This document shows, piece by piece, positions 1 through 64,000 of a stretch of 64,000 nucleotides of DNA. The notes beneath the pieces were generated by a model. The model made no database searches. It had not been told where the DNA came from and was given only the letters and a program-made list of their open reading frames with translations. The translations under genes were made by a program, and so were the position numbers. Location of the stretch: NCBI GenBank assembly GCA_028282805.1, contig JANQHD010000023.1, forward strand, positions 310,001 through 374,000, written 5' to 3'. The stretch comes from Phycisphaeraceae bacterium (GTDB lineage Bacteria; Planctomycetota; Phycisphaerae; Phycisphaerales; Zrk34). Positions within the stretch are counted from its first letter, which is position 1. Every line of letters starts with the position of its first letter.

Positions 1-367
1 CCTGGAGCTTCGGCCCGCCCGGAAGCGCGCGCCACCCGTCGGGCTTGTCCAGCGACAGGCGGTAAAACGCGCCCGACTGGTCGGCCGTGGAGTAGGTGTG
101 CGCCTTGCCCGTGTGCCCGCCGTAGACGTACAGCGAGCGCCCGGTCACCGCGGCGCCGAAGCTCGACGCCGCGTAGGGCATCGCCGGCCAGTCGCCCGCG
201 CTGTCGATCACCCCGGCCGGCTGTGTGGCCGGCTGTGTGGTCGGTTGGGTAGTCGGATGCAAGGCCGGTTGCGTGGTCGGCGCTTGCTCCGCCCGCGCTT
301 CCGCTTGCCACAGCACGGCCGCCGCAGCGAGCACCGCCAACCCCAACGTCTTCGCTTGAAGATTCAT
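1..367 (-). CDS. Kelch-repeat secreted protein, N-terminal part
   Basis: Reading leftwards from the ATG at 365-367, 122 codons remain open to the window edge, so only the N-terminus is present. The first 26 or so residues form a signal peptide (MNLQAKTLGLAVLAAAAVLW, then a cut after ARA). A low-complexity stretch of TTQP/ATQP repeats follows, then a kelch-type blade with SFGAAV, SLYVYGGHTG and a YRLSLD...GW.LP end. Kelch blades build beta-propellers used for binding or, in some families, oxidase chemistry; the ligand cannot be told from this part. Not cotranscribed with anything else seen here. Confidence 0.7.
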   Translation of the reverse strand, partial: MNLQAKTLGLAVLAAAAVLWQAEARAEQAPTTQPALHPTTQPTTQPATQPAGVIDSAGDWPAMPYAASSFGAAVTGRSLYVYGGHTGKAHTYSTADQSGAFYRLSLDKPDGWRALPGGPKLQ

Positions 368-728
368 AGCCCTGTTCTCGTTTCTATATCTAGATGTTGT
401 CGCACCTCGACTCCCGGCGGGGTGCTCGGCATGCTTCTGCGCCTTCCGCACAGGAACGCTTGGCGCAAGGTAGTAAACCCGAGAATTAGTTGCAATATGA
501 CTATTTAATCGATCGCCCCGACCATTCCGGGTCTCCCCAAGCCCGGCCCTGATTAGCCCGCCTTGAAAACCGGGATCCCCGGCACGCGAGCCCGCAGTTG
601 GGAATCAGTCCCCGGGTTGTTCCCGCCTCGACCAACAAACCCCCAAGCCGGACTGAAACGCAGCGCAAGTCCGGACCACACGGGTTCTGGTTACAATCCG
701 CTCATCGTCTCTGTCCGGAGCATGCGGC
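368..728. other. Non-coding stretch between divergent genes
   Basis: Holds the presumed promoter of the leftward kelch gene and the leader of the small membrane gene at 729. TACAAT at 692-697 resembles a -10 box for the forward gene, but no good -35 box is seen. Short open frames here lack start signals and recognisable sequence. I see nothing else. Confidence 0.4.
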
Positions 729-965
729 GTGCCTTTGAAACAAACCTTGTGTCCGCTCATCGTCTGCTTCGCTCTGGTCGCCCTTGCCGTCGCTGCCGTC
801 TTGTTGTGGCAGGCGCTCGTGACCAAAGAATACCGCAGTTACACCGGTGCTTTTCGATCGCTGATTTCAACAGGGTGGCCCGATGACGATCACATGATCG
901 CTTATCGCTCACTGCCCCGACACCCCTTGCCGTTCATCCGGGATCGCTTCGTGCGGTGTTTCTAA
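729..965 (+). CDS. Small single-pass membrane protein, unknown function
   Basis: GTG start at 729 with GGAG at 717-720, eight bases upstream. The 78-residue product has a basic N-terminus followed by one long hydrophobic segment (about residues 8-28, CPLIVCFALVALAVAAVLLW) and a polar tail rich in R and H. I do not recognise a family. Its 3' end overlaps the 3' end of the channel remnant on the other strand. The start signal and the membrane helix favour a real gene, but the size and lack of homologs that I can name keep the call tentative. Confidence 0.35.
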   Translation: MPLKQTLCPLIVCFALVALAVAAVLLWQALVTKEYRSYTGAFRSLISTGWPDDDHMIAYRSLPRHPLPFIRDRFVRCF

Positions 966-1178
966 CTCACGCGCTTTCGACAGGGCGGAGGCCACAAGGC
1001 CGGCCGGCACGGACACCACGCCCAATCCGATCAGCAGGACAAAGAACGTGAACACCCGCCCGCCCGGCCGAGCGGTGTGTCGCTTTGCTTGATGATTTGC
1101 TTGAGTCGTGTCGTCACGACATATCCCCCTTGGCGTGGTCACTTTAGTGACCACGCCGTCTGCGGTCGGCATGACCAT
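909..1178 (-). pseudogene. Remnant of a voltage-gated-type potassium channel (C-terminal S6 helix)
   Basis: The frame read from 1178 down to 909 ends in PGGRVFTFFVLLIGLGVV, then SVPAGLVASALSKARE. This is the pattern of the last transmembrane helix of bacterial Ion_trans/Kch-type channels (usual form: G-R-.-F-.-.-.-.-.-.-.-G-I-G-.-.-A-L-P-A-G-.-.-A-S). The preceding 34 residues carry no selectivity filter TVGYGD and no earlier helices, while a normal channel has 200-280 residues. A GDM-like string occurs in another frame just upstream, which hints at frameshift plus insertion. I read it as a decayed channel gene; a very small true protein is less likely. Confidence 0.45.
1132..1157. repeat. 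Perfect inverted repeat, 12-bp arms
   Basis: Arms GGCGTGGTCACT (1132-1143) and AGTGACCACGCC (1146-1157) are exact reverse complements with only TT between them. The element lies 37 bp before the YheU-family start. There is no T run, so a simple terminator is unlikely; an operator or a small mobile palindrome are alternatives. Confidence 0.6.
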
Positions 1179-1182
1179 GCCT

Positions 1183-1188
1183 TACAAT
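1183..1188 (+). promoter_or_regulatory. Putative -10 box TACAAT of a leaderless gene
   Basis: TACAAT ends six bases before the ATG at 1195, and no ribosome binding site precedes that ATG. The geometry suits transcription starting at or next to the start codon. No clear -35 box is seen. Confidence 0.4.
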
Positions 1189-1194
1189 CTACCC

Positions 1195-1395
1195 ATGCTC
1201 ATCCCGCCGTCGCAACTGAAACCCGAAACGCTGCGGGCGTTGGTCGAGGAGTTCGTGACGCGCGACGGCACCGACCTGGCCGACGCCGAGATGAAGGTCG
1301 CGCAGGTGCTCCGTGCGATCGAAGTCGGCCGGGCGGAGGTCCACTACGACGAGGAAACCGAGACAACCACCATCGTGCCCGTTGATCGGCGGTGA
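1195..1395 (+). CDS. YheU family (UPF0270) protein
   Basis: The 66-residue product starts MLIPPSQLKPETLRALVEEF and continues VTRDGTDLADAEMKVAQVL. This matches the YheU/UPF0270 pattern of IPP..L.PETL..LIEEFV.REGTDYG....L..K..QV along its whole length. The usual YG after GTD is replaced by LA. The family is small, cytosolic and of uncertain function. I chose the internal ATG at 1195 because the family begins there; longer upstream frames have no support. A TACAAT box six bases upstream suggests a leaderless transcript, and a perfect palindrome lies just upstream. Confidence 0.8.
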   Translation: MLIPPSQLKPETLRALVEEFVTRDGTDLADAEMKVAQVLRAIEVGRAEVHYDEETETTTIVPVDRR

Positions 1396-2129
1396 ACCGG
1401 GCCTTGATGGGGTAAACGGGGCAAACGCGAACCGGCTTTGCGTAAAAGCCGTATCATCATCCGGCCGATAGCGTAAAAGACACGTCAAAGCCGAGGGGGC
1501 CGGCTGGTACAGCCGATTTCAGCGTATTATTGGGCTTTAAGGCGATTTCGAGACACAAACCCGGCCGATGGCTGAGTGAAAATTTATCCTTTTTCTTATG
1601 TCAAAGTACTGGAATTGACGAGCCGATTTGTGAGGATAGAAGGATCGCCTCGCGGGGTGTGGCGCCTTGGGCGAACACCGGGCGTGGCGCTCGCCGGCAG
1701 CCAGGGAGTGGCAGCGGGTAAGCCTTACTGGAGCAGGGGTTACAGGGTGGCTGGGTACAGGGTCGAGGGATAGACCATCGGTCACATCTGCCGGCGTTAG
1801 CCGGCTGACTTCTGCTGACAACTTGCTGCTCGTCATGGGCGCGGTGGTTCGGGCCGTGTTTCGTGCACACCGATCGCCACCAAACCCACCGCCCGGCGGG
1901 GCGAGCGTTCGACCAACTCGATGCGCAAGACGCGCACACGAGGGGGGCGGAGCCTGCACACATCGATCACCAAGCCGGCCCTGTGCGGCGTTATTGGCCT
2001 GCATACAGCGCCATCGCCTGGGCCCGCGTTCACGTGGAACACGACTTTGTTTTCACCTTTCGCAGCCAATTCGAGGTTGAACTCGTTCCGTCGGCCGGTG
2101 ACGGGCGCAACCCGGGGAGGGCGATCGCG
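1396..2129. other. Long non-coding stretch before the polysaccharide operon
   Basis: About 730 bases with no gene I can support. A hairpin at 1433-1451 may end the YheU transcript. The rest probably carries the promoter and leader of the response-regulator/antiterminator operon; I could not pick out a convincing -35/-10 pair or an ops-like element by eye. Confidence 0.4.
1433..1451 (+). terminator. Possible hairpin terminator after the YheU-family gene
   Basis: CGGCTTT (1433-1439) pairs with AAAGCCG (1445-1451) across a five-base loop. No T tract follows, so its role as terminator is uncertain. Confidence 0.3.
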
Positions 2130-2783
2130 ATGAGTAAGCAACTTGTCATCGTTCACGCACGGCGGATCATCCGCGAGTCGTTGCGGGCTTTATTAGAGGC
2201 CAGCGGCGGTCACGAGGTGGTCGGCGAATCGGCGGACGGTCGCGCGGCGATCGAAACCGTCGAGCGCACCCGGCCGCAGGTCGTGCTGATGGACTTGTCG
2301 CTGCCGGTGCTCAACGGCATCGACACCACGCGGCAGTTGTCGCGCAAGTGCCCGCGGGCGAAAGTGCTGGTGCTGGCGATGACCAGCGATCGGCACCACG
2401 TGGCCGAGGCGCTGAAGGCGGGGGCGGCCGGGGCGCTGTGGCACGACTGTTCGAGCGACGAGCTGCTCCGCGCCATCGAGGTGGTGCAGACCGAGCAGAT
2501 GTATTTGTCGCCGGGCATCGCGGACGTGGTGGTCAACAGCTACGTGCGCAACCCCGAGGGCAACGGCGACGGCCGGCTGGCGCTTTTGACCAACCGTCAG
2601 CGCGAGGTGTTGCAGCTGCTCAGCGAGGGCCGATCGACCAAGCAGATCGCGCTGGACCTGGACATCAGCCCGAAGACCGTCGACACGCACCGCCAGGACC
2701 TGATGATGAAGCTGAACATGTTCTCGGTGGCGGAGCTGACGAAGTTCGCGGTGCGCGAGGGGTTGACGTCGCTGGACGCGTGA
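2130..2783 (+). CDS. NarL/FixJ-type response regulator with degenerate receiver
   Basis: 217 residues from the ATG at 2130, preceded by GGGGAGG at 2114-2120. The receiver domain (about 4-120) keeps the phosphorylatable Asp55 (VVLMDLSLPVLNG) and Thr85. The acidic pair that binds magnesium is replaced by His9-Ala10 (LVIVHARRII), and the usual lysine near position 105 is histidine (GALWHD). The C-terminal LuxR helix-turn-helix (about 150-212) is intact: LTNRQREVLQLLSEGRSTKQ and IALDLDISPKTVDTHRQDL. No sensor kinase gene is near. It heads the polysaccharide gene chain and may control it, perhaps without classical phosphorylation. Confidence 0.88.
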   Translation: MSKQLVIVHARRIIRESLRALLEASGGHEVVGESADGRAAIETVERTRPQVVLMDLSLPVLNGIDTTRQLSRKCPRAKVLVLAMTSDRHHVAEALKAGAAGALWHDCSSDELLRAIEVVQTEQMYLSPGIADVVVNSYVRNPEGNGDGRLALLTNRQREVLQLLSEGRSTKQIALDLDISPKTVDTHRQDLMMKLNMFSVAELTKFAVREGLTSLDA

Positions 2784-2831
2784 GCTTCGCAGGAGAGCGA
2801 ACCAGTCGGCCGATAGTTGGGTAATAGTCAG

Positions 2832-3380
2832 ATGGAAGTTGGAACGCACGCGATGAACCAGCCGATCGAGTCGGACAACACGGCGCACGACCACCGTTGG
2901 TGGGTGTTGCACACGATGAGCCGGCAGGAGAAGGCGGTGGCGGCGGCGTTGATGTCGCGCGGGGTCGAGCACCTGCTGCCGTTGGTCAAGAAGGTGCGGT
3001 ATCACGGGCGTCGGAAGCTGGTGTCGGAGCTGCCGTTGTTTGCGGGTTACGTGTTTTTGAAGGGCTCGGCGGAGGACGCGTGGGAGCTCGACCGCAACAA
3101 GCGTTTGGCGCAGATCATCGAGGTGGCGGACCAGGCGCAGCTGGAGTGGGAGCTGCAGAACATACGCATGGCGCTGGCCGCCGAGGCGCCGTTGGACGCG
3201 TACCCGTACCTGGAACAGGGCGTGCGGGTGGAGGTGCGGGGCGGGCCGTTCCGTGGGATGCAGGGCGTGGTCGAATCGCGTGCGGCGATGGACCGTTTGA
3301 TATTGCAGGTACAGACGCTCGGTCAGGCGGCGAGCATCGAGATCGACGGCGCGCTGCTCGACGTGGTGGACGAAGGGTGA
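2832..3380 (+). CDS. NusG/RfaH-like transcription antiterminator
   Basis: About 182 residues. An NGN domain starts at HRWWVLHTMSRQEKAVAAAL and includes LPLFAGYVFLKG. A KOW domain follows (GVRVEVRGGPFRGMQGVVES). Specialised NusG paralogs such as RfaH, LoaP and UpxY ride with RNA polymerase to let it read very long polysaccharide operons. The position directly before a chain of about 30 genes fits that role. Possible starts are TTG 2817, ATG 2832 and ATG 2853; none has a strong ribosome site. It ends one base before the epimerase start, so it is cotranscribed with it. Confidence 0.85.
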   Translation: MEVGTHAMNQPIESDNTAHDHRWWVLHTMSRQEKAVAAALMSRGVEHLLPLVKKVRYHGRRKLVSELPLFAGYVFLKGSAEDAWELDRNKRLAQIIEVADQAQLEWELQNIRMALAAEAPLDAYPYLEQGVRVEVRGGPFRGMQGVVESRAAMDRLILQVQTLGQAASIEIDGALLDVVDEG

Positions 3381-3381
3381 G

Positions 3382-4407
3382 ATGAGCGACAAGCAGGCAC
3401 AGGTTGATTGGCGTGCGCATCACGGTGAGGCTTTCGCCGGCCGGCGCGTGGCGGTGACGGGGGCGGCGGGCTTCATCGGTTCGCACATCGCAGCGGCGCT
3501 CGGCGAACTCGGTGCGGCGGTGGTGGCGTTCGATGATTTGTCGAACGGCGACTGGTCGAACCTCGATCACGCGGCGGGCGATGTTCGGCGGGTGACGGGC
3601 AGCGTGTGCGACTTGGCGGCGCTGTCGGCGGCGCTCGAAGGCTGCGAGTTTGTGTTTCATCACGCGGCGCGGGTGTCGGTGGCGGAGAGCGTGACCGAGC
3701 CGAGCGTGTATTGCGAGACGAACGTGGGCGGCACGCTGAACGTGCTGGAAGCGTCGCGGTCGGCGGGGGTGCGGCGTGTGATGTACGCCGGGTCGGCCAG
3801 CGCATACGGCGACCCGCGGGGGGTCGATGCGGTCGACGAGTCGGTGCCGCCGATGACGATGAACCCGTACGCGGCGACGAAGCTGGCGGGCGAGTTGTTG
3901 TTGGAATCGTGGGCCCACTGCCACGACATGGACGCGGTGACGCTGCGTTACTTCAACATATTCGGGCCGCGCCAGCGCGCCGATTCGCCTTACTCGGGCG
4001 TGATCGCGGCGTTCGCGCACCGGTTGTTGGCGGGCGAGCCGGTCACGATACACGGCGACGGCGGGCAGACGCGCGACTTTGTTTACGTGGCCAACGCGGC
4101 GCACGCGAACCTGTTGGCGGCGCGGTGTGAGCAGCCGCTGATGGGCCGGCGGTTCAACATCGGCACGGGGCGCTCGGTCAGCGTTAACGGGCTGTTTGCG
4201 CAGGTGGCGCAGATGACCGGGCGCGATACGCAGGCGGCGCACGGTGAGGCGCGCGTGGGCGACATCCGTCATTCGAAGGCAAACGCGCAGGCGGCGCATG
4301 CGACGCTGGGTTTCGAACCGGTCGTTGGTTTTGAAGCAGGCCTCGCGCAGACGGTGGCGTGGTACCAGCAGCAGGCGCAAGGACAGGTGAGCGGGGCACG
4401 GGGCTGA
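3382..4407 (+). CDS. NAD-dependent sugar epimerase/dehydratase (extended SDR)
   Basis: 341 residues. A Rossmann NAD-binding motif sits at the N-terminus (VTGAAGFIGSH, Gly27/30/33), and a catalytic Tyr163-x3-Lys167 pair lies in NPYAATKLAGE, with SASAYG upstream. The FGPRQ and GDG.QTRDFVYV motifs place it with UDP-glucose 4-epimerase-like enzymes. It most likely interconverts a nucleotide-activated hexose or uronic acid for the polysaccharide. The exact sugar cannot be read from sequence. It follows the antiterminator by one base and overlaps the next gene by one base (TGATG). Confidence 0.9.
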   Translation: MSDKQAQVDWRAHHGEAFAGRRVAVTGAAGFIGSHIAAALGELGAAVVAFDDLSNGDWSNLDHAAGDVRRVTGSVCDLAALSAALEGCEFVFHHAARVSVAESVTEPSVYCETNVGGTLNVLEASRSAGVRRVMYAGSASAYGDPRGVDAVDESVPPMTMNPYAATKLAGELLLESWAHCHDMDAVTLRYFNIFGPRQRADSPYSGVIAAFAHRLLAGEPVTIHGDGGQTRDFVYVANAAHANLLAARCEQPLMGRRFNIGTGRSVSVNGLFAQVAQMTGRDTQAAHGEARVGDIRHSKANAQAAHATLGFEPVVGFEAGLAQTVAWYQQQAQGQVSGARG

Positions 4408-5195
4408 TGGGCTTGGGTCAATCGATCGCTTTGCGTTGGTCGCAGGCCTTAGCCTACGGCCGATACGTGCGTCGGCCGATGCGGTGTTACGCCGATTGGC
4501 TGAGGCTGCGGCGCAAGCCGTACACCGTGGAAACGCGCGACGGGCTGGTGATGGAGCTTCGGCCGGGCGGCGGGGACCGGTTCGCGTTTTACGAAACCGT
4601 CATTCGGCGCGACTACCTGCAAGACGGCGTCGAATTGCAACCCGGTCAGACCGTGATCGACATCGGCGCGAACATCGGGGGTTTCACGCTGGTGGCGGCG
4701 CAGGTGGTGGGCGATAGCGGGCGTGTGATCGCGGTAGAGCCGGAGCGGCAGACGTTCGAGCGGTTGGAGCGCAACATCGCGCACAACGGGTTCGAGCAGG
4801 TCGCCGCGTTGAAGCTGGCTGTGGGCGGCGCGCCGGGCGAGGCGGTGCTGTACACGTTTGACAACCCGCTGATGAGTTCGATTGTGCGAGACGACCACGA
4901 CGCGGTGCCACCGGAGGGGGCGCAGGTGATTGAGGTGGTCACGCTGGGGCAGTTGCTGGATGGGCAGGGCGTCGAGCGCTGCGACCTGTTGAAGATGGAC
5001 TGCGAGGGAGCGGAGTACGACATCGTCGACGCGCTCGACGCGGAGACGGCCGGGCGGATCGGTCGCATCGTGATGGAGACGCACCCGGTTGAAGGGCGAA
5101 CGGTCGACGGGTTGACGAAACAGCTCGAGGCGTTGGGTTTTGCGGTTTCGATCGGGCACGCGCACCTGCTGTCGGCGTGGCGCGAGAACGCTTGA
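4407..5195 (+). CDS. FkbM family methyltransferase
   Basis: 262 residues. The SAM-binding core shows VIDIGANIGGFTLVAA (motif I) and VIAVEPERQTFERLERNI (acidic loop), and further on LLKMDCEGAEYDIV, the FkbM signature. FkbM enzymes O-methylate sugars or polyketides, so a methylated sugar in the polymer is likely. Start ATG at 4407 overlaps the epimerase stop as TGATG, which favours it over the upstream alternative at 4359. A second FkbM enzyme lies at 21947. Confidence 0.88.
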   Translation: MGLGQSIALRWSQALAYGRYVRRPMRCYADWLRLRRKPYTVETRDGLVMELRPGGGDRFAFYETVIRRDYLQDGVELQPGQTVIDIGANIGGFTLVAAQVVGDSGRVIAVEPERQTFERLERNIAHNGFEQVAALKLAVGGAPGEAVLYTFDNPLMSSIVRDDHDAVPPEGAQVIEVVTLGQLLDGQGVERCDLLKMDCEGAEYDIVDALDAETAGRIGRIVMETHPVEGRTVDGLTKQLEALGFAVSIGHAHLLSAWRENA

Positions 5196-5199
5196 ACAC

Positions 5200-6330
5200 A
5201 TGACACGCGAGAAACTGAAGCTCAAGGTGCAACTCGGCGTGGTGCGGGGGCTGCTGCGTACGATGTTGCGTTGGGCACACACGACGGGCGATCGGCCGGG
5301 CTATTCGATCGTGTTGGGCGTGCCGTGGATGTTGCGCGGGTTGCTGGGCGTGAACTTGCGTTTCGTGCAGCGGTGCGACTTGTCGGATGTGGACGCGATT
5401 TACTTGGTGTTTGATCGGCCGGCGCAGGGGGGCATGGACGATTTTATAGCGGAGACGCGAGCGGCGTTTGGCGATTTGCCGTTGGTGTTTGATCACCACT
5501 ACCCGGTGAGCGGTCGGCTGGTGCAGCGGGCGAACAACGCGTCGCTGTTTGCGTGTATGAACTGGACGCTGGGCATTCGTGCGGCGCGCACGCGGTACGT
5601 GGTGCTGCACGACTTTGATTTGTACCCGACGCACGAAGCATATTTCCGTCGCCTGTACGACCAGCTTTGTAGCGACAAGCTTCACTTCACGGCGAACGAG
5701 CTGACGCACTTCGACGGGCTGACGGATAAGGACAACGTGTTGGGCACTTGGTCGTTGGGCATCGACGCGGATTGGTTGCGGAGCAACTTCAAGCCGGTGA
5801 TGTGCTTTCACGCGGTCGACAAGGTCGGCGGGCGTTGGACGAGCCTGGACGGTTTGACGCACATCGAAACAAAAACGGATCGGCGGAAGCTGTGTGAAAC
5901 GGCAACGCGGGATCACTTCGTGCACGTGACGAACCTGTGCAGCGTGTTTTTGCGTTACACGAGCGGGCAGGGGTTCGACCCGGTGTGGCGGTTGCACATG
6001 CTGTGGTATTTACAGCACCTGTCGGGTGACAGCGGACCGATGACGCGCGCGACCGAGGCGCTGGGCGCGGCGGAGACGGCGGGGCTGGTGGTCGACGGGC
6101 GCACGATCGACTTTACAGGCACGCACGTGACATGCGGCGACGCGCTACGCGAGCGCGTCGAGGCGATGGAGCGTTCGTTGCACGGTGAGGTCAGCGATGA
6201 TGTGGCGGCGTACCTGGAGGCGTCGGCGCGTTACTTCGATCGCATCGGCGAGCGCAGCGAGTTGCGCGACGCGAGCGGCGCGGTGGTGTGGTCGGATCGA
6301 GCGGACGCTTCGGCGCAGGTGGTGACGTGA
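5200..6330 (+). CDS. Putative GT-A-like glycosyltransferase, family unclear
   Basis: 376 residues starting at ATG 5200, four bases after the previous stop. A central YVVLHDFDLYPTHEAYFRRL segment offers a D-x-D type metal site, and the layout (nucleotide-fold N-half, WRLHMLWYLQHL C-half) is compatible with a GT-A glycosyltransferase. I do not recognise a named family, and no close motif set is complete. Its place inside the glycosyltransferase chain and the 4-base overlap with the deacetylase gene support a role in polymer assembly. Confidence 0.5.
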   Translation: MTREKLKLKVQLGVVRGLLRTMLRWAHTTGDRPGYSIVLGVPWMLRGLLGVNLRFVQRCDLSDVDAIYLVFDRPAQGGMDDFIAETRAAFGDLPLVFDHHYPVSGRLVQRANNASLFACMNWTLGIRAARTRYVVLHDFDLYPTHEAYFRRLYDQLCSDKLHFTANELTHFDGLTDKDNVLGTWSLGIDADWLRSNFKPVMCFHAVDKVGGRWTSLDGLTHIETKTDRRKLCETATRDHFVHVTNLCSVFLRYTSGQGFDPVWRLHMLWYLQHLSGDSGPMTRATEALGAAETAGLVVDGRTIDFTGTHVTCGDALRERVEAMERSLHGEVSDDVAAYLEASARYFDRIGERSELRDASGAVVWSDRADASAQVVT

Positions 6331-7343
6331 GCTTGGCGCGGGCCATACGGAACATGGCGGATCACGTCGGCCGGCTTGCGGGTTTGGTGCGGCGGATGGA
6401 GTCGCGCATGGCGAGCGGGTTTATGGTGTTGATGTACCACCGCGTGTTGCCGGACGAGTTGGCGGGGCGGTACCCGCTGAGCGATCTGGTGGTGCCGTTG
6501 TCGTTGTTCGAGCGGCAGGTGGCGTACATGGCGGGGCGCTACACGCTGACGACGGTGGGTGATGCGATGGGAACGGCGGGCGCAGATAACGCGCAGCCGT
6601 GTGTGTGCATCACGTTCGATGACGGGCACTACGACCAGCACGAACATGCGGCGCGGGTGTTGGATGCGCACGGCGTGCGGGGCACGTTTTTTTTGACGGC
6701 GGGCTTGATCGGCACGGAACGGGTGCATTGGTTTGATCGCATGGCGGCGTTGTGGGTCGGCGGTAGCCGAGCGGCGTGCGTCGAAGCGGCGCGCGAGCAC
6801 GTGGGGGTCGAGGTGGCCGACTTGCAAGGGTGGATGAACGCGTTGACATTCAATACGCAGGGCGTGCGGCGTGCGATGGTCGAGGCGCTGAGCGGCGAGC
6901 CGGCGGATGCGGGGTTGGTCGAGTTGGCGCGCGTGATGAGCTGGGGCGATGTGCGTGACCTCGTCGCGCGTGGTCACGAGGTTGCGTCGCACGGTTTGAC
7001 GCACCAGCCGTTGGCGACTTGTGACGAGCGGACACAACGCCGCGAGTTGAGTGAGTCAAAGCGATTACTCGAAACGGAGCTCGGCGGGCCTGTGACGGGG
7101 TTCAGTTACCCCAACGGATCGTTCGACGATGCGGTGGTCGGTAGCGCGAGGGAAGCGGGGTACGGCTACGCGGTGACGGCGGCGGGTGGCTTGAACGGCG
7201 GCGCGGGCGACTCGATGCGTTTGGGCCGGCGGAACATGCACGCGGACCACTGCGTGGATCGGCGGGGGCGGTTCGTGCCGTTGGGTTTGCGGGCCGAGTT
7301 GTGCGGCTACCGGCAGGCGGTGCGCGACATGAGCGGGCGATAA
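6327..7343 (+). CDS. Polysaccharide deacetylase (NodB homology)
   Basis: 338 residues, GTG start overlapping the previous stop (GTGA). NodB motifs are present in order: MVLMYHRVLPD, CVCITFDDGHYDQH (motif 1, catalytic base and metal Asp), EVASHGLTHQPL (motif 2, H-x3-H metal ligands) and FSYPNGSFDD (motif 3). The family removes N- or O-acetyl groups from carbohydrate. No signal peptide is evident, so it may act on a lipid-linked or nucleotide intermediate inside the cell, or be exported by another route. Confidence 0.88.
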   Translation: MSLARAIRNMADHVGRLAGLVRRMESRMASGFMVLMYHRVLPDELAGRYPLSDLVVPLSLFERQVAYMAGRYTLTTVGDAMGTAGADNAQPCVCITFDDGHYDQHEHAARVLDAHGVRGTFFLTAGLIGTERVHWFDRMAALWVGGSRAACVEAAREHVGVEVADLQGWMNALTFNTQGVRRAMVEALSGEPADAGLVELARVMSWGDVRDLVARGHEVASHGLTHQPLATCDERTQRRELSESKRLLETELGGPVTGFSYPNGSFDDAVVGSAREAGYGYAVTAAGGLNGGAGDSMRLGRRNMHADHCVDRRGRFVPLGLRAELCGYRQAVRDMSGR

Positions 7344-7349
7344 CAAAGC

Positions 7350-8387
7350 ATGATTGTTTGCACGTACGAAGATCGGCCGACGGCGTTGATCGGTTTGAAG
7401 CTGTTGGTGTTGAGCCTGCGCCGCTGCGTGGGCGATTGGCCGGTGATGGTGTTTGTGCGCAACATCGATGTGGGCGAGGCGCGCGAACTGCTTGGCGATG
7501 ACGGCGTTGAGCTGCGCGACGCGAACGATTTGAACTCGGCCGGGTGGAACGTGAAGCCGGCGATACTGACGCGCATGCTCGATGAGGGGCACGGGCGCGT
7601 GTTGTGGGTCGATTCGGATATTGTGGTGGCGCATGACTTTCGACCGTTGCTCGATGCGCACGGCGACGAGGTGTTCGTCGCGACGCAGGAACACCGGTGG
7701 GGGATGTGCCCGGGCAGCCGGCTGCGGACGGGCAAGTGGGGGTTTGAGGCGGGGCGCGAGCTGCCGGTGACGGTGAACTCGGGTGTGATGCGCGTGTCGC
7801 CGAGCCACCGTGACTTGCTGGACCGGTGGATGGAACTGTTGGAATCGAACGAGTACGCGCAGATGCAGGCCCGGCCGTGGTACGAACGACCGGCGCACCT
7901 GTTGAGTGACCAGGACGTGCTGACGGCGCTGTTGGGTTCGGCGGAGTTTGCCGGCGTGCCGGTGCACCTGTTGCGGCGCGGGCGCGACATCGCGCAGCAC
8001 CATGGACCGTCGGGTTTTTCGGTGGGTGAGCGCTTGGCGGTGTTGTTCAAGGGGACGCCGCCGTTGGTGCACTGCCAGGGGCCGAAGGCGTGGGATTACG
8101 GGCCGGGCGACACGCTGGGGCGTGACAAGCGGCGGTATTACGAGCGGTTGTACTTGGAGCTTTCGTTGTACAGCGCGGTGGCGGGGCGATACCGGGACGA
8201 GGTTGGCTTGCCGATGGACTGGACGCGCCCCAGCGCGTGGCCGGCGCGTTTGTGTCACGCGCTGATGCTGGGGCAGCCGGTGTTGCGCGGGTTGCCGTTG
8301 GCGGTGTTCGACACGGTGGTCAAGTCGGTGCGGCGCATGGTCGGGCGCACGCACTGGGACCGCGACGGCGAGGTGGTGGCGGCGTGA
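7350..8387 (+). CDS. Glycosyltransferase, GT8-like
   Basis: 345 residues. The motif GRVLWVDSDIVVAHDF (D-x-D metal site) and the later NSGVMRVSP and LSDQDVLTALL are typical of GT-A retaining transferases related to GT8. The C-terminal LVHCQGPKAWDY contains a His that could be the third metal ligand. Probably transfers a hexose to the growing repeat unit in the cytoplasm. It begins six bases after the deacetylase and ends overlapping the next GT gene by one base. Confidence 0.75.
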   Translation: MIVCTYEDRPTALIGLKLLVLSLRRCVGDWPVMVFVRNIDVGEARELLGDDGVELRDANDLNSAGWNVKPAILTRMLDEGHGRVLWVDSDIVVAHDFRPLLDAHGDEVFVATQEHRWGMCPGSRLRTGKWGFEAGRELPVTVNSGVMRVSPSHRDLLDRWMELLESNEYAQMQARPWYERPAHLLSDQDVLTALLGSAEFAGVPVHLLRRGRDIAQHHGPSGFSVGERLAVLFKGTPPLVHCQGPKAWDYGPGDTLGRDKRRYYERLYLELSLYSAVAGRYRDEVGLPMDWTRPSAWPARLCHALMLGQPVLRGLPLAVFDTVVKSVRRMVGRTHWDRDGEVVAA

Positions 8388-9310
8388 TGTTCAGCGTGGT
8401 CATACCGGCGTACAACCGTGAAGACCTGATCGGCCGCACGATCGATTCGGTGTTGGCGCAGGCGTACAGGGATTACGAAGTGGTGGTCGTCGACGACGGT
8501 TCGACCGACGGCACACCCGACGTGCTGGCGGGCTACGGCGACCGCATCCGCGTGGTCACGCAGGAGAACAGGTACGAGGGCGCGGCGCGCAACACGGGCA
8601 TACGCCACGCGCGCGGCGACTACATCGTGTGGCTCGACAGCGACGACCTGTGGTTCGAGTGGACGCTGGCGACGTTCGCCGAAGCGGTCGAGCGTTACGA
8701 TCGGCCCGCGTGGATTCAGGGCAAGAGCCGGGAGTTCACCGAGGACGCCGAGCTGGCCGACGAGCGGGGCTGCGCGCTGCAAGCCGAGCGCTACGACTCG
8801 ATTTACGCGGCGAGCGCACTGAAGATCACCGCGATCAGCGCGGCGGCGGTGCGGCGCGACGAGGCGCTGGCCTCGCCGGGCTTCAACGAGGACCGGCTCA
8901 ACGGGCAGGACGTCGATTTCATGATGTCGTGCGGCACGGCGGAGGGGTTCGTGCGGATCAACGCGCCGGCGACGTTTGGCTACCGTCAGCACCCGGGCAG
9001 CATACTCGCGATCAACCCGGAACTCAGCGAGAAGGGTTTTCATTACATCATCGACCGCGAGCGCGCGGGTGCGTACCCGGGCGGCGAGCCGATGAAGCCA
9101 CAACGTCGGCAGATCATCTGCCGACTGGCGCGCGGCGTGATCGACGGGCTGGTGATCAACGGCCACTTCGGCGCGGCGTGGCGGCTGTACCGGCGGACGC
9201 TCGGTTGGCAGCTGCGGCTCGGCCGGTACAAGTTCGCGCTGGGCATCGTGGCGTACGCGATGCTGCGCGCGGTCGCGCCCCAACGCGCGATGCGGATGCG
9301 GACGCGCTGA
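8387..9310 (+). CDS. Family 2 glycosyltransferase (copy A)
   Basis: 307 residues. Classical GT2 features: FSVVIPAYNREDLIGRTIDS, VVVVDDGSTDGTPDVL, GAARNTGIRHARGDYIVWLD and the D-x-D in LDSDDLW. The C-terminal quarter (ERAGAYPGG, RLYRRTLGWQLRLGRYKFAL) is clearly related to the gene at 10081, so the two arose by duplication around the methyltransferase between them. It starts by TGATG overlap with the GT8-like gene. Confidence 0.92.
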   Translation: MFSVVIPAYNREDLIGRTIDSVLAQAYRDYEVVVVDDGSTDGTPDVLAGYGDRIRVVTQENRYEGAARNTGIRHARGDYIVWLDSDDLWFEWTLATFAEAVERYDRPAWIQGKSREFTEDAELADERGCALQAERYDSIYAASALKITAISAAAVRRDEALASPGFNEDRLNGQDVDFMMSCGTAEGFVRINAPATFGYRQHPGSILAINPELSEKGFHYIIDRERAGAYPGGEPMKPQRRQIICRLARGVIDGLVINGHFGAAWRLYRRTLGWQLRLGRYKFALGIVAYAMLRAVAPQRAMRMRTR

Positions 9311-9313
9311 CCG

Positions 9314-10084
9314 ATGACCACGACCGAAACACAACCCGCCAGCGGCGACCATCGCCCGGTGATGCGGCGGCGCACCAAGTACAGCGCCAGCGTGCTGAAG
9401 GGCGATTACTTCATCGTGCGCGCGGTGCAACGGTTCGCGATCGGCTGGATCGACGAGTTGGTCAAGCCCGGCACGGTCGTGGCGGACGTCGGTTGCGGCA
9501 GCCAGCCGTTGCGCGGCGAGGTCGAATCGCGCGGCGGTCAATACGTCGGCTTCGACATCGCACAAAACGAGACCGGCACCGTCGACCACCTGTGCCCGAT
9601 CACGGACATGCCCGTCGAAGACGGCGCGTTCGACGTGGTGCTGTGCAACGAGGTGCTGCACCACGTGTCGGACACGTACGGGGCGTTCGACGAGCTGGCG
9701 CGGATCACCAAGCCGGGCGGGCGGATCGTGATCACCACGCCGTTCAACTACCACCTGCACGAGGTGCCTTACGACTTCGTGCGGGTTACGCCGTACCAGT
9801 TTGAAGCGTGTGCGCGGCGGAGCGGGTTGGTTGTCGAGCAACTCGAAAAGGCCGGCAACGAGGTCGAGGTGCTGGCGACGATGTGGGAAAACCTGTGGGG
9901 TTTCGGGCCGCTGCGGTTCGGCAACCCGGTGTGCGGCGTGCTGCGGGTGGGGTTGCGGTTGTTCGGCAACGTGTGCGCGATGATCGGCAACGCGCTGTTC
10001 GGCCGGTCGGTGGCGCGCATCGCTTACCTCAACACGATGGTGCTGCTGCGCAAGCCCACGAGCGACGGGGCGGCAGAGGCGTGA
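9314..10084 (+). CDS. Class I SAM-dependent methyltransferase
   Basis: 256 residues. Motif I VVADVGCGSQPLRGEVES, acidic loop VGFDIAQNE, and the Methyltransf_11 signature DGAFDVVLCNEVLHHVSD followed by ARITKPGGRIVITTPF. C-terminal hydrophobic stretch FGNVCAMIGNALFG may lie at the membrane. Likely methylates a sugar or lipid intermediate. It sits between two related GT2 genes and overlaps the second by four bases. Confidence 0.85.
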   Translation: MTTTETQPASGDHRPVMRRRTKYSASVLKGDYFIVRAVQRFAIGWIDELVKPGTVVADVGCGSQPLRGEVESRGGQYVGFDIAQNETGTVDHLCPITDMPVEDGAFDVVLCNEVLHHVSDTYGAFDELARITKPGGRIVITTPFNYHLHEVPYDFVRVTPYQFEACARRSGLVVEQLEKAGNEVEVLATMWENLWGFGPLRFGNPVCGVLRVGLRLFGNVCAMIGNALFGRSVARIAYLNTMVLLRKPTSDGAAEA

Positions 10085-11034
10085 ACAACGCGGCACAAAA
10101 CGCCGAGACGCGCGACGGGCCGTTCTTCACGGTGCTCATGTCGACGTACAACCGGGCGGAGATGCTGACGCAGACGCTGGAGACGATTTTCGACCAGCGG
10201 TTTACGGACTTCGAGCTGATCGTGGTCAACGACGGCTCGACCGATGGCACGCGTGAGCTGATCGAAGGTTATGGTGACAAGCTGACCGCGATCCACCAGG
10301 ACAACGCGTACCTCGGCGCGGCGCGGAACCACGGCCTGTCGGTGGCGCGCGGGCGGTACATCGCCATCATGGACGACGACGACCTGTGGTTGCCGTGGAC
10401 GTTGCAGGTGTACCACGATGCGCTGGTCGCCCACGGCTGCCCGGCGCAGATGGTCGGCCGGATGGAGCGCTTCATCGACCCGCGGCAGGCGGCGCAGTGG
10501 GCCGAGCAACCGATGAAGGCGACGCTTTACGAAAACTACCTCGTGGCGTGCGACGTGGACGCCGACATTTACAGCCCGACGAGCGTGATCCGCGCCGACG
10601 TGTTGCGCAGCATCGGCGGCTGGCAGACGGCGCGGGTCGGCTGCGAGGACCAGGACACCTGGCTGCGGATGGGCGAGCGCGACGGGTTTGTGCGGATCGA
10701 GCAGCCGGTCACGATCGGTTACCGCACGCACACCGACAAGAGCTGCGGCAACCCGCAGCTGATGTACGACGGCGCGATGATGCTGCTCGACAACGAGCGG
10801 GCGGGCGTGTACCCCGGCGGGCGAACGAACCGTCGCCGGCGGATGACGCCGATCTGCGACATCGCCCGCGCCGCGACGTGGGTGGCGTTGCTCGACGGCA
10901 AAGTCGGTTTGGCCGGCAAGCTCTACCGGCGCACGTGGTGCTGGCAGGTGAGGTTCGGGCGTTGGAAGTACTTGTTGGGTACGCCTGTGTACGCGGTGGG
11001 CAAGGTGCTGCGGCGTCGGCGCCACGAGCGGTGA
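10081..11034 (+). CDS. Family 2 glycosyltransferase (copy B)
   Basis: 317 residues from GTG 10081 (GTGA overlap). GT2 motifs: FTVLMSTYNRAEMLTQTLET, LIVVNDGSTDGTREL, GAARNHGLSVARGRYIAIMD and MDDDDLW. The end (ERAGVYPGGRTN, KLYRRTWCWQVRFGRWKYLL) is homologous to copy A at 8387. Expected to add one sugar of the repeat unit. No membrane helices of the processive synthase kind are present. Confidence 0.92.
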   Translation: MNNAAQNAETRDGPFFTVLMSTYNRAEMLTQTLETIFDQRFTDFELIVVNDGSTDGTRELIEGYGDKLTAIHQDNAYLGAARNHGLSVARGRYIAIMDDDDLWLPWTLQVYHDALVAHGCPAQMVGRMERFIDPRQAAQWAEQPMKATLYENYLVACDVDADIYSPTSVIRADVLRSIGGWQTARVGCEDQDTWLRMGERDGFVRIEQPVTIGYRTHTDKSCGNPQLMYDGAMMLLDNERAGVYPGGRTNRRRRMTPICDIARAATWVALLDGKVGLAGKLYRRTWCWQVRFGRWKYLLGTPVYAVGKVLRRRRHER

Positions 11035-11040
11035 AGAAAC

Positions 11041-12456
11041 TTGCTGTTCAATAGTTTCGATTTCGTGTTATTGGTGACGGTCAGCTTCGCGCTGTACTAC
11101 ACGCCGGCGCTGCGCCGGTTGCAGGTGGCGCTGCTGATCGCCGCGAGCTTCACGTTTTACGCGGCCAACTCGTTGCCGTTGCTGGCGTTGCTGGTCGGGT
11201 CGATCTTTATCAACATCACCACGAGCTGGGCGGTGGCGCGGTCGTCGCTGCGCGCCGCGCGGGCTTGGGCGATGGTGGGGCTGGCGGCGAACCTGGCGGT
11301 GCTGGGCTTCTTCAAGTACGCCGGCCTGCTGTACCGCACGGTCAGCGACATCGTGCAGGCCGAGTCGGCGGGGCACGTGTTGCTGATGATCCCGCTGCCG
11401 ATCGGCATCTCGTTCTTCACGTTCCAGGGCATGTCGCTCGTCGCCGACACGTTCCGCATGCGCGACACCGACGAGCTGCGCGACATGGTTCACGCCAGCG
11501 CCCCCAAGCACGGCCTGCACACGGCGCTGTTCATCAGCTTCTTCCCGCAGCTGGTCGCCGGACCGATCGTCAAGGCACACCAGTTCATGCCGCAGATCAA
11601 GCCGAAGACGTTGGCCGACGTCGACTGGGCGTTGTGCTACCGGTGCCTGGTGCTGGGGTATTTTTTGAAGATGGTGATCGCCGACAACCTGAAAGACCTG
11701 ACGTTCTGGATCGCGTACCCGCACTTCGTGACGCGCTCTTCGGCGGAGTTGGTGGCGATGCTGTTCGGTTACTCGATGCAGATATTCGCGGATTTCGCCG
11801 GTTACTCGCTGATCGCGATCGGCGTGGCGTGGCTGTTCGGCTACCGCCTGCCGCAGAACTTCAACTTCCCTTACATCGCCCGCTCGTTCGCCGACTTCTG
11901 GCGGCGGTGGCACATCTCGCTGTCGACGTGGCTGCGCGACTACCTGTACTTCCCGCTGGGCGGCAACCGCAGGGGGGCGCGGCGGACGTACTTCAACCTG
12001 TTCGTGGTCATGTTTCTCGGCGGGCTGTGGCACGGCGCGGCGTGGAGCTACGCGGTGTGGGGCACCGCCCACGGCCTGTGCCTCGCCGGCGAACGCCTGT
12101 TGCGCCGCTGGGTCAAACTGCCCGACCACCTGCTCGTGCGCATCGTGCAGGGCGCGGCGGTGTTCACGGTGGTCACGGGGGCGTGGCTGCTGTTCAAGCT
12201 GCCTCGCTTCGAGCACGCGGTGCAGTACGTCCGATCGATCGGCGCGAACGGGTCGCTGCCCACCGACGTATCGGCTGTGATGATGATCACGCTGTTCTCG
12301 TTGCCCATCGTGCTGTACCACGCGGCGTCGCTGATGGAACAGGGCCGGCCGGCGTCGGCTTTGCAAGCGGCGCAGGGCCCGGCGCTGGGCGTCATGCTGT
12401 TTCTGATCGCGACCAACGCCGGCTCGCCCGGCGCGTTCATTTACTTTCAGTTCTAA
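11041..12456 (+). CDS. MBOAT family O-acyltransferase (AlgI-like)
   Basis: 471 residues with about ten membrane segments. The N-terminus MLFNSFDFVLLVTVSFALYY is the standard AlgI/DltB opening, which supports the unusual TTG start at 11041. Family marks follow: IPLPIGISFFTFQGMSLVAD, FADFAGYSLIAIG, FADFWRRWHISLSTWLRDYL and the catalytic-His region GGLWHGAAWSYAVWGTAHG. It passes acyl groups, usually acetyl, across the membrane to a surface polymer. The SGNH gene right after it is the expected partner. Confidence 0.93.
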   Translation: MLFNSFDFVLLVTVSFALYYTPALRRLQVALLIAASFTFYAANSLPLLALLVGSIFINITTSWAVARSSLRAARAWAMVGLAANLAVLGFFKYAGLLYRTVSDIVQAESAGHVLLMIPLPIGISFFTFQGMSLVADTFRMRDTDELRDMVHASAPKHGLHTALFISFFPQLVAGPIVKAHQFMPQIKPKTLADVDWALCYRCLVLGYFLKMVIADNLKDLTFWIAYPHFVTRSSAELVAMLFGYSMQIFADFAGYSLIAIGVAWLFGYRLPQNFNFPYIARSFADFWRRWHISLSTWLRDYLYFPLGGNRRGARRTYFNLFVVMFLGGLWHGAAWSYAVWGTAHGLCLAGERLLRRWVKLPDHLLVRIVQGAAVFTVVTGAWLLFKLPRFEHAVQYVRSIGANGSLPTDVSAVMMITLFSLPIVLYHAASLMEQGRPASALQAAQGPALGVMLFLIATNAGSPGAFIYFQF

Positions 12457-12459
12457 GTG

Positions 12460-13389
12460 ATGAAAAAACTGCTGCTGACAAGCTCGATCACCTTCGCGCT
12501 GCTGGCCGTCGGCTACGGCGCGGCGCTGTCGGTGTTGCCCAACAGGGTGCAGCGCGGCACGATCGGCACCACGCAGTGGGACCGCAACATCATCTGCCTG
12601 CAATCGTACCTGTACGAGCCGACGCCCGACGTGGTGATCGTCGGCTCGTCGCTCGGTACGCGCCTCAGCGAGCTGCCGGCCGGCTGGTCGAACCTGGCGC
12701 TGGCCGGCGGCAGCGCGATGACGGGCCTGGAAACCGTGCGTCGCAGCGGCCGTGCGCCACGCCTGGTGCTGATCGAAATGAACTTCATCGACCGCGGCGT
12801 CGACGAGGCGACCGTGAACGGCTTGTTCATGCCCGTGGCGCACCAGCTGCGCGGCGCCACGCCGGCGTTCCGTCACGAGAACCGGCCCTCGGTCGTGACC
12901 AGTTGGGTGATGGTCGATTTGTATCAGCGCCTCGAATGGCGGTTGAACCGGGCGCTGGGTGGTGACGGCGTGACCAGCGAACGCGCTAAGCCGCAAGCGG
13001 CTCGGTTAAGCGAGGTGCGCCGCGCTTCGATGATCGATCGGCAGCTGGCGAAGTACGAAGCGCCTGTTGATGAGGCCGACATCGCCGAGCGCGTCACCGG
13101 CTTGCGCCGCACGATCGATCATTTGGCCGAGCGCGGCGTGGCGGTGGCGCTGTTCGAGATGCCCGAAGACGCATCGCTCTACGACGCCCCGGCCAAGGTC
13201 GCGTGGCGCGCGGCGCTGGCCGAGGCCCTGCCCCGCGATCGCTACCACTGGGTCGACGGTGTGCGCTGGTCCGATTACCACACGACCGACGGGCTGCACC
13301 TGGCCGGCGAACAGGCGCAGCGTTACACCCGCCACCTGGTCGACGCGGTGGGCCGGCTCGCACAAGCCGAACCGCCAGAAACCCGATAA
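12460..13389 (+). CDS. SGNH-like protein, partner of the MBOAT acyltransferase
   Basis: 309 residues with an N-terminal membrane anchor or signal (KKLLLTSSITFALLAVGYGA). Block I is VVIVGSSLGTRL with likely nucleophile Ser64, and block V is DGLH (Asp277, His280), so the Ser-Asp-His set of SGNH enzymes is available. Such proteins finish the acyl transfer begun by MBOAT proteins in the periplasm. GTG 12457 directly precedes ATG 12460; I prefer the ATG. Codons at 12982-13002 carry a palindromic 21-nt sequence also found in the WecG-like gene. Confidence 0.8.
   Translation: MKKLLLTSSITFALLAVGYGAALSVLPNRVQRGTIGTTQWDRNIICLQSYLYEPTPDVVIVGSSLGTRLSELPAGWSNLALAGGSAMTGLETVRRSGRAPRLVLIEMNFIDRGVDEATVNGLFMPVAHQLRGATPAFRHENRPSVVTSWVMVDLYQRLEWRLNRALGGDGVTSERAKPQAARLSEVRRASMIDRQLAKYEAPVDEADIAERVTGLRRTIDHLAERGVAVALFEMPEDASLYDAPAKVAWRAALAEALPRDRYHWVDGVRWSDYHTTDGLHLAGEQAQRYTRHLVDAVGRLAQAEPPETR
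12982..13002. repeat. 21-nt palindromic repeat inside a coding region (copy 1)
   Basis: Contains AGCCGC and GCGGCT around a two-base centre, preceded by CGCGCTA. An identical 21-nt string occurs at 33476-33496, and both copies are read in the same frame as Arg-Ala-Lys-Pro-Gln-Ala-Ala within variable, polar protein stretches. Confidence 0.75.
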
Positions 13390-13406
13390 ACACGCAGGTG
13401 CACGAC

Positions 13407-14255
13407 ATGGAACACGCAACACAAAACGCGCCGGCGGTCGAGACGCTGGTCATCGAGCCGCGCTCCGGCTGGATCGGCATCGACTGGGCCGAGCTGTGGC
13501 GCTACCGCGAGCTGCTGGTGTTCTTCGCGTGGCGCGACGTGAAGGTCCGCTACAAGCAGAGCGTGCTCGGCGGGCTGTGGGCGATCATCGACCCGCTGGC
13601 GCAGATGATCCTCTACACGGTCTTCTTCGGCCAAGTCGCGAAGATGTCGTCCGAGGGCGTGCCGTACATGTTGTTCACATTAGCGGCGATCGTGCCGTTC
13701 AACTTCTTCTTGCAGGGGTTGACCCGCACCGCCGGATCACTGGTAAACAACGCGATGCTGGTGAAGAAGATCTACTTCCCCCGTTTGATCGTGCCCACGT
13801 CGACGCTTCTGGCGGGGTTGGTCGATTTTGTGATCCAATTCATGATCCTGTTGATCAGCTTGTTAGTGATGGGTTTCTATCCGAACGTGAATTACCTGTG
13901 GCTCCCGCTGCTGCTGTTGATCACCTTCGCAACCGGACTGGGCCTGGGGTTGTTTATGGCAGCGTTGCACGTGCAGTTCCGGGATGTCGGCTTCCTTGTG
14001 CCGTTCCTGGCTAAGATCCTACCATTCATCTGCTTCGTGCCGTTCACCACGTCTGTCGTTCCCGAGGCGTACCGATCTTGGCTGGGCTTCAACCCGATGA
14101 TCGCCGTGGTCGACGGGTTCCGCTACTGCATGCTTGGGGTCGGCACAAACCCGGCGGAACTGATCTGGCCCGCGAGCCTGGTTTCCGGCTTGTTGCTGCT
14201 GACGGGCCTGTTCTTCTTCCGGCGGATGGAAAAGACCTTCGCGGATGTGACCTGA
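13407..14255 (+). CDS. wzm: ABC-2 type polysaccharide export permease (Wzm-like)
   Basis: 282 residues with six membrane segments. The N-terminal ELWRYRELLVFFAWRDVKVR and YKQSVLGGLWAIIDPLAQMI are the hallmark of ABC-2 polysaccharide permeases (KpsM/Wzm/TagG group), and the C-terminus has FNPMIAVVDGFRY. With the ATPase that follows three bases later it forms the inner-membrane exporter for a lipid-linked or capsule-like polymer. ATG 13407 chosen; an in-frame GTG at 13398 is possible. Confidence 0.93.
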   Translation: MEHATQNAPAVETLVIEPRSGWIGIDWAELWRYRELLVFFAWRDVKVRYKQSVLGGLWAIIDPLAQMILYTVFFGQVAKMSSEGVPYMLFTLAAIVPFNFFLQGLTRTAGSLVNNAMLVKKIYFPRLIVPTSTLLAGLVDFVIQFMILLISLLVMGFYPNVNYLWLPLLLLITFATGLGLGLFMAALHVQFRDVGFLVPFLAKILPFICFVPFTTSVVPEAYRSWLGFNPMIAVVDGFRYCMLGVGTNPAELIWPASLVSGLLLLTGLFFFRRMEKTFADVT

Positions 14256-14258
14256 GCG

Positions 14259-15572
14259 ATGAGCGAACACGCGGTCAAAATCGAAAACCTCTCGAAGCGC
14301 TACTTCATCGGTGAGGGCAACGGCGGGGAAGATTCGCTGGCCACGATCCTCGCGGGCATGTTCATCGCCCCGGTGAAGAAGGCCTTCTCACTTGTGCGCG
14401 GCAGGGCCACCGGCGCGGCGCAGCTCCACAAAGAGATGTGGGCCCTGCGCGACGTCAGCTTCTCTGTCGCGCCCGGTGAGGTGGTCGGCATCATCGGCCA
14501 CAACGGCGCGGGCAAGTCGACGCTGCTGAAGGTGCTCAGCCGCATCACCGAGCCGACCGAGGGCCGCATCGAGCTCAACGGCCGCATCGCCTCGCTGCTC
14601 GAGGTCGGCACCGGGTTTCACCCCGAGCTGACCGGGCGGGAGAACATCTACATGAACGGCGCGATCCTCGGCATGAGCCGCGCCGAGATCAACGACAAGT
14701 TCGACGAAATCGTTACCTTCTCCGAGGTCGGCGAGTTCCTCGACACGCCCGTCAAGCACTACTCGTCGGGCATGTACGTCCGGCTGGCGTTCGCGGTCGC
14801 GGCGCACCTCGAACCGGAGATACTGATCGTCGACGAGGTGCTGGCCGTGGGCGACCTGGCGTTCCAGCAGAAGTGCCTGGGCAAGATGCAGGACGTGGCC
14901 AGCGGGCAGGGGCGGACGGTGCTGTTCGTCAGTCACAACATGGCCGCGGTCAAGTCGCTGTGCAGCCGGGCCGTGCTGCTCGACCACGGCCAAGTCGTCG
15001 TCGACGGCGAGGCCGACGCGGTGGTCACGCAATACATCCAGGGCTCGCAAGGCATGCTCGACGAGGCGACGGGTGTGTGCCAGTGGCTGGGCGACGAGCC
15101 GGCCACGTCGTGCGACGAGCTTGCGCTGCGTTCGATCAAGCTGCTCGACGACCGGGGCAACCCGAAGGGCACGCTCGACGTGGAACGCCCATTCAGCATC
15201 GAGGTCGAGTACGAAGTCAAGCAAACGCTCAGCGGCTTGCGCATATTGCTTCAGCTGCTCACGCCCGAGGGCTTGGTTGCGCTGGCGACGACCGACCACG
15301 ACAGCCACGCGCCCAAGCTCGAGCCCGGCCGGTATCGCAGCACGTGCACGCTGCCGGCGCAGCTGCTCAACACCGGGCTTTACTCTGTCTCGGTCGGCGC
15401 GGGCATACCGGGCGTGCGGCAACTTTTGCCGATCAGGCCGCGCATCCGTTTCACCACGACCGGGTCGCCGGCGCGTGGCTCGTATTTCCCCGAGAACTGG
15501 CCCGGCGCGCTGTGCCCGGCCCTCGAATGGCGCGTCGAGAACGCCGAACGCATCGCCACGGAAACGCCGTGA
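14259..15572 (+). CDS. wzt: ABC transporter ATPase with Wzt C-terminal domain
   Basis: 437 residues. Walker A GHNGAGKST (80-88), signature HYSSGMYVRLAFAVA, Walker B ILIVDEVLAVGD and H-loop SHNM form a complete ATPase. The last 170 residues form an extra beta-rich domain of the Wzt_C type, which in O9a-like systems recognises the modified non-reducing end of the polymer before export. That matters here because the cluster encodes several end-modifying enzymes (methyl-, sulfo- and acyltransferases). Confidence 0.93.
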   Translation: MSEHAVKIENLSKRYFIGEGNGGEDSLATILAGMFIAPVKKAFSLVRGRATGAAQLHKEMWALRDVSFSVAPGEVVGIIGHNGAGKSTLLKVLSRITEPTEGRIELNGRIASLLEVGTGFHPELTGRENIYMNGAILGMSRAEINDKFDEIVTFSEVGEFLDTPVKHYSSGMYVRLAFAVAAHLEPEILIVDEVLAVGDLAFQQKCLGKMQDVASGQGRTVLFVSHNMAAVKSLCSRAVLLDHGQVVVDGEADAVVTQYIQGSQGMLDEATGVCQWLGDEPATSCDELALRSIKLLDDRGNPKGTLDVERPFSIEVEYEVKQTLSGLRILLQLLTPEGLVALATTDHDSHAPKLEPGRYRSTCTLPAQLLNTGLYSVSVGAGIPGVRQLLPIRPRIRFTTTGSPARGSYFPENWPGALCPALEWRVENAERIATETP

Positions 15573-16372
15573 TCGACAAGCTCAAAAACCTGTTCACCGG
15601 CGATCGCCAGCGGCGGCGCGAAGACCCGATGCGCCCCGCGACGATCTACGACGACGACGTGTACCTCGTGTCGTACCCCAAGTCTGGCAACACGTGGATG
15701 CGGATGCTCATCGCCAACTACGCGCTGGACGGCGGGGCGGACCTCGAATCGTTCCGCTCGGTCGTGCCGGATATTCACAAGGAGCCGGGCGCGTGCGACG
15801 GGTTGGCCCGGCCGCGCGTGATCAAGAGCCATGCGCCCTACATGGCCGAGTACCCGCGCGTGGTGTACATCGCGCGCGACGGGCGCGACGTGATGGTGTC
15901 GCTGTACCATTTCATGTTGCGCGGCAAGCACATCGCGGGGGGCACGAGTTTTGCCGCGTTTTACGACGATTATTGCGCGCGTGGGCTGTGGGACTTCGGG
16001 CGTTGGGGCGAGCACGTCACGGCGTGGCTGGATCAAACGGCCGCCGACTTGATGTGGACGACCTACGAGAACATGAAGGCCGACACGGCCGGCGAGCTGC
16101 GCAAGACGCTGGCGTTCATCGGTTACGACGTGGACGACGAGCGCGTGGTGCGGGCGGTGGAGCGAAGCGCGTTCGACAAGCTGAAGAAAATGGAAAAGAC
16201 CAACCCGGGCTGGCACAAGGACGGCGTGACGAACGACCAGCCGTTTTTCCGCAAGGGCGGCACGGGCCAGTGGCGTGAGGTGTTCGACGCCGAGCGATTG
16301 AAGGACTTCGAGCGGCGCAACGCCGCGGTGTTTGCGCGGCTGGGGTATGCGCGATCGGCCGACGACGCATGA
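15569..16372 (+). CDS. Sulfotransferase (PAPS-dependent), Sulfotransfer_1 type
   Basis: 267 residues from GTG 15569 (4-base overlap). The 5'-phosphosulfate loop is DVYLVSYPKSGNTWMRMLIA and the 3'-phosphate site is VVYIARDGRDVMVSLYHFML. Near the end lies FFRKGGTGQWREVF, equivalent to the RKGxxGDWK motif. It should move sulfate from PAPS to a sugar hydroxyl. Cytosolic, with no signal peptide. Sulfated polysaccharides are unusual in most bacteria but plausible for marine planctomycetes. Confidence 0.92.
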   Translation: MIDKLKNLFTGDRQRRREDPMRPATIYDDDVYLVSYPKSGNTWMRMLIANYALDGGADLESFRSVVPDIHKEPGACDGLARPRVIKSHAPYMAEYPRVVYIARDGRDVMVSLYHFMLRGKHIAGGTSFAAFYDDYCARGLWDFGRWGEHVTAWLDQTAADLMWTTYENMKADTAGELRKTLAFIGYDVDDERVVRAVERSAFDKLKKMEKTNPGWHKDGVTNDQPFFRKGGTGQWREVFDAERLKDFERRNAAVFARLGYARSADDA

Positions 16373-17421
16373 AGACCGTAAGGATCATCAAGAATTACGA
16401 GTGGTGGGACTTCGCCCGTCAGACGCCGGGTCAGAGCGGCGAGTGGGGCGGGGTGCGGTTCATCGTCGACGAACCGGGCGCGTGCGACTACCTGGTGGTG
16501 TTGAACTTCGTGTACGACGAGCTGTTCGTGCGGTGCCCGCGTGAGAACATGTGGATGATCATGCACGAGCCGCCGAACGAGACGTCGCGGCACACGCACG
16601 CCGGTTCGCCGGACTTTGCGTTGGTGTTGCACCAGGACGAGACGATCGCTTCGCCGCGGCACGAGGCGTGTTACCCGGCACGGCCGTGGATGGTGGACCG
16701 GACGTACGACGAACTGGCGGCGCTCGAGCCGATGGACAAGCCGCGGGCGCTGTCGTGGATCACCAGCAACCGCGAGGACACGGACGGTCACCGAAAGCGC
16801 ATGAACTTTTTACGGGCGCTGCAGGGGCAAATGGACTTCGACCTGTTCGGCCGTGGCTTCGAGCCGATCGACGACAAGTGGGATGCGCTGGCGCCGTACC
16901 GTTACACGATCGCGGTCGAGAACTTCGAGAACCCGTGGTACTGGACGGAGAAGATCATCGACCCGCTGCTGGCGTGGACGATGCCGATCTACTTCGGCTG
17001 CACGCGCATCGGCGAGTATTTACCGGAGGGCAGCTACGTGTGGTTCGACCCGGAAGACCCCGACGCGCCGCGGAGGGTGCGTGAGGTCGTGGCCAGCGAT
17101 TTGTACCTGCGCAATCGCGACGCGATCGCCGAGGCACGCCGGCGTTTGCTCGACGAGCACAACCTCTACCCGTTTTTGTGTGAGCGCATCGAGCGCTGGG
17201 AAAGCGAGGGGCGAGCGGGGACGCGCAAGGCGAACATGGTGTTGACTAACCACCTGCGCCCGGTAGACACGGGCCGCGGGGCGCGGTTGCGGCGCGGCGT
17301 GTCGCGTGTGATGCCGTGGCTGTCGGGGCGATTGCTGCGGCAGGAGTGGTTGAAGCGTCGGCCGTGGACGCCGGACTACGGGCACCTGATGAACAAGCCG
17401 GCCACGGAGGGGGCGAAGTGA
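16369..17421 (+). CDS. Family 10 glycosyltransferase (fucosyltransferase-like)
   Basis: 350 residues. The C-terminal half has YRYTIAVENFENPWYWTEKI and DPLLAWTMPIYFGC, the GT10 nucleotide-binding signature (NFENS...YVTEKI..A...G.VPIY.G). The upstream SWITSNRED also fits. GT10 enzymes normally transfer fucose from GDP-fucose; the donor here is not proven, and no GDP-fucose pathway genes lie in the window. ATGA overlap with the sulfotransferase gene before it and GTGA overlap with the next one. Confidence 0.82.
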   Translation: MKTVRIIKNYEWWDFARQTPGQSGEWGGVRFIVDEPGACDYLVVLNFVYDELFVRCPRENMWMIMHEPPNETSRHTHAGSPDFALVLHQDETIASPRHEACYPARPWMVDRTYDELAALEPMDKPRALSWITSNREDTDGHRKRMNFLRALQGQMDFDLFGRGFEPIDDKWDALAPYRYTIAVENFENPWYWTEKIIDPLLAWTMPIYFGCTRIGEYLPEGSYVWFDPEDPDAPRRVREVVASDLYLRNRDAIAEARRRLLDEHNLYPFLCERIERWESEGRAGTRKANMVLTNHLRPVDTGRGARLRRGVSRVMPWLSGRLLRQEWLKRRPWTPDYGHLMNKPATEGAK

Positions 17422-18440
17422 GCGCGACGCCGAGACCCAACATCGAACAGCGGCGCGGGCCGATCGCTCGGCTGCGGCTCGGCTTGATGGGCGCGCTGGA
17501 CGCGTGGACGGCGGGGCGGATCGACCTGCAACGCTCGATACTGCTGTCGGGCTTGTGGCGGAGCGGCACGACGTGGCTGCACGGGGCGCTGGCGTCGGCG
17601 CTCGGCGCGAAGATGCTGTTCGAGCCGTTCGAGCCGCGCAGCTATGGCGAGCGTTTGCCGGAATTGCTACCGGAGCTGAGAGAGCCCACGTGGGAGCTGC
17701 TGTCGGCGTACCTGCCTTATGTAGAAGGCGCGCTGGCGGACCGGCCGGTGATGTGCGACTACCTTGAACACGCGGTGCGTGGGCGGATCGGCTCGGACTA
17801 CCTGCGGGGGGTTCGCGCGAGCTTGGGCGATTCGTTGCGGAAACGCGTGGTGGTGAAGTTTACGCGCAGCGCGCTCAGCGTGCGTGCGATGCACGAGCAC
17901 TTCGATATGCCGACGGTTCACCTGTCGCGTGACCCGCGGGCGGTGGCGGCGTCGCTGTTGCGTAAGCCGTGGGAGTGGCCGGCGAAGTTGAACCTGCGCG
18001 AGCAGCTGCTCGAGCCGACGGACGGCCGGCGTGCGCTGTTCGCCGAGCACGAAGACGACATCGCGCGGTGGGACGAGCGCGGGCCGGTGGTGCGGATCGT
18101 GGCGTACTGGTGCATGACCGAGCGCCACCTGCTCGAACGGCTCGAGGGGCTGGACCGGTTGAAGTACGTGGAGTACGAATCGCTCGTGGCCGGCGGGCCG
18201 GCGGAGCTGGGCGGGGTGTTGGGCGAGTTGGGGTTTGACGTGGCGACGGAGAAGATCGCCGCCGCGTTCGCTCGCAACAGCCCGACGACCGACCGTCAGC
18301 GCACCGGCCAGGCGCCGGCCGACCGCATGCACAGTTGGCGGAAGGAGCTTGACGCCGCGGAGCTCGACGAGGCCGAGCGCATCATGGCGCGTTTCGGTTT
18401 CGGCCATCGCCTCGAAACGGCGGGGGGCTCGACGGCGTGA
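17418..18440 (+). CDS. Second sulfotransferase
   Basis: 340 residues from GTG 17418. PAPS loop ILLSGLWRSGTTWLHGALA, then 3'-phosphate site KFTRSALSVRAMHEHFDMPT and VHLSRDPRAVAASLLRK. It lies closer to the Sulfotransfer_3 type than to the gene at 15569, so the two probably act on different positions or residues. Four-base overlaps on both sides tie it into the operon. Confidence 0.85.
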   Translation: MSATPRPNIEQRRGPIARLRLGLMGALDAWTAGRIDLQRSILLSGLWRSGTTWLHGALASALGAKMLFEPFEPRSYGERLPELLPELREPTWELLSAYLPYVEGALADRPVMCDYLEHAVRGRIGSDYLRGVRASLGDSLRKRVVVKFTRSALSVRAMHEHFDMPTVHLSRDPRAVAASLLRKPWEWPAKLNLREQLLEPTDGRRALFAEHEDDIARWDERGPVVRIVAYWCMTERHLLERLEGLDRLKYVEYESLVAGGPAELGGVLGELGFDVATEKIAAAFARNSPTTDRQRTGQAPADRMHSWRKELDAAELDEAERIMARFGFGHRLETAGGSTA

Positions 18441-19711
18441 TCAACCCGATGCCGAAGCCAACCGACAGCCCGTTGAATCTCGTGTTTGTCACGCGCCGGT
18501 TCTGGCCGGTGACCGATTCGATCTCGAAGCACCTGGTGCAGCTGAGCGAGTCGCTTGTGGCGATGGGACACCGCGTTTCGGTGATTCAACGCACGACCGC
18601 ATTCGACGCCGAACTCGACAACGACGAGTACCGCGTGTCGGATGAGTTGGCGCGCGACGTCGAGGTGATCACGCTGCGCGAGCGCACGGCGGGTTTGCCG
18701 GGCAAGTTGGGGCGTGTTTTCTCGGCGGTGGCTTACGTCGTCGACGCGGCCCGGGCGTTGCGACGATTACGCAAGCGAGCGCGCGTCGACGTGGTTGTCA
18801 GCACTGCGCCGACCAAGCTCAACGGCTTGTGCGGTCAGTGGCTGCGCTGGGTTACTTTTGGCCGTGTGCCGCACGCGCGATGGGTGTTGGACGTCGATGC
18901 CGAGAAACAGTTGCAGCGCGAGGGGGGCCGCCCGTGCCGCGCCACACGCATCGCGGCGTGGGCGGAATACTTCTCGCTACGACGCGCCGACCGGTTGATC
19001 GCGATCGGCCGATGCATGCGCGACCTGTTGGTCAAGCACGGTTGCCCCGAAGCGCGGGTGGGTGTGGCGCCGATGTGGACGACCGGCACGGAGATTGAGC
19101 CGATCGCGATACGCCACAGCTTGCGCAGCGAGCACCCGTGTTGGGATGGCAAGTTCGTGGTGATGTACGCGGGGCACGGCGGCGATTACCACGCGTTCGA
19201 CGTGATCCGTCGGGGGATGCTCGCGCTGCGAGACGACGGGCGGTTTATGTTTGTGTTCGTGGGCGTAGGCGTCGAGATCGACGCGACGGAGCGTTTCGCC
19301 GAGCAACACGGCCTGACCGCCTTCGCGCGTTTGCCGCTGGTGCCGGGCGACCGGTTGTACCGGATGCTTGCCGCGGCGGACGTGCACTTGGTCTCGCTGC
19401 GTGGCGGGATGTTGGGCACGTGCGTGCCGTCGAAGTTGTTTGACGTGATGGCGGCCGAGCGGCCGAGCGTGTTCGTTGGGCCCGAAGCGTGCGAATCGGC
19501 GCAACTGATCCGTGAGCACGGGTGCGGCGTGGTGGTGGCCGAAGACGACGCCGACGGCTTCGTGCAAACGATCCGTACGCTTGCGACCGACGACGCCCGG
19601 CGGCGGGCGCTGGCACGCAACGCCCGGCGCGTGGCGGTGGAGCGGTTCGGCGTGCAACAGGGCGCTTGGCGTTTTATGTCGGCGTTACACAACGGGACAG
19701 AGCGGGGATAA
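18437..19711 (+). CDS. GT4 family glycosyltransferase
   Basis: 424 residues with the two-lobe GT-B layout. N-lobe LNLVFVTRRFWPVTDSISKH, C-lobe start FVVMYAGHGGDYHAFDVI, and the donor-binding region FARLPLVPGDRLYRMLAAAD followed by VPSKLFDVMAAERPSVFVGP (the Glu is in an atypical position). It resembles WbuB-like transferases. GTG start by 4-base overlap. Confidence 0.85.
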   Translation: MINPMPKPTDSPLNLVFVTRRFWPVTDSISKHLVQLSESLVAMGHRVSVIQRTTAFDAELDNDEYRVSDELARDVEVITLRERTAGLPGKLGRVFSAVAYVVDAARALRRLRKRARVDVVVSTAPTKLNGLCGQWLRWVTFGRVPHARWVLDVDAEKQLQREGGRPCRATRIAAWAEYFSLRRADRLIAIGRCMRDLLVKHGCPEARVGVAPMWTTGTEIEPIAIRHSLRSEHPCWDGKFVVMYAGHGGDYHAFDVIRRGMLALRDDGRFMFVFVGVGVEIDATERFAEQHGLTAFARLPLVPGDRLYRMLAAADVHLVSLRGGMLGTCVPSKLFDVMAAERPSVFVGPEACESAQLIREHGCGVVVAEDDADGFVQTIRTLATDDARRRALARNARRVAVERFGVQQGAWRFMSALHNGTERG

Positions 19712-19713
19712 AG

Positions 19714-20658
19714 ATGCGGCCCCCCGTGGTCATGATCGTGTTTAACCGGCCGGACCTGGCGTCTGAGGTGTTCGCGTGCGTGCGTGCCGCGAAGCCGGAG
19801 CGCTTGCTGCTGATTGCCGACGGGCCGCGCGATGACAGAGATGGCGAGGCGGAACTGTGTCGGCAGACGCGTGCGGTGGTCGAGGAGGGCATCGACTGGC
19901 CGTGCGAGCTGATGACCAATTACGCTGAGCGCAACATGGGTTGCGTGCCGCGTTGCGTGTCGGGCTTGACGTGGGCGTTCGAGCGGGTCGACCGCGCGAT
20001 CGTGCTGGAAGACGACTGCGTGCCCGAACCGAGCTTCTTCGGGTATTGCGAGGCGTTGCTCGGCCGCCACGAGCACGACCCGGTGACGATGATCAGCGGC
20101 ACGAACCTCGGCAGTAAGCCCGCGGCCGGCGGGGCGGATTACTTTTATTCGCGTTACCCGATCATTTGGGGTTGGGCGACGTGGGCGGATCGCTGGCGCG
20201 CGACGCGCACCGAGGCGGAGCGTTTGCGCGAGGTTTGGCCGGCGCTGCGCGACACGGGTTGGCTGGTCGAACGGTTGGGCGATCGCTACCGCGCGCGGTG
20301 TTGGGCGGCGCTGTTGGATGCGATGTGCGAGGGGAACCTTGCGGACTGGGGGTTCGACATGACGTGGGGTATGTGGCGGCTGGGGCAGTTGGCGGTCGCG
20401 CCGTCGCGGAACCTGGTGTCGAACATCGGTTTCGACGAGCGTGGCCACAGCAGCCGGGAAACCGGCCACCCACGCGCGGCGTTGCCGACGAACCGGTGCC
20501 CGCTGCCGCCGGCTGCGCCCGAAGCGCTGGCGGTCGACGGGTGCGCCGACGCGGCGGTGTTCGACGCGGCGTACGCGTTTTTGAGTAAGCGCGACCCGAA
20601 CAAGCCGTGGTGGCGGGCGTGGTACAAGCTGCGCTCGATGATCTCGCAGGAAAGCTGA
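19714..20658 (+). CDS. Glycosyltransferase-like protein with EDDC motif
   Basis: 314 residues, ATG 19714 two bases after the previous stop. The start VVMIVFNRPDLASEVFACVR and the core RAIVLEDDCVPEPSFFGYCE match a GT-A type group often annotated as sugar transferase in polysaccharide loci (acidic EDD metal site). The middle has YPIIWGWATWADRW. Donor and acceptor are unknown. Confidence 0.7.
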   Translation: MRPPVVMIVFNRPDLASEVFACVRAAKPERLLLIADGPRDDRDGEAELCRQTRAVVEEGIDWPCELMTNYAERNMGCVPRCVSGLTWAFERVDRAIVLEDDCVPEPSFFGYCEALLGRHEHDPVTMISGTNLGSKPAAGGADYFYSRYPIIWGWATWADRWRATRTEAERLREVWPALRDTGWLVERLGDRYRARCWAALLDAMCEGNLADWGFDMTWGMWRLGQLAVAPSRNLVSNIGFDERGHSSRETGHPRAALPTNRCPLPPAAPEALAVDGCADAAVFDAAYAFLSKRDPNKPWWRAWYKLRSMISQES

Positions 20659-20663
20659 GCGCT

Positions 20664-21950
20664 ATGCGCGTGCTGCAGATTACAAACAACGACCTGTCGG
20701 GCGGCGCGGCGATCGCGGCGTACCGGTTGCACGTCGGCCTGAACCGGGCCGGGGTCGACTGCCGGATGCTGGTGCGCGACAAGCTCGGCGACGACGAGCG
20801 TGTGCGGCGGTTCGAGCTGCCGCAGGACGCGTGGTCGCGCATGGTTCGCCGGCTGCGCGACCGCAAGCTCAACCGCATCGGCGGCGAGCTGCGCCGGCTG
20901 TTGGCGCCGGGCCACGACATGGTGACCGGTTGCGTCGACAGCGACGGGCGGGCGCTGGTGCAACAAGTGGGCGACGTGGATTTGATCAACCTGCACTGGG
21001 TGACGGGGTTGTTGGATCACGCGACGTTTTTTGCGGCGGCGGCGGCGCGGTGTTGGCCGATCGTGTGGACGCTTCACGACATGAACCCGCTGACCGGCGG
21101 TTGCCACTACAGCGCCGGGTGCGAGCGGTTTGTCGAACGGTGCGGCGCGTGCCCGCTGTTGGCGGTGGGCGTTGAAGAAGACTACACGCGCAGGTTCTGG
21201 CGGATCAAGCGGCGGGCGATGCGGCAGCTCGCCCCGGCGCTCGTGCGCATCGTCGCGCCCAGCCGGTGGCTCGCCGGCGAAGCGCAGCGGAGCAGCCTGC
21301 TCGGCGACTTCGACGTCGAGGTGATACCCAACGGGATCGACACCGGCGTGTTCAAGCCGATCGAACCGCAACAGGCGCGGGCGCAGCTCGGGCTGCCGGG
21401 TGACCGGCCGATCGTGCTGTTCGTCACGGCGCAAGCGGATTACCCACGCAAGGGGCACGACCTGATCGTCGCGGCGCTGCGCAAGCTCGACCACGCTGGG
21501 GGGCCGCTTTTGGTATCGATCGGTGGTGACGAAGCGGAACTAGGCGACGGTAGGTACGTGTCGCTCGGCCGGATCGACGACGCGCAGCGGCTGATCGCGG
21601 CGTACAGCGCGGCGGACGTGTTCGTCGTGCCCTCACGGCAAGACAACCTGCCGAACACCATTCTGGAATCGATGGCGTGTGGCACGGCGGTGGTGGGGTT
21701 CGACGTCGGCGGCATCCCCGACCTTGTGCGCGAGGGCGAGACGGGGGCGCTGGCCACGCCGGAAGACGCCGGTGCGCTGCGCGCGGCGATCGAGCGCGTG
21801 TTGGCGGATGAAACGAAGCGCCACGCGATGGGGCGGGTCTGCCGCACGTTTGCCGAGCGCGAGCTGTCGCTAGAAGTGCAGGCGCAGCGCTACACCGAGC
21901 TGTACGGGCGACTGGTCGGCCAAACCGAAACGGCGAGACAGTACGTATGA
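20664..21950 (+). CDS. GT4 family glycosyltransferase (WcaC/Psl-type)
   Basis: 428 residues. N-terminus MRVLQITNNDLSGGAAIAAY, then VWTLHDMNPLTGGCHYSAGC, a pattern seen in GT4 enzymes of the colanic acid WcaC type. C-lobe: VIPNGIDTGVFKPIEPQQAR, VFVVPSRQDNLPNTILESMA with the E-x7-E donor motif, then GTAVVGFDVGGIPD. Four-base overlap with the following FkbM gene. Confidence 0.92.
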   Translation: MRVLQITNNDLSGGAAIAAYRLHVGLNRAGVDCRMLVRDKLGDDERVRRFELPQDAWSRMVRRLRDRKLNRIGGELRRLLAPGHDMVTGCVDSDGRALVQQVGDVDLINLHWVTGLLDHATFFAAAAARCWPIVWTLHDMNPLTGGCHYSAGCERFVERCGACPLLAVGVEEDYTRRFWRIKRRAMRQLAPALVRIVAPSRWLAGEAQRSSLLGDFDVEVIPNGIDTGVFKPIEPQQARAQLGLPGDRPIVLFVTAQADYPRKGHDLIVAALRKLDHAGGPLLVSIGGDEAELGDGRYVSLGRIDDAQRLIAAYSAADVFVVPSRQDNLPNTILESMACGTAVVGFDVGGIPDLVREGETGALATPEDAGALRAAIERVLADETKRHAMGRVCRTFAERELSLEVQAQRYTELYGRLVGQTETARQYV

Positions 21951-22630
21951 AACAGGGCATCGCACACCGGCTCGAAAAACTCGGCCAGGCGATTGACCGC
22001 CTGTCGAAGCGCGTGTACACGCATCCGGTCAACCCCGACTGGACGCGCTGGTTCGACGACGATGGCGACAAGACGCACCGCCTGAACTACGACCTCGACG
22101 CCGAGTCGGTCGTGCTGGACCTCGGCGGGTACGAGGGGCAATGGGCGAGCGACATCTTCGCGCGGTTCGGTTGCCGGGTTCACGTGTGCGAGCCGGTGTC
22201 GCGCTACGCCGAGATGATCGCGCAACGCTTCGAACACAACCCGCGCATCACCGTGCACCCGGTGGGCGTGGGCGGGGCCGACGCAACCGCGGCCATCGCG
22301 ATCGACGGCGCCGCGTCGACCGTGTTCGATCACGACGGGCCGACCGAAACGATCGAGATCGTCGACGCGGTCGCGTTCCTCGAAAAGCACGGCCTGCCGC
22401 GCATCGACCTGATGAAGATCAACATCGAGGGCGGCGAGTACGACCTGCTCGAACGGTTGATCGACGCCGGGCGTATCACCGACATCCGCGACATCCAGGT
22501 GCAGTTCCACGATTTCTTCGACGACGCCGAGGCCCGCATGGATCGGATCTGTGAGCAATTAACCAAGACCCACCACCCGACGTACCGGTACCGGTTCGTG
22601 TGGGAGAACTGGCGGCTCAACGATGAGTAA
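21947..22630 (+). CDS. FkbM family methyltransferase (second)
   Basis: 227 residues. SAM site VVLDLGGYEGQWASDIFARF, VHVCEPVSRYAEMI, and FkbM mark IDLMKINIEGGEYDLLERLI. Shorter than the gene at 4407 and only distantly related to it, so a second methylation step is likely. It overlaps the next gene by eight bases. Confidence 0.85.
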   Translation: MKQGIAHRLEKLGQAIDRLSKRVYTHPVNPDWTRWFDDDGDKTHRLNYDLDAESVVLDLGGYEGQWASDIFARFGCRVHVCEPVSRYAEMIAQRFEHNPRITVHPVGVGGADATAAIAIDGAASTVFDHDGPTETIEIVDAVAFLEKHGLPRIDLMKINIEGGEYDLLERLIDAGRITDIRDIQVQFHDFFDDAEARMDRICEQLTKTHHPTYRYRFVWENWRLNDE

Positions 22631-23531
22631 CCGAGTGCTCGACGACATCTCGCTGGTGTGCGCGAACTTCGGCAACGGCCACGTGTTCCGCGCGATCCTC
22701 GAAGACTGGTTCAAGTTCCTCGGCGGCAAGCCCGGCGAGGTCGTGGTCGTCGATGGCGGCTCCGACGCCGAGACGCAGGCCGTCTACTGGCGGGCGTACA
22801 ACGAGGGGCTGATCGACAAGCTTCAGCTGATCCGCACCGACCACCCGGACAACAGCCGGGAGACGTGCTTCATCCAGGAACACACCGCCGGCGCGATCGC
22901 GTCGAAAAAATACCTGCTTTGGTTCAAGCTCGACACGCTGCCCTACCGCGAGGGCCACGACGGCTGGCTCGCCGAAGCGGTCGGCCACCTCGACCGGCCC
23001 GAGGTGTACGCGGTGGTCGGTTCGCTGAACTACAACAGCAAGGTCAAGGACGCCATGCCGGGTTGGTACTACAGCAAGAAGTTCAGCGAGAACTTCGCGT
23101 TGATGAAGCGGCAGCGGTTCATCGAAGCGATGTCGTGGTTCGCCGGCGACTACATCGCCTCGGGCTTCCGCGGCGTCAACCCCGGCGACGCCACGGGCCA
23201 GGGGCGCTTCCTCGTCGAGCTGGCGATCGAGCGCTTCATCGAAGACCGCGACCTGTACACGCTGTGCCGGGTCGAGGAGCCGAGCTGGACCGTGTTTCAC
23301 ACGAACGTGACCGGCGACCGGCTCGAACAGGTACGCGAAAAATACCAGGCGCGCCAGGGCATCGAAAAGTTCATGAACGCCGCGAACTTCACCGCCGAGC
23401 CGCCCGGCGTGTACTACGGCAAGCCGCCGTACCCGCTGGCGGCGCGTTTGCGGATATGGTTCGGCTCGACGTGGGCCGGGCCGTACTGGCGGGCGATCAA
23501 GCGCAAACTGCGCGGAGCACCGACGGCGTGA
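22623..23531 (+). CDS. GT-A/GT2-like glycosyltransferase, divergent
   Basis: 302 residues. The opening SLVCANFGNGHVFRAILEDW and EVVVVDGGSDAETQ recall the GT2 nucleotide fold (VDGGS for the usual DDGS), and LLWFKLDTLPYREGHDGW may supply the second acidic site (KLD). The C-half has PSWTVFHTNVTGDRLEQVR. I do not recognise a closer family. It sits between a methyltransferase and a GT4 enzyme in the same operon. Confidence 0.6.
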   Translation: MSNRVLDDISLVCANFGNGHVFRAILEDWFKFLGGKPGEVVVVDGGSDAETQAVYWRAYNEGLIDKLQLIRTDHPDNSRETCFIQEHTAGAIASKKYLLWFKLDTLPYREGHDGWLAEAVGHLDRPEVYAVVGSLNYNSKVKDAMPGWYYSKKFSENFALMKRQRFIEAMSWFAGDYIASGFRGVNPGDATGQGRFLVELAIERFIEDRDLYTLCRVEEPSWTVFHTNVTGDRLEQVREKYQARQGIEKFMNAANFTAEPPGVYYGKPPYPLAARLRIWFGSTWAGPYWRAIKRKLRGAPTA

Positions 23532-24652
23532 GGATCACCTTCGTGTTAGCCGAGGCGACGATGGCGGGCGGCGTGCGCGTGGTGGCGGTGTACGCCGATC
23601 GGTTGCGCCAGCGCGGCCACGAGGTCACCGTCGTGTCGACGCCGCCGCGCCCGATCCCGCTCATCGAGAAGCTGCGCCACGTCAAACGCGGCTGGGGCTG
23701 GCCGGGCAAACCGCAAACCGGCCCGTCGTACCTCGACAACGTCGACGTCGCTCACCGCGTGATCGACCGCTTTAGGCCGATCGCCGACGCCGACGTGCCC
23801 GACGCCGACGTGGTGATCGCGACGTGGTGGGAGACCGCCGAGTGGGTCGCGGCCCTGTCGCCGGGCAAGGGGCGCAAGGTATTTTTTATCCAACACGACG
23901 AATCGGTGTTCGACTTGCAACCGACGCGGCGCGTGATCGACACGTGGCGGCTGCCCTTGACGAAGATCACGATCTCGAAGTGGCTGACCGAGCTGGCGCA
24001 GCAGCGCGACCCCGGCGCGGTGGTGCACCACATCCCCAACAGCGTGGACATGGCGCAGTTCGACGCGCCGCCGCGCGGCAAGCAGGCTCGGCCCACCGTC
24101 GGCTTGCTTTATTCGCCGGTGGTGTTCAAGGGCGTCGACACGTCGTTGAAAGCGGTCGCACGCGTCGCCGAGCGATTGGGTGACGTGCACCTGGTCACGT
24201 TCGGCGAGGTCGACCCGACCGACGAACTGCCCCTGCCCGCCGGCGCCGACCACACCACGCACCCGGCGCAGCAGCAAATTCGCGAGCTGTACGCGCGGTG
24301 CGACGTGTGGCTGTGCGGCTCGTTGGCCGAGGGTTTTCACCTGCCGCCGCTCGAGGCGATGGCCTGCCGTTGCCCGGTGGTGTCGACGCGCGTGGGCGGG
24401 CCGATGGACATCATCGAGCCCGGGCGCAACGGCTACCTGGCCGACGTGGGCGACGACGCGGCGCTGGCCGAGTGCTTGTTGAAGGTGCTGCAATCAGATG
24501 AAGCCGGTTGGCGGGCGATGTCGGATGCGGCTTACGCCACCGCCACCGGTTACACGTGGGAACACGCGACCGACCGATTCGAGTCGGCGCTACGCCAACT
24601 CGCCGCACCGGCCGACCGGGCCGACGACGCGGCGGCGGTGAGCAGCGGTTAA
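23528..24652 (+). CDS. GT4 family glycosyltransferase
   Basis: 374 residues from GTG 23528. RITFVLAEATMAGGVRVVAV is the usual GT4 acceptor-side loop. Then VFFIQHDESVF, ITISKWLTELAQQRDPGAVV, HHIPNSVDMAQFDAPPRGKQ, and the donor motif WLCGSLAEGFHLPPLEAMAC (E-x7-E). It makes one of the linkages of the repeat unit in the cytoplasm. Confidence 0.93.
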   Translation: MRITFVLAEATMAGGVRVVAVYADRLRQRGHEVTVVSTPPRPIPLIEKLRHVKRGWGWPGKPQTGPSYLDNVDVAHRVIDRFRPIADADVPDADVVIATWWETAEWVAALSPGKGRKVFFIQHDESVFDLQPTRRVIDTWRLPLTKITISKWLTELAQQRDPGAVVHHIPNSVDMAQFDAPPRGKQARPTVGLLYSPVVFKGVDTSLKAVARVAERLGDVHLVTFGEVDPTDELPLPAGADHTTHPAQQQIRELYARCDVWLCGSLAEGFHLPPLEAMACRCPVVSTRVGGPMDIIEPGRNGYLADVGDDAALAECLLKVLQSDEAGWRAMSDAAYATATGYTWEHATDRFESALRQLAAPADRADDAAAVSSG

Positions 24653-24655
24653 ACG

Positions 24656-26041
24656 ATGGTCTGGTTCAGCGACGTTGTACTGATCGGGTGGATCCCCGTC
24701 GTGTTGTTTTTGTTCACGGCGTTGCCCCCCCGCCGCGCGGTGATCGTCGCGTACCTGTTGGCGTGGCTGTTCCTGCCCATCAAGGGCTACAACCTGCCCG
24801 GCCTGCCGGACTACACGAAGATGTCCGCCACCACGCTCGGCGTGATGCTCGGCGTGATGCTGTTCGACTCCCGCAGGCTGTTCAGCTTCAAGCCGTCGTG
24901 GGTCGACATCCCCATGTTCGTCTTCTGCACCGTCGGCGCGGCCAGTTCCATGACCAACGGCCTGGGCCCGTACGACGCGATGTCCGCGATCGTCGAACAG
25001 ATGATCACCTGGGGTCTGCCGTACCTGATCGGGCGGGTGTATTTCACCGACCCGCAAGGCATCAAGGAGCTGGCCCTCGGCGTCGTGATCGGTGGGTTGA
25101 TCTACGTGCCGCTGTGCCTGATCGAGCTCCGCTTCAGCCCGCAACTGCACCGTTGGGTCTACGGCTACCACCAGCACGTGTTCTACATGACGCTGCGCAT
25201 GGGCGGGTATCGGCCGATGGTGTTCCTCGCGCACGGCACGGAACTGGGCATGTGGATGACCTGCACCACGGTGCTGGCGATGTGGCTTTGGATGGGCAGC
25301 GCGGTCAAGCGGATCATCGGCTTCAAGATGATCTGGTGGTTCCTGCTGCTGCTGGTCATGGCGTTCCTCTGCAAGTCCGCCGGCGCGCTGGGGCTGTTGA
25401 TCATCGGCGCGATGGTCGTGCTGGGCATCCGGTTTCATGTCGCGAGGCTGGCGGTCGCGACGCTGATCGTGGTGATCCCGCTGTACATGGTCACGCGCAT
25501 CAGCAACGTTGTGGAACGCACCGACCTGACGCCCATCGCCAACAAGCTCGCCGGGTGGCGCGCCGCCGACTCGCTCGACCACCGGCTGTATTGCGAAGAC
25601 AAGTACATCGAGAACGCCATGCGCCGGCCGCTGGTGGGCCTGGCCCGCTGGGACTTCCGCCCCAACGTCGTGTACGAGGGCCGGCCGATCGTGAACGACG
25701 GGTACTGGATCCTCGTGCTGTCGAAGCGCGGGCTGGTGGGGTTGGTGTCGTACGCGGCGTTCTTGATCCTGCCGGCGTTCGTGCTGTGGCGGGCGGTGCG
25801 GCCGCGGGCGTGGCTGCGTGTGCCCTCGGTCGCCGCAGCGGGGGGCCTGTCGTGCGTGCTGATCCTGTTCGGCATCGACAGCCTGATGAACGCGATGCTC
25901 AACCCGATCTACGCCGTCGCGTGCGGCGCGGTGCTGAGCTTCGCCCTGGCGCTGAAGGGCGCCTCGGCCCAACGCGCCGCGGTGGCGCGACCGGTCCGCC
26001 GGGCCACGCCCAAGCTCGCGCGTGACCCCATGCAACTGTGA
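24656..26041 (+). CDS. O-antigen ligase/polymerase-like membrane protein
   Basis: 461 residues with about eleven membrane segments and one long external loop (about 290-345), the plan of Wzy polymerases and WaaL-type ligases. Within the loop lies HRLYCEDKYIENAMRRPLVG followed by LARWDFRP, close to the LIG-type motif R...w......pl.G.G. It could polymerise repeat units or attach the polymer to a carrier. Seen next to an ABC exporter, so its exact step is uncertain. Starts three bases after the previous stop. Confidence 0.72.
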   Translation: MVWFSDVVLIGWIPVVLFLFTALPPRRAVIVAYLLAWLFLPIKGYNLPGLPDYTKMSATTLGVMLGVMLFDSRRLFSFKPSWVDIPMFVFCTVGAASSMTNGLGPYDAMSAIVEQMITWGLPYLIGRVYFTDPQGIKELALGVVIGGLIYVPLCLIELRFSPQLHRWVYGYHQHVFYMTLRMGGYRPMVFLAHGTELGMWMTCTTVLAMWLWMGSAVKRIIGFKMIWWFLLLLVMAFLCKSAGALGLLIIGAMVVLGIRFHVARLAVATLIVVIPLYMVTRISNVVERTDLTPIANKLAGWRAADSLDHRLYCEDKYIENAMRRPLVGLARWDFRPNVVYEGRPIVNDGYWILVLSKRGLVGLVSYAAFLILPAFVLWRAVRPRAWLRVPSVAAAGGLSCVLILFGIDSLMNAMLNPIYAVACGAVLSFALALKGASAQRAAVARPVRRATPKLARDPMQL

Positions 26042-27297
26042 GCGAACCGCAAGCCAACTCGGAACCACCAAGGTCGTTGCGCGTCTTTTACGCCGCCGGG
26101 CCGGGCGACGTCGTTGGTACGTACCGCCACTGGTGCGCCGGGCACGACGACCCGACGCAGACCCACGTGACTTACTCGGGCCAGTTTTTCGAGGCTTGCC
26201 GCGCCGCGGGCGCGATCGGGTATGTCATGTCAAGCCACCCGCGCACCGAGCGGGTCGACGACGAGCGGTTCACCGTCGAGCACCGGCCGATCGCGTTCGC
26301 CGACCACGGCGGGCTGCGGTACCACCTCGGGCAGCTGTGGTACGGGCTGCGCATGATCGCCACGATCAAGCGGTGGCGCGCCGATGTGGCCGTGGTCGCC
26401 ACCGGCACGCACTGGTTTGTGTTGAGGTTGCTGCCGTGGCTGGGCGTGAAGGTCGTGCCCACGCTGCACTGCACGCTCTGGCCGAAGTACAAAAAGGTGT
26501 CGCGCATCAACCGGTGGTTGTTGCGCTTGGCCAAGCCGCTGTTTCGGCGCGGGGCGTTCGCGGTGCTCAGCGCGTCGCACGACATCAACCAGCAACTCGC
26601 CGCGTTGTGCGGTGGCGCACACCGGCCGGTGATCGATTTTCTGCCTTACTACAAGCGTGACGACTTCGCTGGCGTCGCGCCGGTCGACCCGGGTCGCCGG
26701 CCGTACCGCGTGCTGTACGCCGGGCGCATCGAGCGCAACAAGGGCGTGTTTGACCTGCTGGCGATCGCCGAATCGCTGCGCGACGCGGGGCGCGACGACA
26801 TCGTGTTCGACGTGTGCGGCGACGGTGGGGCGCTCGGCGAGCTACGGGCCGCGGTCGAGGCCAAAAGCCTGCAGCAACGTTTTGTGACGCACGGCCACTG
26901 CGATCGGCCGACCCTGCGCCGCCTGCTCGGCGAGTCGCACGCGGTGGTCGTGCCGACCACGACGGATTTCGTCGAGGGCTTCAACCAGGTGGTGGTCGAG
27001 GGCGTGCTGGCCGGTCGACCGGTGGTCACGTCGGGGGTTTGCCCCGCGGCGGCGTACGTGGTGCCGGCGGTGTCGCTGGTGCCGCCCGACGACGCCGACG
27101 CGTACCGCGCGGCGATCGTGCGTTTGGCCGACGACGCCGCGCACGAGCGGTCGCTGCGCGAAAGCTGCGCCGCGGTGCAGCGTCAGTTTTACGACGACGA
27201 GCGCAACTGGGCCGCCGCGCTGCGCACCGTGCTGGGTGCGGTGAATCGGGGCGATGTGCCGAAACCCGTATCGTGGCTGGTCGAACCTACCGTATGA
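26038..27297 (+). CDS. GT4 family glycosyltransferase
   Basis: 419 residues. The C-lobe shows YRVLYAGRIERNKGVFDLLA, DIVFDVCGDGGALGELRAAV and the donor site VVVPTTTDFVEGFNQVVVEG. The N-lobe has VFYAAGPGDVVGTYRHW rather than a usual G-G-x loop. GTG start overlapping the ligase-like gene by four bases and ATGA overlap with the next. Confidence 0.9.
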   Translation: MSEPQANSEPPRSLRVFYAAGPGDVVGTYRHWCAGHDDPTQTHVTYSGQFFEACRAAGAIGYVMSSHPRTERVDDERFTVEHRPIAFADHGGLRYHLGQLWYGLRMIATIKRWRADVAVVATGTHWFVLRLLPWLGVKVVPTLHCTLWPKYKKVSRINRWLLRLAKPLFRRGAFAVLSASHDINQQLAALCGGAHRPVIDFLPYYKRDDFAGVAPVDPGRRPYRVLYAGRIERNKGVFDLLAIAESLRDAGRDDIVFDVCGDGGALGELRAAVEAKSLQQRFVTHGHCDRPTLRRLLGESHAVVVPTTTDFVEGFNQVVVEGVLAGRPVVTSGVCPAAAYVVPAVSLVPPDDADAYRAAIVRLADDAAHERSLRESCAAVQRQFYDDERNWAAALRTVLGAVNRGDVPKPVSWLVEPTV

Positions 27298-28295
27298 GCC
27301 TCACCATCGTCATCGTCAACTACCGCACGGCCGACTTGGTCGAGCAGTGCTTGCGCTCGCTGCGCGACGAGGTGGCGGCGATCGATTCGGCGCGAGTCGT
27401 CGTGGTCGACAACGACTCGGGCGACAACTCGGTCGAAAGGCTACGGCGGGCGGTCAAGGCCAAGCTGTGGGAAGACTGGGTGCACGTCGTGCCGCTCGAG
27501 CGCAACGGGGGCTTCGCCTACGGCAACAACGCGGGCATCAAGCTCGCGCTCGACGGCGGTCGGCCGAGCGACTTCGTGTTTCTGCTCAACCCCGACACGG
27601 TCGTTCGCGCCGGCGCGGTCGACGCGCTGCTGAGTTTCATGCGGGCGAACCCGGAGGTCGGCATCGCCGGCAGCCTGCTCGAAGACGCTGAGGGTGTGCC
27701 GCAGTGCTCGGCGCGGCGCCGGCCGTCGCCGCTGGGCGAGTTCGAGGCGGGCGCCCGGTTGGGCGTGCTGTCGCGCCGGCTCAGCAAGTACGTTGTGGCG
27801 ATGCCGGTCGAAAAACGACCGCACCGGTGTGACTGGGTGTCGGGTGCAGCGCTCATGGTACGGCGCGAGGTGGTCGAGCAGATCGGGCTGATGGACGAGG
27901 GTTATTTTCTGTATTACGAAGAGGTCGATTTCTGCGAGCGCGCCCGGCGAGCCGGCTGGCAGCTGTGGTTCGTGCCGGACTCGCGCATCGTGCACCTCGA
28001 GGGTAGCGCCACGGGCATCAACGCGACGCGCAGGCGTCGGCCGGGCTACTGGTACGACTCGCGCCGCAGGTACTTCGTCAAGTTTTACGGCGTGGCGGGC
28101 CTGATCGTCAGCGACATGCTGTGGGCGGTCGGCCGGGCGTCGTTGATGCTGCGTCGTTTGTTACGGCTCGGCGGCAGCACGGCGGGCGACCCGCGGCTGT
28201 ACTTTTACGACTTGGTGTTCGGCGACCTCGGCGCGCTGTTCAAGCTCAACACCTGGCGCACCGCGTGGGGCAGAAAGCACAAGCACACCGCGTGA
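27294..28295 (+). CDS. GT2 rhamnosyltransferase-like glycosyltransferase
   Basis: 333 residues. SLTIVIVNYRTADLVEQCLR, VVVVDNDSGDNSVERLR, NGGFAYGNNAGIKLAL and FVFLLNPDTVVRAGAVDALL are the hallmark of GT2 enzymes of the WbbL type. DWVSGAALMVRREVVEQIGL and YYEEVDFCERARRAGW complete the fold. WbbL-type enzymes usually transfer rhamnose from dTDP-rhamnose; the donor here is inferred. Confidence 0.9.
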   Translation: MSLTIVIVNYRTADLVEQCLRSLRDEVAAIDSARVVVVDNDSGDNSVERLRRAVKAKLWEDWVHVVPLERNGGFAYGNNAGIKLALDGGRPSDFVFLLNPDTVVRAGAVDALLSFMRANPEVGIAGSLLEDAEGVPQCSARRRPSPLGEFEAGARLGVLSRRLSKYVVAMPVEKRPHRCDWVSGAALMVRREVVEQIGLMDEGYFLYYEEVDFCERARRAGWQLWFVPDSRIVHLEGSATGINATRRRRPGYWYDSRRRYFVKFYGVAGLIVSDMLWAVGRASLMLRRLLRLGGSTAGDPRLYFYDLVFGDLGALFKLNTWRTAWGRKHKHTA

Positions 28296-30592
28296 ACGAA
28301 GCCACCGCACAACACACGGGCGTTGTCGTCATCGGCCGCAACGAGGGCGAACGCTTGGTGCGCTGCCTGCGCTCGCTGGTTGGTTGCGGGCGGCCGGTGG
28401 TGTACGTCGATTCGGGCTCGACCGATGGCAGTGTCGCTGTGGCGCGTGAGTTTGGCGTGGTGATGCATGAGCTCGATGCATCCCGGCCGTTCAGCGCCGC
28501 GCGCGGGCGCAACGAGGGGTTGGCGGTGTTGAAGGCGCGGCACGCTGAACTGCGCTACGTGCAGTTCGTCGATGGTGATTGTGAGATCGAACCGGGCTGG
28601 CTCGACGCCGCGACGCGTGCGCTCGACGAGCACGACGACTGGGCGGTGGTGTGCGGTCGGCTGCGAGAAACGGGCCGTGATCAGTCGGTGTACAACCGGC
28701 TTTGCGACATCGAGTGGCACACGGAAATCGGGGAGGTCGGCGCGTGCGGCGGCATTTTTATGGTGCGCATCGACGCGTTCGACAGGGCCGGCGGGCTCGA
28801 CGAGAGCGTGCCGGCCGGCGAAGAACCCGAGTTGTGCCTGCGCCTGCGACGCGACGGTTGGAAGATCGTGCGGCTGGCCGACGACATGGGCCGGCACGAT
28901 GCGCAGATGACGCGGCTTAGTCAGTGGTGGCGACGGATGCGGCGCGTCGGTTTCGGTTACGCGTTAGCGGCGCACCTGCACGGTGACGACCCCGAACGCA
29001 CAGGCGTGCGCGAGGTGCGCAGCATCGTCGGCTGGGCGCTGATCGTGCCGCTGTTGATGCTGGGCATCACGATTGCTTGCGTGTGGCACGCGTGGTTTGC
29101 GCTCGGTTTACTCGGCGCGCTGCTGGGCTACACGGCGCTGGGGTGGCGTGTGTACCGCTGGCGGATGAGCATCGCGGGCCACCGTGGCGACGCGTTGGTG
29201 TACGCGGTGTATTGTGTGCTGGCGAAGTGGCCGCAGTTGCGGGGCGTGGTTGATTTCAGGCGTCAGCGACGGCGCGGCGGTGTGTTTCGCGTAGCCGATA
29301 AATCGCCCGGCGGTGACGCGCGCGTGCTCGCGTATTTAACCAACGTGTACCCCGCGACGAGCCATTCGTTTATTCGGCGGGAGATCGCGGCGCTCGAGGC
29401 GATGGGCGTGACGGTGCACCGGTTTGCCGTGCGGCCGCCTGATCACGAATTGGTCGAGCCGGCCGATATCGAAGAAGCGAAGGGCGTGCGATACCTGCTC
29501 GGCGGGGGCGCGGTTAGAACGATCATCGAGGGCGTGGCGGGCGCGCTGCGTCACCCGCTGCGGCTGCCCGGGGCGAAGCTGTTGGCGTGGCGCAGCGCGC
29601 CGCGCAACATCAAGGGCTTGGTCAAAGCGACGGCATATTTAGTCGAAGCGGGGCGTTTGGTGCGGTGGGCCGAGCGGCTGGGTGTGGGGCACGTGCACGT
29701 GCACTTCGGCACGAACCCGGCGACGGTGGCGATGCTGGCACGGAAGATGGGCGGACCGAGCTACAGCTTCACGGCGCACGGCACGGCGGAGCTCGACGAC
29801 GCGGCGAACAACGCGCTCGACCACAAGTTGCGGCACGCGGCGTTCGCGGTGGCGGTGTGCCGGTACCAGCGCAGCCAGTTGATGTGTTGGACCGACCCGG
29901 CCGACCACGACAGGTTGCACGTGGTGCGCTGCGGGGTTGACGACGCGTTTTTGAGCGGCGTGATCGAGCCGATCGGCGATGCGCCACAGTTGTTGAGCGT
30001 GGGCCGGCTGTCGCCCGAAAAGGGACAAGGGGTGTTGATCGAGGCGGTGGCGCATTTGGTTGAGACGGGGCGCGATATACGTTTGGTGGTGGTGGGCGAC
30101 GGCCCGATACGCAATGAACTCGAATCGTTGATTGCGAAACACAGGCTCGAACGACACGTGCATTTGGCGGGCTGGGCGTCGGGTGAGCAAGTGCGTGAGC
30201 GTTTGAACGCGTCGCGAGCGTTGGTGTTGTCGAGCTTTGCCGAGGGTTTGCCGGTGGTGTTGCTCGAGGCGCTGGCGATGGGCCGGCCGGCGGTGGCGAC
30301 GCAGGTATCGGGCATACCCGAGGTCATCGAGCCGGGCGAAACGGGTTGGTTAGTACCGGCGGGCGACGCGGCGGCGCTGGCCGAGGCGATGGGCGAAGCG
30401 CTGGGTGCAACGACCGATGAGCTCGAACGGCTCGGGCGTAACGGGCGCGAGCGTGTGGCGCAGATGCACCGCTGCGCGACGGAAGCGGAGCGGTTGCTGG
30501 GCTACTTTTACCAGTATGGTTGTTTGCGTGAGCCGGCGGGTGGTGCGGCGGCGCAGCACGAGCGGCCTGTGGCGCAGGCGGAGAACGTGTAA
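28292..30592 (+). CDS. Two-domain glycosyltransferase: GT2 fused to GT4
   Basis: 766 residues from GTG 28292. Residues 1-250 are GT2 (VVVIGRNEGERLVRCLRSL, VYVDSGSTDGSVAVA, FVDGDCEIEPGWLDAATRAL, DESVPAGEEPELCLRLR). About 250-310 carry two hydrophobic segments. From about 345 a full GT4 unit follows (VLAYLTNVYPATSHSFIRRE, FTAHGTAELDD, LLSVGRLSPEKGQGVLIEAV, LSSFAEGLPVVLLEALAMG). The reading frame is continuous with no sign of error, so one protein likely performs two consecutive transfers. Two separate genes are the norm. Confidence 0.88.
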   Translation: MNEATAQHTGVVVIGRNEGERLVRCLRSLVGCGRPVVYVDSGSTDGSVAVAREFGVVMHELDASRPFSAARGRNEGLAVLKARHAELRYVQFVDGDCEIEPGWLDAATRALDEHDDWAVVCGRLRETGRDQSVYNRLCDIEWHTEIGEVGACGGIFMVRIDAFDRAGGLDESVPAGEEPELCLRLRRDGWKIVRLADDMGRHDAQMTRLSQWWRRMRRVGFGYALAAHLHGDDPERTGVREVRSIVGWALIVPLLMLGITIACVWHAWFALGLLGALLGYTALGWRVYRWRMSIAGHRGDALVYAVYCVLAKWPQLRGVVDFRRQRRRGGVFRVADKSPGGDARVLAYLTNVYPATSHSFIRREIAALEAMGVTVHRFAVRPPDHELVEPADIEEAKGVRYLLGGGAVRTIIEGVAGALRHPLRLPGAKLLAWRSAPRNIKGLVKATAYLVEAGRLVRWAERLGVGHVHVHFGTNPATVAMLARKMGGPSYSFTAHGTAELDDAANNALDHKLRHAAFAVAVCRYQRSQLMCWTDPADHDRLHVVRCGVDDAFLSGVIEPIGDAPQLLSVGRLSPEKGQGVLIEAVAHLVETGRDIRLVVVGDGPIRNELESLIAKHRLERHVHLAGWASGEQVRERLNASRALVLSSFAEGLPVVLLEALAMGRPAVATQVSGIPEVIEPGETGWLVPAGDAAALAEAMGEALGATTDELERLGRNGRERVAQMHRCATEAERLLGYFYQYGCLREPAGGAAAQHERPVAQAENV

Positions 30593-30594
30593 GC

Positions 30595-32508
30595 ATGTGC
30601 GGGATCGCGGGTGCGGTTGGAGCGATTGACGGGCGCGTGACCGAAGCGGTCGGGCGGGCGCACGATGCATTGCAACACCGCGGGCCCGACGCGGAAGGGC
30701 GGTGGTCGGACGTGCGCGAGGGGCGTGGCGCAGCGCTGGCGCACCGGCGGCTGGCGATCATCGACCTGTCGCCCGATGGGGCGCAGCCGATGCGGGACGA
30801 GGTGAGCGGTAACGTGATCGTGTTCAACGGCGAGGTGTACAACTTTGTCGAGCTGCGCGAGCAACTCGAAGCGCACGGCCATCGGTTCGACACGCGCACG
30901 GACACGGAGGTGGTGCTCAAGGCGTACGCGCAGTGGGGCGAGCGGTGCGTCGAGCGGTTCAACGGCATGTTTGCGCTGGCGGTGTGGGACGCGGCGCGGC
31001 GTGACGTGTTTGTGGCGCGCGATCGGATGGGTATCAAGCCTTTGTACTGGGCGCAGGCCGACGGGGTGCTGTGGTTCGCATCGGAAGTTCGGGCGCTGCT
31101 GGCGACGGGGGTGATCGGGCGCAAGCTCGACCGCGCGGGTTTAGCCAGTTATTTGTGGAACGGTTTCGTGGTCGGACCGGGCACGATCGTCGAGGGCGTG
31201 AAATTGCTGCCGGCGGGCGCGATGGCACGCGTCGATGAACGCGGCGTGATGGGCGCGATCGAGCGCTACTGGGCGCAGCCGACGGCAAACGGGGCGAGCG
31301 ATCAGACGGATGAACTGGCGTGGCGTTTGCGCGAAGCGGTTGAACGAAGGTTGATCGCGGACGTGCCGTTGGGTGTGTTTCTGTCGGGCGGCGTCGACTC
31401 GAGCGCGGTCGCGGCGTTGGCGGCGGGGGTGTCGCGCGACGCGGTGGCGACGTTCAACATCAGCTTCGACGAAGCCGAGTTTGATGAGTCGCCGTACGCG
31501 CAGCGCGTGGCGGATGCGATTGGCGCCGAGCACCACGACATACGGTTGACGGAGCAAGCTTTTTCGGGGCAGTTGGACGATGCGTTGGCGAGCATCGATC
31601 AGCCGACCTTTGATGCGATCAACACGTACTTCGTGAGTCGCGCGGTGCGCGAGGCGGGGCTGACGGTGGCGTTGGCGGGCACGGGCGGCGACGAGCTGTT
31701 CGGCGGGTACACGAGCTTCCGCGAGTTGCCGGGCGCGGCGAAGTGGGGGCGGCGCACGGCGGTGACGCCCACGCCGTTGCTGCGCGGCGCGGCGGCGGCG
31801 GTGACGCGCATGAAGACCGGCCGACCGGGCGAGGTCAAACCACAAACCCGGTGGGGCAAACTCGGCGATGCGCTGGCGACGCGCGGTGAGATGCTGGCGA
31901 TGTATCAGGTGTCGTATGGGCTTTTTACGCAAGCGTTTATGAGCGACCTGGGCGAAGTCGAGTTCGACGGTGCGGTGCGGTACGGCCTGCCCGTCGAGCG
32001 GGCCGATGAGTTGTCGGCGCAGGCGGCGGCGTGCGGCGAGCTGGGCGGCATTTCGCTGTTGGAACAGGCGCTGTTTCTGGGCGAGCGGTTGTTGCGTGAC
32101 ACCGACGCGGCGAGCATGGCGGTGGCGCTGGAAGCGCGCGTGCCGTTGCTCGATCACACGGTGGTCGAAACGCTGGCGGAACTCGACGACGCGACACGGT
32201 TTGAGCCGTTGGGGCGCAAGCAGTTGTTGCGCGACCTGGCGCTCGACGAGGTCGATCCGTCGATATTCGATCGGCCGAAGCGCGGGTTCGTGCTGCCGTT
32301 GGACGTGTGGTGCAGGCGTAACTTGAAACAGGCGATGGACGACACGTTTGCGAACGAATCGTTGTGCGCATCGGTCGGGTTGAACGCCGGTGCGGTGGGT
32401 CGGCTTTGGCGGAGTTACCAGGCGGGGGCGCCGGGGTTGTACTGGTCGCGTGTGTGGGCGTTGTTCGTGTTGATGCACTGGTGCGAAGCGCACGGGGTGG
32501 TGTTGTGA
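30595..32508 (+). CDS. asnB: Asparagine synthetase B-like amidotransferase
   Basis: 637 residues. Cys2 (MCGIAGAVG) is the glutaminase nucleophile, and QHRGPD, HRRLAIIDLS and IVFNGEVYNF complete the N-terminal domain. The synthetase domain has the PP-loop LSGGVDSS (263-270), then GTGGDELFGGYT and ALEARVPLLDH. In polysaccharide clusters such proteins often amidate uronic acids or join amino acids to sugars rather than make free asparagine. It begins three bases after the fused GT. Confidence 0.93.
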   Translation: MCGIAGAVGAIDGRVTEAVGRAHDALQHRGPDAEGRWSDVREGRGAALAHRRLAIIDLSPDGAQPMRDEVSGNVIVFNGEVYNFVELREQLEAHGHRFDTRTDTEVVLKAYAQWGERCVERFNGMFALAVWDAARRDVFVARDRMGIKPLYWAQADGVLWFASEVRALLATGVIGRKLDRAGLASYLWNGFVVGPGTIVEGVKLLPAGAMARVDERGVMGAIERYWAQPTANGASDQTDELAWRLREAVERRLIADVPLGVFLSGGVDSSAVAALAAGVSRDAVATFNISFDEAEFDESPYAQRVADAIGAEHHDIRLTEQAFSGQLDDALASIDQPTFDAINTYFVSRAVREAGLTVALAGTGGDELFGGYTSFRELPGAAKWGRRTAVTPTPLLRGAAAAVTRMKTGRPGEVKPQTRWGKLGDALATRGEMLAMYQVSYGLFTQAFMSDLGEVEFDGAVRYGLPVERADELSAQAAACGELGGISLLEQALFLGERLLRDTDAASMAVALEARVPLLDHTVVETLAELDDATRFEPLGRKQLLRDLALDEVDPSIFDRPKRGFVLPLDVWCRRNLKQAMDDTFANESLCASVGLNAGAVGRLWRSYQAGAPGLYWSRVWALFVLMHWCEAHGVVL

Positions 32509-33440
32509 GCGAAACGGGACGGAAGTACTGCCTGATCAGCCCCTGCCGCGACGAGGCGGCGTACATGGAGCGGACGCTCGAGTCGGTGACCAAGCAGACC
32601 GAGCCGCCGGCGTTGTGGGTGATCGTCGACGACGGTTCGACCGATGCGACGCCGGATGTTTTGCGGGAGTGGTCGGCGCGGTTCGATTACATCAAGGTGA
32701 TCACGCGCGAAGACCGCGGGGCGCGCAAGGTGGGGCCGGGCGTGATCGAGGCGTTTTACGCGGGTTACGAGGCGATCGAGCCGAGCGAGTTTGATTACGT
32801 GTGCAAGTTTGATTTGGATTTGGATTTGCCGGCGCGTTACTTCGAGGTGTTGATGGATCGCATGGAAGCCGAGCCCCGGCTGGGCACGTGCAGCGGCAAG
32901 GCGTACTTCGAGAAGGACGGCAAGCTGGTCAGCGAGAAGTGCGGCGACGAGAACTCGGTGGGCATGACCAAGTTTTACCGCACCGCGTGCTTCGAACAGG
33001 TCGGCGGGTTCGTGCGCGAGGTGATGTGGGACGGGATCGACGGCCATCGCTGTCGGATGCTCGGTTGGATCGCGGCGAGCTGGGACGAAGACGACCTGCG
33101 CTTCATTCACCTGCGGGCGATGGGTTCGAGCCACAAGGGCATGTGGACCGGGCGCATGCGGCACGGGTTCGGCCAGTGGTTTATGGGCACGTCGCTGGCG
33201 TACATGACGGCCAGCGCGCTGTTTCGCATGACGCGCCCCCCGGTGGTGGTGGGGGGTTTGGCGATGTGGTGCGGTTACGTGCGGAGCATGTTCAGGCGTT
33301 TGCCGCGCTACGGCGACGCGGCGTTCCGCAAGTTTTTGAGGCGGTACCAGTGGCAATGTTTGTTGAAGGGTAAGGCGAAGGCGACGGCGCAGCTGAACGA
33401 GGCGCAGGAGCCGGTGTGGGAGGCGACGTGGGCGAAGTGA
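32505..33440 (+). CDS. Family 2 glycosyltransferase
   Basis: 311 residues from GTG 32505. YCLISPCRDEAAYMERTLES, ALWVIVDDGSTDATPDVLRE and YVCKFDLDLDLPARYFEVLM are GT2 marks; the last gives the D-x-D site. The C-terminal RMTRPPVVVGGLAMWCGYVR is hydrophobic and may touch the membrane. Related enzymes are common in exosortase and EPS loci. Confidence 0.88.
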   Translation: MSETGRKYCLISPCRDEAAYMERTLESVTKQTEPPALWVIVDDGSTDATPDVLREWSARFDYIKVITREDRGARKVGPGVIEAFYAGYEAIEPSEFDYVCKFDLDLDLPARYFEVLMDRMEAEPRLGTCSGKAYFEKDGKLVSEKCGDENSVGMTKFYRTACFEQVGGFVREVMWDGIDGHRCRMLGWIAASWDEDDLRFIHLRAMGSSHKGMWTGRMRHGFGQWFMGTSLAYMTASALFRMTRPPVVVGGLAMWCGYVRSMFRRLPRYGDAAFRKFLRRYQWQCLLKGKAKATAQLNEAQEPVWEATWAK

Positions 33441-34285
33441 GCGACATCGACGCGAAACAGGCGCACAGCGACAACCGCGCTAAGCCGCAAGCGGCTATCG
33501 CGATGGTGGAGGTGCACGGCGTGGCGATGCACGCGCTGAGCGAAGAGCAGACCAACGCGCACGTGCTCGACGAGATCGAAGCGGGGCGCGGCGGCTGGGT
33601 GGTGACGGCCAACCTCGACCACCTGCGCCGGCTGGTGCGTGACCCGTCGTACGGCGAGCTGTGCGAGGGGGCGGATTTGATCGTGGCCGACGGGATGCCG
33701 TTGATCTGGGCGTCGCGCATCGCGGGCACGCCGTTGCCCGAGCGCGTGGCCGGCTCGTCGCTGGTTAGCACGCTCAGCGAGCAAGCGGGGCGGCGCGGGC
33801 GGAGCGTGTACCTGCTGGGGGCGCAGGACGGCGTGGCGGAAGCGGCGGCTAAGGTGCTCGACCAGCGCTGCGCGGGTCTGAAGATCGCCGGCGTGTACAG
33901 CCCGCCGTACGGCTTTGCCCACGAGGGCGAGGAGATGCGCAAGATCGAAAGGTTATTGGACCGGGCCCGGCCGGACATTGTTTATGTCGCTTTGGGTTCG
34001 CCCAAGCAGGAGTTGTTGATCAACCAGCTGCGCGACCGTTTGCCGGGCGCGTGGTGGGTGGGCGTGGGCATCAGCTTCAGTTACCTCACCGGCGATGTGC
34101 GTCGCGCGCCGCGGTGGGTGCGGGCGACGGGGCTGGAGTGGGCTTATCGGCTGTTCCAGGAGCCGCGCCGGCTTTTCAAGCGGTACCTGGTGCAGGGCGT
34201 GCCGTTCGGGCTGTGGCTGCTGTTGCGGGCGCTGATCGGGCGTTTGCGGCCTCAGAGGCGGGCCCGTTTGGCCGATTATGGCTGA
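33437..34285 (+). CDS. WecG/TagA/CpsF family glycosyltransferase
   Basis: 282 residues from GTG 33437. Family marks: WVVTANLDHLRRLVRDPSYG, ADLIVADGMPLIWASRI with the catalytic Asp, RVAGSSLV, VYLLGAQDGV and DIVYVALGSPKQELLINQLR. The family adds N-acetylmannosaminuronic acid, ManNAc or glucose to the lipid-linked first sugar. Last gene of the first block. Its N-terminal extension includes the 21-nt palindrome at 33476-33496. Confidence 0.92.
   Translation: MSDIDAKQAHSDNRAKPQAAIAMVEVHGVAMHALSEEQTNAHVLDEIEAGRGGWVVTANLDHLRRLVRDPSYGELCEGADLIVADGMPLIWASRIAGTPLPERVAGSSLVSTLSEQAGRRGRSVYLLGAQDGVAEAAAKVLDQRCAGLKIAGVYSPPYGFAHEGEEMRKIERLLDRARPDIVYVALGSPKQELLINQLRDRLPGAWWVGVGISFSYLTGDVRRAPRWVRATGLEWAYRLFQEPRRLFKRYLVQGVPFGLWLLLRALIGRLRPQRRARLADYG
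33476..33496. repeat. 21-nt palindromic repeat inside a coding region (copy 2)
   Basis: Identical over 21 nt to 12982-13002, with the same AGCCGC/GCGGCT hairpin and the same reading frame. Here it lies in the non-conserved N-terminal extension of the WecG-like protein. Confidence 0.75.
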
Positions 34286-34330
34286 AGTTGGGGATTGGTG
34301 GTGAACCGTGGCCCGCCGGCGTGGGTACGG

Positions 34331-34336
34331 TATGAT
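34331..34336 (+). promoter_or_regulatory. Possible -10 box before the exosortase block
   Basis: TATGAT lies in the 132-bp gap between the two operon blocks. I find no convincing -35 element, so an internal promoter here is only a possibility. Confidence 0.25.
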
Positions 34337-34417
34337 GTTGGGCTGCAAAACACGTCTTCTCGATTGGGTTGGGAGCGTGGTTGGTGCCTAGAGAAGTGAG
34401 TGGGTAGGTAACAGGTG

Positions 34418-35380
34418 ATGGCTACGGTCGATCGGCAGAGCGGTGTCGGTGCGTCGAGCAGCGACGGGGAGTCGCAGCGTCGCTTCATGCGCGACAAGCT
34501 GCGCGCGGTGGTGTTGTTGAGCGGGTCGGTGCGGCCCAGCGAGCTGGACCGCGCGATCGGCCGGTCGCTGCTGGACCTGCCCGTCGACGAGTCGGGCACC
34601 CTGCTCGACCACTGGCGCGGCGAGGTCGCGGGGTTGGCCGACGACGTCGGGCTCGCGCAGCTGCCGTTGCGCGTGATGATCTCGCGCAACGCGCCGCACC
34701 CGAGCGTCGACGGCCCGGGCGACCCGGTGCCCGTGGCGATCGAGGAAGACCCCGCCGACTTCCGCGGCACCGGCGGCCTGCTGCGCGACGCGGTCGAGCA
34801 GTACGACGACGACGACTACCTGCTCGTCGTCAGCGGCGCGCAGCTGTTGTTGCGGCCGTTGGCCGAGGTGGCGTTGGGCCTGGCGCAGGTCGGCGGCGAC
34901 GTGGTGGTCGTCTCGCACAACGACGGCACGCCCGGTGGCGTGATGCTGCTGCGGTGCCAGGCGGTGCGCTCGATCTCGCCCAAGGGGTTCGTGGATTTGA
35001 AGGAACAATCGTTGCCGGCCATCGCCGAGTCGTTCCGCGTGAACGTGCTGGACCTCGATGAGCCCAGCGGCGTGCCGATCCGTACGACCGGCGACTACCT
35101 CGGCGCGTTGCGCCGGCACTACCGCCGGCTGGCCGGCGAGCAGGACGTGCACGACGCGTTCGCCGAGACCTGGCAGGCGATGTTCCGCATCGTCGAGCCG
35201 GGCGCGACGGTTGCGCCCGACGCGCGGGTGCACAACTCGGTGGTGTTGGCCGGGGCGCGCGTCGACGGCGGCGCGGTCGTGGTCAACTCCGTGGTGCCGC
35301 CCGGGCAGGTCGTCCGCCGGCGCGCGAACGTGATCGATCAACTGGCGGGCTCCAAGGCCCCGGGCAACGGGAGGCGGTAG
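34418..35380 (+). CDS. Degenerate sugar nucleotidyltransferase-like protein with hexapeptide tail
   Basis: 320 residues. The overall plan resembles NDP-sugar pyrophosphorylases: an N-terminal nucleotide-fold region opening LRAVVLLSGSVRPSELDRAI and a C-terminal left-handed beta-helix (GATVAPDARVHNSVVLAGAR, VDGGAVVVNSVVPPG). The catalytic signature GxGTRLxPLT...PK is absent, replaced by SGSVRPSELD. It is therefore probably a regulatory or scaffold pseudoenzyme. ATG 34418 chosen over the adjacent GTG 34415. Four bases separate it from the exosortase start. Confidence 0.6.
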   Translation: MATVDRQSGVGASSSDGESQRRFMRDKLRAVVLLSGSVRPSELDRAIGRSLLDLPVDESGTLLDHWRGEVAGLADDVGLAQLPLRVMISRNAPHPSVDGPGDPVPVAIEEDPADFRGTGGLLRDAVEQYDDDDYLLVVSGAQLLLRPLAEVALGLAQVGGDVVVVSHNDGTPGGVMLLRCQAVRSISPKGFVDLKEQSLPAIAESFRVNVLDLDEPSGVPIRTTGDYLGALRRHYRRLAGEQDVHDAFAETWQAMFRIVEPGATVAPDARVHNSVVLAGARVDGGAVVVNSVVPPGQVVRRRANVIDQLAGSKAPGNGRR

Positions 35381-35383
35381 GGC

Positions 35384-36370
35384 ATGGCGCTGCGCACCTG
35401 GCAACGCAACGGCTGGTCCAACCGCCACATCGCCGCGGCGATCGCGATGACGCTCGTCGGCCTCGTCGCCACGCGCGGCGCGTGGGCCGAGATCTACCAC
35501 AAGGCCACCACAAACCCCGAGCTCAGCCACATCCTGCTCGTGCCCTTCATCGTCGCCTGGCTGGTCTACATCCGACGCGGACGCTGGCGCCAGTGCCAGC
35601 CCGACGGCCAGTTCATCGGGCCCGTCATCGTGGCGATCGGCTGGTACCTGTCGTGGTACGGCTACAACGACCCGTCTTCGATCGACCTGTTCTACCACGG
35701 CGGGTCGCTCATGATCGTCGTCGGCTGCCTGCTCAGCGTGCTGGGGCGCGACGTGCTGTTTCGGTTCCTCCCCGCGTTCGCGGTGCTGGTCTTCATCCTG
35801 CCCGTGCCCGCCCGCATCAGCGACCCGCTCGCGGCCAACCTCCAGGTCGTCGCCGCCGTCTCCACCCAGCACCTGCTCGAGATGCTCGCCATCCCCGTGC
35901 AGCGCGAGGGCTCGCTGCTGACGATCAACGGCGTCGAGGCGCTCGTCGCCGAGGCCTGCAACGGCATGCGCGGCGTGTTCACCCTCATCCTCGTCTCCTA
36001 CGCCTTCGCCTTCGGCACCCCCCTGAAAAACTGGGTGCGGGCGACCATCCTCATCGCCTCGCCCATCACCGCCCTGGTCTGCAACATCGTCCGCCTGATC
36101 CCCACCATCTGGCTATTCGGCCAGAACGAAGACCTGTGGGTCGTGCGGGCGCTGCGCTGGATGCACGACGCCCTGGAGTTCGGCACCCGGTTCCTCGCGG
36201 ACTTCGGCCTGCACTACCAGGGCCACGAGAAGCTCGCCGCGGCCATGTTCTTCCACGACATCAGCGGCTGGATCATGATCTTCGTGGCGTTCTTGTTGTT
36301 GTTGGGCATCATCCGCGTCCTCCGCTGGGCGCTGGTGCCGGTCACCCAGTACACCCTGGCCTACGACTGA
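35384..36370 (+). CDS. xrt: Exosortase (EpsH family transpeptidase)
   Basis: 328 residues with about eight membrane segments. The catalytic trio is visible: Cys192 (VAEACNGMRG), Arg237 (CNIVRLIPT) and His291 (FFHDISGW). An N-terminal NPELSHILLVPFIVAWLVYI also fits the family. Exosortases cut C-terminal PEP-CTERM-like signals and are thought to pass the protein to a surface anchor. Substrates in this window are the proteins at 45669, 47009, 52976 and 53901, three of them with a VPLP rather than VPEP motif. The gene's neighbours (EpsI, Wzz-kinase, TPR protein) are standard for EPS-linked exosortases. Confidence 0.95.
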   Translation: MALRTWQRNGWSNRHIAAAIAMTLVGLVATRGAWAEIYHKATTNPELSHILLVPFIVAWLVYIRRGRWRQCQPDGQFIGPVIVAIGWYLSWYGYNDPSSIDLFYHGGSLMIVVGCLLSVLGRDVLFRFLPAFAVLVFILPVPARISDPLAANLQVVAAVSTQHLLEMLAIPVQREGSLLTINGVEALVAEACNGMRGVFTLILVSYAFAFGTPLKNWVRATILIASPITALVCNIVRLIPTIWLFGQNEDLWVVRALRWMHDALEFGTRFLADFGLHYQGHEKLAAAMFFHDISGWIMIFVAFLLLLGIIRVLRWALVPVTQYTLAYD

Positions 36371-36384
36371 TGGAGGGCGGATCG

Positions 36385-37059
36385 ATGAAGCGCATCTTTT
36401 CGGCATTCTGGCCCGCCCTGCTCTGCGTGGCGCTGGCGGCGGGCGTCTTCGCCCAGACCTTCAAATACCCCACGGCCGAGTCGTTCGAGCCCTACCACCA
36501 ACGGGTCGCCCAGGCCATGCGCTACTTCCCCGACAAGCTGGGCGACTGGGGCGACATGGAAGAGGCCCCGCTGAACTACAACGCCGAGGGCATCCTCAAC
36601 CCCAACGTCATGATCAGCCGCCTGTACTTCAACAAGAAGCTCGGCCAGTGGGTGCAGTTCATGTTCTACCAGTCCAAGAACGCCGAGCACATGCGCGGCC
36701 ACTACCCGCCGATCTGCTACGGCAACAGCGGCTACACCACGGTCGGCGCCCCCCAGCCCGGCGCTTGGCGCTGCGGCCGGCAGACCGTCAACGGCATGGA
36801 GTACACCTTCACCCGCAACGACAACACGCTGCTGGTCGCCAACTTCGTGATCCTGCCCGACGGGCGCATCGTGACCGACAACCGTGACCTGTCGGAGTTC
36901 GCCGCCAACCGGCGCCTGCGCTACTATGGCGCGGGGCAGGTGCAGATCGTCTTCTTCAGCGCCGCGATCCCCGTCGAAGACCGCATCGCCACCTACGAAC
37001 TGTTCCTCGCCGCCGCCGCCGACGCGATCGAGGTGATCCAATCAGGAGTCGAACGGTGA
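36385..37059 (+). CDS. epsI: EpsI family protein (exosortase-associated)
   Basis: 224 residues with an N-terminal signal or anchor (FWPALLCVALAAGVFAQ). The typical EpsI pattern is present: FPDKLGDWGDME, VMISRLYFNKKLGQWVQFMF, and HYPPICYGNSGYTTVG with the conserved His and Cys. EpsI proteins accompany exosortases, sometimes fused to them; their biochemical role is unsettled. ATG 36385 has GGAGGGCGG just upstream; ATG 36370, overlapping the exosortase stop, is the alternative. Confidence 0.88.
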   Translation: MKRIFSAFWPALLCVALAAGVFAQTFKYPTAESFEPYHQRVAQAMRYFPDKLGDWGDMEEAPLNYNAEGILNPNVMISRLYFNKKLGQWVQFMFYQSKNAEHMRGHYPPICYGNSGYTTVGAPQPGAWRCGRQTVNGMEYTFTRNDNTLLVANFVILPDGRIVTDNRDLSEFAANRRLRYYGAGQVQIVFFSAAIPVEDRIATYELFLAAAADAIEVIQSGVER

Positions 37060-39536
37060 ACCAGCCCCCACCCATCCCCGCCAAGGACGACACCATCCAG
37101 CGCGACCTGGCGTTGGTCGACCAGGCCGTCGCCGCCGACCAGGAGGTCACCCAGCAGTCGCACCCGTTCAAGCGGCTGCACGCGCTGCTGCGCGGGCGCT
37201 ACCCCTACGCCATCGGCCTCGCCGTCGTGCTCGCGACGATCTGCGGCGTGCTCGGCTGGCGCTCGGTCACCCTCGAGTACACCTCCGACGTGCACATCCG
37301 CGTCGACCCCTACAAGCAAGCCATCCTCTACCCGACCGAAGAGTCCGGCGTCATGCCCATGCTCGACGCGTTCATCAGCCAGCAGGTCGACCGCATCTAC
37401 GACCCCAAGGTCATCAAGCTCGCGATGGAAAACGAGAACTGGCGCGCCTTCCGCCCCGCCCTCGGCCCCCAGGCCCAGCTCGAGTTCCGCAAGGCCATGT
37501 GGGTCTACAAGAACCACGCCTCCAAGACCATCACCATCTCGTTCGCCGACAACGACCCCAAGATCGCCCGCACCGGCGCGTCGGCCATCGCCCTGGCCTA
37601 CCAGCGCCTGCACGGCGACCGCGACACCCAGGAGGACAACAACCGCCTGCAGGTGCTCGAAGCACGCCGGAGCATGCTCACCAACTCCATCAACACCCTC
37701 ACCGGGCAGATCATCGACAACGGCAAGGAATACGGCACCGACGACCTGGCCGAACAGTACACCTTCCTCACCGCGGAACTGCAGAAGATCGAGACGGCGC
37801 TGAAGGAGGCCGAGTTCGTCCTCGCCCAATCCGGCGCCTCGCCCGACGACACCGACACCGACCCGGACGCCGAGACGCCCACGCGCTCGACGGACCTGAC
37901 CGCCAACCAGATCGCGGCCAAAGACCGCCAGATGCGCGACCTGATCGAAGACCGCAACAAGCTCAAGCTCGCCATCGACCACCTGGCGCTGCGCTTCGGG
38001 CCCGGTCACAAGAAGCTCAAGGAAAACCGCGACCGGCTCGGGCTCATCGAGCAGCAGATCGAACAGCGCGTGCGCGATTACAACGACAGCCGAGAGACCG
38101 GCGACACCAGCAACGCCAGCTTCGCCGCCGAGCAGATGGGCGTCGAGCAGCTCAAGAAGCGCATCGCCAGCCTCAAGGAGCTGCGCAGCAAGAGCCGCGA
38201 CAAGACGCTCGAGGTCGGCCGCAAGCACATGGAGATCCAGAAGCTCAAGGCCGAACGCGAGCAGCTGACCGTGCTGTTGACCGAAACCATCCGACGCATC
38301 GACCAGCTCAACGTCGAACGCGCCACCGGCGACCGGATCACCATCGGCGAGGCGTCCAACCCGCTCGAGCCCTCCAACGCCTCGTCCCGCCAGAAGTACG
38401 CGGCCATGGGCGGCATGGCCGGCTTCAGCCTCGGGTTCGGCGTGTTCCTCGTCATCGGCCTGTTCGACCGGCGCTTGCAGACCTCCATCGACGTGCAGCT
38501 GACCATGCGCGGCCTGCGCCTGCTGGGCATCCTGCCCTACCTGCCCGACGACTTCGACGACCCCGAACGCGCCACCATCACCGGCTACTGCGTGCACCAC
38601 ATCCGCGCCATGCTCCAGCTCGGCAGCTTCGGCGACCAGAGCGAGACCTTCGCCATCACCTCGCCGGCCTCCGGCACCGGCAAGACATCGCTCACGCTGG
38701 CGCTGGGCCTCAGCTTCGCCGGCGCCGGGTCGCGCACGCTGCTGATCGACTCCGACCTCGCCGGCGGCGGCCTGTCGCGCCGGCTCGAAGCGATCATCCG
38801 CCGGCGCATCGGCCAGGTGCTCATCCGCCGCGGCCTGCTCAACGAGGGCCAGCTCGACGAGGCCCTGCGCATCAGCCAGGTCACCGGCAAACGCCTCGGC
38901 GAGTCCGTCGTCAGCCTCGGCTTTGTCACCGAACGCCAGCTCGAACAGGCCCTGAGCCTGCAGGACCAGGCGCGCGTCGGCCTGCTCGATGCGCTCGACG
39001 GCGAGCCGATCGACGACTGCATCATCCCCACCGAGGTCGACAACCTGTCGATCCTGCCGGTCGGCGGCGCCAAGGCCGACGACATGTCGCGCGTCGCGCC
39101 CAACGACCTGCAGCGCGTGCTCGCCGAGGCCCGCCAGCGCTACGAGGTGATCCTCGTCGACACCGGCCCGGTGCCCGGCAGCGTCGAGTCGGCCATGGTC
39201 TGCGCCGGCGCCGACAAGGTCGTGGTCGTCGTGTCGCGCGGCGAGAACCGCACCGACGCTGAGCACGCGATCCAGTTCCTCCACTCGGTCGGGTCGAACG
39301 TGCTGGGCCTGGTGTTCAACCGCGCCGACGAGCCCGACTTCGCCCGCAGCGTCTACTCGTCGTCGATGTCCAAGCGCTCCATGCCCCGCGAGGTGCACCC
39401 CGACACGGCGCAACCCGGGTCGACGCGCTACGGCCCGCTGGCCCGCGAGGTCGCCGGCACCACCGTCTCGACCAACACCGCGCCCTCGGAGTCGGGCTTC
39501 TTCGACGACACGATCGAGGGCAACGAACAAGAGTAA
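37056..39536 (+). CDS. Wzz chain-length protein fused to BY-kinase-like ATPase with inserted MshEN-like domain
   Basis: 826 residues from GTG 37056 (AGGAG upstream, 4-base overlap). Wzz part: membrane helix near 50-66 (GLAVVLATICGVLGW), coiled region about 190-420, second helix GGMAGFSLGFGVFLVIGLF. ATPase part: Walker A SPASGTGKTSLTLALG (about 535-550), Walker A' TLLIDSDLAGGG, Walker B VILVDTG. Between A' and the following GLLDAL segment lies an extra unit (about 584-636) of two MshEN-like motifs: IGQVLIRRGLLNEGQLDEAL and RLGESVVSLGFVTERQLEQA. MshEN domains of type II secretion and pilus ATPases can bind c-di-GMP. No tyrosine cluster is seen at the C-terminus. Confidence 0.88.
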   Translation: MNQPPPIPAKDDTIQRDLALVDQAVAADQEVTQQSHPFKRLHALLRGRYPYAIGLAVVLATICGVLGWRSVTLEYTSDVHIRVDPYKQAILYPTEESGVMPMLDAFISQQVDRIYDPKVIKLAMENENWRAFRPALGPQAQLEFRKAMWVYKNHASKTITISFADNDPKIARTGASAIALAYQRLHGDRDTQEDNNRLQVLEARRSMLTNSINTLTGQIIDNGKEYGTDDLAEQYTFLTAELQKIETALKEAEFVLAQSGASPDDTDTDPDAETPTRSTDLTANQIAAKDRQMRDLIEDRNKLKLAIDHLALRFGPGHKKLKENRDRLGLIEQQIEQRVRDYNDSRETGDTSNASFAAEQMGVEQLKKRIASLKELRSKSRDKTLEVGRKHMEIQKLKAEREQLTVLLTETIRRIDQLNVERATGDRITIGEASNPLEPSNASSRQKYAAMGGMAGFSLGFGVFLVIGLFDRRLQTSIDVQLTMRGLRLLGILPYLPDDFDDPERATITGYCVHHIRAMLQLGSFGDQSETFAITSPASGTGKTSLTLALGLSFAGAGSRTLLIDSDLAGGGLSRRLEAIIRRRIGQVLIRRGLLNEGQLDEALRISQVTGKRLGESVVSLGFVTERQLEQALSLQDQARVGLLDALDGEPIDDCIIPTEVDNLSILPVGGAKADDMSRVAPNDLQRVLAEARQRYEVILVDTGPVPGSVESAMVCAGADKVVVVVSRGENRTDAEHAIQFLHSVGSNVLGLVFNRADEPDFARSVYSSSMSKRSMPREVHPDTAQPGSTRYGPLAREVAGTTVSTNTAPSESGFFDDTIEGNEQE

Positions 39537-39567
39537 GCCGCCGCGCCGCGGCGCAACGATGTAGACC

Positions 39568-40989
39568 ATGATCCAAAACGCTCAAGCCGACACCGACCGC
39601 TCGCAGTGGCCCACGATGTGGGGCCTGAACCCCGACCAGTTGCACGTGCGCTTCTGGGCGGCGCGCGGCGTACAGGTCGTCCGCCAGGGCGAACGGCCGG
39701 AGATCGTCGAAGACGCCGAGCTGTTCCTGCTGGTCGACCCGCGCACGATGACGATCTTCCGCCTGCGCCAGCTGATGGACCAGCTGACCTGGCTCAAGCC
39801 CGACCTGTTGCAGGTGCGCATCCGCGACAGCCGCGAGCCCGGTTACCGCGAGCACGCGATCAGCGACGACGACGGGCGGTTTAAGCGGTTCGAGCGCGAC
39901 TACGGCGTGGGCGACTCGCGGCTGACGCGCGTGGCGCTGACCCCGCACCGGCACATCGCCGAGGTCTGGCGCAGCGCCCCCAGCCCGCGCGACGGCTGGC
40001 GCCGGCTGCGCCGCGACATCCCCCACACCCGCCGCTCGGCGATGACCATCAGCGGCCGGGTCTACGACCAGCACGCCGATGGCCAGGTCGTGCAGTTCGT
40101 GCGCGACCTGGTGCAGGCGTGGCGTCGGCCGGACGCGACGATCGACCACGTCGACCGCCACGCCAACGGCGTGTGGGCGGGCAACGACGCGGTCGTGCCC
40201 CCCGGCGCACGGTTCATCGGCAACGTCTGGGTCGGCGCCGGCCGCACGGTCGACGAGCAGGTCAACATCGTCGGCCCCGCCGTGCTGTGGGACGACCCGG
40301 CGCACCGGCCGACCGTCGAAGAGGTGCGCTGGCGCGAGATCGAGCCGACGGAGGTGTTCGCCGCGCCGCTGTCGACGAAGCTGCGCTCGAACCTGCACCG
40401 CGCGGCCAAGCGCGCGTTCGACATCGTCTTCGCGAGCGTGGTGCTGGTGCTGACGCTGCCGCTGTACCCGCTGATCATGCTGGCGATCTGGCTGGAGGAC
40501 GGCCGGCCGTTCTTCTTCGCCCACGAGCGCGAGGCGATGGGCGGCGAGCCGTTCCCCTGCCTCAAGTTCCGCTCGATGCGCAAGGACGCCGACGCGATCA
40601 AACGCCGCCTGGAAGAGGAGAACCAGTCGGACGGCCCGCAGTTCTTCATCGAAGACGACCCGCGCATGACGCGCGTGGGCAAGGTGCTGCGCGCGTTGCA
40701 GCTCGACGAGCTGCCGCAGTTCCTCAACGTGCTGTTCGGCGACATGTCGGTGGTGGGCCCCCGGCCCAGCCCGTTCAAGGAAAACCAGTTCTGCCCCGCG
40801 TGGCGCGAGACGCGCCTCAGCGTGCGGCCGGGCGTCACGGGCCTGTGGCAGATCATGCGCACCCGTGAAGAGGGTTTGGACTTCCAAGAATGGATCCGCT
40901 ACGACATCGAATACGTCGAACGCGCCAGCTTTGCCCTGGACCTGTGGATCATCTGGAAAACGATCTTGCTCATCATCCGCTGGAGATAA
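39568..40989 (+). CDS. Polyprenyl-phosphate sugar phosphotransferase with N-terminal beta-helix-like region
   Basis: 473 residues. The last 200 are a complete bacterial sugar transferase: one membrane helix (RAFDIVFASVVLVLTLPLYP), KFRSMRKDAD, DPRMTRVGKVLR, LDELPQFLNVLFGDMSVVGP, RPGVTGLWQI. This enzyme class places the first sugar-1-phosphate on undecaprenyl phosphate. The first 270 residues are unusual and contain left-handed beta-helix turns (GARFIGNVWVGAGRTVDEQV) like those of nucleotidyltransferases, in place of the usual multi-helix or CoA-binding N-domain. It probably initiates the polymer built by the first block. Confidence 0.9.
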   Translation: MIQNAQADTDRSQWPTMWGLNPDQLHVRFWAARGVQVVRQGERPEIVEDAELFLLVDPRTMTIFRLRQLMDQLTWLKPDLLQVRIRDSREPGYREHAISDDDGRFKRFERDYGVGDSRLTRVALTPHRHIAEVWRSAPSPRDGWRRLRRDIPHTRRSAMTISGRVYDQHADGQVVQFVRDLVQAWRRPDATIDHVDRHANGVWAGNDAVVPPGARFIGNVWVGAGRTVDEQVNIVGPAVLWDDPAHRPTVEEVRWREIEPTEVFAAPLSTKLRSNLHRAAKRAFDIVFASVVLVLTLPLYPLIMLAIWLEDGRPFFFAHEREAMGGEPFPCLKFRSMRKDADAIKRRLEEENQSDGPQFFIEDDPRMTRVGKVLRALQLDELPQFLNVLFGDMSVVGPRPSPFKENQFCPAWRETRLSVRPGVTGLWQIMRTREEGLDFQEWIRYDIEYVERASFALDLWIIWKTILLIIRWR

Positions 40990-40995
40990 AGACGC

Positions 40996-43900
40996 ATGGT
41001 GGTTCGTGCAAAAACACGTAAGCGACTGGTGATCGTGCTGGTCACGGTCGTCCTGGTGGTCGGCCTGGTCACCGGGTACCTGGTCGCCAAGCGCAACAAG
41101 GCCGAGAAGAACCTGCAGCTCAGCCGCCAGGAGGGCATCGAGTACGCCCTCAACGGCGAGCACAACAAAGCGGTCAACAGGCTCGGCACCTACCTGACCG
41201 ACACGCGCAACAGCGACATCGTGGACGTCGAGGTGCTGCTGCTGTACGCCAAGGCGCGCGAGCACGTCGAGGACCGCGGCGACAACCACATCATCGACGC
41301 GATCAACAAGCTGCGCCAGGCCGTGCCCCACGACCCCGGCAACACGCAGGCGCGGCGCGACCTGGTGCGGCTGTACACCACCAGCGGCCGGTACAACACC
41401 GAGGCGATCGAGCTGGCCCGGAAGCTGCTCGACACCGACCCGGCCGACAGCGAGGCGTTGTGGGCGATGGCGGTGTGCAGCGCGCGCAAGCGCGAGTTCG
41501 CCGAGGCGATGAGCTACGCCGAGCGTTACACCCGGCTCAACGCCCTGTCGTTCCGGGGCCACCGCCTGACGCTGAACATCCTCCACCAGATCGACCGCCC
41601 GCGTGAGCAGATCGTCGCCTACGTCGAAGGCCTGCTGGCGAAGGAACCCGGCGAGCCGCGTTACCAGGTGATCGCCGCCTACGCCTACACGCTGCTCGAA
41701 GACAAGGCCAAGACCACCGAACACATCGACCGCGCGATCGAGACCATCGTGCCCGACAAGGACACCACCGGCGAGGCGTTCTACATCCTCCAGGAGCTGC
41801 ACCGATACGACGACGCCCGCGCCTACCTCGGCCGCGCGCTCAAGCAGGCCGAGACCGAGGGCCGGCCCGTCGACCGGAACCTCAAACGCCAGTACGTGGT
41901 CAGCCTCTGGGAAGCCAACCGCTACCACGACATGATCGAGCAGCTCAAGGACTACCGCTACTCCAACAAGGAGATCGACAGCCAGCTGCTCGCCCTGCGT
42001 GTGCTCGCGCTCAAGAGCATGGGCCGGGACGCGTCGGAAACCGAAGGCCCGATCACGGCGCTGAGCAAGCGGAAGGGCACCACCGCCGAGGCGTGGTCGA
42101 TCATCTTCGCCAGCGGCCTGATCGACGGGAAGCTCAAGCCCGCCCGCGCCGTGGAGGTCTGTCAACAGGCGGTGGGCGTCAACGAATACAACGCCTACCT
42201 GATCTGGATGCTGGGCAACGCGCACTACGCGGTGGGCGACACGGACCTGGCGCTGAACCGCTGGCTCCAGGCCGCGTCGTACCGGCGCGGCTGGCCGGCG
42301 CCGGCGGTGTCGATCTCGAAGCTGTTGCGCCAACGGCGGGAGTACGTCTTCGCCGCCCAGTGGGCCCAGAAAGCCTGCATGCGCGCGCAGACCAGCTACG
42401 ACGCGATCATCACCTACGCCGAGGCCTCTTCCGACCTGCTCGACCGCGCCGAGCCCGCGGCCATCGCCGACCTGCGCCGGCGGATCGAGATGGCGCGCAG
42501 CCAGGCGCCGTCCGAGGCGCGGCTGATCATGGTGTACGCCAAGGTGCTCGCGCACCAGGGCGACAAGGACCAGCTTGAGGTGCTGGTCGGCGAGGTGTTG
42601 AACATCAAGCCCTCCCCGCCGGCGGAGCTGCTGGTGAGGATGGCGGACATCAGCCGGGAGCGGGAGCTGGGCCTCGACCAGCCCTTGCTCGACCGCGCCC
42701 AGGCCGTCGCGCCCAACTCGCCGCAGGTCGCGCTGGCGCAGGCGATGTTCGCCGCGATACAGGGCGAGGTCGAAGACGGCCGGCAGATACTCGAGAACGC
42801 GCGCACCAACAGCAACGCGCCCGACTCGCCGGCGTGGCGGATCCACGCCATCCGTTACGAGGTGCTTCAGGGCAAGCGGGTCGACGCCGCGACGTGGGCG
42901 GCGCTGGCCGACGATTACGCCGAGGCGCTGGCGGTGCAGAAGCTGGTGCTCGACGAGCCGGGCGCCTGGCAGGACCGCGCGCTGATCGACCGGGTGATCG
43001 ACCGCCTGAAGGCTTTGACCGGCGAGCAGAGCGTCAGCTGGCGCATCTACCGCGCCCGCTGGCACATGCACAAGGGCGACGCCGTGTCGATCGCCGACGC
43101 CGTGAAGCTGTTGGAACACGTCATCAAGCAGTCGCCCAACCGGTTCGAGACGTACCTGTTGCTGGCGCGCTGCCTTCAGCTGCAGGACAAGACCTCCGGC
43201 GCGATCAAGGCGTACAGCGATGCGCTGACCCTGCGTCCCACCCACCTGACCACCAAGCTGGCGCTGGCGAACCTCCACCTGATCCAGAACGACCCGGGCA
43301 AGGCCGTCCAACTGATCAAGGAGATCGTCTCGGCGGAGAACGTCACCCCCACGGTGCTGCGCAGCGCCGCGCGGCTGGCCATGAACGCCGAGCGCACGGA
43401 CCTGAGCCTGCAGATCGTTCAGGCCGCCAAGGCCGCCGAGCCCGACAACGTCACCAACGACCTGTTGCTGGCCGGCGTCTACCGGTCCAAGGACCAGGAC
43501 GCCAAGGCCGAGGCGATCTACCGGCGACTGCTCGAGAAGCCCACGCCCGCGACGATCGAGCTGGTCAGCGATTACTACGCGTCGTCGGGGCGCATGGAAG
43601 AGGCGCGCGCGACCCTCGCCCGCCTCGAAGAGGCCGACGCCGCGCCCGACATGGCGGCGATCATCCGCGGCACGTTCGAGCTGACCTACGGCCAGACCGA
43701 CGCGGCGCTGGCCCAGTTCCAGGCCGCCGTCGACGCCGCGCCCGCCGCCGACTCGCACTGGGGCCTGCTCATCGGCCAACAGGTGCGCTTCGGTCGCCTC
43801 GACGCGGCGCTGGCCAGCCTCGACCGCGCCGCCGAGGCCTGCCCCACCAGCCCGTTGATCACCGAGGCGCACGCCAACCGCCCGCTGCTCGAGAAGCTCG

Positions 43901-45189
43901 GCCGGTACAACCTGTTCCGCTCGTTGCTCGTGAGCATGGTGTCGGACGCCAAGAACCAGGCGCCCGCCATCGAGGCGCTGAAGCTGCTGGAGAAGACCAC
44001 CGTCGAGCAGCTCTCGCAGGGCGAGGTCGAGGTGGCGATCCGCTCCATCGGCGCCCGTTACCCCAGCTACCTGCCGTTGCAGATGGTGACGGTCCACCTG
44101 GTCCGCCGGCAGGGCCGCGTGGAAGACGCCGCCGAGCTCGCCCGGCAGACCGCCCGGGCGTTCCCCGAGGCCTCCGAGCCCGCCGCCCTTGCCGCCGAGT
44201 TCTTCGCCACCGCCGGCCGGTGGCGCGAGGTGCTGGAGGTTTCCAGGGAATGGCGTCGCCGGATCACCCACGACCCGCTGCCCGCCGACCTGATGATGGC
44301 CCGCGCTTCGCTGATCCTCGATCGGCCGGAGGACGCGCTGCGCATGACCCGGCCCTACATCAAGATGGCCCTGGCCGACGCCGACACCTACGCCCAGCTC
44401 GTGCTCGCCCACTGCCACGCCCTGATCGCGCTCGAGCGCCAGGCCGAGGCCGAGAAGATGCTCAGCCCGAGGCTCGCCGAGTCTCAGCCGATCCGTTCGG
44501 TGTGGATGCAGCTGGCGTTGTTCGGTTTCGACGACGCCGACTCCGCCGGGGCCTGGCTGAAGCGGATCGAGCCGATCGTCGCGACCAAACCGGTCGAATA
44601 CGTCTCCCTCGCGCAGATGTACCGCGGCGTCGACGAGCGTTTCGGGATCGACGTCTACAAGGACCGCGCCACACAGATCCTCGAAACACTCGTCGCCGGC
44701 GACGACCCGCCGGTCGAAGCCGTCAAGGCCCTGGCGATGCTCGAGGACTTCCGCCGGAACAAGCCGCGCGCTATCGCGCTGTACCGGCGGGTGCTGGCCA
44801 TGGACGACCAGGACGCGCTGGCGATGAACAACCTGGCCATGCTGTTGCTCGAAGACGACCGTTCCGCCGAGGAGGCGTACGCGCTGGCGTCACGCGCCGC
44901 GGAGTTGGCGAGCAGCTCTCCCTCGTTGCAGGACACGCTTGCCCAAGCATTAAGCAAGCTCGGCCGGCACGACGAAGCGGTGCTCGCCATGCGCAAGGCC
45001 GTGCAGCTCGAACCGCGCAGCTTCGAGATGTGGGTCCGCCTCGGCCACATCTACCTCGACGCGGGAAACACCCAGGAAGCGACCGATATCCTCAAACGCC
45101 TCGAAGAAGAAGCCCTGACCAACGAGAACCTCGACATCAAGCTCCGCCAGAGCATCAACGGCCTGCGAACCCGCCTGATTTCCGGGTGA
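40996..45189 (+). CDS. Giant TPR protein of the EPS/exosortase system (PrsT-like)
   Basis: 1397 residues: a short cytoplasmic start, one membrane helix at about 10-32 (LVIVLVTVVLVVGLVTGYLV), then a long array of tetratricopeptide repeats to the end (for example ALNGEHNKAVNRLGTYL, ALALYRRVL-type units such as RAIALYRRVLAMDDQDALAM). Long TPR proteins called PrsT accompany PEP-CTERM loci in proteobacteria and probably organise export in the periplasm. It starts six bases after the sugar transferase and ends the operon; a terminator follows at 45286. Confidence 0.87.
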   Translation: MVVRAKTRKRLVIVLVTVVLVVGLVTGYLVAKRNKAEKNLQLSRQEGIEYALNGEHNKAVNRLGTYLTDTRNSDIVDVEVLLLYAKAREHVEDRGDNHIIDAINKLRQAVPHDPGNTQARRDLVRLYTTSGRYNTEAIELARKLLDTDPADSEALWAMAVCSARKREFAEAMSYAERYTRLNALSFRGHRLTLNILHQIDRPREQIVAYVEGLLAKEPGEPRYQVIAAYAYTLLEDKAKTTEHIDRAIETIVPDKDTTGEAFYILQELHRYDDARAYLGRALKQAETEGRPVDRNLKRQYVVSLWEANRYHDMIEQLKDYRYSNKEIDSQLLALRVLALKSMGRDASETEGPITALSKRKGTTAEAWSIIFASGLIDGKLKPARAVEVCQQAVGVNEYNAYLIWMLGNAHYAVGDTDLALNRWLQAASYRRGWPAPAVSISKLLRQRREYVFAAQWAQKACMRAQTSYDAIITYAEASSDLLDRAEPAAIADLRRRIEMARSQAPSEARLIMVYAKVLAHQGDKDQLEVLVGEVLNIKPSPPAELLVRMADISRERELGLDQPLLDRAQAVAPNSPQVALAQAMFAAIQGEVEDGRQILENARTNSNAPDSPAWRIHAIRYEVLQGKRVDAATWAALADDYAEALAVQKLVLDEPGAWQDRALIDRVIDRLKALTGEQSVSWRIYRARWHMHKGDAVSIADAVKLLEHVIKQSPNRFETYLLLARCLQLQDKTSGAIKAYSDALTLRPTHLTTKLALANLHLIQNDPGKAVQLIKEIVSAENVTPTVLRSAARLAMNAERTDLSLQIVQAAKAAEPDNVTNDLLLAGVYRSKDQDAKAEAIYRRLLEKPTPATIELVSDYYASSGRMEEARATLARLEEADAAPDMAAIIRGTFELTYGQTDAALAQFQAAVDAAPAADSHWGLLIGQQVRFGRLDAALASLDRAAEACPTSPLITEAHANRPLLEKLGRYNLFRSLLVSMVSDAKNQAPAIEALKLLEKTTVEQLSQGEVEVAIRSIGARYPSYLPLQMVTVHLVRRQGRVEDAAELARQTARAFPEASEPAALAAEFFATAGRWREVLEVSREWRRRITHDPLPADLMMARASLILDRPEDALRMTRPYIKMALADADTYAQLVLAHCHALIALERQAEAEKMLSPRLAESQPIRSVWMQLALFGFDDADSAGAWLKRIEPIVATKPVEYVSLAQMYRGVDERFGIDVYKDRATQILETLVAGDDPPVEAVKALAMLEDFRRNKPRAIALYRRVLAMDDQDALAMNNLAMLLLEDDRSAEEAYALASRAAELASSSPSLQDTLAQALSKLGRHDEAVLAMRKAVQLEPRSFEMWVRLGHIYLDAGNTQEATDILKRLEEEALTNENLDIKLRQSINGLRTRLISG

Positions 45190-45199
45190 AATCACTCGA

Positions 45200-45216
45200 T
45201 TGACCGAATAGGTCAA
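45200..45216. repeat. Small inverted repeat after the TPR gene
   Basis: TTGACC and GGTCAA are separated by GAATA. It resembles a protein-binding site more than a terminator stem. Confidence 0.35.
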
Positions 45217-45285
45217 ACAGGACGTTTGTATTGCCAATAAAACGCATAACTCTACTGTTTACGACGAGTTATTAGATTGTTAAAG

Positions 45286-45313
45286 GCGCCCGTCTGTTAA
45301 GCTGGGCGCTTTT
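45286..45313 (+). terminator. Terminator of the exosortase block
   Basis: GCGCCC (45286-45291) pairs with GGGCGC (45304-45309), flanked by AAAG and followed by TTTT. The AT-rich change of composition just before and after it marks the operon end. Confidence 0.7.
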
Positions 45314-45392
45314 GTTTTGGCGTAATAGGTCCCAATAATCGATATATGACCGGAAACCCGCTATATTCGGGGTCGAAACTCGGTATTTTACC

Positions 45393-45421
45393 GATATCAC
45401 CCCCATTCCCAGCGTGATATC
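45393..45421. promoter_or_regulatory. Inverted repeat GATATCAC/GTGATATC upstream of the first VPLPPA gene
   Basis: Perfect 8-bp arms at 45393-45400 and 45414-45421 with a 13-base spacer containing CCCCATTCCC. The element lies some 80 bases before a putative sigma-54 promoter, the usual place for an activator site. Similar ATATCA/TGATAT arms occur before the second VPLPPA gene. Confidence 0.5.
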
Positions 45422-45470
45422 TTTAGCCCATCGCACATAGGGGGAGAACCATATCCTGTGTGCAATTAGA

Positions 45471-45488
45471 TTGGCATTCGCTTTGCGG
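45471..45488 (+). promoter_or_regulatory. Putative sigma-54 promoter of the first VPLPPA gene
   Basis: TTGGCATTCGCTTTGCGG has GG at 45473-45474 and GC at 45485-45486, the spacing required for -24/-12 promoters, and both flanks match TGGCA and TTGC. Sigma-54 control of PEP-CTERM genes is known from proteobacteria. The leader to the ATG would be about 170 bases. Confidence 0.5.
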
Positions 45489-45668
45489 AGCGGATCACAG
45501 ATGAACGGGTTGGGTGCAATCGCTACCGTTCATATGGAAACGACGAAACGTTCAGCCGGTTCAGGCATCAACGCCTGGGCGTCGGGCTGGTGAGCGGCCG
45601 CGAGTTGCTCGGGAACAAGTTCGAACGGAGTACGGGTCATTTTACCGCCCGCTTTTAGGAGAAACGTG

Positions 45669-46613
45669 ATGGTTGGGAAGCTCGGTAAGTTCGCTTTTGG
45701 TGCTGCGTTCGCAGCTGTTGCCGCCTTCGGCGCCTCCGCCGGGGCTACCACGATCAATCAGGCGCTGGCCGACGTCCAGGGCCAGACCGGCGTGTCCGGT
45801 CCGATCACTTTTAACTTCAACGACCTTTCGGTTGCCGACTACTTCGACCTCGACAGTTCCGGCACGGTCACCCCCGGTGACGTGGTGCTCGGTGCGGTCG
45901 TGATCGACGAGGTCGTCAGCTCCGACGGGCTCGGCGGCACGGCTGCCGTGACCGATGTGTCCGGCATCTACGCCCTTGAGGTCGCCGGCACCACGCCCGT
46001 CGGCCCTCCCGGCCCCGCGGGCACGCCGATCAACGCGTCGTTCATCCCGATCACGCCCGGCGCCGATGCCGCCGTCGGTGGCCTGACCGGCACCGCCCCC
46101 TCGACCCTCCTCGCCCCCGGTGAGATGTTCGCGGTCTTCCAGGGCGGCGTTTCGACCGACCCCAACGTGATCCCCGCCTCCGGCTCGTTCTACGCGGGCG
46201 CGTTCACCGACGGTGACAAGTACGCCACGCTGGCACCGACCGTCGGCTACACGATCAACTTCATCGGCGACACGCTCGCCGCGCTCGCGGGCTTGACCCC
46301 CGGCAGCACCATCGGCACCATCCTCGCGCCCTCGGGCCAGGACGTGATCGATGGCGGCCTGGGCGACGGTGGCCAGGGCATCGCCCAACTGCCGCTGAGC
46401 CCGATCGGCGCGTTCGGCTCCGACGTGGACCTGACCGGCTCGATCCTGACCTCGGCCGGCCCCAGCGCTTTGCCCGGCGCCGCGGCGACCTTCTCGGACA
46501 CCGCGACGTTCCAGATCACGGCCGTCGCCGTGCCGCTGCCGCCCGCCGTCCTGGCCGGCATCCCGCTGCTCGGCTTCGTGGTCCGTCGCACCATCAAGAA
46601 GAAGAACGCCTAA
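45669..46613 (+). CDS. VPLPPA-CTERM secreted protein, copy 1
   Basis: 314 residues, ATG 45669 with AGGAG at 45657. A signal peptide runs to about residue 25 (FAAVAAFGASAGA). Residues 57-71 (DYFDLDSSGTVTPGD) form a calcium-loop-like stretch, D60-x-D62-x-S64...D71, like EF-hand or dockerin loops. The C-terminus is a tripartite sorting signal: VPLPPAVLAGIPLLGFVV then RRTIKKK. It is expected to be exported, cut by the exosortase and attached at the surface. The core is nearly identical to the next gene. A strong terminator follows. Confidence 0.85.
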   Translation: MVGKLGKFAFGAAFAAVAAFGASAGATTINQALADVQGQTGVSGPITFNFNDLSVADYFDLDSSGTVTPGDVVLGAVVIDEVVSSDGLGGTAAVTDVSGIYALEVAGTTPVGPPGPAGTPINASFIPITPGADAAVGGLTGTAPSTLLAPGEMFAVFQGGVSTDPNVIPASGSFYAGAFTDGDKYATLAPTVGYTINFIGDTLAALAGLTPGSTIGTILAPSGQDVIDGGLGDGGQGIAQLPLSPIGAFGSDVDLTGSILTSAGPSALPGAAATFSDTATFQITAVAVPLPPAVLAGIPLLGFVVRRTIKKKNA

Positions 46614-46639
46614 ACCAGCGTTCCAACCAAAACCATCTG

Positions 46640-46673
46640 CAAGGGTAAGCCCACGGGCTTACCCTTGTTTTTT
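46640..46673 (+). terminator. Rho-independent terminator of VPLPPA copy 1
   Basis: A perfect 13-bp stem, CAAGGGTAAGCCC (46640-46652) with GGGCTTACCCTTG (46655-46667), a two-base loop, then six T. Confidence 0.93.
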
Positions 46674-46757
46674 GCGCTTTATCCAGCCGGCGGGCTTTCC
46701 CCCGACGCCGAGACATTTTTTTGCCGATAAGCCAAGCCCGTATAGCCGCTTAGGCGC

Positions 46758-46778
46758 ATATCAGGAATTTGCTGATAT
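46758..46778. promoter_or_regulatory. Inverted repeat ATATCAG/CTGATAT upstream of the second VPLPPA gene
   Basis: Arms 46758-46764 and 46772-46778 with a 7-base spacer, in the 395-bp gap between the two paralogs. It resembles the ATATCA/TGATAT arms before copy 1, although spacing differs by six bases. No sigma-54 type promoter was found in this gap. Confidence 0.4.
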
Positions 46779-47008
46779 CGGGGATTTATCGGGCGGTGGT
46801 ATTCTTATACCCGTTGCACAGGGTTGGGTGACCACGTCTTTTTGGTGCAACGCCGAACGCACAATTCCGCACACGCGCTTATGCCGTGAGCGGAGAAGAG
46901 ATGAATGTTGTGTCGTGTCACGTCAGCAAGTGAGGAGCAACGCAAGCAACGAACGAGCGTCGGGTTGGGGGAGAACCGTTCCACCCCGCCGCTCAAAGGA
47001 GAAAAGTG

Positions 47009-47953
47009 ATGGTTGGGAAACTCGCAAAACTCACGGTCGGCTTGTCATTCTGTTTCGTCATGTGCATCGGCACTTCCGCCTATGCGGTGACCATCAATCA
47101 GGCGCTGGTCTCGGTCCAAGCGCAGACTGGAGTCGCCGGCCCCGTTACCTTTGAGTTCAACGACCTTTCGGTCGCCGACTACTTCGACCTCGACAGCTCC
47201 GGCACCGTCACCCCCGGTGACGTGGTGCTCGGCGCGTTCGTCGTCGATGAGATCGTTTCGTCCAACGGGCTCGGAGGCACGGCGCCGCTGACCGACGTGT
47301 CCGGCGTCTACGCCCTCGAAGTCGCCGGGACGACCCCCGTCGGCCCTCCCGGCCCCGCGGGCACGCCGATCAACGCGTCGTTCATCCCGATCACGCCCGG
47401 CGCCGATGCCGCCGTCGGCTTCCTGACCGGCACCGCCCCCTCGACGCTCCTCGCCCCCGGCGAGATGTTCGCCGTGTACCAGGGCGGCGTTTCGACAAAC
47501 CCGAACCTGATCCCGGCCTCCGGCTCGTTCTACGCGGGCGCGTTCACCGACGGTGACAAGTACGCCACGCTGACGCCGACCGTGGGCTACACGATCAACT
47601 TCATCGGCGACACGCTCGCGGCACTCGCCGGCCTCACGCCGGGCAGCACCATCGGCACCATCCTCGCGCCTTCGGGCCAGGACGTGGTCGCCGGCGGCCT
47701 CGGTGACGGCGGCGAAGGCATCGGCCAGCTGCCGCTGAGCCCGATCGGCGCGTTCGGCTCCGACGTGGACCTGACCGGTTCGATCCTGACCTCGGCCGGC
47801 CCCAGCGCTTTGCCCGGCGCCGCGGCGACCTTCTCGGACACCGCGACGTTCCAGATCACGGCCGTTGCCGTGCCGCTGCCGCCCGCGCTGCTCGCCGGCA
47901 TCCCGCTGCTCGGCTTCGTGGTCGCGCGCACGGTCCGCAGGCACAACGCCTGA
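47009..47953 (+). CDS. VPLPPA-CTERM secreted protein, copy 2
   Basis: 314 residues, the same length as copy 1. AAGGAG lies just before GTG-ATG at 47006-47011. The signal peptide differs most from copy 1 (LTVGLSFCFVMCIGTSAYA), whereas the middle and C-terminal halves are almost the same, including the calcium-loop-like D-L-D-S-S-G-T-V-T-P-G-D and the VPLPPALLAGIPLLGFVV sorting signal with a RTVRRHNA end. Likely a recent tandem duplication whose promoter and signal peptide have diverged. Own terminator at 48006. Confidence 0.85.
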   Translation: MVGKLAKLTVGLSFCFVMCIGTSAYAVTINQALVSVQAQTGVAGPVTFEFNDLSVADYFDLDSSGTVTPGDVVLGAFVVDEIVSSNGLGGTAPLTDVSGVYALEVAGTTPVGPPGPAGTPINASFIPITPGADAAVGFLTGTAPSTLLAPGEMFAVYQGGVSTNPNLIPASGSFYAGAFTDGDKYATLTPTVGYTINFIGDTLAALAGLTPGSTIGTILAPSGQDVVAGGLGDGGEGIGQLPLSPIGAFGSDVDLTGSILTSAGPSALPGAAATFSDTATFQITAVAVPLPPALLAGIPLLGFVVARTVRRHNA

Positions 47954-48005
47954 GGTTCTTTCGACCGAACGCCCCGCGTTCGACAACACGATTCAACCAT
48001 CACGA

Positions 48006-48040
48006 CAAGGGCGAACCCCGTGGGTTCGCCCTTGTGTTTT
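48006..48040 (+). terminator. Rho-independent terminator of VPLPPA copy 2
   Basis: Perfect 13-bp stem, CAAGGGCGAACCC (48006-48018) with GGGTTCGCCCTTG (48022-48034), CGT loop, then TGTTTT. It is a relative of the copy 1 terminator with changes on both sides of the stem that keep pairing. Confidence 0.9.
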
Positions 48041-48096
48041 GCGCGCAACAACCACCCGTCGCACAAGTCACAGCCCCGCGAACGGAACCTTGGAAC

Positions 48097-48960
48097 TTAA
48101 ATCAGTTTTGTTCGTAACCCGCCGAGGCGGAAGAAGCGGCGCATGGCGGCCAGGTCGCGCGCCGCGTCGGCGCTGAGTTCGGCCTTGCGCCGCGCCAGCT
48201 CCGCGACGACCGGTTGGTGGTCGCCGGCGAAGCGGTCGGCGGACTTGATCGCCACGAGGAACGCGACGGGGAACATGCGGAACAACTTCGCGCGCGTGCG
48301 CAACGGGCCCATCGCGTCTTCCAGCTCGCCGGGCGTGTAAGCGGCGCGCAACGAGTTGAGGTAGTCGGTGGTGAAGTGCCTGGGCTGGCGGTCTTCGTAC
48401 ATCAGCGCAAAGTAGCGCATGGTTTCGACGCGTCGGAGCCGACCGAAGTCGCCGAGGTACAACCCGCCGCCGGGCTTGAGCAACCGGTGGGCTTCGCGCA
48501 TGGCGCGGGTGAGCAGGTCGGCGGTGGGCAGGTGGTGCAGCGACATCGCCGAGACGATCGCGTCGAAGCCGTGGTCGGGCTCTTCGAGGTCGGTGATGTC
48601 GCCGCGCTGGAAGGTGACGTTGGTCAGGCCGAGCTTTTGGGCGTGCGTTTGGGCGCGTTCGAGCATCTGCTGCGAGAGGTCGACGCCGACGAACTGCGCA
48701 TCGGGTCGCAGCGACGCGAGGTGCGCCAGTTGCACGGCGGGCCCGCACGCCAGGTCGAGCACGCGGTCGCCGGGCGCGATGACGGTGCAGGCTTGGGCGG
48801 TGTGGAACAGGTGCGTGGGCGCCATGACTTCGGCGCCGGCGTCGGCGTAGTCGCGGACCTGGTCGTCGTCGACCATGGCCATCGACGGCTCGGGCAGGCG
48901 GTCGGTCGCCTGTCGCCGGGGCGTGCACAGTTCCTTGATGATCAGTTTCGGGATCGTCAT
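48097..48960 (-). CDS. Class I SAM-dependent methyltransferase of the FeeM island
   Basis: 287 residues. SAM motif RVLDLACGPAVQLAHLASLR, acidic loop FVGVDLSQQMLERAQTHA, then FDAIVSAMSLHHLPTADLLT and RLLKPGGGLYLGDFGRL: Methyltransf_25 type. C-terminal 90 residues are alpha-helical with FRMFPVAFLVAIKSADRFAG. It starts 23 bases after the FeeM-like gene on the same strand, so they are probably one transcript. A small-molecule or acyl-amino-acid substrate is an inference from this placement. Confidence 0.8.
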   Translation of the reverse strand: MTIPKLIIKELCTPRRQATDRLPEPSMAMVDDDQVRDYADAGAEVMAPTHLFHTAQACTVIAPGDRVLDLACGPAVQLAHLASLRPDAQFVGVDLSQQMLERAQTHAQKLGLTNVTFQRGDITDLEEPDHGFDAIVSAMSLHHLPTADLLTRAMREAHRLLKPGGGLYLGDFGRLRRVETMRYFALMYEDRQPRHFTTDYLNSLRAAYTPGELEDAMGPLRTRAKLFRMFPVAFLVAIKSADRFAGDHQPVVAELARRKAELSADAARDLAAMRRFFRLGGLRTKLI

Positions 48961-48983
48961 ATCGAACAGGGCGGGTGCGGGCG

Positions 48984-49742
48984 TCAGGCGGCGCTGACGG
49001 AGTGGGCGTCGGTGCTTTGCTGGGTCAGGTACTGTTCGAGGCTGGTGCCCGCGAGTTGTTTGCCGGTGAGGTCGAAGCGATCGTCGAAGTACTCGGGGGC
49101 GATGGTGTTGTTGACGAGGTAGCGCAGGCCGCGCGGCAGCTTGTCTTGCGTCGTGGCCGTGGCCCAGTCGATGCGCAGCAGCACGACGGGGTTGTCCTTG
49201 ACGGTGGCGTAGGCCTTGACGGGCCCGACCTGGTCGAAGCCGAGCAGCCGGGTGTAGAAGTTGGCGTGGTGGGGGTGGACGCCGATGACGCCGTCGGTCG
49301 CGCCGCAGGCCAGCGCGAAGTAGGTGGCGTGGCGGATCATCTCGAGCAGCGCTTCGATGGAGCGGAAGAGGTGTTCGCGCCGGTCGGCGAAGAGGCCGAA
49401 CTCCGCGAGGCGTCGGCCTTCGGTGCGCATCTGCTGGAGCTCGTTTTCGTAGACGGTGTCGAGCGGCAGGCCGGTCTCGCAGTCGGCGTAGGCGCTGAGG
49501 GTGGAGACGGTCATGCCGCCGATGTTGCCGAAGATGACGGCGGTCTTTTTCTGGATGGTCTGGGAGACGGTGTGGAGCTTGAACTTGTTGGGTGGGATGA
49601 GCCCGGCGCGCAGGTAGGCGCGGTAGACGAGCGACCAGGCCGTCTCGACCTGTTCGTACGTCTTGGCGATCTCGAACGTCAGGCCGGCTTGGGCGTCCGG
49701 CTCGGCGTCCTTCTCGCGCGGGGGATGGTTGCCCTGGGTCAT
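48984..49742 (-). CDS. FeeM-like N-acyl amino acid synthase, copy 2
   Basis: 252 residues from ATG at 49742, which has GAAGGG five bases upstream; a start at 49799 is also open. Pattern of the FeeM/exosortase-associated acyltransferase group (GNAT fold related to autoinducer synthases): TAWSLVYRAYLRAGLIPPNK, GLPLDTVYENELQQMRTEGR, RLAEFGLFADR, VIGVHPHHANFYTRLLGFD and NPVVLLRIDW. Such enzymes join an acyl chain from acyl-ACP to an amino acid, tyrosine in FeeM. Related to the gene at 49884. Confidence 0.78.
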   Translation of the reverse strand: MTQGNHPPREKDAEPDAQAGLTFEIAKTYEQVETAWSLVYRAYLRAGLIPPNKFKLHTVSQTIQKKTAVIFGNIGGMTVSTLSAYADCETGLPLDTVYENELQQMRTEGRRLAEFGLFADRREHLFRSIEALLEMIRHATYFALACGATDGVIGVHPHHANFYTRLLGFDQVGPVKAYATVKDNPVVLLRIDWATATTQDKLPRGLRYLVNNTIAPEYFDDRFDLTGKQLAGTSLEQYLTQQSTDAHSVSAA

Positions 49743-49883
49743 TGTCGCCCTTCGGGTTAGCAAAACCGTTGATCTGACACGATTCATATCGAACCGCAAC
49801 CCTTTGTGCTTTAGGGAGCAATTGCGTTTTGTCGCGCAGGTGTCGTAGATCGCGCACGACCGATAACGCCTCGCGTCGGGGGA

Positions 49884-50693
49884 TCAGGCGGCCGGGGCGG
49901 CGGTGGCCCGCACGACGGGGCACTCGACGAACCGCTCGACGGGGGTGCCGGCGATCGCGGCCTTGTGGAAGCGGAAACGCCGGGCGAACTGCTCGGCGTC
50001 CATCGCGTGATCGATCAGGTACTTCAGCCCGCGCGGGACCGCGCGGCGGGCGGTGGCCTTGGCCCAGTCGATGCGCAGCAGCACCACGGGGTGGTGGCGG
50101 ACGGTGGGGTAGGCCAACTCGGGCCCGGCGACCTCGAAGCCGAGCAGCCGGGTGTAGAAGCCGACGTGTCGGGGGTGGACGCCGATGATGCCGTCGGTCG
50201 CGCCGCAGTGGCGGATGAAGTGGGTGACGTGGCGGATCAGCTCGAACACCGCGCTGACCGGTCGGCTGTTGCAGTTGCGGTGCTGGGCGAACAGGCCGAT
50301 CTCACCGAGGGTTCGCCCGTTGCGGCGCATGGCGTCGAGCTGCTTGGCGTAGACCGAGTCGAGGGGCAGGCCTTGCTCGCCGTCCATGTACGCGCTCATG
50401 GTGTAGGCGGTGGTGGGGCCGACCTTTCCGGTGATGACGACGGACCGGTCCTGCAGCGCGTGGGGCACGGTGTGCAGCGCGGCGCTGTTGGGGGGGATGA
50501 GGCCTTCGTGGAGGTAGGTCGCGTAGACCAGCGACCAGGCGGCGTCGACCTGCTGGTAGGCCTCGGCGACGGCGAAGCGGATGCCGTCGTCGGCAGCGGG
50601 GGTGTGATTGCGCCAGAGTCGGGCGATCGGGTTGCGCGGGGCGACGGCGCGGTGATCCCCCGCAAACCCGGGCTTCCATCCGTAAACAATCAT
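49884..50693 (-). CDS. FeeM-like N-acyl amino acid synthase, copy 1
   Basis: 269 residues from ATG at 50693 with AGGAG ten bases before it. The same marks as its neighbour: AAWSLVYATYLHEGLIPPNS, GLPLDSVYAKQLDAMRRNGR, EIGLFAQHR, IIGVHPRHVGFYTRLLGFEV and HPVVLLRIDWAKA. Clear divergence from the other copy suggests two acyl or amino acid specificities. It is the first gene of the minus-strand unit and lies back to back with the flavoprotein gene. Confidence 0.78.
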   Translation of the reverse strand: MIVYGWKPGFAGDHRAVAPRNPIARLWRNHTPAADDGIRFAVAEAYQQVDAAWSLVYATYLHEGLIPPNSAALHTVPHALQDRSVVITGKVGPTTAYTMSAYMDGEQGLPLDSVYAKQLDAMRRNGRTLGEIGLFAQHRNCNSRPVSAVFELIRHVTHFIRHCGATDGIIGVHPRHVGFYTRLLGFEVAGPELAYPTVRHHPVVLLRIDWAKATARRAVPRGLKYLIDHAMDAEQFARRFRFHKAAIAGTPVERFVECPVVRATAAPAA

Positions 50694-50821
50694 GGGTCGG
50701 TAACTCCTGGGCAACTCGGGCGGGGGGTGGTTAATCCACCGGGGGGTATTGACCGATAAAAAGCTGGTGGCCTGGGGGGCGGTGGCGCGGGTCGGTGTGG
50801 GCTGGGCGAAGCTGAAGGACC

Positions 50822-52429
50822 ATGGACCAAAACACGGATCAACTGGGTAGCGCTATCGAGGCCTTCAAGGCGGTCGTGGGTCAGCCGCACGTGCTGAGCG
50901 ACGACGCGTCCTTGAGTCGCTACGCGCTGAGCACCGGGCCTGCCGGTACCCGCCCCGCAGCGGTTGTTCGCCCGGAAGCCAGCGAACAGGTTCAGCGGAT
51001 CGTGAGGATTGCGGGCCAGTATCGCGTCCGTCTTTACCCTATCAGCCGTGGGTATAACTTCGGCTATGGGGATGCTTGTGCTCCAACCGACGGCCAGGTG
51101 ATCGTCGATCTGGGACGGATGGACCGCATCATCGAGGTCAACCGCGAGCTGCATTATTGCGTTATCGGACCGGGGGTCAAGCAGGGCCAATTAGCCGATT
51201 ATCTGGCCAAAAACGCCCCCGAGCTCGTGCTCGACTGCACCGGGGCCGGCCGCGACGCTTCTTTGGTCGGTAATACCCTGGACAGGGGATTCGGTCACAC
51301 CCCCTACGGCGACCACTTCCTGCACACCTGCGGCATGAAGGTCGTCCTCGCCGACGGCACCGAGCTGAACACCGGCTTCGGGGCCTTCGACGGCGCACGC
51401 TCGGGGCGGGTCTACCGCTACGGCGTCGGGCCGTTCCTCGACGGCATCTTCTGCCAGAGCAACTTCGGCATCGTCACCGAGATCGGCCTGTGGCTCATGC
51501 CGCGACCCGAGGCGTTCAGCGCGTTCTTCTTCAGCGTCGACGACGAGGCGCAGCTCGAAGCCATCATCGACCGCCTCGCGCCGTTACGCCGCAGCGGCTT
51601 GCTGCGCTCTGCGATCCACATCGCCAACGACCTGCGCGTGGTCAGCTCCAAAACGCAATACCCGTGGGACCGCGCGGGCGGCGCCACGCCGCTGCCCGAT
51701 GCGCTGCGCAAGCAGCTCCGCCGCGAGCACGGCGTCGGCCTGTGGATGGGCGCCGGCTCCATCGAAGGCTCGCGCGGCTTGGTCAAACAGATCAAACGCG
51801 AACTCAAACGCGCCCTAAAACCCGTGCGCATCACGTTCATGGACGAACGCCGATACGCCTTGGCGCAAAGGCTCGTGGGCCTGCTCAACCGCTTCGGTTT
51901 GGCGCGCGGGCTGACCGGTCAGCTGCGCGCCCTGCGCCCGGTGCTCGACCTCATGCAGGGCACCCCCACCGACGAACCGCTCGCCGGCGTGCGCTGGCGC
52001 TTGCGCGGAAACCTCGACGAAGCGCAGCTCGACCCCCGCCTGTGCGGCGCCGGGCTGATGTGGGCCTCGCCCGTACTGCCCATGACCGGCCACGATGCGC
52101 GGCGAGTCATGCAAACCATCGAGCCCATCTTCGCCGCGCACGGCTTCGAGTGCCCGATCACCTTCACGATGATCAACGAGCGCGCCATGATCGGTATCAC
52201 CAACGTGTTCTTCGACCGGCGCGACGAAGACGAAACCGCCCGCGCCGCCGCCTGCTACGACCAGCTCGTGCAAAGCCTGATCGACGCCGGCTACCCGCCT
52301 TACCGCACCGGGCCCGGCGGGTTCGCCAAGCTGCACGCCCCGGCCGAGGCGTTCTGGCGCGTCGCCGGCCGCCTCAAGCACGCCCTCGACCCCGAACAGA
52401 TCCTCAGCCCCGGCCGATACCTGCCTTAA
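50822..52429 (+). CDS. FAD-dependent oxidase, 4-cresol dehydrogenase / vanillyl-alcohol oxidase family
   Basis: 535 residues. FAD-binding PCMH domain at the N-terminus (RPAAVVRPEASEQVQRIVRI, PISRGYNFGYGDACAPTDGQ, then VGNTLDRGFGHTPYGDHFLH and GMKVVLADGTELNTGFGAFD), a pattern close to p-cresol methylhydroxylase flavoprotein and vanillyl-alcohol oxidase. The cap domain ends in PYRTGPGGFAKLHAP and DPEQILSPGRYLP. These enzymes oxidise para-alkyl phenols. Divergent from the FeeM-like operon by 128 bp, so shared control is likely and an acyl-tyrosine-like substrate is conceivable. Confidence 0.85.
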   Translation: MDQNTDQLGSAIEAFKAVVGQPHVLSDDASLSRYALSTGPAGTRPAAVVRPEASEQVQRIVRIAGQYRVRLYPISRGYNFGYGDACAPTDGQVIVDLGRMDRIIEVNRELHYCVIGPGVKQGQLADYLAKNAPELVLDCTGAGRDASLVGNTLDRGFGHTPYGDHFLHTCGMKVVLADGTELNTGFGAFDGARSGRVYRYGVGPFLDGIFCQSNFGIVTEIGLWLMPRPEAFSAFFFSVDDEAQLEAIIDRLAPLRRSGLLRSAIHIANDLRVVSSKTQYPWDRAGGATPLPDALRKQLRREHGVGLWMGAGSIEGSRGLVKQIKRELKRALKPVRITFMDERRYALAQRLVGLLNRFGLARGLTGQLRALRPVLDLMQGTPTDEPLAGVRWRLRGNLDEAQLDPRLCGAGLMWASPVLPMTGHDARRVMQTIEPIFAAHGFECPITFTMINERAMIGITNVFFDRRDEDETARAAACYDQLVQSLIDAGYPPYRTGPGGFAKLHAPAEAFWRVAGRLKHALDPEQILSPGRYLP

Positions 52430-52975
52430 CCGACAACAGGGGCGGTCCTCAAGCTGAGTTAAACGCAGATTTCGGGGTTAAAAGACAACAGCGCCGTTGG
52501 CCGTATCGGACCCGTCGGCCGCCTCTTATGCAATCGAGCAAGAATCGGCCCGCGTCGAGGTGCTTTCTGCTCATGGCCTCAGCGGCGGTTCTAGGCCGCC
52601 TGAGCGGGCTTGGTGCACGTCTCCAAATGGGCAAAATTCCCCAGATCACTCATCCACAAGTTGTGCACATCCGGCGTAATGTCATGGGGCGCTCGAATGG
52701 GCATTAATGGCGATAATACCCCCGATTTTGCGCTGACTCGGGGTGTTTTCAAGGGATATTCGGGTCCCTTTTTTCTGTTTGGCGCCGTGGTCTTGCGCCG
52801 TGCACATTTGTGGAATTAGCCACATATTTCGCGAGGTTTTTATTGCAGGCCCTGAGTCAGCGGGGTATATTGGTATCAGCTTCGACAGTGCATGCAGGTG
52901 TCTGTGCCGTGTGTCCCATTGGGGGGATGGCTCGGTTGGGTAAAATATCTGCGGAGGTCGGAGTGGGAGTGACAG
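52430..52975. other. Non-coding leader of the VPLPSA-CTERM gene
   Basis: 546 bases without a supported gene. The second half is AT-richer than the neighbourhood, as before the other sorting-substrate genes, and contains GATAATACCCCCGATTTTG near 52710. No terminator with a T run for the flavoprotein gene and no -24/-12 pair were found. Confidence 0.4.
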
Positions 52976-53722
52976 ATGATTCGTAAGTCGCAAATCCGAG
53001 CGAGCGTTTTGATCGTGGCGGTGATCGCCGCGCTCGGCTTCTCGTCGACGGTCTTTGCCGCCGGCGAAACCTACCGCTTCCACCTCCAGCAGCTCGAGCT
53101 CAACGCCAACCCGACGATCCCCATGGCCTTCATCGGCGACGTCGTCGATTACACCGGCACCATCTCCGCGGTCGGCACCTCCAACTCCACGCTCACCACC
53201 ATGCTCGTGCCGGGCACGGACTTCGGCTTCGTCAGCTCCTCGACCTCCATCCCCGCCGGCTACTCGATCAACAACCTGTCGATCAGCGCCACGCTCGCCA
53301 GCGGCATCGTCCAATCCGGCGCCCTCAACTTCGAGATCATGAACGGCTCGGGCACCGAAGCGTTCAACGCCTCGCTCCTGCTCGGCAGCGGCGACCTGAA
53401 CCTCGACCTGCTCAACAGCGGTGCCAACAAGAAGACCTACCTGCTCGACGCAGACATCACCGACATCACCTTCAGCGATCCGACGTTCCTCGGCCTGCCC
53501 GTGCCCGGTCAAGGGCCCGCCGGCCTGGTCGGCTCGCTGTTCCAGTTCCGTTTCATGGTCACCGACGGCCAGTACCCCGTCGCCGCCGAAGCGAAGGTCG
53601 ACGTCACGCAGTCGCCGCCCCCGCCGCCGACCGTGCCCCTGCCGTCCGCCGCCCTCGCCGGCAGCGCGATCCTCGGGCTCATGGGCGTCGTCCACTTCCG
53701 CCGACGCAGGCGGATCGATTGA
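52976..53722 (+). CDS. VPLPSA-CTERM secreted protein
   Basis: 248 residues; GGAG lies nine bases before ATG 52976. Signal peptide to about residue 29 (VLIVAVIAALGFSSTVFAAG). A beta-rich Ser/Thr/Asn-rich body follows, then a proline linker (SPPPPPTVPLPSAAL) and the sorting end AGSAILGLMGVVHFRRRRR. An exosortase substrate with the same VPLP type motif as the two paralogs at 45669 and 47009 but an unrelated body. Function of the body unknown. Confidence 0.85.
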   Translation: MIRKSQIRASVLIVAVIAALGFSSTVFAAGETYRFHLQQLELNANPTIPMAFIGDVVDYTGTISAVGTSNSTLTTMLVPGTDFGFVSSSTSIPAGYSINNLSISATLASGIVQSGALNFEIMNGSGTEAFNASLLLGSGDLNLDLLNSGANKKTYLLDADITDITFSDPTFLGLPVPGQGPAGLVGSLFQFRFMVTDGQYPVAAEAKVDVTQSPPPPPTVPLPSAALAGSAILGLMGVVHFRRRRRID

Positions 53723-53739
53723 AAGGTTTCAGATCAACC

Positions 53740-53768
53740 ATCGGGGTTCCGTTCCCGGCAACCCCGAT
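53740..53768 (+). terminator. Hairpin after the VPLPSA gene
   Basis: ATCGGGGTT (53740-53748) pairs with AACCCCGAT (53760-53768). No T tract follows, so termination may be weak or rho-assisted. Confidence 0.5.
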
Positions 53769-53781
53769 ACAAGACAACTTG

Positions 53782-53828
53782 AGAGAGAGAGTCGAGCCAC
53801 CCGGGCTTGTATTTAGAGAGAGAGTCGA
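53782..53828. repeat. Direct repeat AGAGAGAGAGTCGA, two copies
   Basis: Identical 14-mers at 53782-53795 and 53815-53828, 33 bases apart, in the leader of the VPEP-CTERM gene. Purine-rich; possibly a binding or mRNA element. Confidence 0.5.
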
Positions 53829-53900
53829 AGGTGAGAGGGTCAGCTAGTGTAAAGCTGGCCGGGAAACACTGAAAAGACTCGCACTGGGAGGAGTCGACAG

Positions 53901-54569
53901 ATGGAGAGTTCGCGGAAGAGATGTGTTTGTGCTATCGCTATTGCAGCGCTTTTCGGGGCACTGACATTCAGCACACCCGCTGCCCACGCGGCGATGATCG
54001 ACACCACGGTTAACTCGCCGGTCGTCATGGTCGTCGACGGTGCCGATGCGCCCAGCGCCTTTAGCGCCAACCACACCGGCAAGATCATGTTCTCGCTGCC
54101 CGCCGGCGGCTTGATGACCGTGGCGCGCGACGGCGGCACGCCCGACTTCTTCACCACCGTCGACATGCCCCTGTGGAGTTCCATCACCGGCGAGATCGTC
54201 TTCAACAACGGCGATATCGTCTCCGGCAACCTCGTGATCGGCATCGGCAACGGCGACACCGAAACCGTCACCGTGCTGCCCACCGGCAACATCATCGAAG
54301 AGACCAACGGCTTTATCATCATCGCCGACGTCACCGGCTTCTTTAACGACGCCGCGTTCAACACCGTCGACACCACCGGCTTTACCACGCCCCGGCCCGG
54401 CACGCTTACGCTCTCGGCCTTCGCGCCCGGCGCCGACCCGCAGGACCAGGAGAACTACGGCAAGAGCTTCTCCAGCGAGCTCGACATCCAGCTCGTGCCC
54501 GAGCCCGCGTCGCTGGCGCTGCTCGCCCTCGGCGGCCTGGCGATGGGTCTCCGCCGACGCCGCGCCTGA
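53901..54569 (+). CDS. PEP-CTERM secreted protein (VPEP type)
   Basis: 222 residues; GGGAGGAG lies shortly before ATG 53901. Signal peptide to about residue 31 (AIAIAALFGALTFSTPAAHA). The body is beta-rich (for example MFSLPAGGLMTVARDGG). The end is a canonical sorting signal: VPEPASLALLALGGLAMG then LRRRRA. Same exosortase presumably handles it. Terminator at 54607. Confidence 0.9.
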   Translation: MESSRKRCVCAIAIAALFGALTFSTPAAHAAMIDTTVNSPVVMVVDGADAPSAFSANHTGKIMFSLPAGGLMTVARDGGTPDFFTTVDMPLWSSITGEIVFNNGDIVSGNLVIGIGNGDTETVTVLPTGNIIEETNGFIIIADVTGFFNDAAFNTVDTTGFTTPRPGTLTLSAFAPGADPQDQENYGKSFSSELDIQLVPEPASLALLALGGLAMGLRRRRA

Positions 54570-54606
54570 CCCGCGTGCGCATCCTCCCGGACGATTCAAA
54601 CCCCAA

Positions 54607-54633
54607 AACACCCGGCTCACGCCGGGTGTTTTT
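54607..54633 (+). terminator. Rho-independent terminator of the PEP-CTERM gene
   Basis: AACACCCGGC (54607-54616) pairs with GCCGGGTGTT (54621-54630) across TCAC, followed by further T. Confidence 0.9.
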
Positions 54634-54639
54634 CCATAC

Positions 54640-54706
54640 GCCCGGGCCGAGACGGCCGGGCTCGCTGTCATACCGATGAGCGAGCCCGGCCGTCCACGGC
54701 CCGGGC
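54640..54706. repeat. REP-like palindromic pair (REPIN-like doublet)
   Basis: A GC-rich element at 54640-54665 (GCCCGGGCCG...CCGGGCTCGC) and its near-perfect reverse complement at 54680-54706 (GCGAGCCCGG...GGCCCGGGC) face each other across 14 bases. A third copy, identical to the second over 27 bases, follows the transposase gene at 55268. Confidence 0.8.
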
Positions 54707-54750
54707 CTTCGTACTGGACGAGCCGCGTTGCGGCCCGTAGCCTCTTCCGC

Positions 54751-55260
54751 ATGTCCGGGCTCACGACATGGCATATCACCTGGGGCACCTACGGCACGCG
54801 ATTGCACGGCGGTGATCGGCCGACCGTCGATCGCCGTCACAACCAGCGCGGCCAGGCGTTTATCGCGTTTGACCCGCCGCGTTACGAGCGTTGTGTTCAA
54901 CAAATGAAGTTTCCGCCGGTGCTGCTGGACGATGCTCAGCGTGTGCTGATCGAACGCGCGCTGCCGTCGCTGTGCGAGCGAGGCGGCTGGCTATTGCGTG
55001 AATGGGCGGCGCAGCCCGATCACGTTCACGTGCTGGCCGACGTCCGCAAAGACGTGCACGGTGAAAAGGTTCGTCGGCTGCTCAAGCGTTGGCTCACGCA
55101 AGCGCTCAACGCCCAGTGGGAGCCCGGGTCGGGACGACCGGGCTCGCTGCCCGAGGGCGGCCGATGGTGGGCGGAACAGGGTTCCAACCGTGTGGTCGAC
55201 GACGAGCATTACTTACGCAACTGCATCGACTACATCCGCAGACAACACACCACGGTGTGA
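54751..55260 (+). CDS. REP-associated tyrosine transposase (RAYT, Y1 family)
   Basis: 169 residues from ATG 54751. The opening GLTTWHITWGTYGTRLHGGD is typical of this group. The HUH metal site is QPDHVHVLADV, and the C-terminal Tyr in YLRNCIDYIRRQH is the likely nucleophile. RAYT proteins cut and join single-stranded REP hairpins. REP-like copies lie on both sides (54640, 54680, 55268) and one related inverted repeat lies inside the gene at 55121-55144. The longer frame from 54676 runs through the upstream REP and is not used. Confidence 0.9.
   Translation: MSGLTTWHITWGTYGTRLHGGDRPTVDRRHNQRGQAFIAFDPPRYERCVQQMKFPPVLLDDAQRVLIERALPSLCERGGWLLREWAAQPDHVHVLADVRKDVHGEKVRRLLKRWLTQALNAQWEPGSGRPGSLPEGGRWWAEQGSNRVVDDEHYLRNCIDYIRRQHTTV
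55121..55144. repeat. REP-like inverted repeat within the transposase gene
   Basis: AGCCCGG and CCGGGCT separated by ten bases, followed by CGC as in the flanking REP copies. It encodes the Gly/Pro-rich EPGSGRPGSL stretch between conserved parts of the transposase. Confidence 0.6.
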
Positions 55261-55267
55261 CCGCACA

Positions 55268-55294
55268 GCGAGCCCGGCCGTCCACGGCCCGGGC
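55268..55294. repeat. REP-like element, downstream copy
   Basis: Same 27 bases, same orientation, as 54680-54706. Together the copies bracket the RAYT gene. Confidence 0.85.
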
Positions 55295-55332
55295 GGTGAG
55301 CGCTTCGAGGTTTGACTCGCGTCCTATGTGCG

Positions 55333-56925
55333 ATGTATCACCCGAAAACCACCGTGTTGTGCCGCGTTAAACCCGTTTTCGTTCGCGTGCTGTGCGCGGT
55401 GGTCATCGTGGCGCTCAACGGCGTGTGCGCCCATGCCGTCGATTACCACGTCGACGGCCGATCGGGCAACGATGCGCACGACGGCACCTCGCCACGGACC
55501 GCGTGGCGCACGCTCGACAAAGCCAACAAGGTCACGCTCGAACCCGGCGACCGCCTGTTGTTGCGGGCCGGCACGCGCTACGCCGGCCAACTCGCGCCCA
55601 AGGGCGCGGGCACCGCCGAGCAGCCGATCACCGTTGGCAAGTTCGGCCCCGGCCCGCCGCCGCGTATCGACGGGCAGGGCAAAACCGACGCCACGCTCTA
55701 CCTGCGCAACACCCAGCACATCACCGTCGAAGACCTCGAGATCACCAACACCGGCCCGACGCGCAAGGCCCACCGCAACGGCGTGCTCGTGCACCTCGAC
55801 AACTTCGGCACGGCGAAGAACATCACGCTCCGCCGGTTGCACATCCACGACGTCAACGGCTCGTTGGTGAAACGCGCCGGCGGGGGGCGGGCGATCCTGT
55901 GGCACAACGCCGGCGACCGGGTCCGCTCGCGGTTCGACGGGCTGCTCATCGAGCGCTGCCGGATCGTGCGCTGCGGGCGCGACGGCATCAAGGGCCGCTC
56001 CGCTTACACCCACCGCGACAACTGGCACCCCAGCCTGAACGTGGTGATCCGCCACAACACGCTCGAGCAGGTGCCGGGCGACGGCATCGTGCCGATCGGC
56101 TGCGACGGGGCGCTGGTGGAACACAACGTGATGCGCGACTGCCCGCGCCTGCTGCCGGACGGCGAGGCCGCGGCGGGCATCTGGCCGTGGTCCAGCGACC
56201 ACACGGTGATCCAGCACAACGAAGTGTCCGGCCACAAGGCCCCGTGGGACGCCCAAGGCTTCGACTCCGACTGGAACTGCAACGGCACGGTCATCCAGTA
56301 CAACTACTCGCACGACAACGAGGGCGGCTTCCTGCTGGTCTGCAACAAGGGCGACGTGACCATGCCGTATAGCGCCGGCAACAACGGCACGATCGTGCGG
56401 TACAACATCTCGATCAACGACGGCCTGCGCGCCGCGGGCAAGCGTGCCGGCTTCTCGCCCACGTTCCACATCACGGGCCCGGTGAAAGACACGAAGATCT
56501 ACAACAACCTCATCCTCGTGCCGCGCAAGCCCGACGCGAAGGTCGACACCAACCTCGTGGTCATGGGCAACTGGGGCGGGGCTTGGCCGAGCGACACGCT
56601 GTTCGCCAACAACCTGTTCATCACGCAGGGCAAGGCGCGGTTCACGTTCGGCAAGGACCGGCGCACGGTGTTCAGCCACAACCTGTACCACGGCGAGATC
56701 GCCGGCGCGGCAGAGCTCGACGCGCACGCGGTGCTGGCCGACCCGCGCCTGCGGTTGATGCCGTGGCGTGCGATCCCGTTTGCGGACCTTCGGAACCTGT
56801 CGCCGCGTGTCGGTTCGCCGGCCGTGGGCGCGGGCCGGCCGATCGACGCCAACGGCGGGCGCGACTTCGCGGCGCGGCCCATCGGCACGCCGCCCACGCT
56901 GGGCCCGCTCGAACCGGTCGATTAA
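55333..56925 (+). CDS. Secreted right-handed beta-helix protein
   Basis: 530 residues from ATG 55333. Signal peptide to about residue 35 (VLCAVVIVALNGVCAHA). Then DYHVDGRSGNDAHDGTSPRT and AWRTLDKAN, the standard start of secreted parallel beta-helix proteins, followed by many rungs with NTQHITVEDLEITNTG, DGIKGRS, NGTIVRYNISINDG and similar. Relatives include polysaccharide lyases and epimerases; the charged residues needed for catalysis cannot be assigned. It may act on an extracellular polysaccharide, its own or foreign. Confidence 0.8.
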   Translation: MYHPKTTVLCRVKPVFVRVLCAVVIVALNGVCAHAVDYHVDGRSGNDAHDGTSPRTAWRTLDKANKVTLEPGDRLLLRAGTRYAGQLAPKGAGTAEQPITVGKFGPGPPPRIDGQGKTDATLYLRNTQHITVEDLEITNTGPTRKAHRNGVLVHLDNFGTAKNITLRRLHIHDVNGSLVKRAGGGRAILWHNAGDRVRSRFDGLLIERCRIVRCGRDGIKGRSAYTHRDNWHPSLNVVIRHNTLEQVPGDGIVPIGCDGALVEHNVMRDCPRLLPDGEAAAGIWPWSSDHTVIQHNEVSGHKAPWDAQGFDSDWNCNGTVIQYNYSHDNEGGFLLVCNKGDVTMPYSAGNNGTIVRYNISINDGLRAAGKRAGFSPTFHITGPVKDTKIYNNLILVPRKPDAKVDTNLVVMGNWGGAWPSDTLFANNLFITQGKARFTFGKDRRTVFSHNLYHGEIAGAAELDAHAVLADPRLRLMPWRAIPFADLRNLSPRVGSPAVGAGRPIDANGGRDFAARPIGTPPTLGPLEPVD

Positions 56926-57063
56926 CGCAAAAACCCCAAACTAAATGAGCTATACGCGGTCCGGGTGGGGTGAGAAGTTGGTGTGTCGGTAAAGCGGCGC
57001 GGTGCGATGCCCGACATGAATACGGATGAGCCGTACATGCGTAGATGGTAGAGGGTTCCGATA

Positions 57064-57600
57064 ATGGCAGATCGCGCGGAAACAATGGTGAGCGGGGGGT
57101 TCTTGTGGCGTTCCGCTTCCCGGGCGGGTGGCTTTACGTTGATTGAACTGCTCATCGTGGTGCTGATCCTGGCGATCCTGGGCGCGATCGTGTTGCCGAT
57201 TTATCAGAACCACCGCGCCGAAGCGGAGGTCGCGGCGTTGATGAGCAACCTGCGTGTGCTTCGTGAGGTCATTGAGCCGGAGCAGTCGCTGACCGGCGAA
57301 TACCCCAACCCGCTCGACGCGTCGAAGTTCGTCGGCGGCTTGCCCGACCACCCGCAGAACAGCATCAGCCTGCCCACGTTCCAGTACGCCAACGCCGCCA
57401 ACGTCACGCACCCGGCCTACAAGGTGCTCAAGAGCGGCGTGACCGGCGCTTATTGGTACAACACCGCCAACGGCATCGTTCGTGCACGCGTGACCGACCA
57501 AGGCACCAGCGCCGACACCCTGGCGATGTACAACAAGATCAACCAGTGCAATGAAACGGCCCTTGGCAACTACAGCGGAGGTGGCGGCGGTGGATCTTAA
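57064..57600 (+). CDS. Type II secretion/type IV pilin-like pseudopilin
   Basis: 178 residues. An unusually long leader of 23 residues precedes the prepilin peptidase site GG/FTLIELLIVVLILAILGA with Glu at +5. The mature domain is short and ends in NYSGGGGGGS. In planctomycetes many such H-X9-DG or pseudopilin-like proteins exist singly. The Gly-rich end coincides with the ribosome site of the next gene. Confidence 0.82.
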   Translation: MADRAETMVSGGFLWRSASRAGGFTLIELLIVVLILAILGAIVLPIYQNHRAEAEVAALMSNLRVLREVIEPEQSLTGEYPNPLDASKFVGGLPDHPQNSISLPTFQYANAANVTHPAYKVLKSGVTGAYWYNTANGIVRARVTDQGTSADTLAMYNKINQCNETALGNYSGGGGGGS

Positions 57601-58276
57601 CCATGTCGAACAAACCGGTCAGAACACGCCGCCAGCGCCCCGCCTGCTCGGCGGGTGGCTCGGCCCGTGCCTCGGCTGGCTGTGCCTCGGCCATTTCGCG
57701 CTGCAGGCGCTGATCAAGCTCGGCCAGGAACAGCCCGAGCAGATCCTCTGGATCAGCCACGTCGGCCTGCTCGTCGCCGGCCTCGGCCTGGTGCTGCGCA
57801 GCCGGCTGCTCATCGCCACCGCCCTGATCCAGCTGTTCATGCTGCACACGCTCTGGCTGATCGACGTGGCCGTCTGGCAATCGTTCGGCATCTTCCCGCT
57901 GGGCGCGGTCGTCTACCTCAACGGCGCCGACACTTGGACGTGGATCGGCACGTCGTACCACTTCTACTGCGTGCCGGCGCTGGCGATTATCGTCTGGCGA
58001 TGGCGCATCCACGAACGCGCCGCGCTGCTCGTGGCCGTCACGCTCTCGTTGGCGCTGATCGTGCTCAGCCGGGCCATCGTGCCGCCCGAGGCCAACGTCA
58101 ACTGGGCGTTCGGTATCGAGACCGACAAGCCGATCCACGCCCTGACGCTGCTCAACGACCTGCCGGGCAACCTGTACATGCTCGCCCTGGCCGCGTTCGC
58201 CACCTTCCTGCTGTTCATCCCCGTGTTCTGGTCGCTCAAGTACCGCGCCCTCCGACTCGGCACGCAAAAGTCGTAA
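57590..58276 (+). CDS. Polytopic membrane protein, unknown function
   Basis: 228 residues from GTG 57590, which has GGAGGTG six bases upstream and overlaps the pilin stop; ATG 57551 would be the alternative. About seven hydrophobic segments (GWLGPCLGWLCLGHFALQAL, ILWISHVGLLVAGLGLVL, LIATALIQLFMLHTLWLIDV, LLVAVTLSLALIVLSRAIV, MLALAAFATFLLFIPVF) and a conserved-looking SYHFYCVPALAII. Not recognised. Coupled to the pseudopilin, but a functional link is unproven. Confidence 0.65.
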   Translation: MDLNHVEQTGQNTPPAPRLLGGWLGPCLGWLCLGHFALQALIKLGQEQPEQILWISHVGLLVAGLGLVLRSRLLIATALIQLFMLHTLWLIDVAVWQSFGIFPLGAVVYLNGADTWTWIGTSYHFYCVPALAIIVWRWRIHERAALLVAVTLSLALIVLSRAIVPPEANVNWAFGIETDKPIHALTLLNDLPGNLYMLALAAFATFLLFIPVFWSLKYRALRLGTQKS

Positions 58277-58291
58277 CACGCCACCCGCGCT

Positions 58292-58786
58292 TCAACGCCG
58301 CCTCAGCCGCACCGCCGCGCACGCGATGACGCCCAGCGCGATCGCCACCCACCCCCACGCCACCGCCTCCAACGCCCCGATCGGCTTGTACAGCAGCGTT
58401 TCGAGCTGGTGCAGGCTCGCCAGTTCCAGCAACACCAACGTCAAACCGCCGATGGTCAGCGCCGCCGCCAACCGGGTCGAAGCCTTCGCACGCCGGCGCA
58501 CCACCACCACGACCAGCACCACGATGATCAACAACACGCCGGCGATCACCGCGGCCTGCCACGGCCGGCGCACGCCGTACCACGCGCCGTGGCCGAACAG
58601 GCCTGCCAGCCACGCCGTCAGCTTGTGCCGCAGGTGCAGGGCGACGTCGAGCGTCAGCGCCGTGTGCGCCACCGCCATCGCGCACCACCAGCCGCGCTCG
58701 CGCCGCTTGCTCAGCGCCAGCCAGCACGCCACCGCCGCGCCCGCGTAAGCGACCAGGCCGACGGCTTGCTCGATGTCCGCGAACAT
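58292..58786 (-). CDS. Small polytopic membrane protein, unknown function
   Basis: 164 residues from ATG at 58786, with four hydrophobic segments (VGLVAYAGAAVACWLAL, AAVIAGVLLIIVVLVVVVV, LAAALTIGGLTLVLLELASL, VAWGWVAIALGVIACAAV). Charged histidines (HTALTLDVALHLRHKL) lie between the first two. I do not recognise a family. A TATATT box and five TGCGCA sites lie upstream. Convergent with the gene at 57590, 15 bases apart. Confidence 0.6.
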   Translation of the reverse strand: MFADIEQAVGLVAYAGAAVACWLALSKRRERGWWCAMAVAHTALTLDVALHLRHKLTAWLAGLFGHGAWYGVRRPWQAAVIAGVLLIIVVLVVVVVRRRAKASTRLAAALTIGGLTLVLLELASLHQLETLLYKPIGALEAVAWGWVAIALGVIACAAVRLRRR

Positions 58787-59170
58787 CCCAATCACCGCTG
58801 CACCACCTTGCGCACAATATAGCACGCGCACAAAACGTTCGTCGCCCGGCCGAGCGCCGCGCCCAACCTCGTTTGCGACGTGTTGCACCCGGCCGCGCCC
58901 GCGCGGTGCGCACCGCTGAACAGCGCTGCGCACACGCCCGGCGAAATATCCGCAATAGCGGACCGATCGCAACGCCCGCGATCGTCGTTTCCGGCTTGTA
59001 AACAAGGTTGTGCGCACGGTGCGCACAAGCGGTTTCACGCGGTCGGCCCCGTTCAGTCCGCTTTTGCGGCGCCCGGCAACGGCCCGATCCGCCAGACGAT
59101 GTCTGCGCCTTCCATGCGCTGCATGGGCTCGTCGCAAACCCCACCCCGCCGTCAGCCCCGCCCACGCCGG
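58787..59170. other. Regulatory region with TGCGCA palindromes
   Basis: Five TGCGCA cores lie at 58809, 58907, 58927, 59011 and 59020. Two belong to larger perfect palindromes: GCGGTGCGCACCGC (58903-58916) and the pair TTGTGCGCAC/GTGCGCACAA around one base (59008-59028). No gene is supported here. Confidence 0.5.
58816..58821 (-). promoter_or_regulatory. Putative -10 box TATATT of the minus-strand membrane gene
   Basis: Read on the minus strand, TATATT lies 30 bases before the ATG at 58786. A TGCGCA core lies directly downstream of it, where a repressor would block the start. Confidence 0.35.
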
Positions 59171-59472
59171 CCCAGAGCTTAAGCGCAGCGGCTTTTTATT
59201 CTAATATTCTTAAGAACTATAGAATAATTTGACACCCAAAAAAGCATAGAAGAGGACGCCCGACATCGCTCCTTCGGCCTTCGGTCTATGCTCAAGCGCG
59301 GCGGTCTTTTATTCTTAAGTTCTTAAGAACATTAGAATGATCTTGAAGTGTAAAACGCTTTGCGCAAAGGTATTTGCTTTGTTCGGCTTTGCCTCGGGTT
59401 CGTGCCGCCGGTGTTCGTTCCCTGGTGTTCGTGCCCCCGGCCTTCGTGGCGCTCAGGCCGGGGCTTGGGGGC
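59171..59472. repeat. Long direct repeat, copy 1 (about 300 bp)
   Basis: Aligns along its length with 61054-61343 in the same orientation, with high identity by eye. Order of parts: GAGCTTAAGCGCAGCGGCTT, an AT-rich palindromic unit around TTCTTAAGAA, GAAGAGGACGCCCGACATCG, a second AT-rich unit (TTCTTAAGAACATTAGAAT), AAGTGTAAAACGCTTTGCGC, GGTTCGTGCCGCCGGTGTTC and a closing GC hairpin. The two AT-rich units are themselves direct repeats of about 55 bp. Confidence 0.85.
59434..59471. repeat. GC hairpin element, copy 1
   Basis: CCCCCGGCCTTCG, four variable bases, then GCTCAGGCCGGGGCTTGGGG. CCCCGGCCT and AGGCCGGGG pair. Further copies at 61304 and 62148. Confidence 0.8.
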
Positions 59473-59476
59473 GGGG

Positions 59477-60946
59477 TCAGTTGGCCGGCGGCGGTGCGAT
59501 GCGCCAGACGAGGTCTTCGCCGTGATGGCGGGGTTCTTCGCCGTCGGGGTAGCCTTGGCCGTGGTCGTTGTCGCCGTCTTTGCCGTTGGACCAGACCAGG
59601 CGGTGTTGCGGGTCGTACTTCATCGGGCTGTCGCCGAACGGGTCGGCGGGCGGCGCGGGCAGCAGCTTGGTTTTGACGAGCGTGTCGAGGTCGGCTGGCG
59701 GTTTGCCGTGCTGGGTTTCGTGGGTGTGTGTGGCGAGGGTGATGAGGGTGGCGTGTCGGGCGGCGATGAGGCGGCGGTTGAGCTGGTTGGTGTTTTCGAA
59801 GTTGGGCATGCAGATGGTCACCAGGTGCTCGCCGATCAGGTTCTGCGTGATCTGCTTGATGTGCTTGGCGCGGTCTTTGGTGACTTGGGGGCTGTCGTCG
59901 GGTTGTTGGTCTTTGCAGACCTCGGCCAGTGCTTTGTAGCGATCGTTGATTTTTAAGGCGAGCGCCTCGATCTCTTCATTGGCTGTGAGGTCGCGTTTGG
60001 TCCAGGGTTTCCGGGCGTTTTGTGCGTAACGGGCGTGGTAAACCGAGGCGAGCTTGATCGTTGTGTCACGATCGAAAAACGCGTCGATTGCTTCACCGAC
60101 GGCTTTGGCGACTTGTGCGGCTTCGGCGCCGGTCTCACGCTCGATCCGGGCGATGAGCGGTTGTTTTGCGGCCTTGGCCGGCGCGGTGATCTGGCGGTGA
60201 AGCTTGTCGGCCTCCCATACCATCAGCCGCCAGAACTCGGCGCGATAAGCGTTGAGCAGGCCCGTGTGCGGGTCGGCCTCGTCGCTGAACACCGAAGCGA
60301 TTTGTTTGCGTTGCTCGGGGGTGAGGTTGGCGCTGAGTTGCTGAATCACCTGGTGCGATTCGGATTCGATCATGGTGCCCAGCAGGAAGTCGATGAGCGT
60401 TTCTCCGCGGCGCAGCAGCAGGCCCACGCGGAGGCAACGCACCAAGTCGTCGACCGCGCCGGTGGTGTTGCCTTGCGCTGCGCGCAGGCGTGCTCGCTGG
60501 AGGCGGAGTGTGGTCAACGCGCGCAGCTCGGAGCGGTCGGGCAGCATGGGGGCGACGCCGCCGAGCTCGGCTTGCATTTGCAGGTGCGGGCGTTCGAGGC
60601 CGCGGTCGATCGCGTCGAACGCGGCGGCGTTGGCGTCGAGCCATTTGCTGACCATGGCGACGTTTTGCTCGCGGTCGAACCAAGGCGTGTCGAGGTCGAA
60701 CTCGACGTCGTGGAACTCGTGGCTGACGCCGGCGCGGTCGTAGGGGACGTAAGTATTGACGGCGTGCTGCCAGTCGGTCCAGGCGTTCTGGTCGGGCGCG
60801 ACGGTGGGGCGCCGCCAGTGGAGGATGGGGTCGACGAGTTCTTGCAACTCGGCGTCGCGCTCGGGCGGCGTGGGGGTGTCGACCGGCACGTCGTCGGCGA
60901 TCGCGAGCGAAGCGAGGCACAGGGTCAGCAAAGCGTAACGCCACAT
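59477..60946 (-). CDS. Secreted planctomycete-type protein between direct repeats
   Basis: 489 residues from ATG at 60946 (GGGAG upstream). Signal peptide WRYALLTLCLASLAIA. The middle is alpha-helical (LRVGLLLRRGETLIDFLLG, MIESESHQVIQQLSANLTPE). The last 80 residues, GKPPADLDTLVKTKLLPAPP, ADPFGDSPMKYDPQHRLVWS and GKDGDNDHGQG, resemble the C-terminal module of type II secretion pseudopilins common in planctomycetes, where D-x-D residues bind calcium. Function unknown. The stop lies six bases from direct repeat copy 1, and copy 2 ends the upstream side. Confidence 0.75.
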   Translation of the reverse strand: MWRYALLTLCLASLAIADDVPVDTPTPPERDAELQELVDPILHWRRPTVAPDQNAWTDWQHAVNTYVPYDRAGVSHEFHDVEFDLDTPWFDREQNVAMVSKWLDANAAAFDAIDRGLERPHLQMQAELGGVAPMLPDRSELRALTTLRLQRARLRAAQGNTTGAVDDLVRCLRVGLLLRRGETLIDFLLGTMIESESHQVIQQLSANLTPEQRKQIASVFSDEADPHTGLLNAYRAEFWRLMVWEADKLHRQITAPAKAAKQPLIARIERETGAEAAQVAKAVGEAIDAFFDRDTTIKLASVYHARYAQNARKPWTKRDLTANEEIEALALKINDRYKALAEVCKDQQPDDSPQVTKDRAKHIKQITQNLIGEHLVTICMPNFENTNQLNRRLIAARHATLITLATHTHETQHGKPPADLDTLVKTKLLPAPPADPFGDSPMKYDPQHRLVWSNGKDGDNDHGQGYPDGEEPRHHGEDLVWRIAPPPAN

Positions 60947-61053
60947 GGCAAGCTCCCGGCGGTGAAGGGTTGCGAGGTGGGCGGGGTTATTGTAACCGCA
61001 CGCCGGGCGTGTGCGACGCGTTGAACGACCAGCCCGCCGTTTTCCCCCCCCCA

Positions 61054-61343
61054 CCCAGAGCTTAAGCGCAGCGGCTTCTTATTCTAATATTCTTAAGAAC
61101 TTTAGAATAATTTTGGCACCCAAAGAGGCGTAGAAGAGGACGCCCGACATCGCTCCTCCGGCCTTCGGTCCAAGTTCACGCACGGCGATCTTTTATTCTT
61201 AAGTTCTTAAGAACATTAGAATAATTCTGAAGTGTAAAACGCTTTGCGCAAAGGTATTTGCTTCGCCCGGCTTTGCCTCGGGTTCGTGCCGCCGGTGTTC
61301 GTTCCCCCGGCCTTCGCTGCGCTCAGGCCGGGGCTTGGGGGGC
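61054..61343. repeat. Long direct repeat, copy 2 (about 290 bp)
   Basis: Counterpart of 59171-59472 with the same order of parts, about 1.9 kb away, lying upstream of the minus-strand gene between them. It lacks one short segment (CTGGTGTTCGTGC) present in copy 1 before the GC hairpin. Confidence 0.85.
61304..61342. repeat. GC hairpin element, copy 2
   Basis: Same pattern as 59434-59471, with CTGC as the variable bases and one extra G at the end. Confidence 0.8.
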
Positions 61344-61440
61344 CGGGGTGGGGGGGGTAGCCGGCGGCGTGCTTGTCGCCGGTTCCGGGGCGGCACCTGT
61401 AAGGTGCCGGCTATGGGCGGTGAGGGGTTGGCGTGGTTGG

Positions 61441-61446
61441 TAGAAT
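61441..61446 (+). promoter_or_regulatory. Putative -10 box TAGAAT of the lipoprotein gene
   Basis: Ends seven bases before ATG 61454 with no ribosome site between, again pointing to a leaderless transcript. Confidence 0.4.
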
Positions 61447-61453
61447 GGTCGGC

Positions 61454-62122
61454 ATGAAACGACTGCTGCTGATCGGGTTGGTGTTGGGTTTGGCGACGGG
61501 TTGTTCGGCGGTAAAGCACACGCCGCGCGACGAGGTGCGGGTCGGCCGGCCGTACGACGTGGTGGTCAAGGTCCGCAAGCGTCACGTGGAAAACGCCGAG
61601 GGCGAGGTGCGTTATCGCATGCCCGGCTCGGTCGACTACCGCACGGAGGAGATGGAGTGGCGGGCGAAGGAGCTGTGGGCGACGCTGCCGACGACGCGGG
61701 TGCGCGGCGGCGAGTCGTTCGAGTACTTCATCGACGTGCGGTTGGACGGGGCGTTTTACCAGTTGGGTTCGCCGAGTGAGCCGTACGTGGTCGGGTATTT
61801 GGGCGGCGAGGTTTACGATGCGCGCGAGCTCGAACCGCGCGTTCGGCACCGGTCGACGGGGGTGGCGTTGCGCTTTGAGTTGGACGTCGGTCGGCGCGTC
61901 GATGCGGGTGCGCCGGTGTTGACGTACCAGCGCCCGGGCGTGCGTGGGCCGATCTCCGTGCAGATGACACGCAAGAGCGGCACCACTTGGTTTATCGAGG
62001 TGCCGCCGCGTTTGTTGTCGGCGGGGGAGTGGCGGTATTACATGACGGTCGAGATTGGGGGCGTGACCCATCGGTTGCCGGCGGAGGGTGAGGCGCGGTT
62101 TTACTTGCCGTCGAAGGATTGA
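61454..62122 (+). CDS. Lipoprotein, unknown function
   Basis: 222 residues from ATG 61454. MKRLLLIGLVLGLATGCSAV is a clean lipoprotein signal with lipobox LATGC (Cys17 or next to it). The body is predicted beta-rich (YDVVVKVRKRHVENAEGEVR, YFIDVRLDGAFYQLGSPSEP, YYMTVEIGGVTHRLPAEG) with two similar beta units, perhaps immunoglobulin-like. I do not recognise a family. A start at 61433 would add five residues before the signal and is less likely. Confidence 0.75.
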   Translation: MKRLLLIGLVLGLATGCSAVKHTPRDEVRVGRPYDVVVKVRKRHVENAEGEVRYRMPGSVDYRTEEMEWRAKELWATLPTTRVRGGESFEYFIDVRLDGAFYQLGSPSEPYVVGYLGGEVYDARELEPRVRHRSTGVALRFELDVGRRVDAGAPVLTYQRPGVRGPISVQMTRKSGTTWFIEVPPRLLSAGEWRYYMTVEIGGVTHRLPAEGEARFYLPSKD

Positions 62123-62147
62123 GGGCAAAGCCGACGCAACAACCGGG

Positions 62148-62186
62148 CCCCCGGCCTTCGCGTTGCTCAGGCCGGGGCTTGGGGGG
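62148..62186. repeat. GC hairpin element, copy 3
   Basis: CCCCCGGCCTTCG, CGTT, then GCTCAGGCCGGGGCTTGGGG. Stem CCCCGGCCT (62149-62157) with AGGCCGGGG (62169-62177). It sits between the lipoprotein gene and the lpd promoter. Confidence 0.8.
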
Positions 62187-62208
62187 AGCGGGGCGTGTGA
62201 AAAGCGCC

Positions 62209-62214
62209 TACAAT
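62209..62214 (+). promoter_or_regulatory. Putative -10 box TACAAT before the lpd gene
   Basis: TACAAT 55 bases before ATG 62269. A matching -35 box is not obvious. Confidence 0.35.
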
Positions 62215-62268
62215 GGGCGGCCTGCCGCGGCGTGGTGGCGGCGAAAACCTCAGAAAAGAAAGCGGAAC

Positions 62269-63693
62269 ATGAGCGCAGTGCAGGACAATATCGGTGCGGG
62301 CAAGCGGTTGGTCGTTCTCGGCGGCGGGCCCGGCGGCTACCCCGCGGCGTTCCTCGCGGCCGACGCGGGCTTCGACGTGACCATCGTCGATAAGGACCCG
62401 AAACTGGGGGGCGTGTGCCTCAACCGCGGCTGCATCCCGTCGAAGGCGCTGCTGCACGCGGCCAAGCTCATCAACGAGGCGCGCGAAGCCAAGTCGTGGG
62501 GCCTGGATTTCGGCGACCCGCAGATCGACGTCGAAAAACTCCGCAAGTTCACCGGCAAGGTCGTCGGCAAACTCACCGGCGGCCTCGGCGCCATCGCACG
62601 CAACCGCAAGGTCAAGGTCATGCACGGCACCGGCCACTTCGCCGACCCCCACACCATCAAGGTCGTCGACGAACGCGGCGAAGAGAACGCCGTCAACTTC
62701 GACTACTGCCTCATCGCCACCGGCTCGCGCCCTGCGCAGGTGCCCATCTTCCCCCACGACTCGCCGCTGGTCATGGACTCGACCGATGCGCTGAAGCTCG
62801 AAGACGTGCCCAAGAGCTTGCTCGTCGTTGGCGGGGGGTACATCGGGCTGGAGATGGCCACCGTCTACGCGGCGCTCGGCACCAAGGTCACCGTCGTGGA
62901 GATGCTCAACCGCATCGTCGCCGCGGCCGACGAAGACCTCGCCGAACACCTTGAAAAACGCCTCAAGCACCACGTCGACCAGATCATCGTGGCCACCAAG
63001 GTTGTCGAGATGACCGCCGACAAGAAGGTCACGGTCAAGCTCTCCGGCCCCAACCACGACAACGCCGAGCTCACCTTCGACAAGGCCTTGATCAGCGTCG
63101 GCCGCGTGCCCAACAGCGCGGGCATCGGCCTCGAGCACGCCGGCGTCGACGTGACCGAGCGCGGCTTCGTCGAGGTCGACCACCAGCGCCGCACCGCCGC
63201 CTCGCACATCTTCGCCATCGGCGACGTCGTCGGCGACCCGATGCTCGCGCACAAGGCGACGTACGAAGCGAAGGTCGTCGTCGACGTGATCACCGGCAAG
63301 GCCAGCGCCTACGACCCGATCGCGATCCCCGCGGTGGTGTTCACCGACCCCGAACTGGCTTGGGCGGGCATCACCGAAACGGAAGCCAAGGCGCAGGGCG
63401 TCGACCACAAGGTGCTCCGCTTCCCTTGGGCCGCGTCGGGGCGCGCCACCACGCTCGACCGCAACGACGGGCTGACCAAGATCATCATCGACCCCCACAA
63501 CCAGCGCGTCATCGGCGTGGGCATCGTGGGCGTCGGCGCCGGCGAACTCATCGGCGAAGGCACGCTCGCGATCGAAACCGGCGCGCTGGCCAGCGACATC
63601 CAGATGACCATCCACGCCCACCCGACGCTCAGCGAGACCGTGATGGAAGCGGCGGAAATGGCCCACGGCGCCAGCGCTCACCTGGTCAATTGA
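62269..63693 (+). CDS. lpdA: Dihydrolipoyl dehydrogenase (E3)
   Basis: 474 residues. FAD site VVLGGGPGGYPAAFLAADAG, redox disulfide GGVCLNRGCIPSKALL, NAD site LLVVGGGYIGLEMATVYAAL, ASHIFAIGDVVGDPMLAHKA, and the catalytic dyad in HAHPTLSETVMEAAEMAHGA. All parts needed are present. It recycles lipoamide in pyruvate, oxoglutarate or branched-chain dehydrogenase complexes, or the glycine cleavage system. No E1 or E2 gene is nearby, so it may serve several complexes. Confidence 0.95.
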   Translation: MSAVQDNIGAGKRLVVLGGGPGGYPAAFLAADAGFDVTIVDKDPKLGGVCLNRGCIPSKALLHAAKLINEAREAKSWGLDFGDPQIDVEKLRKFTGKVVGKLTGGLGAIARNRKVKVMHGTGHFADPHTIKVVDERGEENAVNFDYCLIATGSRPAQVPIFPHDSPLVMDSTDALKLEDVPKSLLVVGGGYIGLEMATVYAALGTKVTVVEMLNRIVAAADEDLAEHLEKRLKHHVDQIIVATKVVEMTADKKVTVKLSGPNHDNAELTFDKALISVGRVPNSAGIGLEHAGVDVTERGFVEVDHQRRTAASHIFAIGDVVGDPMLAHKATYEAKVVVDVITGKASAYDPIAIPAVVFTDPELAWAGITETEAKAQGVDHKVLRFPWAASGRATTLDRNDGLTKIIIDPHNQRVIGVGIVGVGAGELIGEGTLAIETGALASDIQMTIHAHPTLSETVMEAAEMAHGASAHLVN

Positions 63694-63985
63694 GCGCCGC
63701 CACCACCGCCGGGACGCTTTGTGTCAAAACCCCCACCGATTATGGATCGCGCGGTGAGATTTTCTATCTTCACCCCCGTTCCCGGTATCGCGGGGAAAAG
63801 CGACGCGTTTTACGAAAAACCGGCCTATTATTGCCCATTTTTAATGCTTACCTGGCTTTTTTTCGCGGGACTTTTACCGCAAGCCGCGGTAAGTTTATAG
63901 CTATATGGCGCAGCAACGGGAGGCTGTTGTGCCAGGTGTGTTGGGTGTTGTTCTTATTAAAATCAGTACCGGAGATGGAATCGTG
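63694..63985. other. AT-richer leader with inverted repeat before the right-edge gene
   Basis: No terminator with a T run is seen after lpd. TCACCCCCGTTCCC at 63770-63783 differs in one base from 45397-45410 upstream of VPLPPA copy 1. TTACCGC (63874-63880) and GCGGTAA (63886-63892) form a hairpin. The change in composition resembles the leaders of the sorting-substrate genes. Confidence 0.45.
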
Positions 63986-64000
63986 ATGGGTATCCGAAAG
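63986..64000 (+). CDS. First codons of a gene cut by the window edge
   Basis: ATG GGT ATC CGA AAG at the very end, preceded by GTG in the same way as the VPLPPA genes (GTGATGG). GGAGATGG lies about 11 bases upstream. The leader shares a 14-base motif with VPLPPA copy 1. It could be another sorting-substrate gene; five codons do not allow more. Confidence 0.35.

Follow-up and report, generated by a model that had tools for sequence, protein, structure and literature searches.

The locus and its Wzz-type protein

The window analyzed here is a stretch of 64,000 nucleotides from the genome of a Phycisphaeraceae bacterium. Its forward strand carries genes in the order exosortase, EpsI, Wzz/ATPase, sugar transferase, and PrsT-like TPR protein, an exosortase-type exopolysaccharide (EPS) operon whose gene order was also found at most of 80 related loci (those with flanks). 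These loci were retrieved by searching genome contigs with an alignment as the query; a single protein as the query returned 0 loci. Upstream lies a WecG/TagA-type glycosyltransferase (33416-34285, +; PF03808, E = 2.3e-58). The exosortase, of the EpsH family (35384-36370, +; PF09721, E = 1.4e-42; TIGR02602), is followed by an EpsI/DUF3485 protein (36367-37059, +; PF11984, E = 8.3e-9), the Wzz/ATPase gene, a polyprenyl-phosphate sugar-1-phosphate transferase (39568-40989, +; PF02397, E = 1.7e-60; TIGR03025), and the PrsT-like TPR protein (40996-45189, +), for which the match to TIGR02917 (E = 8.6e-51) is under the model's cut-off. A 321-residue protein encoded between the glycosyltransferase and the exosortase (34415-35380, +) is kept in most of the 80 loci; it has no match in NCBIfam and only a sub-threshold hexapeptide match in Pfam. 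At its N-terminus, the sugar-phosphate transferase is extended by ~280 residues (39568-40400, +) that match no Pfam profile.

The Wzz/ATPase gene (37056-39536, +; GTG start) encodes a protein of 826 residues that profiles and Foldseek identify as a Wzz-type polysaccharide co-polymerase fused to a BY-kinase-like ATPase. Among NCBIfam profiles it matches TIGR01007 (eps_fam; E = 5.7e-23) and TIGR03007 (XrtA chain-length determinant; E = 2.5e-7); the Wzz-like region is covered by TIGR03007 and TIGR03017, and the ATPase is a P-loop domain of the Eps/BY-kinase type that also matches CbiA/AAA_31. Hydropathy places two transmembrane helices at about residues 50-70 (37203-37265, +) and 448-470 (38397-38465, +). 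The ATPase follows the second helix and is expected to be cytoplasmic, on a membrane topology that we assign by analogy with Wzc. Its Walker A core (GTGKT, from residue 540; 38673-38687, +), Walker A' (LLIDSDL, from residue 562; 38739-38759, +), and Walker B (VILVDTGP, from residue 698; 39147-39170, +) occur in the normal order, as had been read initially from the sequence. The AlphaFold2 (AF2) model of the ATPase with its insert has a mean pLDDT of 86.9, and the PDB structures matched to the ATPase by Foldseek are the kinases CapAB, Wzc, VpsO, and BceF.

BY-kinases are defined by a DxDxR motif and a C-terminal tyrosine cluster. The three Walker motifs and the BY-kinase fold are present in the window protein, but the arginine of DxDxR in Walker A' is replaced by alanine; the insert-bearing rows of the alignment have V (36), A (7), I (5), E, S, or F at this position, with no arginine listed. 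The tails of 52 insert-bearing rows contain mostly 0-2 tyrosines and at most 3 per 20 residues, so that none has a cluster. Both features are missing from the insert-bearing forms and from nearly all of the insert-less ones. Because of these two losses, the domain is probably not a tyrosine autokinase and is better named a BY-kinase-like ATPase; the initial annotation as a kinase-type ATPase of a Wzz protein is corrected in this respect.

An MshEN_N domain within the ATPase

Residues 584-636 (38805-38963, +), between Walker A' and Walker B, form a domain of the c-di-GMP-binding MshEN_N type, as judged by the profile NF053729, the AF2 model, and fold comparison. The insert consists of two 24-residue motifs separated by a 5-residue spacer, with the contact glycine Gly3 in both, as G586 and G615. 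Motif I, RIGQVLIRRGLLNEGQLDEALRIS (residues 584-607; 38805-38876, +), has Ser in place of Gln24, and motif II, RLGESVVSLGFVTERQLEQALSLQ (residues 613-636; 38892-38963, +), is canonical. The total of 53 residues is exactly the length by which MshEN_N is defined in PMC5013675.

When we compared residues 584-636 with NF053729 (c-di-GMP-binding, MshE-related; curated cut-off of 38 bits), the match covered profile positions 1-53 of 53 with 57.4 bits (E = 9.2e-16), making the insert the second-best match to this profile in its own whole genome, where one other scores higher. Among 29 aligned inserts (that of the window and 28 from other genomes), 26 match NF053729 on their own, which argues against a chance match, and a profile built from the 29 matched PilF and MshE in the PDB (5htl, E = 1.5e-11). 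The Pfam profile PF05157 (MshEN, 90 positions) did not match the window protein, most likely because the MshEN_N half alone is present and the C-terminal half is absent, rather than because the fold is different. We rejected Pfam FumaraseC_C, which scored 28.5 bits on the insert (cut-off of 32.5), as a helix-bundle look-alike; in the fold comparison, fumarases score below MshE and PilF.

In the AF2 model the insert is a four-helix bundle (residues 585-591, 597-610, 614-620, and 626-636), and the mean pLDDT of ten-residue blocks is 85-94. The top match of a model of the insert alone, by both Foldseek and VIA-align, was MshE with c-di-GMP (5htl; 37-40% identity), which VIA-align superimposed over 62 residues with a Z of 9.4 and an rmsd of 2.3. 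Since Foldseek gave this 85-residue model weak E-values, the best being 0.039, and since for a helical bundle a Z of 9.4 is modest, the fold match supplements the sequence match and cannot stand alone. Taken together, the insert almost certainly has the MshEN fold. The initial recognition of an MshEN pattern is thus borne out by the full-length NF053729 match, the predicted fold, and largely intact contact residues, with the qualification that the site is non-canonical, lacking the motif-I Gln.

Insertion site, distribution, and phylogeny

Insert-less homologues have 9 residues at the site and insert-bearing homologues have 67 (modes), which gives a net insertion of 58 residues. It lies between Walker A' and the GLLDAL segment, where ~53 extra residues with two tandem motifs had been noted at the outset. 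In a survey of the class, alignments of homologues either continue across the insert or are interrupted near residues 578 and 640. Orthologues bear the insertion as well, and 30 distinct rows, mostly from Phycisphaerae, retain the guanine-contact signature; this signature is kept across several families of the class. Insert-bearing and insert-less orthologues share one operon slot, and several genomes, among them G086, G098, and G145, encode both forms.

In a tree computed without the insert columns, 55 insert-less rows fall on one side of a branch with an SH-aLRT of 99. Mapping of the insert state gave three changes in all, one of which is a nested insert-less clade (L116-L124), on a tree whose inner forks are open and some of whose branches are long; one insert-less clade is nested among relatives with decayed motifs. 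Two proteins from Candidatus Hydrogenedentota (L114 and L115) have a degenerate insert in their ATPase, which is encoded in an operon of the same type, and their nesting among Phycisphaerae in the sequence tree suggests transfer between phyla. At the same ATPase site, five proteins from other Planctomycetota (L166, L167, L168, L170, and L181) have longer inserts that by eye are unrelated, which marks the site as an insertion hot spot, possibly for different sensor domains. Plasmid searches returned known MshEN ATPases, NfrB-like glycosyltransferases, and ordinary BY-kinases, with no further example of the insertion.

Ligand-contact residues and selection

Contact residues were counted in 49 distinct rows whose inserts are 60-70 residues long. 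Both guanine-contact glycines are kept in 30 of these, and one or both are lost in 19 with the insert length unchanged. In the 30 rows, which were chosen by Gly3 in both motifs, motif-II Gln24 is present in 30/30 and motif-I Gln24 in 0/30. Position 24 of motif I is Ser in the window protein and mostly Ala in the family (Ala, Ser, Gly, or Val in relatives), and position 10 of motif I is variable (G in 18 and K in 8 of the 30). The window insert therefore has Gln24 in motif II only, not in both motifs. Perfect conservation of the motif is not needed for c-di-GMP binding (PMC5013675). PilF Q190E retains binding at 950 nM, and NfrB, with Arg at position 24 and Gln at position 10 of motif I, binds with a Kd of 1.0 uM; by analogy with these two proteins, the loss of the motif-I Gln, a real departure from the canon, should be tolerable for binding. 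Eight changed positions are cited for the loss of binding in XpsE, which has a non-binding MshEN-like domain (PMC5013675); none of the eight (0/8) is changed in the window protein.

On the tree rows, the contact glycines are co-kept or co-lost (both in 29, neither in 17, one in 2), a pattern that amounts to only ~5 independent changes among related sequences and for which a paired test is not significant. In lineages without these glycines, either decay of the domain is under way or it serves a second role that needs no ligand. The closest pair of the window protein (with L077) is 77% identical in the insert, 80% in the rest of the ATPase, and 37% in the periplasmic part, with dN/dS of 0.43 for the insert and 0.39 for the ATPase. 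Where the motifs have decayed, several pairs are clearly less identical in the insert than in the ATPase (73 vs 89, 55 vs 78, and 67 vs 85%), but not all are (91 vs 95 and 94 vs 95%). The insert is under purifying selection, and many Phycisphaerae retain it at this one site.

c-di-GMP signalling genes in the host genomes

The genome from which the window derives has 12 GGDEF, 2 EAL, and 8 PilZ matches; among those listed, none is inside the window. GGDEF genes occur in 22 of the 22 genomes checked, those with decayed inserts included, and we accordingly rejected a link between insert state and the presence or absence of GGDEF. The same genome encodes two short stand-alone MshEN-like proteins with a degenerate motif II (G000:C41:47255-47671, 164 residues; C52:170606-171022, 218 residues), the former adjoining a GGDEF gene of opposite orientation.

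Proposed mechanism and alternatives

Considered as a whole, the observations are best explained, with a fair degree of likelihood, by an inserted c-di-GMP-binding MshEN_N domain that couples polymer export or chain length to c-di-GMP. Binding of c-di-GMP by the insert is the more secure part of this proposal and is predicted with good probability; for control of the ATPase and of EPS by that binding, we lean only slightly in favor. One c-di-GMP would be held between the tandem motifs in the manner of MshE but with one ribose-phosphate Gln contact instead of two, and because of that missing contact the affinity would probably be micromolar to sub-micromolar. The insert is joined to the ATPase at both ends, ~17 residues past the second Asp of Walker A', and since both ends join near this motif, ligand binding may alter the A'/inter-subunit surface. 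Such a change would promote or block nucleotide-dependent assembly of the co-polymerase ring. In this way the c-di-GMP pool would come to govern the exosortase-linked polysaccharide, in its export or its chain length. Ligand binding could also stand in for Wzc-type tyrosine phosphorylation where the tyrosine cluster is missing. The broader proposal that, in Phycisphaerae, direct c-di-GMP control through an inserted MshEN domain replaced tyrosine-phosphorylation control of a Wzc-type ring, yielding a one-protein regulator of chain length and export, is tentative and rather doubtful. A replacement of phosphorylation by c-di-GMP as the switch is speculative, and the loss of the cluster and the insert are not strictly linked, because insert-less forms also lack the cluster.

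A different reading retains the MshEN fold and dispenses with the ligand: the insert would be an adaptor that docks a partner, as do the N-domains of GspE/XpsE and PilB, or that lines the co-polymerase ring interface. It would account for the persistence of same-length inserts without the contact glycines (19/49), the loss of the motif-I Gln in all rows, and the variability of motif-I position 10, and the fold matches include complexes of PilB N-domains with PilZ. A pure adaptor has no obvious need, however, for the motif-II Gln24 that is invariant in the 30 Gly3-selected rows, and insert-less members occur within one decayed clade; we consider this reading unlikely. The departure in motif I could instead mark a changed specificity, the family-wide, one-sided Gln loss giving an asymmetric half-site for another ligand such as 3',3'-cGAMP or a different dinucleotide. 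MshEN binds cGAMP weakly (PMC5013675), but the guanine-reading backbone contacts at Gly3 of both motifs are symmetric and kept, and NfrB, with the same Gln loss, binds c-di-GMP specifically, leaving this the least probable of the alternatives. Nor does a merely insertion-tolerant loop, in which a domain was gained neutrally without regulatory function, appear to be more than very unlikely: the longer inserts of the five other planctomycete proteins at the same site agree with it, whereas purifying selection on the insert near that on the ATPase, and a signature kept across several families of the class, do not.

The usual c-di-GMP targets in polymer production are synthases (cellulose, PGA, and NfrB systems). 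If the c-di-GMP reading is true, a sensor in the co-polymerase ATPase would act at the step where Wzx/Wzy-type polymers have their chain length set and are exported, and the biofilm signal may, as predicted from the MshEN-type domain, switch polymer export directly. Orthologues with an intact insert, a decayed insert, and no insert in one operon type constitute a natural experiment. Our searches of the open-access literature turned up no MshEN protein reported from Phycisphaerae, and the system would open c-di-GMP signalling in this class to study.

Comparison with known systems

The initial annotation knew of no described example of this arrangement. As far as could be found, insertion of MshEN inside an ATPase is undescribed: the open-access literature and the text of PMC5013675 yielded no fused Wzz-ATPase with such a domain inserted between Walker A' and B. 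The pairing of MshEN with an EPS kinase, on the other hand, is already known at the sequence level, from the EpsG profile and PMC5013675. That 2016 MshEN paper names exopolysaccharide biosynthesis in Methylobacillus and lists fusions of MshEN to REC, HD-GYP, CheA, Ser/Thr kinase, glycosyltransferase, and other domains.

The EpsG profile (TIGR03029; chain-length-determinant tyrosine kinase of Methylobacillus-type EPS) matches the insert with its positions 4-57 and the ATPase with the rest. Its MshEN segment is N-terminal to the kinase, whereas the window protein, in which Wzz and ATPase are fused, has it between Walker A' and B; EpsG systems encode the Wzz part separately, as EpsF. The window protein scores 69.1 bits over three stretches, under the EpsG cut-off of 313.8 bits, and in 246 Planctomycetota 0 genomes have an EpsG above it, the matches listed beginning at profile position 42 or beyond. 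NfrB of E. coli likewise uses an MshEN domain that lacks the motif-I Gln in control of a polysaccharide machine, but is a glycosyltransferase with the domain at its C-terminus and no co-polymerase. The BY-kinases Wzc, CapAB, VpsO, and BceF share the ATPase fold and Walker A, A', and B with the window protein, and Wzc also has a fused membrane part; they differ from it in having no MshEN insert and in possessing the DxDxR motif and C-terminal tyrosine cluster. MshE of Vibrio cholerae (5htl), the best fold match to the insert and the second by sequence after PilF, has the same 53-residue 24+5+24 tandem, four-helix bundle, and contact Gly, Leu, and Arg residues. In MshE the domain lies at the N-terminal side of a T4P/T2SS ATPase and MshEN_C follows it, whereas in the window protein it is embedded in a P-loop ATPase from a different family and has neither MshEN_C nor the motif-I Gln.

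Follow-up and report, generated by a model that had tools for sequence, protein, structure and literature searches.

What small molecule is made by a set of acyltransferase, methyltransferase and oxidase genes embedded among exosortase substrates, and does it take part in protein sorting? The set examined here lies in a 64,000-nucleotide stretch of a Phycisphaeraceae genome (the window). It is enclosed by two pairs of CTERM protein genes and comprises two N-acyl amino acid synthase (NAS) genes of the FeeM type, a methyltransferase gene (MT) and, divergently oriented, a gene for a VAO/PCMH-type flavoenzyme (VAO). A preliminary description had proposed this island, and every piece was found in the window sequence where it had been placed and in the family to which it had been assigned.

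That description also held that the product of exosortase-linked acyltransferases is not known. This is too strong: NAS loci are known to yield N-acyl tyrosines and N-acyl dehydrotyrosines, and some of these loci adjoin PEP-CTERM genes according to excerpts of the reports (PMC7293339, PMC12479983). Genetic linkage of NAS genes to PEP-CTERM/exosortase is credited by citing papers to Craig, Cherry and Brady (2011), and the window island, with its NAS genes near exosortase and CTERM genes, resembles their loci. In Methylomonas LW13, an exosortase-linked NAS is among three genes whose mutants, in the accessible text, "did not form the" wild-type band (PMC11072679). The stieleriacine, thalassotalic acid and kyonggic acid loci, as excerpted, consist of NasY with ThiF and nitroreductase genes, some with an MT (PMC12479983, PMC7293339, PMC7378531). 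FeeM-kind NAS (two genes in the window), an MT and the planctomycete phylum are common to the window island and stieleriacine-type loci, and the PEP-CTERM/EPS neighbours recall the Stieleria maiorica NAS locus. In place of ThiF plus nitroreductase, however, the window island has a VAO/PCMH-type flavoenzyme. The TyzABC acyl-oxazolone pathway differs in the same way: N-acyl-tyrosine produced by TyzA is desaturated by the nitroreductase-superfamily enzyme TyzC (PMC10404671, as excerpted) and cyclised by the ThiF protein TyzB, and the island has neither enzyme.

A VAO-type enzyme standing where other loci have ThiF/nitroreductase is the new part. Searches, with subscription literature mostly outside their scope, found no paper linking exosortase or N-acyl tyrosine with vanillyl alcohol oxidase, or N-acyl amino acids with 4-cresol dehydrogenase, and wider queries gave no linking paper among the matches listed. 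The new VAO subfamily of 2026 consists of fungal enzymes in the accessible text (PMC12909556).

Organization of the island

The genes of the island and its surroundings are collected in Table 1. MT, the last gene after FeeM_a, is separated from it by 23 bp, and 108 bp lie between FeeM_b and the divergent VAO gene. CT1 and CT2 are 87% identical. The VPLPP/VPLPS-type tails of CT1-CT3 were recognised by eye, and no curated CTERM model scored them above its cut-off; homologues of CT3 and CT4 occupy equivalent positions in genome G001. The exosortase gene lies inside an EPS cluster about 13-13.7 kb upstream of the island, and the TPR-repeat protein takes the position that PrsT has in Oxalobacteraceae loci.

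Table 1. Features of the island and the adjoining exosortase/EPS region, in window coordinates
Feature	Position	Strand	Basis
Exosortase	35384..36370	+	TIGR02602 106.7 bits, cut-off 105.55; PF09721 3.2e-39
Chain-length/tyrosine autokinase-like protein, EPS cluster	37056..39536	+	TIGR01007/TIGR03018 partial matches; syntenic in G001
EPS polyprenyl glycosylphosphotransferase	39568..40989	+	TIGR03025 9.1e-74; PF02397
TPR-repeat protein	40996..45189	+	TPR families; 35% identity to syntenic G001 gene
CT1, CTERM protein, VPLPPA-type tail	45666..46613	+	sequence
CT2, CTERM protein, VPLPPA-type tail	47006..47953	+	sequence
MT, class I SAM methyltransferase, rare subfamily	48097..48960	-	Pfam Methyltransf_31/25, 1.6e-26
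FeeM_a, N-acyl amino acid synthase	48984..49739	-	PF21926 FeeM 8.9e-38
FeeM_b, paralogous N-acyl amino acid synthase	49884..50714	-	PF21926 1.1e-36
VAO/PCMH-type 4-phenol flavoenzyme	50822..52429	+	PF01565 1.1e-26; Tyr82, Tyr494, Arg495 triad
CT3, CTERM protein, VPLPSA-type tail	52976..53722	+	MYXO-CTERM model 0.0056, under cut-off
CT4, PEP-CTERM protein	53901..54569	+	TIGR02595 27.6 bits, cut-off 16

The synthases and the flavoenzyme

FeeM_a and FeeM_b are paralogues with 50% identity that score 130 and 126.4 bits on PF21926 (curated cut-off 27). FeeM_a also matches the FeeM structure 2g0b in sequence (1.4e-10), and its AlphaFold model (pLDDT 92.5) superposes on 2g0b with TM values of 0.77-0.82, normalised to 2g0b, six chains of which top the structural ranking. 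Both genes are assigned to the FeeM-type synthases by family, and FeeM_a by its predicted fold too. Loss of the residues for binding acyl-ACP and amino acid, which would have spoken against the initial proposal, does not show at the level of fold, to which the comparison of FeeM_a with 2g0b is confined. Tyrosine is the predicted substrate of both enzymes.

The closest solved proteins to the VAO product are 4-cresol dehydrogenase, eugenol oxidase (EUGO) and vanillyl-alcohol dehydrogenase. It has the PCMH-type FAD domain (PF01565) and the VAO fold; its AlphaFold model (pLDDT 89.7) gives TM values of 0.84-0.87 to p-cresol methylhydroxylase (1dii) and EUGO, and of 0.83-0.87, normalised to query length, once vanillyl-alcohol oxidase is included. 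The fold and the Tyr-Tyr-Arg phenol triad are common to the window enzyme, p-cresol methylhydroxylase, EUGO and vanillyl-alcohol oxidase, although identity to these three is only about 30%. In an alignment of 84 VAO sequences, Tyr82 is kept in all 83 that contain the region and Tyr494-Arg495 in all 84. EUGO binds phenols with the same three residues and can dehydrogenate raspberry ketone, according to an excerpt (PMC5089669).

Unlike these three enzymes, the window enzyme has neither the covalent-FAD histidine nor the aspartate base near the benzylic carbon at the aligned positions, and the other VAO copies likewise lack both there. The residue aligned with the histidine of VAO/EUGO is Leu412, and none of the 84 copies has His there; the position of the Asp170/Asp151 base is a glycine in a T-G-A-G loop. 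Asp145, a few residues past that glycine, is not invariant across copies. Because both residues are absent at the aligned positions, the activity may differ from that of characterised enzymes. The context differs as well: lipid biosynthesis here, lignin or cresol catabolism for the characterised 4-phenol enzymes. No signal peptide was seen by eye in the VAO protein, which is therefore expected in the same compartment as FeeM.

Linkage of FeeM and VAO across genomes

Of 84 VAO loci, 33 have a FeeM gene close to VAO. In planctomycetes the two are divergent within 422 bp (eight loci, the layout of Phycisphaerae) or convergent (one). In 21 Oxalobacteraceae-type loci they are co-directional and adjacent, a tight pair often with PEP-CTERM and PrsT nearby, and in three loci they are more loosely placed. 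That the pair returns, similarly flanked, in further genera and phyla goes beyond chance. The FeeM-VAO association is real, and the functional coupling that the preliminary description had supposed gains support from this linkage, other phyla included. In the VAO tree, FeeM linkage is clustered and requires eight changes, at least five of them forced by well-supported branches, and in the FeeM tree deep branches part the groups that are paired with VAO. Both trees are quick runs with SH-aLRT support only, and the VAO tree excludes L107 and L113, of which one is a short contig and the other has a truncated gene.

FeeM is absent from the remaining 51 of the 84 loci, and in most Hydrogenedentota with VAO neither FeeM nor TIGR03694 was found genome-wide; both observations were counted against a joint pathway. 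VAO might instead serve the exosortase/EPS locus in another way, acting on a phenolic group of the polysaccharide or of another metabolite, with FeeM only a frequent neighbour. Besides the FeeM-less loci, this reading can draw on the counts above cut-off in VAO genomes, where exosortase (38/50) exceeds FeeM (21/50); among VAO genomes of other groups, 40 of 50 have an exosortase match, a raw count uncorrected for background. It is harder to reconcile with the closeness of FeeM at 33 loci in differing layouts, and with PEP-CTERM or PrsT, which occur at 22 of 33 FeeM-linked VAO loci against 7 of the 51 without FeeM (two of these seven tails look spurious). The latter difference indicates that VAO tracks FeeM and not the exosortase locus as such, and we regard the alternative role as rather improbable. 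CTERM tails were detected by a regular expression, whose strict version picked out 38 ORFs where shuffled tails would give 1.2, at least two of the matches (L076, L086) looking spurious.

Exchange with ThiF/nitroreductase genes

Further MT or FeeM loci have, where VAO would stand, ThiF/nitroreductase genes of the TyzB/TyzC type, the system published for N-acyl-tyrosine desaturation. They occur at five MT loci (among 12, the count leaving out L121 and covering L120 only by the NF011424 search), at one FeeM locus without VAO and at none of the 84 VAO loci. None of the loci searched contains both systems; genome G101 holds both at separate loci. The window locus has no ThiF or nitroreductase gene, and NF011424 at 1e-10 gave no match in the window genome (G000, 99.8% complete) or in G001. 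A PF00881 search for nitroreductase near FeeM missed a fused copy in G017, so the ThiF/nitroreductase profiles were relied on instead. The best reading is that VAO would be an analogous replacement of the nitroreductase, and exchange of the slot with a desaturase points to the same reaction.

The methyltransferase

Absence of the MT from 13 relative loci had suggested a chance neighbour, an explanation dropped in view of two Nitrosospira-type genomes that carry a VAO-MT-CTERM-FeeM cassette. Aligned end to end, the window MT and its counterpart in the Nitrosospira cassette share 44% identity. The subfamily is rare (2/392 planctomycetes, 3/101 Nitrosospira relatives, 8/369 of that class), and in 9 of 12 MT loci there is an NAS gene, a gene of the VAO or ThiF/nitroreductase type, or both. 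The MT is linked to the pathway and, as first described, belongs to the island. NCBIfam and solved structures gave no useful hint of its substrate.

Relation to exosortase and sorting

Conservation of the island with exosortase, on which the initial proposal depended, was found: G001 and G057 retain the gene order exosortase-TPR-FeeM-VAO, and in 4 of 12 FeeM genomes a FeeM gene sits no more than 20 kb from an exosortase, where 0.32 would be expected (P 0.00016, simulation). Exosortase presence was judged by PF09721, because a home-made profile was weak (four matches in loci). Within the host order exosortase is universal, and its genome-wide presence was discarded as support for the VAO link.

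The suggested role of the product as a sorting lipid anchor did not find support in this comparison. A lipid anchor or cofactor for exosortase-mediated sorting would suit G000, G001 and G057, where the genes are syntenic with exosortase and CTERM substrate genes. Yet all 61 relatives have exosortase, 12 have FeeM and 49 have exosortase without FeeM, so that sorting does not generally need FeeM; we consider such a role extremely improbable. On this comparison, exosortase loci may or may not carry acyl-tyrosine chemistry, which would stand outside sorting.

Proposed pathway

Given the established gene families, fold, phenol-binding residues, recurrent linkage and slot exchange, we infer a substrate, reaction, product and role for the cassette. 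FeeM_a and FeeM_b would place a fatty acyl chain on the amino group of tyrosine. VAO would hold the para-phenol as phenolate through Tyr82, Tyr494 and Arg495 and transfer the benzylic hydride to FAD, yielding a p-quinone methide that would most likely become N-acyl-2,3-dehydrotyrosine, probably the VAO product, or alternatively add water to give a beta-hydroxy product. The MT would then methylate the ring, phenol or carboxylate. VAO would thus substitute for the ThiF/nitroreductase (TyzB/TyzC-like) desaturation module, and the cassette, travelling with exosortase/EPS loci, would make a secreted surface-active or signalling biofilm lipid outside the sorting machinery. To the whole, a cassette for a modified N-acyl tyrosine acylated by FeeM, oxidised by VAO and methylated by MT, we give an even chance.

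Hydroxylation of the beta carbon, giving N-acyl-beta-hydroxytyrosine or, on over-oxidation, a ketone on which the MT would act, appears unlikely. In VAO/EUGO the quinone methide is usually hydrated, some substrates being desaturated instead, according to an excerpt (PMC5089669), and the accessible text on Massilia umbonata reports no dehydro compound (PMC12479983); the slot exchange with a nitroreductase desaturase, however, suggests desaturation. An ordinary stieleriacine-like N-acyl tyrosine cluster, with VAO a phenol catabolism or detoxification gene carried by chance, is very unlikely: planctomycete NAS genes beside EPS and PEP-CTERM genes are already known from the portion available (PMC7293339), but VAO-FeeM and VAO-MT adjacency repeats in other phyla.

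The FeeM-VAO pair of Pseudoduganella umbonata CECT 7753 (L085) counts most strongly against the desaturation pathway, given the products of Massilia umbonata, for which the accessible text reports only saturated kyonggic acids (PMC12479983). The two names denote the same species, and CECT 7753 has no strong ThiF/nitroreductase match. We take this strain to be the one used in the kyonggic acid work; its FeeM-VAO pair may be silent or make another product.

More tentatively, and short of an even chance, this VAO/PCMH branch may bind FAD non-covalently and be an undescribed, dedicated N-acyl-tyrosine desaturase or beta-hydroxylase that replaced ThiF/nitroreductase more than once (Planctomycetota, Betaproteobacteria) and defines exosortase-linked oxidised tyrosine lipids.

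Implications

The 61-genome comparison argues for this chemistry as an optional accompaniment of exosortase loci and against a part in sorting. If VAO acts on the FeeM product, the product class can be named: a phenolic, hence tyrosine-derived, oxidised lipid. If the proposal is true, it would provide a second, mechanistically different enzyme for dehydrotyrosine lipids. The window organism is known here from its genome alone, and cultured carriers offer an alternative. Because unrelated bacteria carry the cassette too, beside genes for protein sorting and slime, the product of such loci can be sought in cultured strains, and the question becomes testable in Rugamonas rubra, Pseudoduganella umbonata, Massilia species and Nitrosospira sp. 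Nsp11.

Organization of the island and its surroundings

The preliminary description had recognized two FeeM-type N-acyl amino acid synthase (NAS) genes, a methyltransferase (MT) gene and a VAO/PCMH-type flavoenzyme (VAO) gene between pairs of CTERM genes, and this arrangement was confirmed in full. The genome (G000; 3.9 Mb, 99.8% complete) has a Phycisphaeraceae MAG as its nearest island-bearing relative and carries a second exosortase elsewhere.

Features of the window
Feature	Coordinates	Strand	Remarks
DltB-like membrane O-acyltransferase	11041-12456		part of EPS cluster
Exosortase	35384-36370		within EPS cluster upstream of island
Wzc-like chain-length/kinase protein	37056-39536		NF053729, residues 584-636
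CTERM gene	45666-46613		flanks island
CTERM gene	47006-47953		flanks island
MT (METHYLTRANSFERASE)	48097-48960	-	23 bp from FeeM_a
FeeM_a	48984-49739	-	PF21926
FeeM_b	49884-50714	-	PF21926; 108 bp from VAO
VAO	50822-52429	+	divergent from FeeM_b
CTERM gene	52976-53722		flanks island
CTERM gene	53901-54569		flanks island
REP-associated/IS200-like Y1 transposase-type gene	54676-55260		below curated cut-offs

The upstream EPS cluster includes glycosyltransferases, an ABC exporter, a sugar transferase, a large TPR protein and the chain-length/kinase protein, whose match to an MshE-type c-di-GMP-binding motif (57.4 bits, cut-off 38) suggests direct c-di-GMP control of EPS export. The first two CTERM genes encode 315-aa products with 87% mutual identity, highest past the signal peptide region, and represent a fairly recent tandem duplication. 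The transposase-type gene directly follows the second CTERM pair.

Enzyme families

PF21926 recognizes both FeeM proteins at 126-130 bits (cut-off 27), and the first six structural matches of the FeeM_a model (mean pLDDT 92.5) are all chains of the solved FeeM, 2g0b. In sequence, the flavoenzyme is related to p-cresol methylhydroxylase, eugenol oxidase and vanillyl-alcohol dehydrogenases, and its model (mean pLDDT 89.7) matches the same families in structure. It was aligned within a set of 84 VAO sequences, window included, comprising the best 80 of 192 relatives from an alignment-based scan plus four further loci. Tyr91, Tyr471 and Arg472 are described as phenol-binding residues of eugenol oxidase (PMC5089669). 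Within the best-80-plus-four set, Tyr82 is kept in all 83 sequences covering the region and Tyr494-Arg495 in 84/84; because the Tyr-Tyr-Arg residues are retained, a para-substituted phenol is the expected substrate. None of the 84 sequences has a His at the position aligned with the covalent-FAD His, so FAD is probably bound non-covalently, and no Asp occupies the position aligned with Asp151/Asp170 of characterized enzymes.

Linkage of FeeM and VAO

A FeeM gene lies within the fetched stretch in 33 of the 84 VAO loci (best 80 of 192 plus four). The two genes are adjacent and co-directional in 21 Oxalobacteraceae-type loci, divergent in eight planctomycete loci and convergent in one (mostly Phycisphaerae), and more loosely arranged in three, Nitrosospira among them; some over-called start codons in these layouts produce apparent overlaps. 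In Oxalobacteraceae, the pair is flanked by a PEP-CTERM gene and a PrsT gene (TIGR02917, 785 bits in Pseudoduganella umbonata CECT 7753), with an XrtA chain-length gene further out. A genome of the window genus (G001) preserves the whole series from exosortase through kinase, sugar transferase, TPR, CTERM, FeeM and VAO to two further CTERM genes, and G057 preserves exosortase, TPR, CTERM, FeeM, VAO. Mapped onto the VAO tree, FeeM linkage requires 8 changes against a shuffled mean of 26, and well-supported branches force at least five of them. On the FeeM tree, most planctomycete FeeMs split deeply from proteobacterial ones, and VAO-paired members occur on both sides. The pairing is either old or of more than one origin, and either points to function.

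FeeM is absent from the fetched stretch in the other 51 of the 84 loci (same best-80-plus-four set), mainly Hydrogenedentota, and most of these genomes have neither FeeM nor TIGR03694, that is, no recognized NAS. Enzymes of this VAO branch may therefore act on other substrates.

The methyltransferase subfamily

MT was found in 0/13 relative loci and at first looked lineage-specific, a view ruled out by Nitrosospira VAO loci that carry it. In the first set of loci compared, a single protein resembles it closely over its full length (44% identity), encoded in the VAO locus of Nitrosospira sp. Nsp11. That locus, like L120 from a relative, groups VAO, MT, a PEP-CTERM gene and FeeM into a single cassette. 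The subfamily is rare: 2/392 planctomycetes (one weak), 3/101 Nitrosospira relatives and, at 1e-30, 8/369 genomes of the Nitrosospira class.

Twelve MT loci were inspected (window, L084, L120, L121, L131-L138). Three contain both VAO and FeeM, and five (L131-L135) contain ThiF or ThiF-nitroreductase genes, the TyzB/TyzC-type module of the published N-acyl-tyrosine desaturation system; L134 also has FeeM and L135 two TIGR03694 acyltransferases. In L138, a weak MT relative, FeeM is accompanied by a nitroreductase-like ORF. Neither partner set was seen in L121, L136 and L137, two of which are short stretches; the ThiF profile covered all of the 12 loci but L121, with L120 covered by the genome-wide search only. 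A PF00891 O-methyltransferase near VAO in Methylococcaceae (L074:11885-12931) and Nitrosospira (L084:11898-13082) suits a phenolic product.

Proposed exchange of the oxidative module

The ThiF-nitroreductase profile matched none of the 84 VAO loci (best 80 of 192 plus four); it matched the five MT loci and, in planctomycetes, one FeeM locus that lacks VAO (L023). A genome-wide search at 1e-10 gave no match in G000 or G001; of the 44 genomes it covered, 40 contain at least a MoeB/ThiF-like match. In one clade of the FeeM tree, the sister of VAO-linked proteobacterial proteins is the ThiF-linked protein of L134. NCBIfam NF011425, a 989-position 'hypothetical protein' family, matches FeeM_a over its first fifth and ThiF-nitroreductase proteins over positions 313-796; it appears to be a natural FeeM-ThiF-nitroreductase fusion, a Rosetta-stone protein of the pathway.

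Nitrosospira sp. Nsp11 (G101; L084, 21.6 kb) has two unlike NAS loci: on contig C10, some 7 kb separates a FeeM gene from a ThiF-nitroreductase fusion gene, and on C23 a further FeeM accompanies VAO and MT. One genome may thus hold both systems at separate loci.

On this comparative pattern, the simplest reading is that VAO would carry out the oxidative step on N-acyl tyrosine, replacing the nitroreductase. The chemistry agrees: eugenol oxidase is described as forming the alkene from raspberry ketone, which is a para-phenol whose side chain is activated (PMC5089669). The best evidence against VAO-catalyzed desaturation comes from Massilia umbonata, for which PMC12479983 reports only saturated kyonggic acids (NAS-locus lipids); P. 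umbonata, by name the same species, has the FeeM-VAO pair and only weak ThiF matches. Its genome contains three FeeM genes, so the reported lipids may stem from another FeeM.

Relation to exosortase and proposed role

Exosortase is universal among 61 relatives, FeeM occurs in 12, and FeeM lies within 20 kb of exosortase in four of these 12 against 0.32 expected (simulation, P 0.00016; conservative owing to contig breaks). The cassette therefore prefers exosortase/EPS loci and is not needed for sorting, which argues against the earlier suggestion of a sorting lipid anchor. In Methylomonas sp. LW13, mutants disrupted in any of three genes, an exosortase-linked NAS among them, are described as forming no band in a polysaccharide experiment (PMC11072679), a result that suits a biofilm-associated lipid.

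The proposed acylation, oxidation and methylation of a tyrosine-like phenol is largely borne out by the comparative evidence. The island resembles known NAS-desaturase-methyltransferase clusters overall but differs in the desaturase slot; judged from its genes, it would be a variant of these clusters, with the VAO-type oxidase in that slot as the new part.
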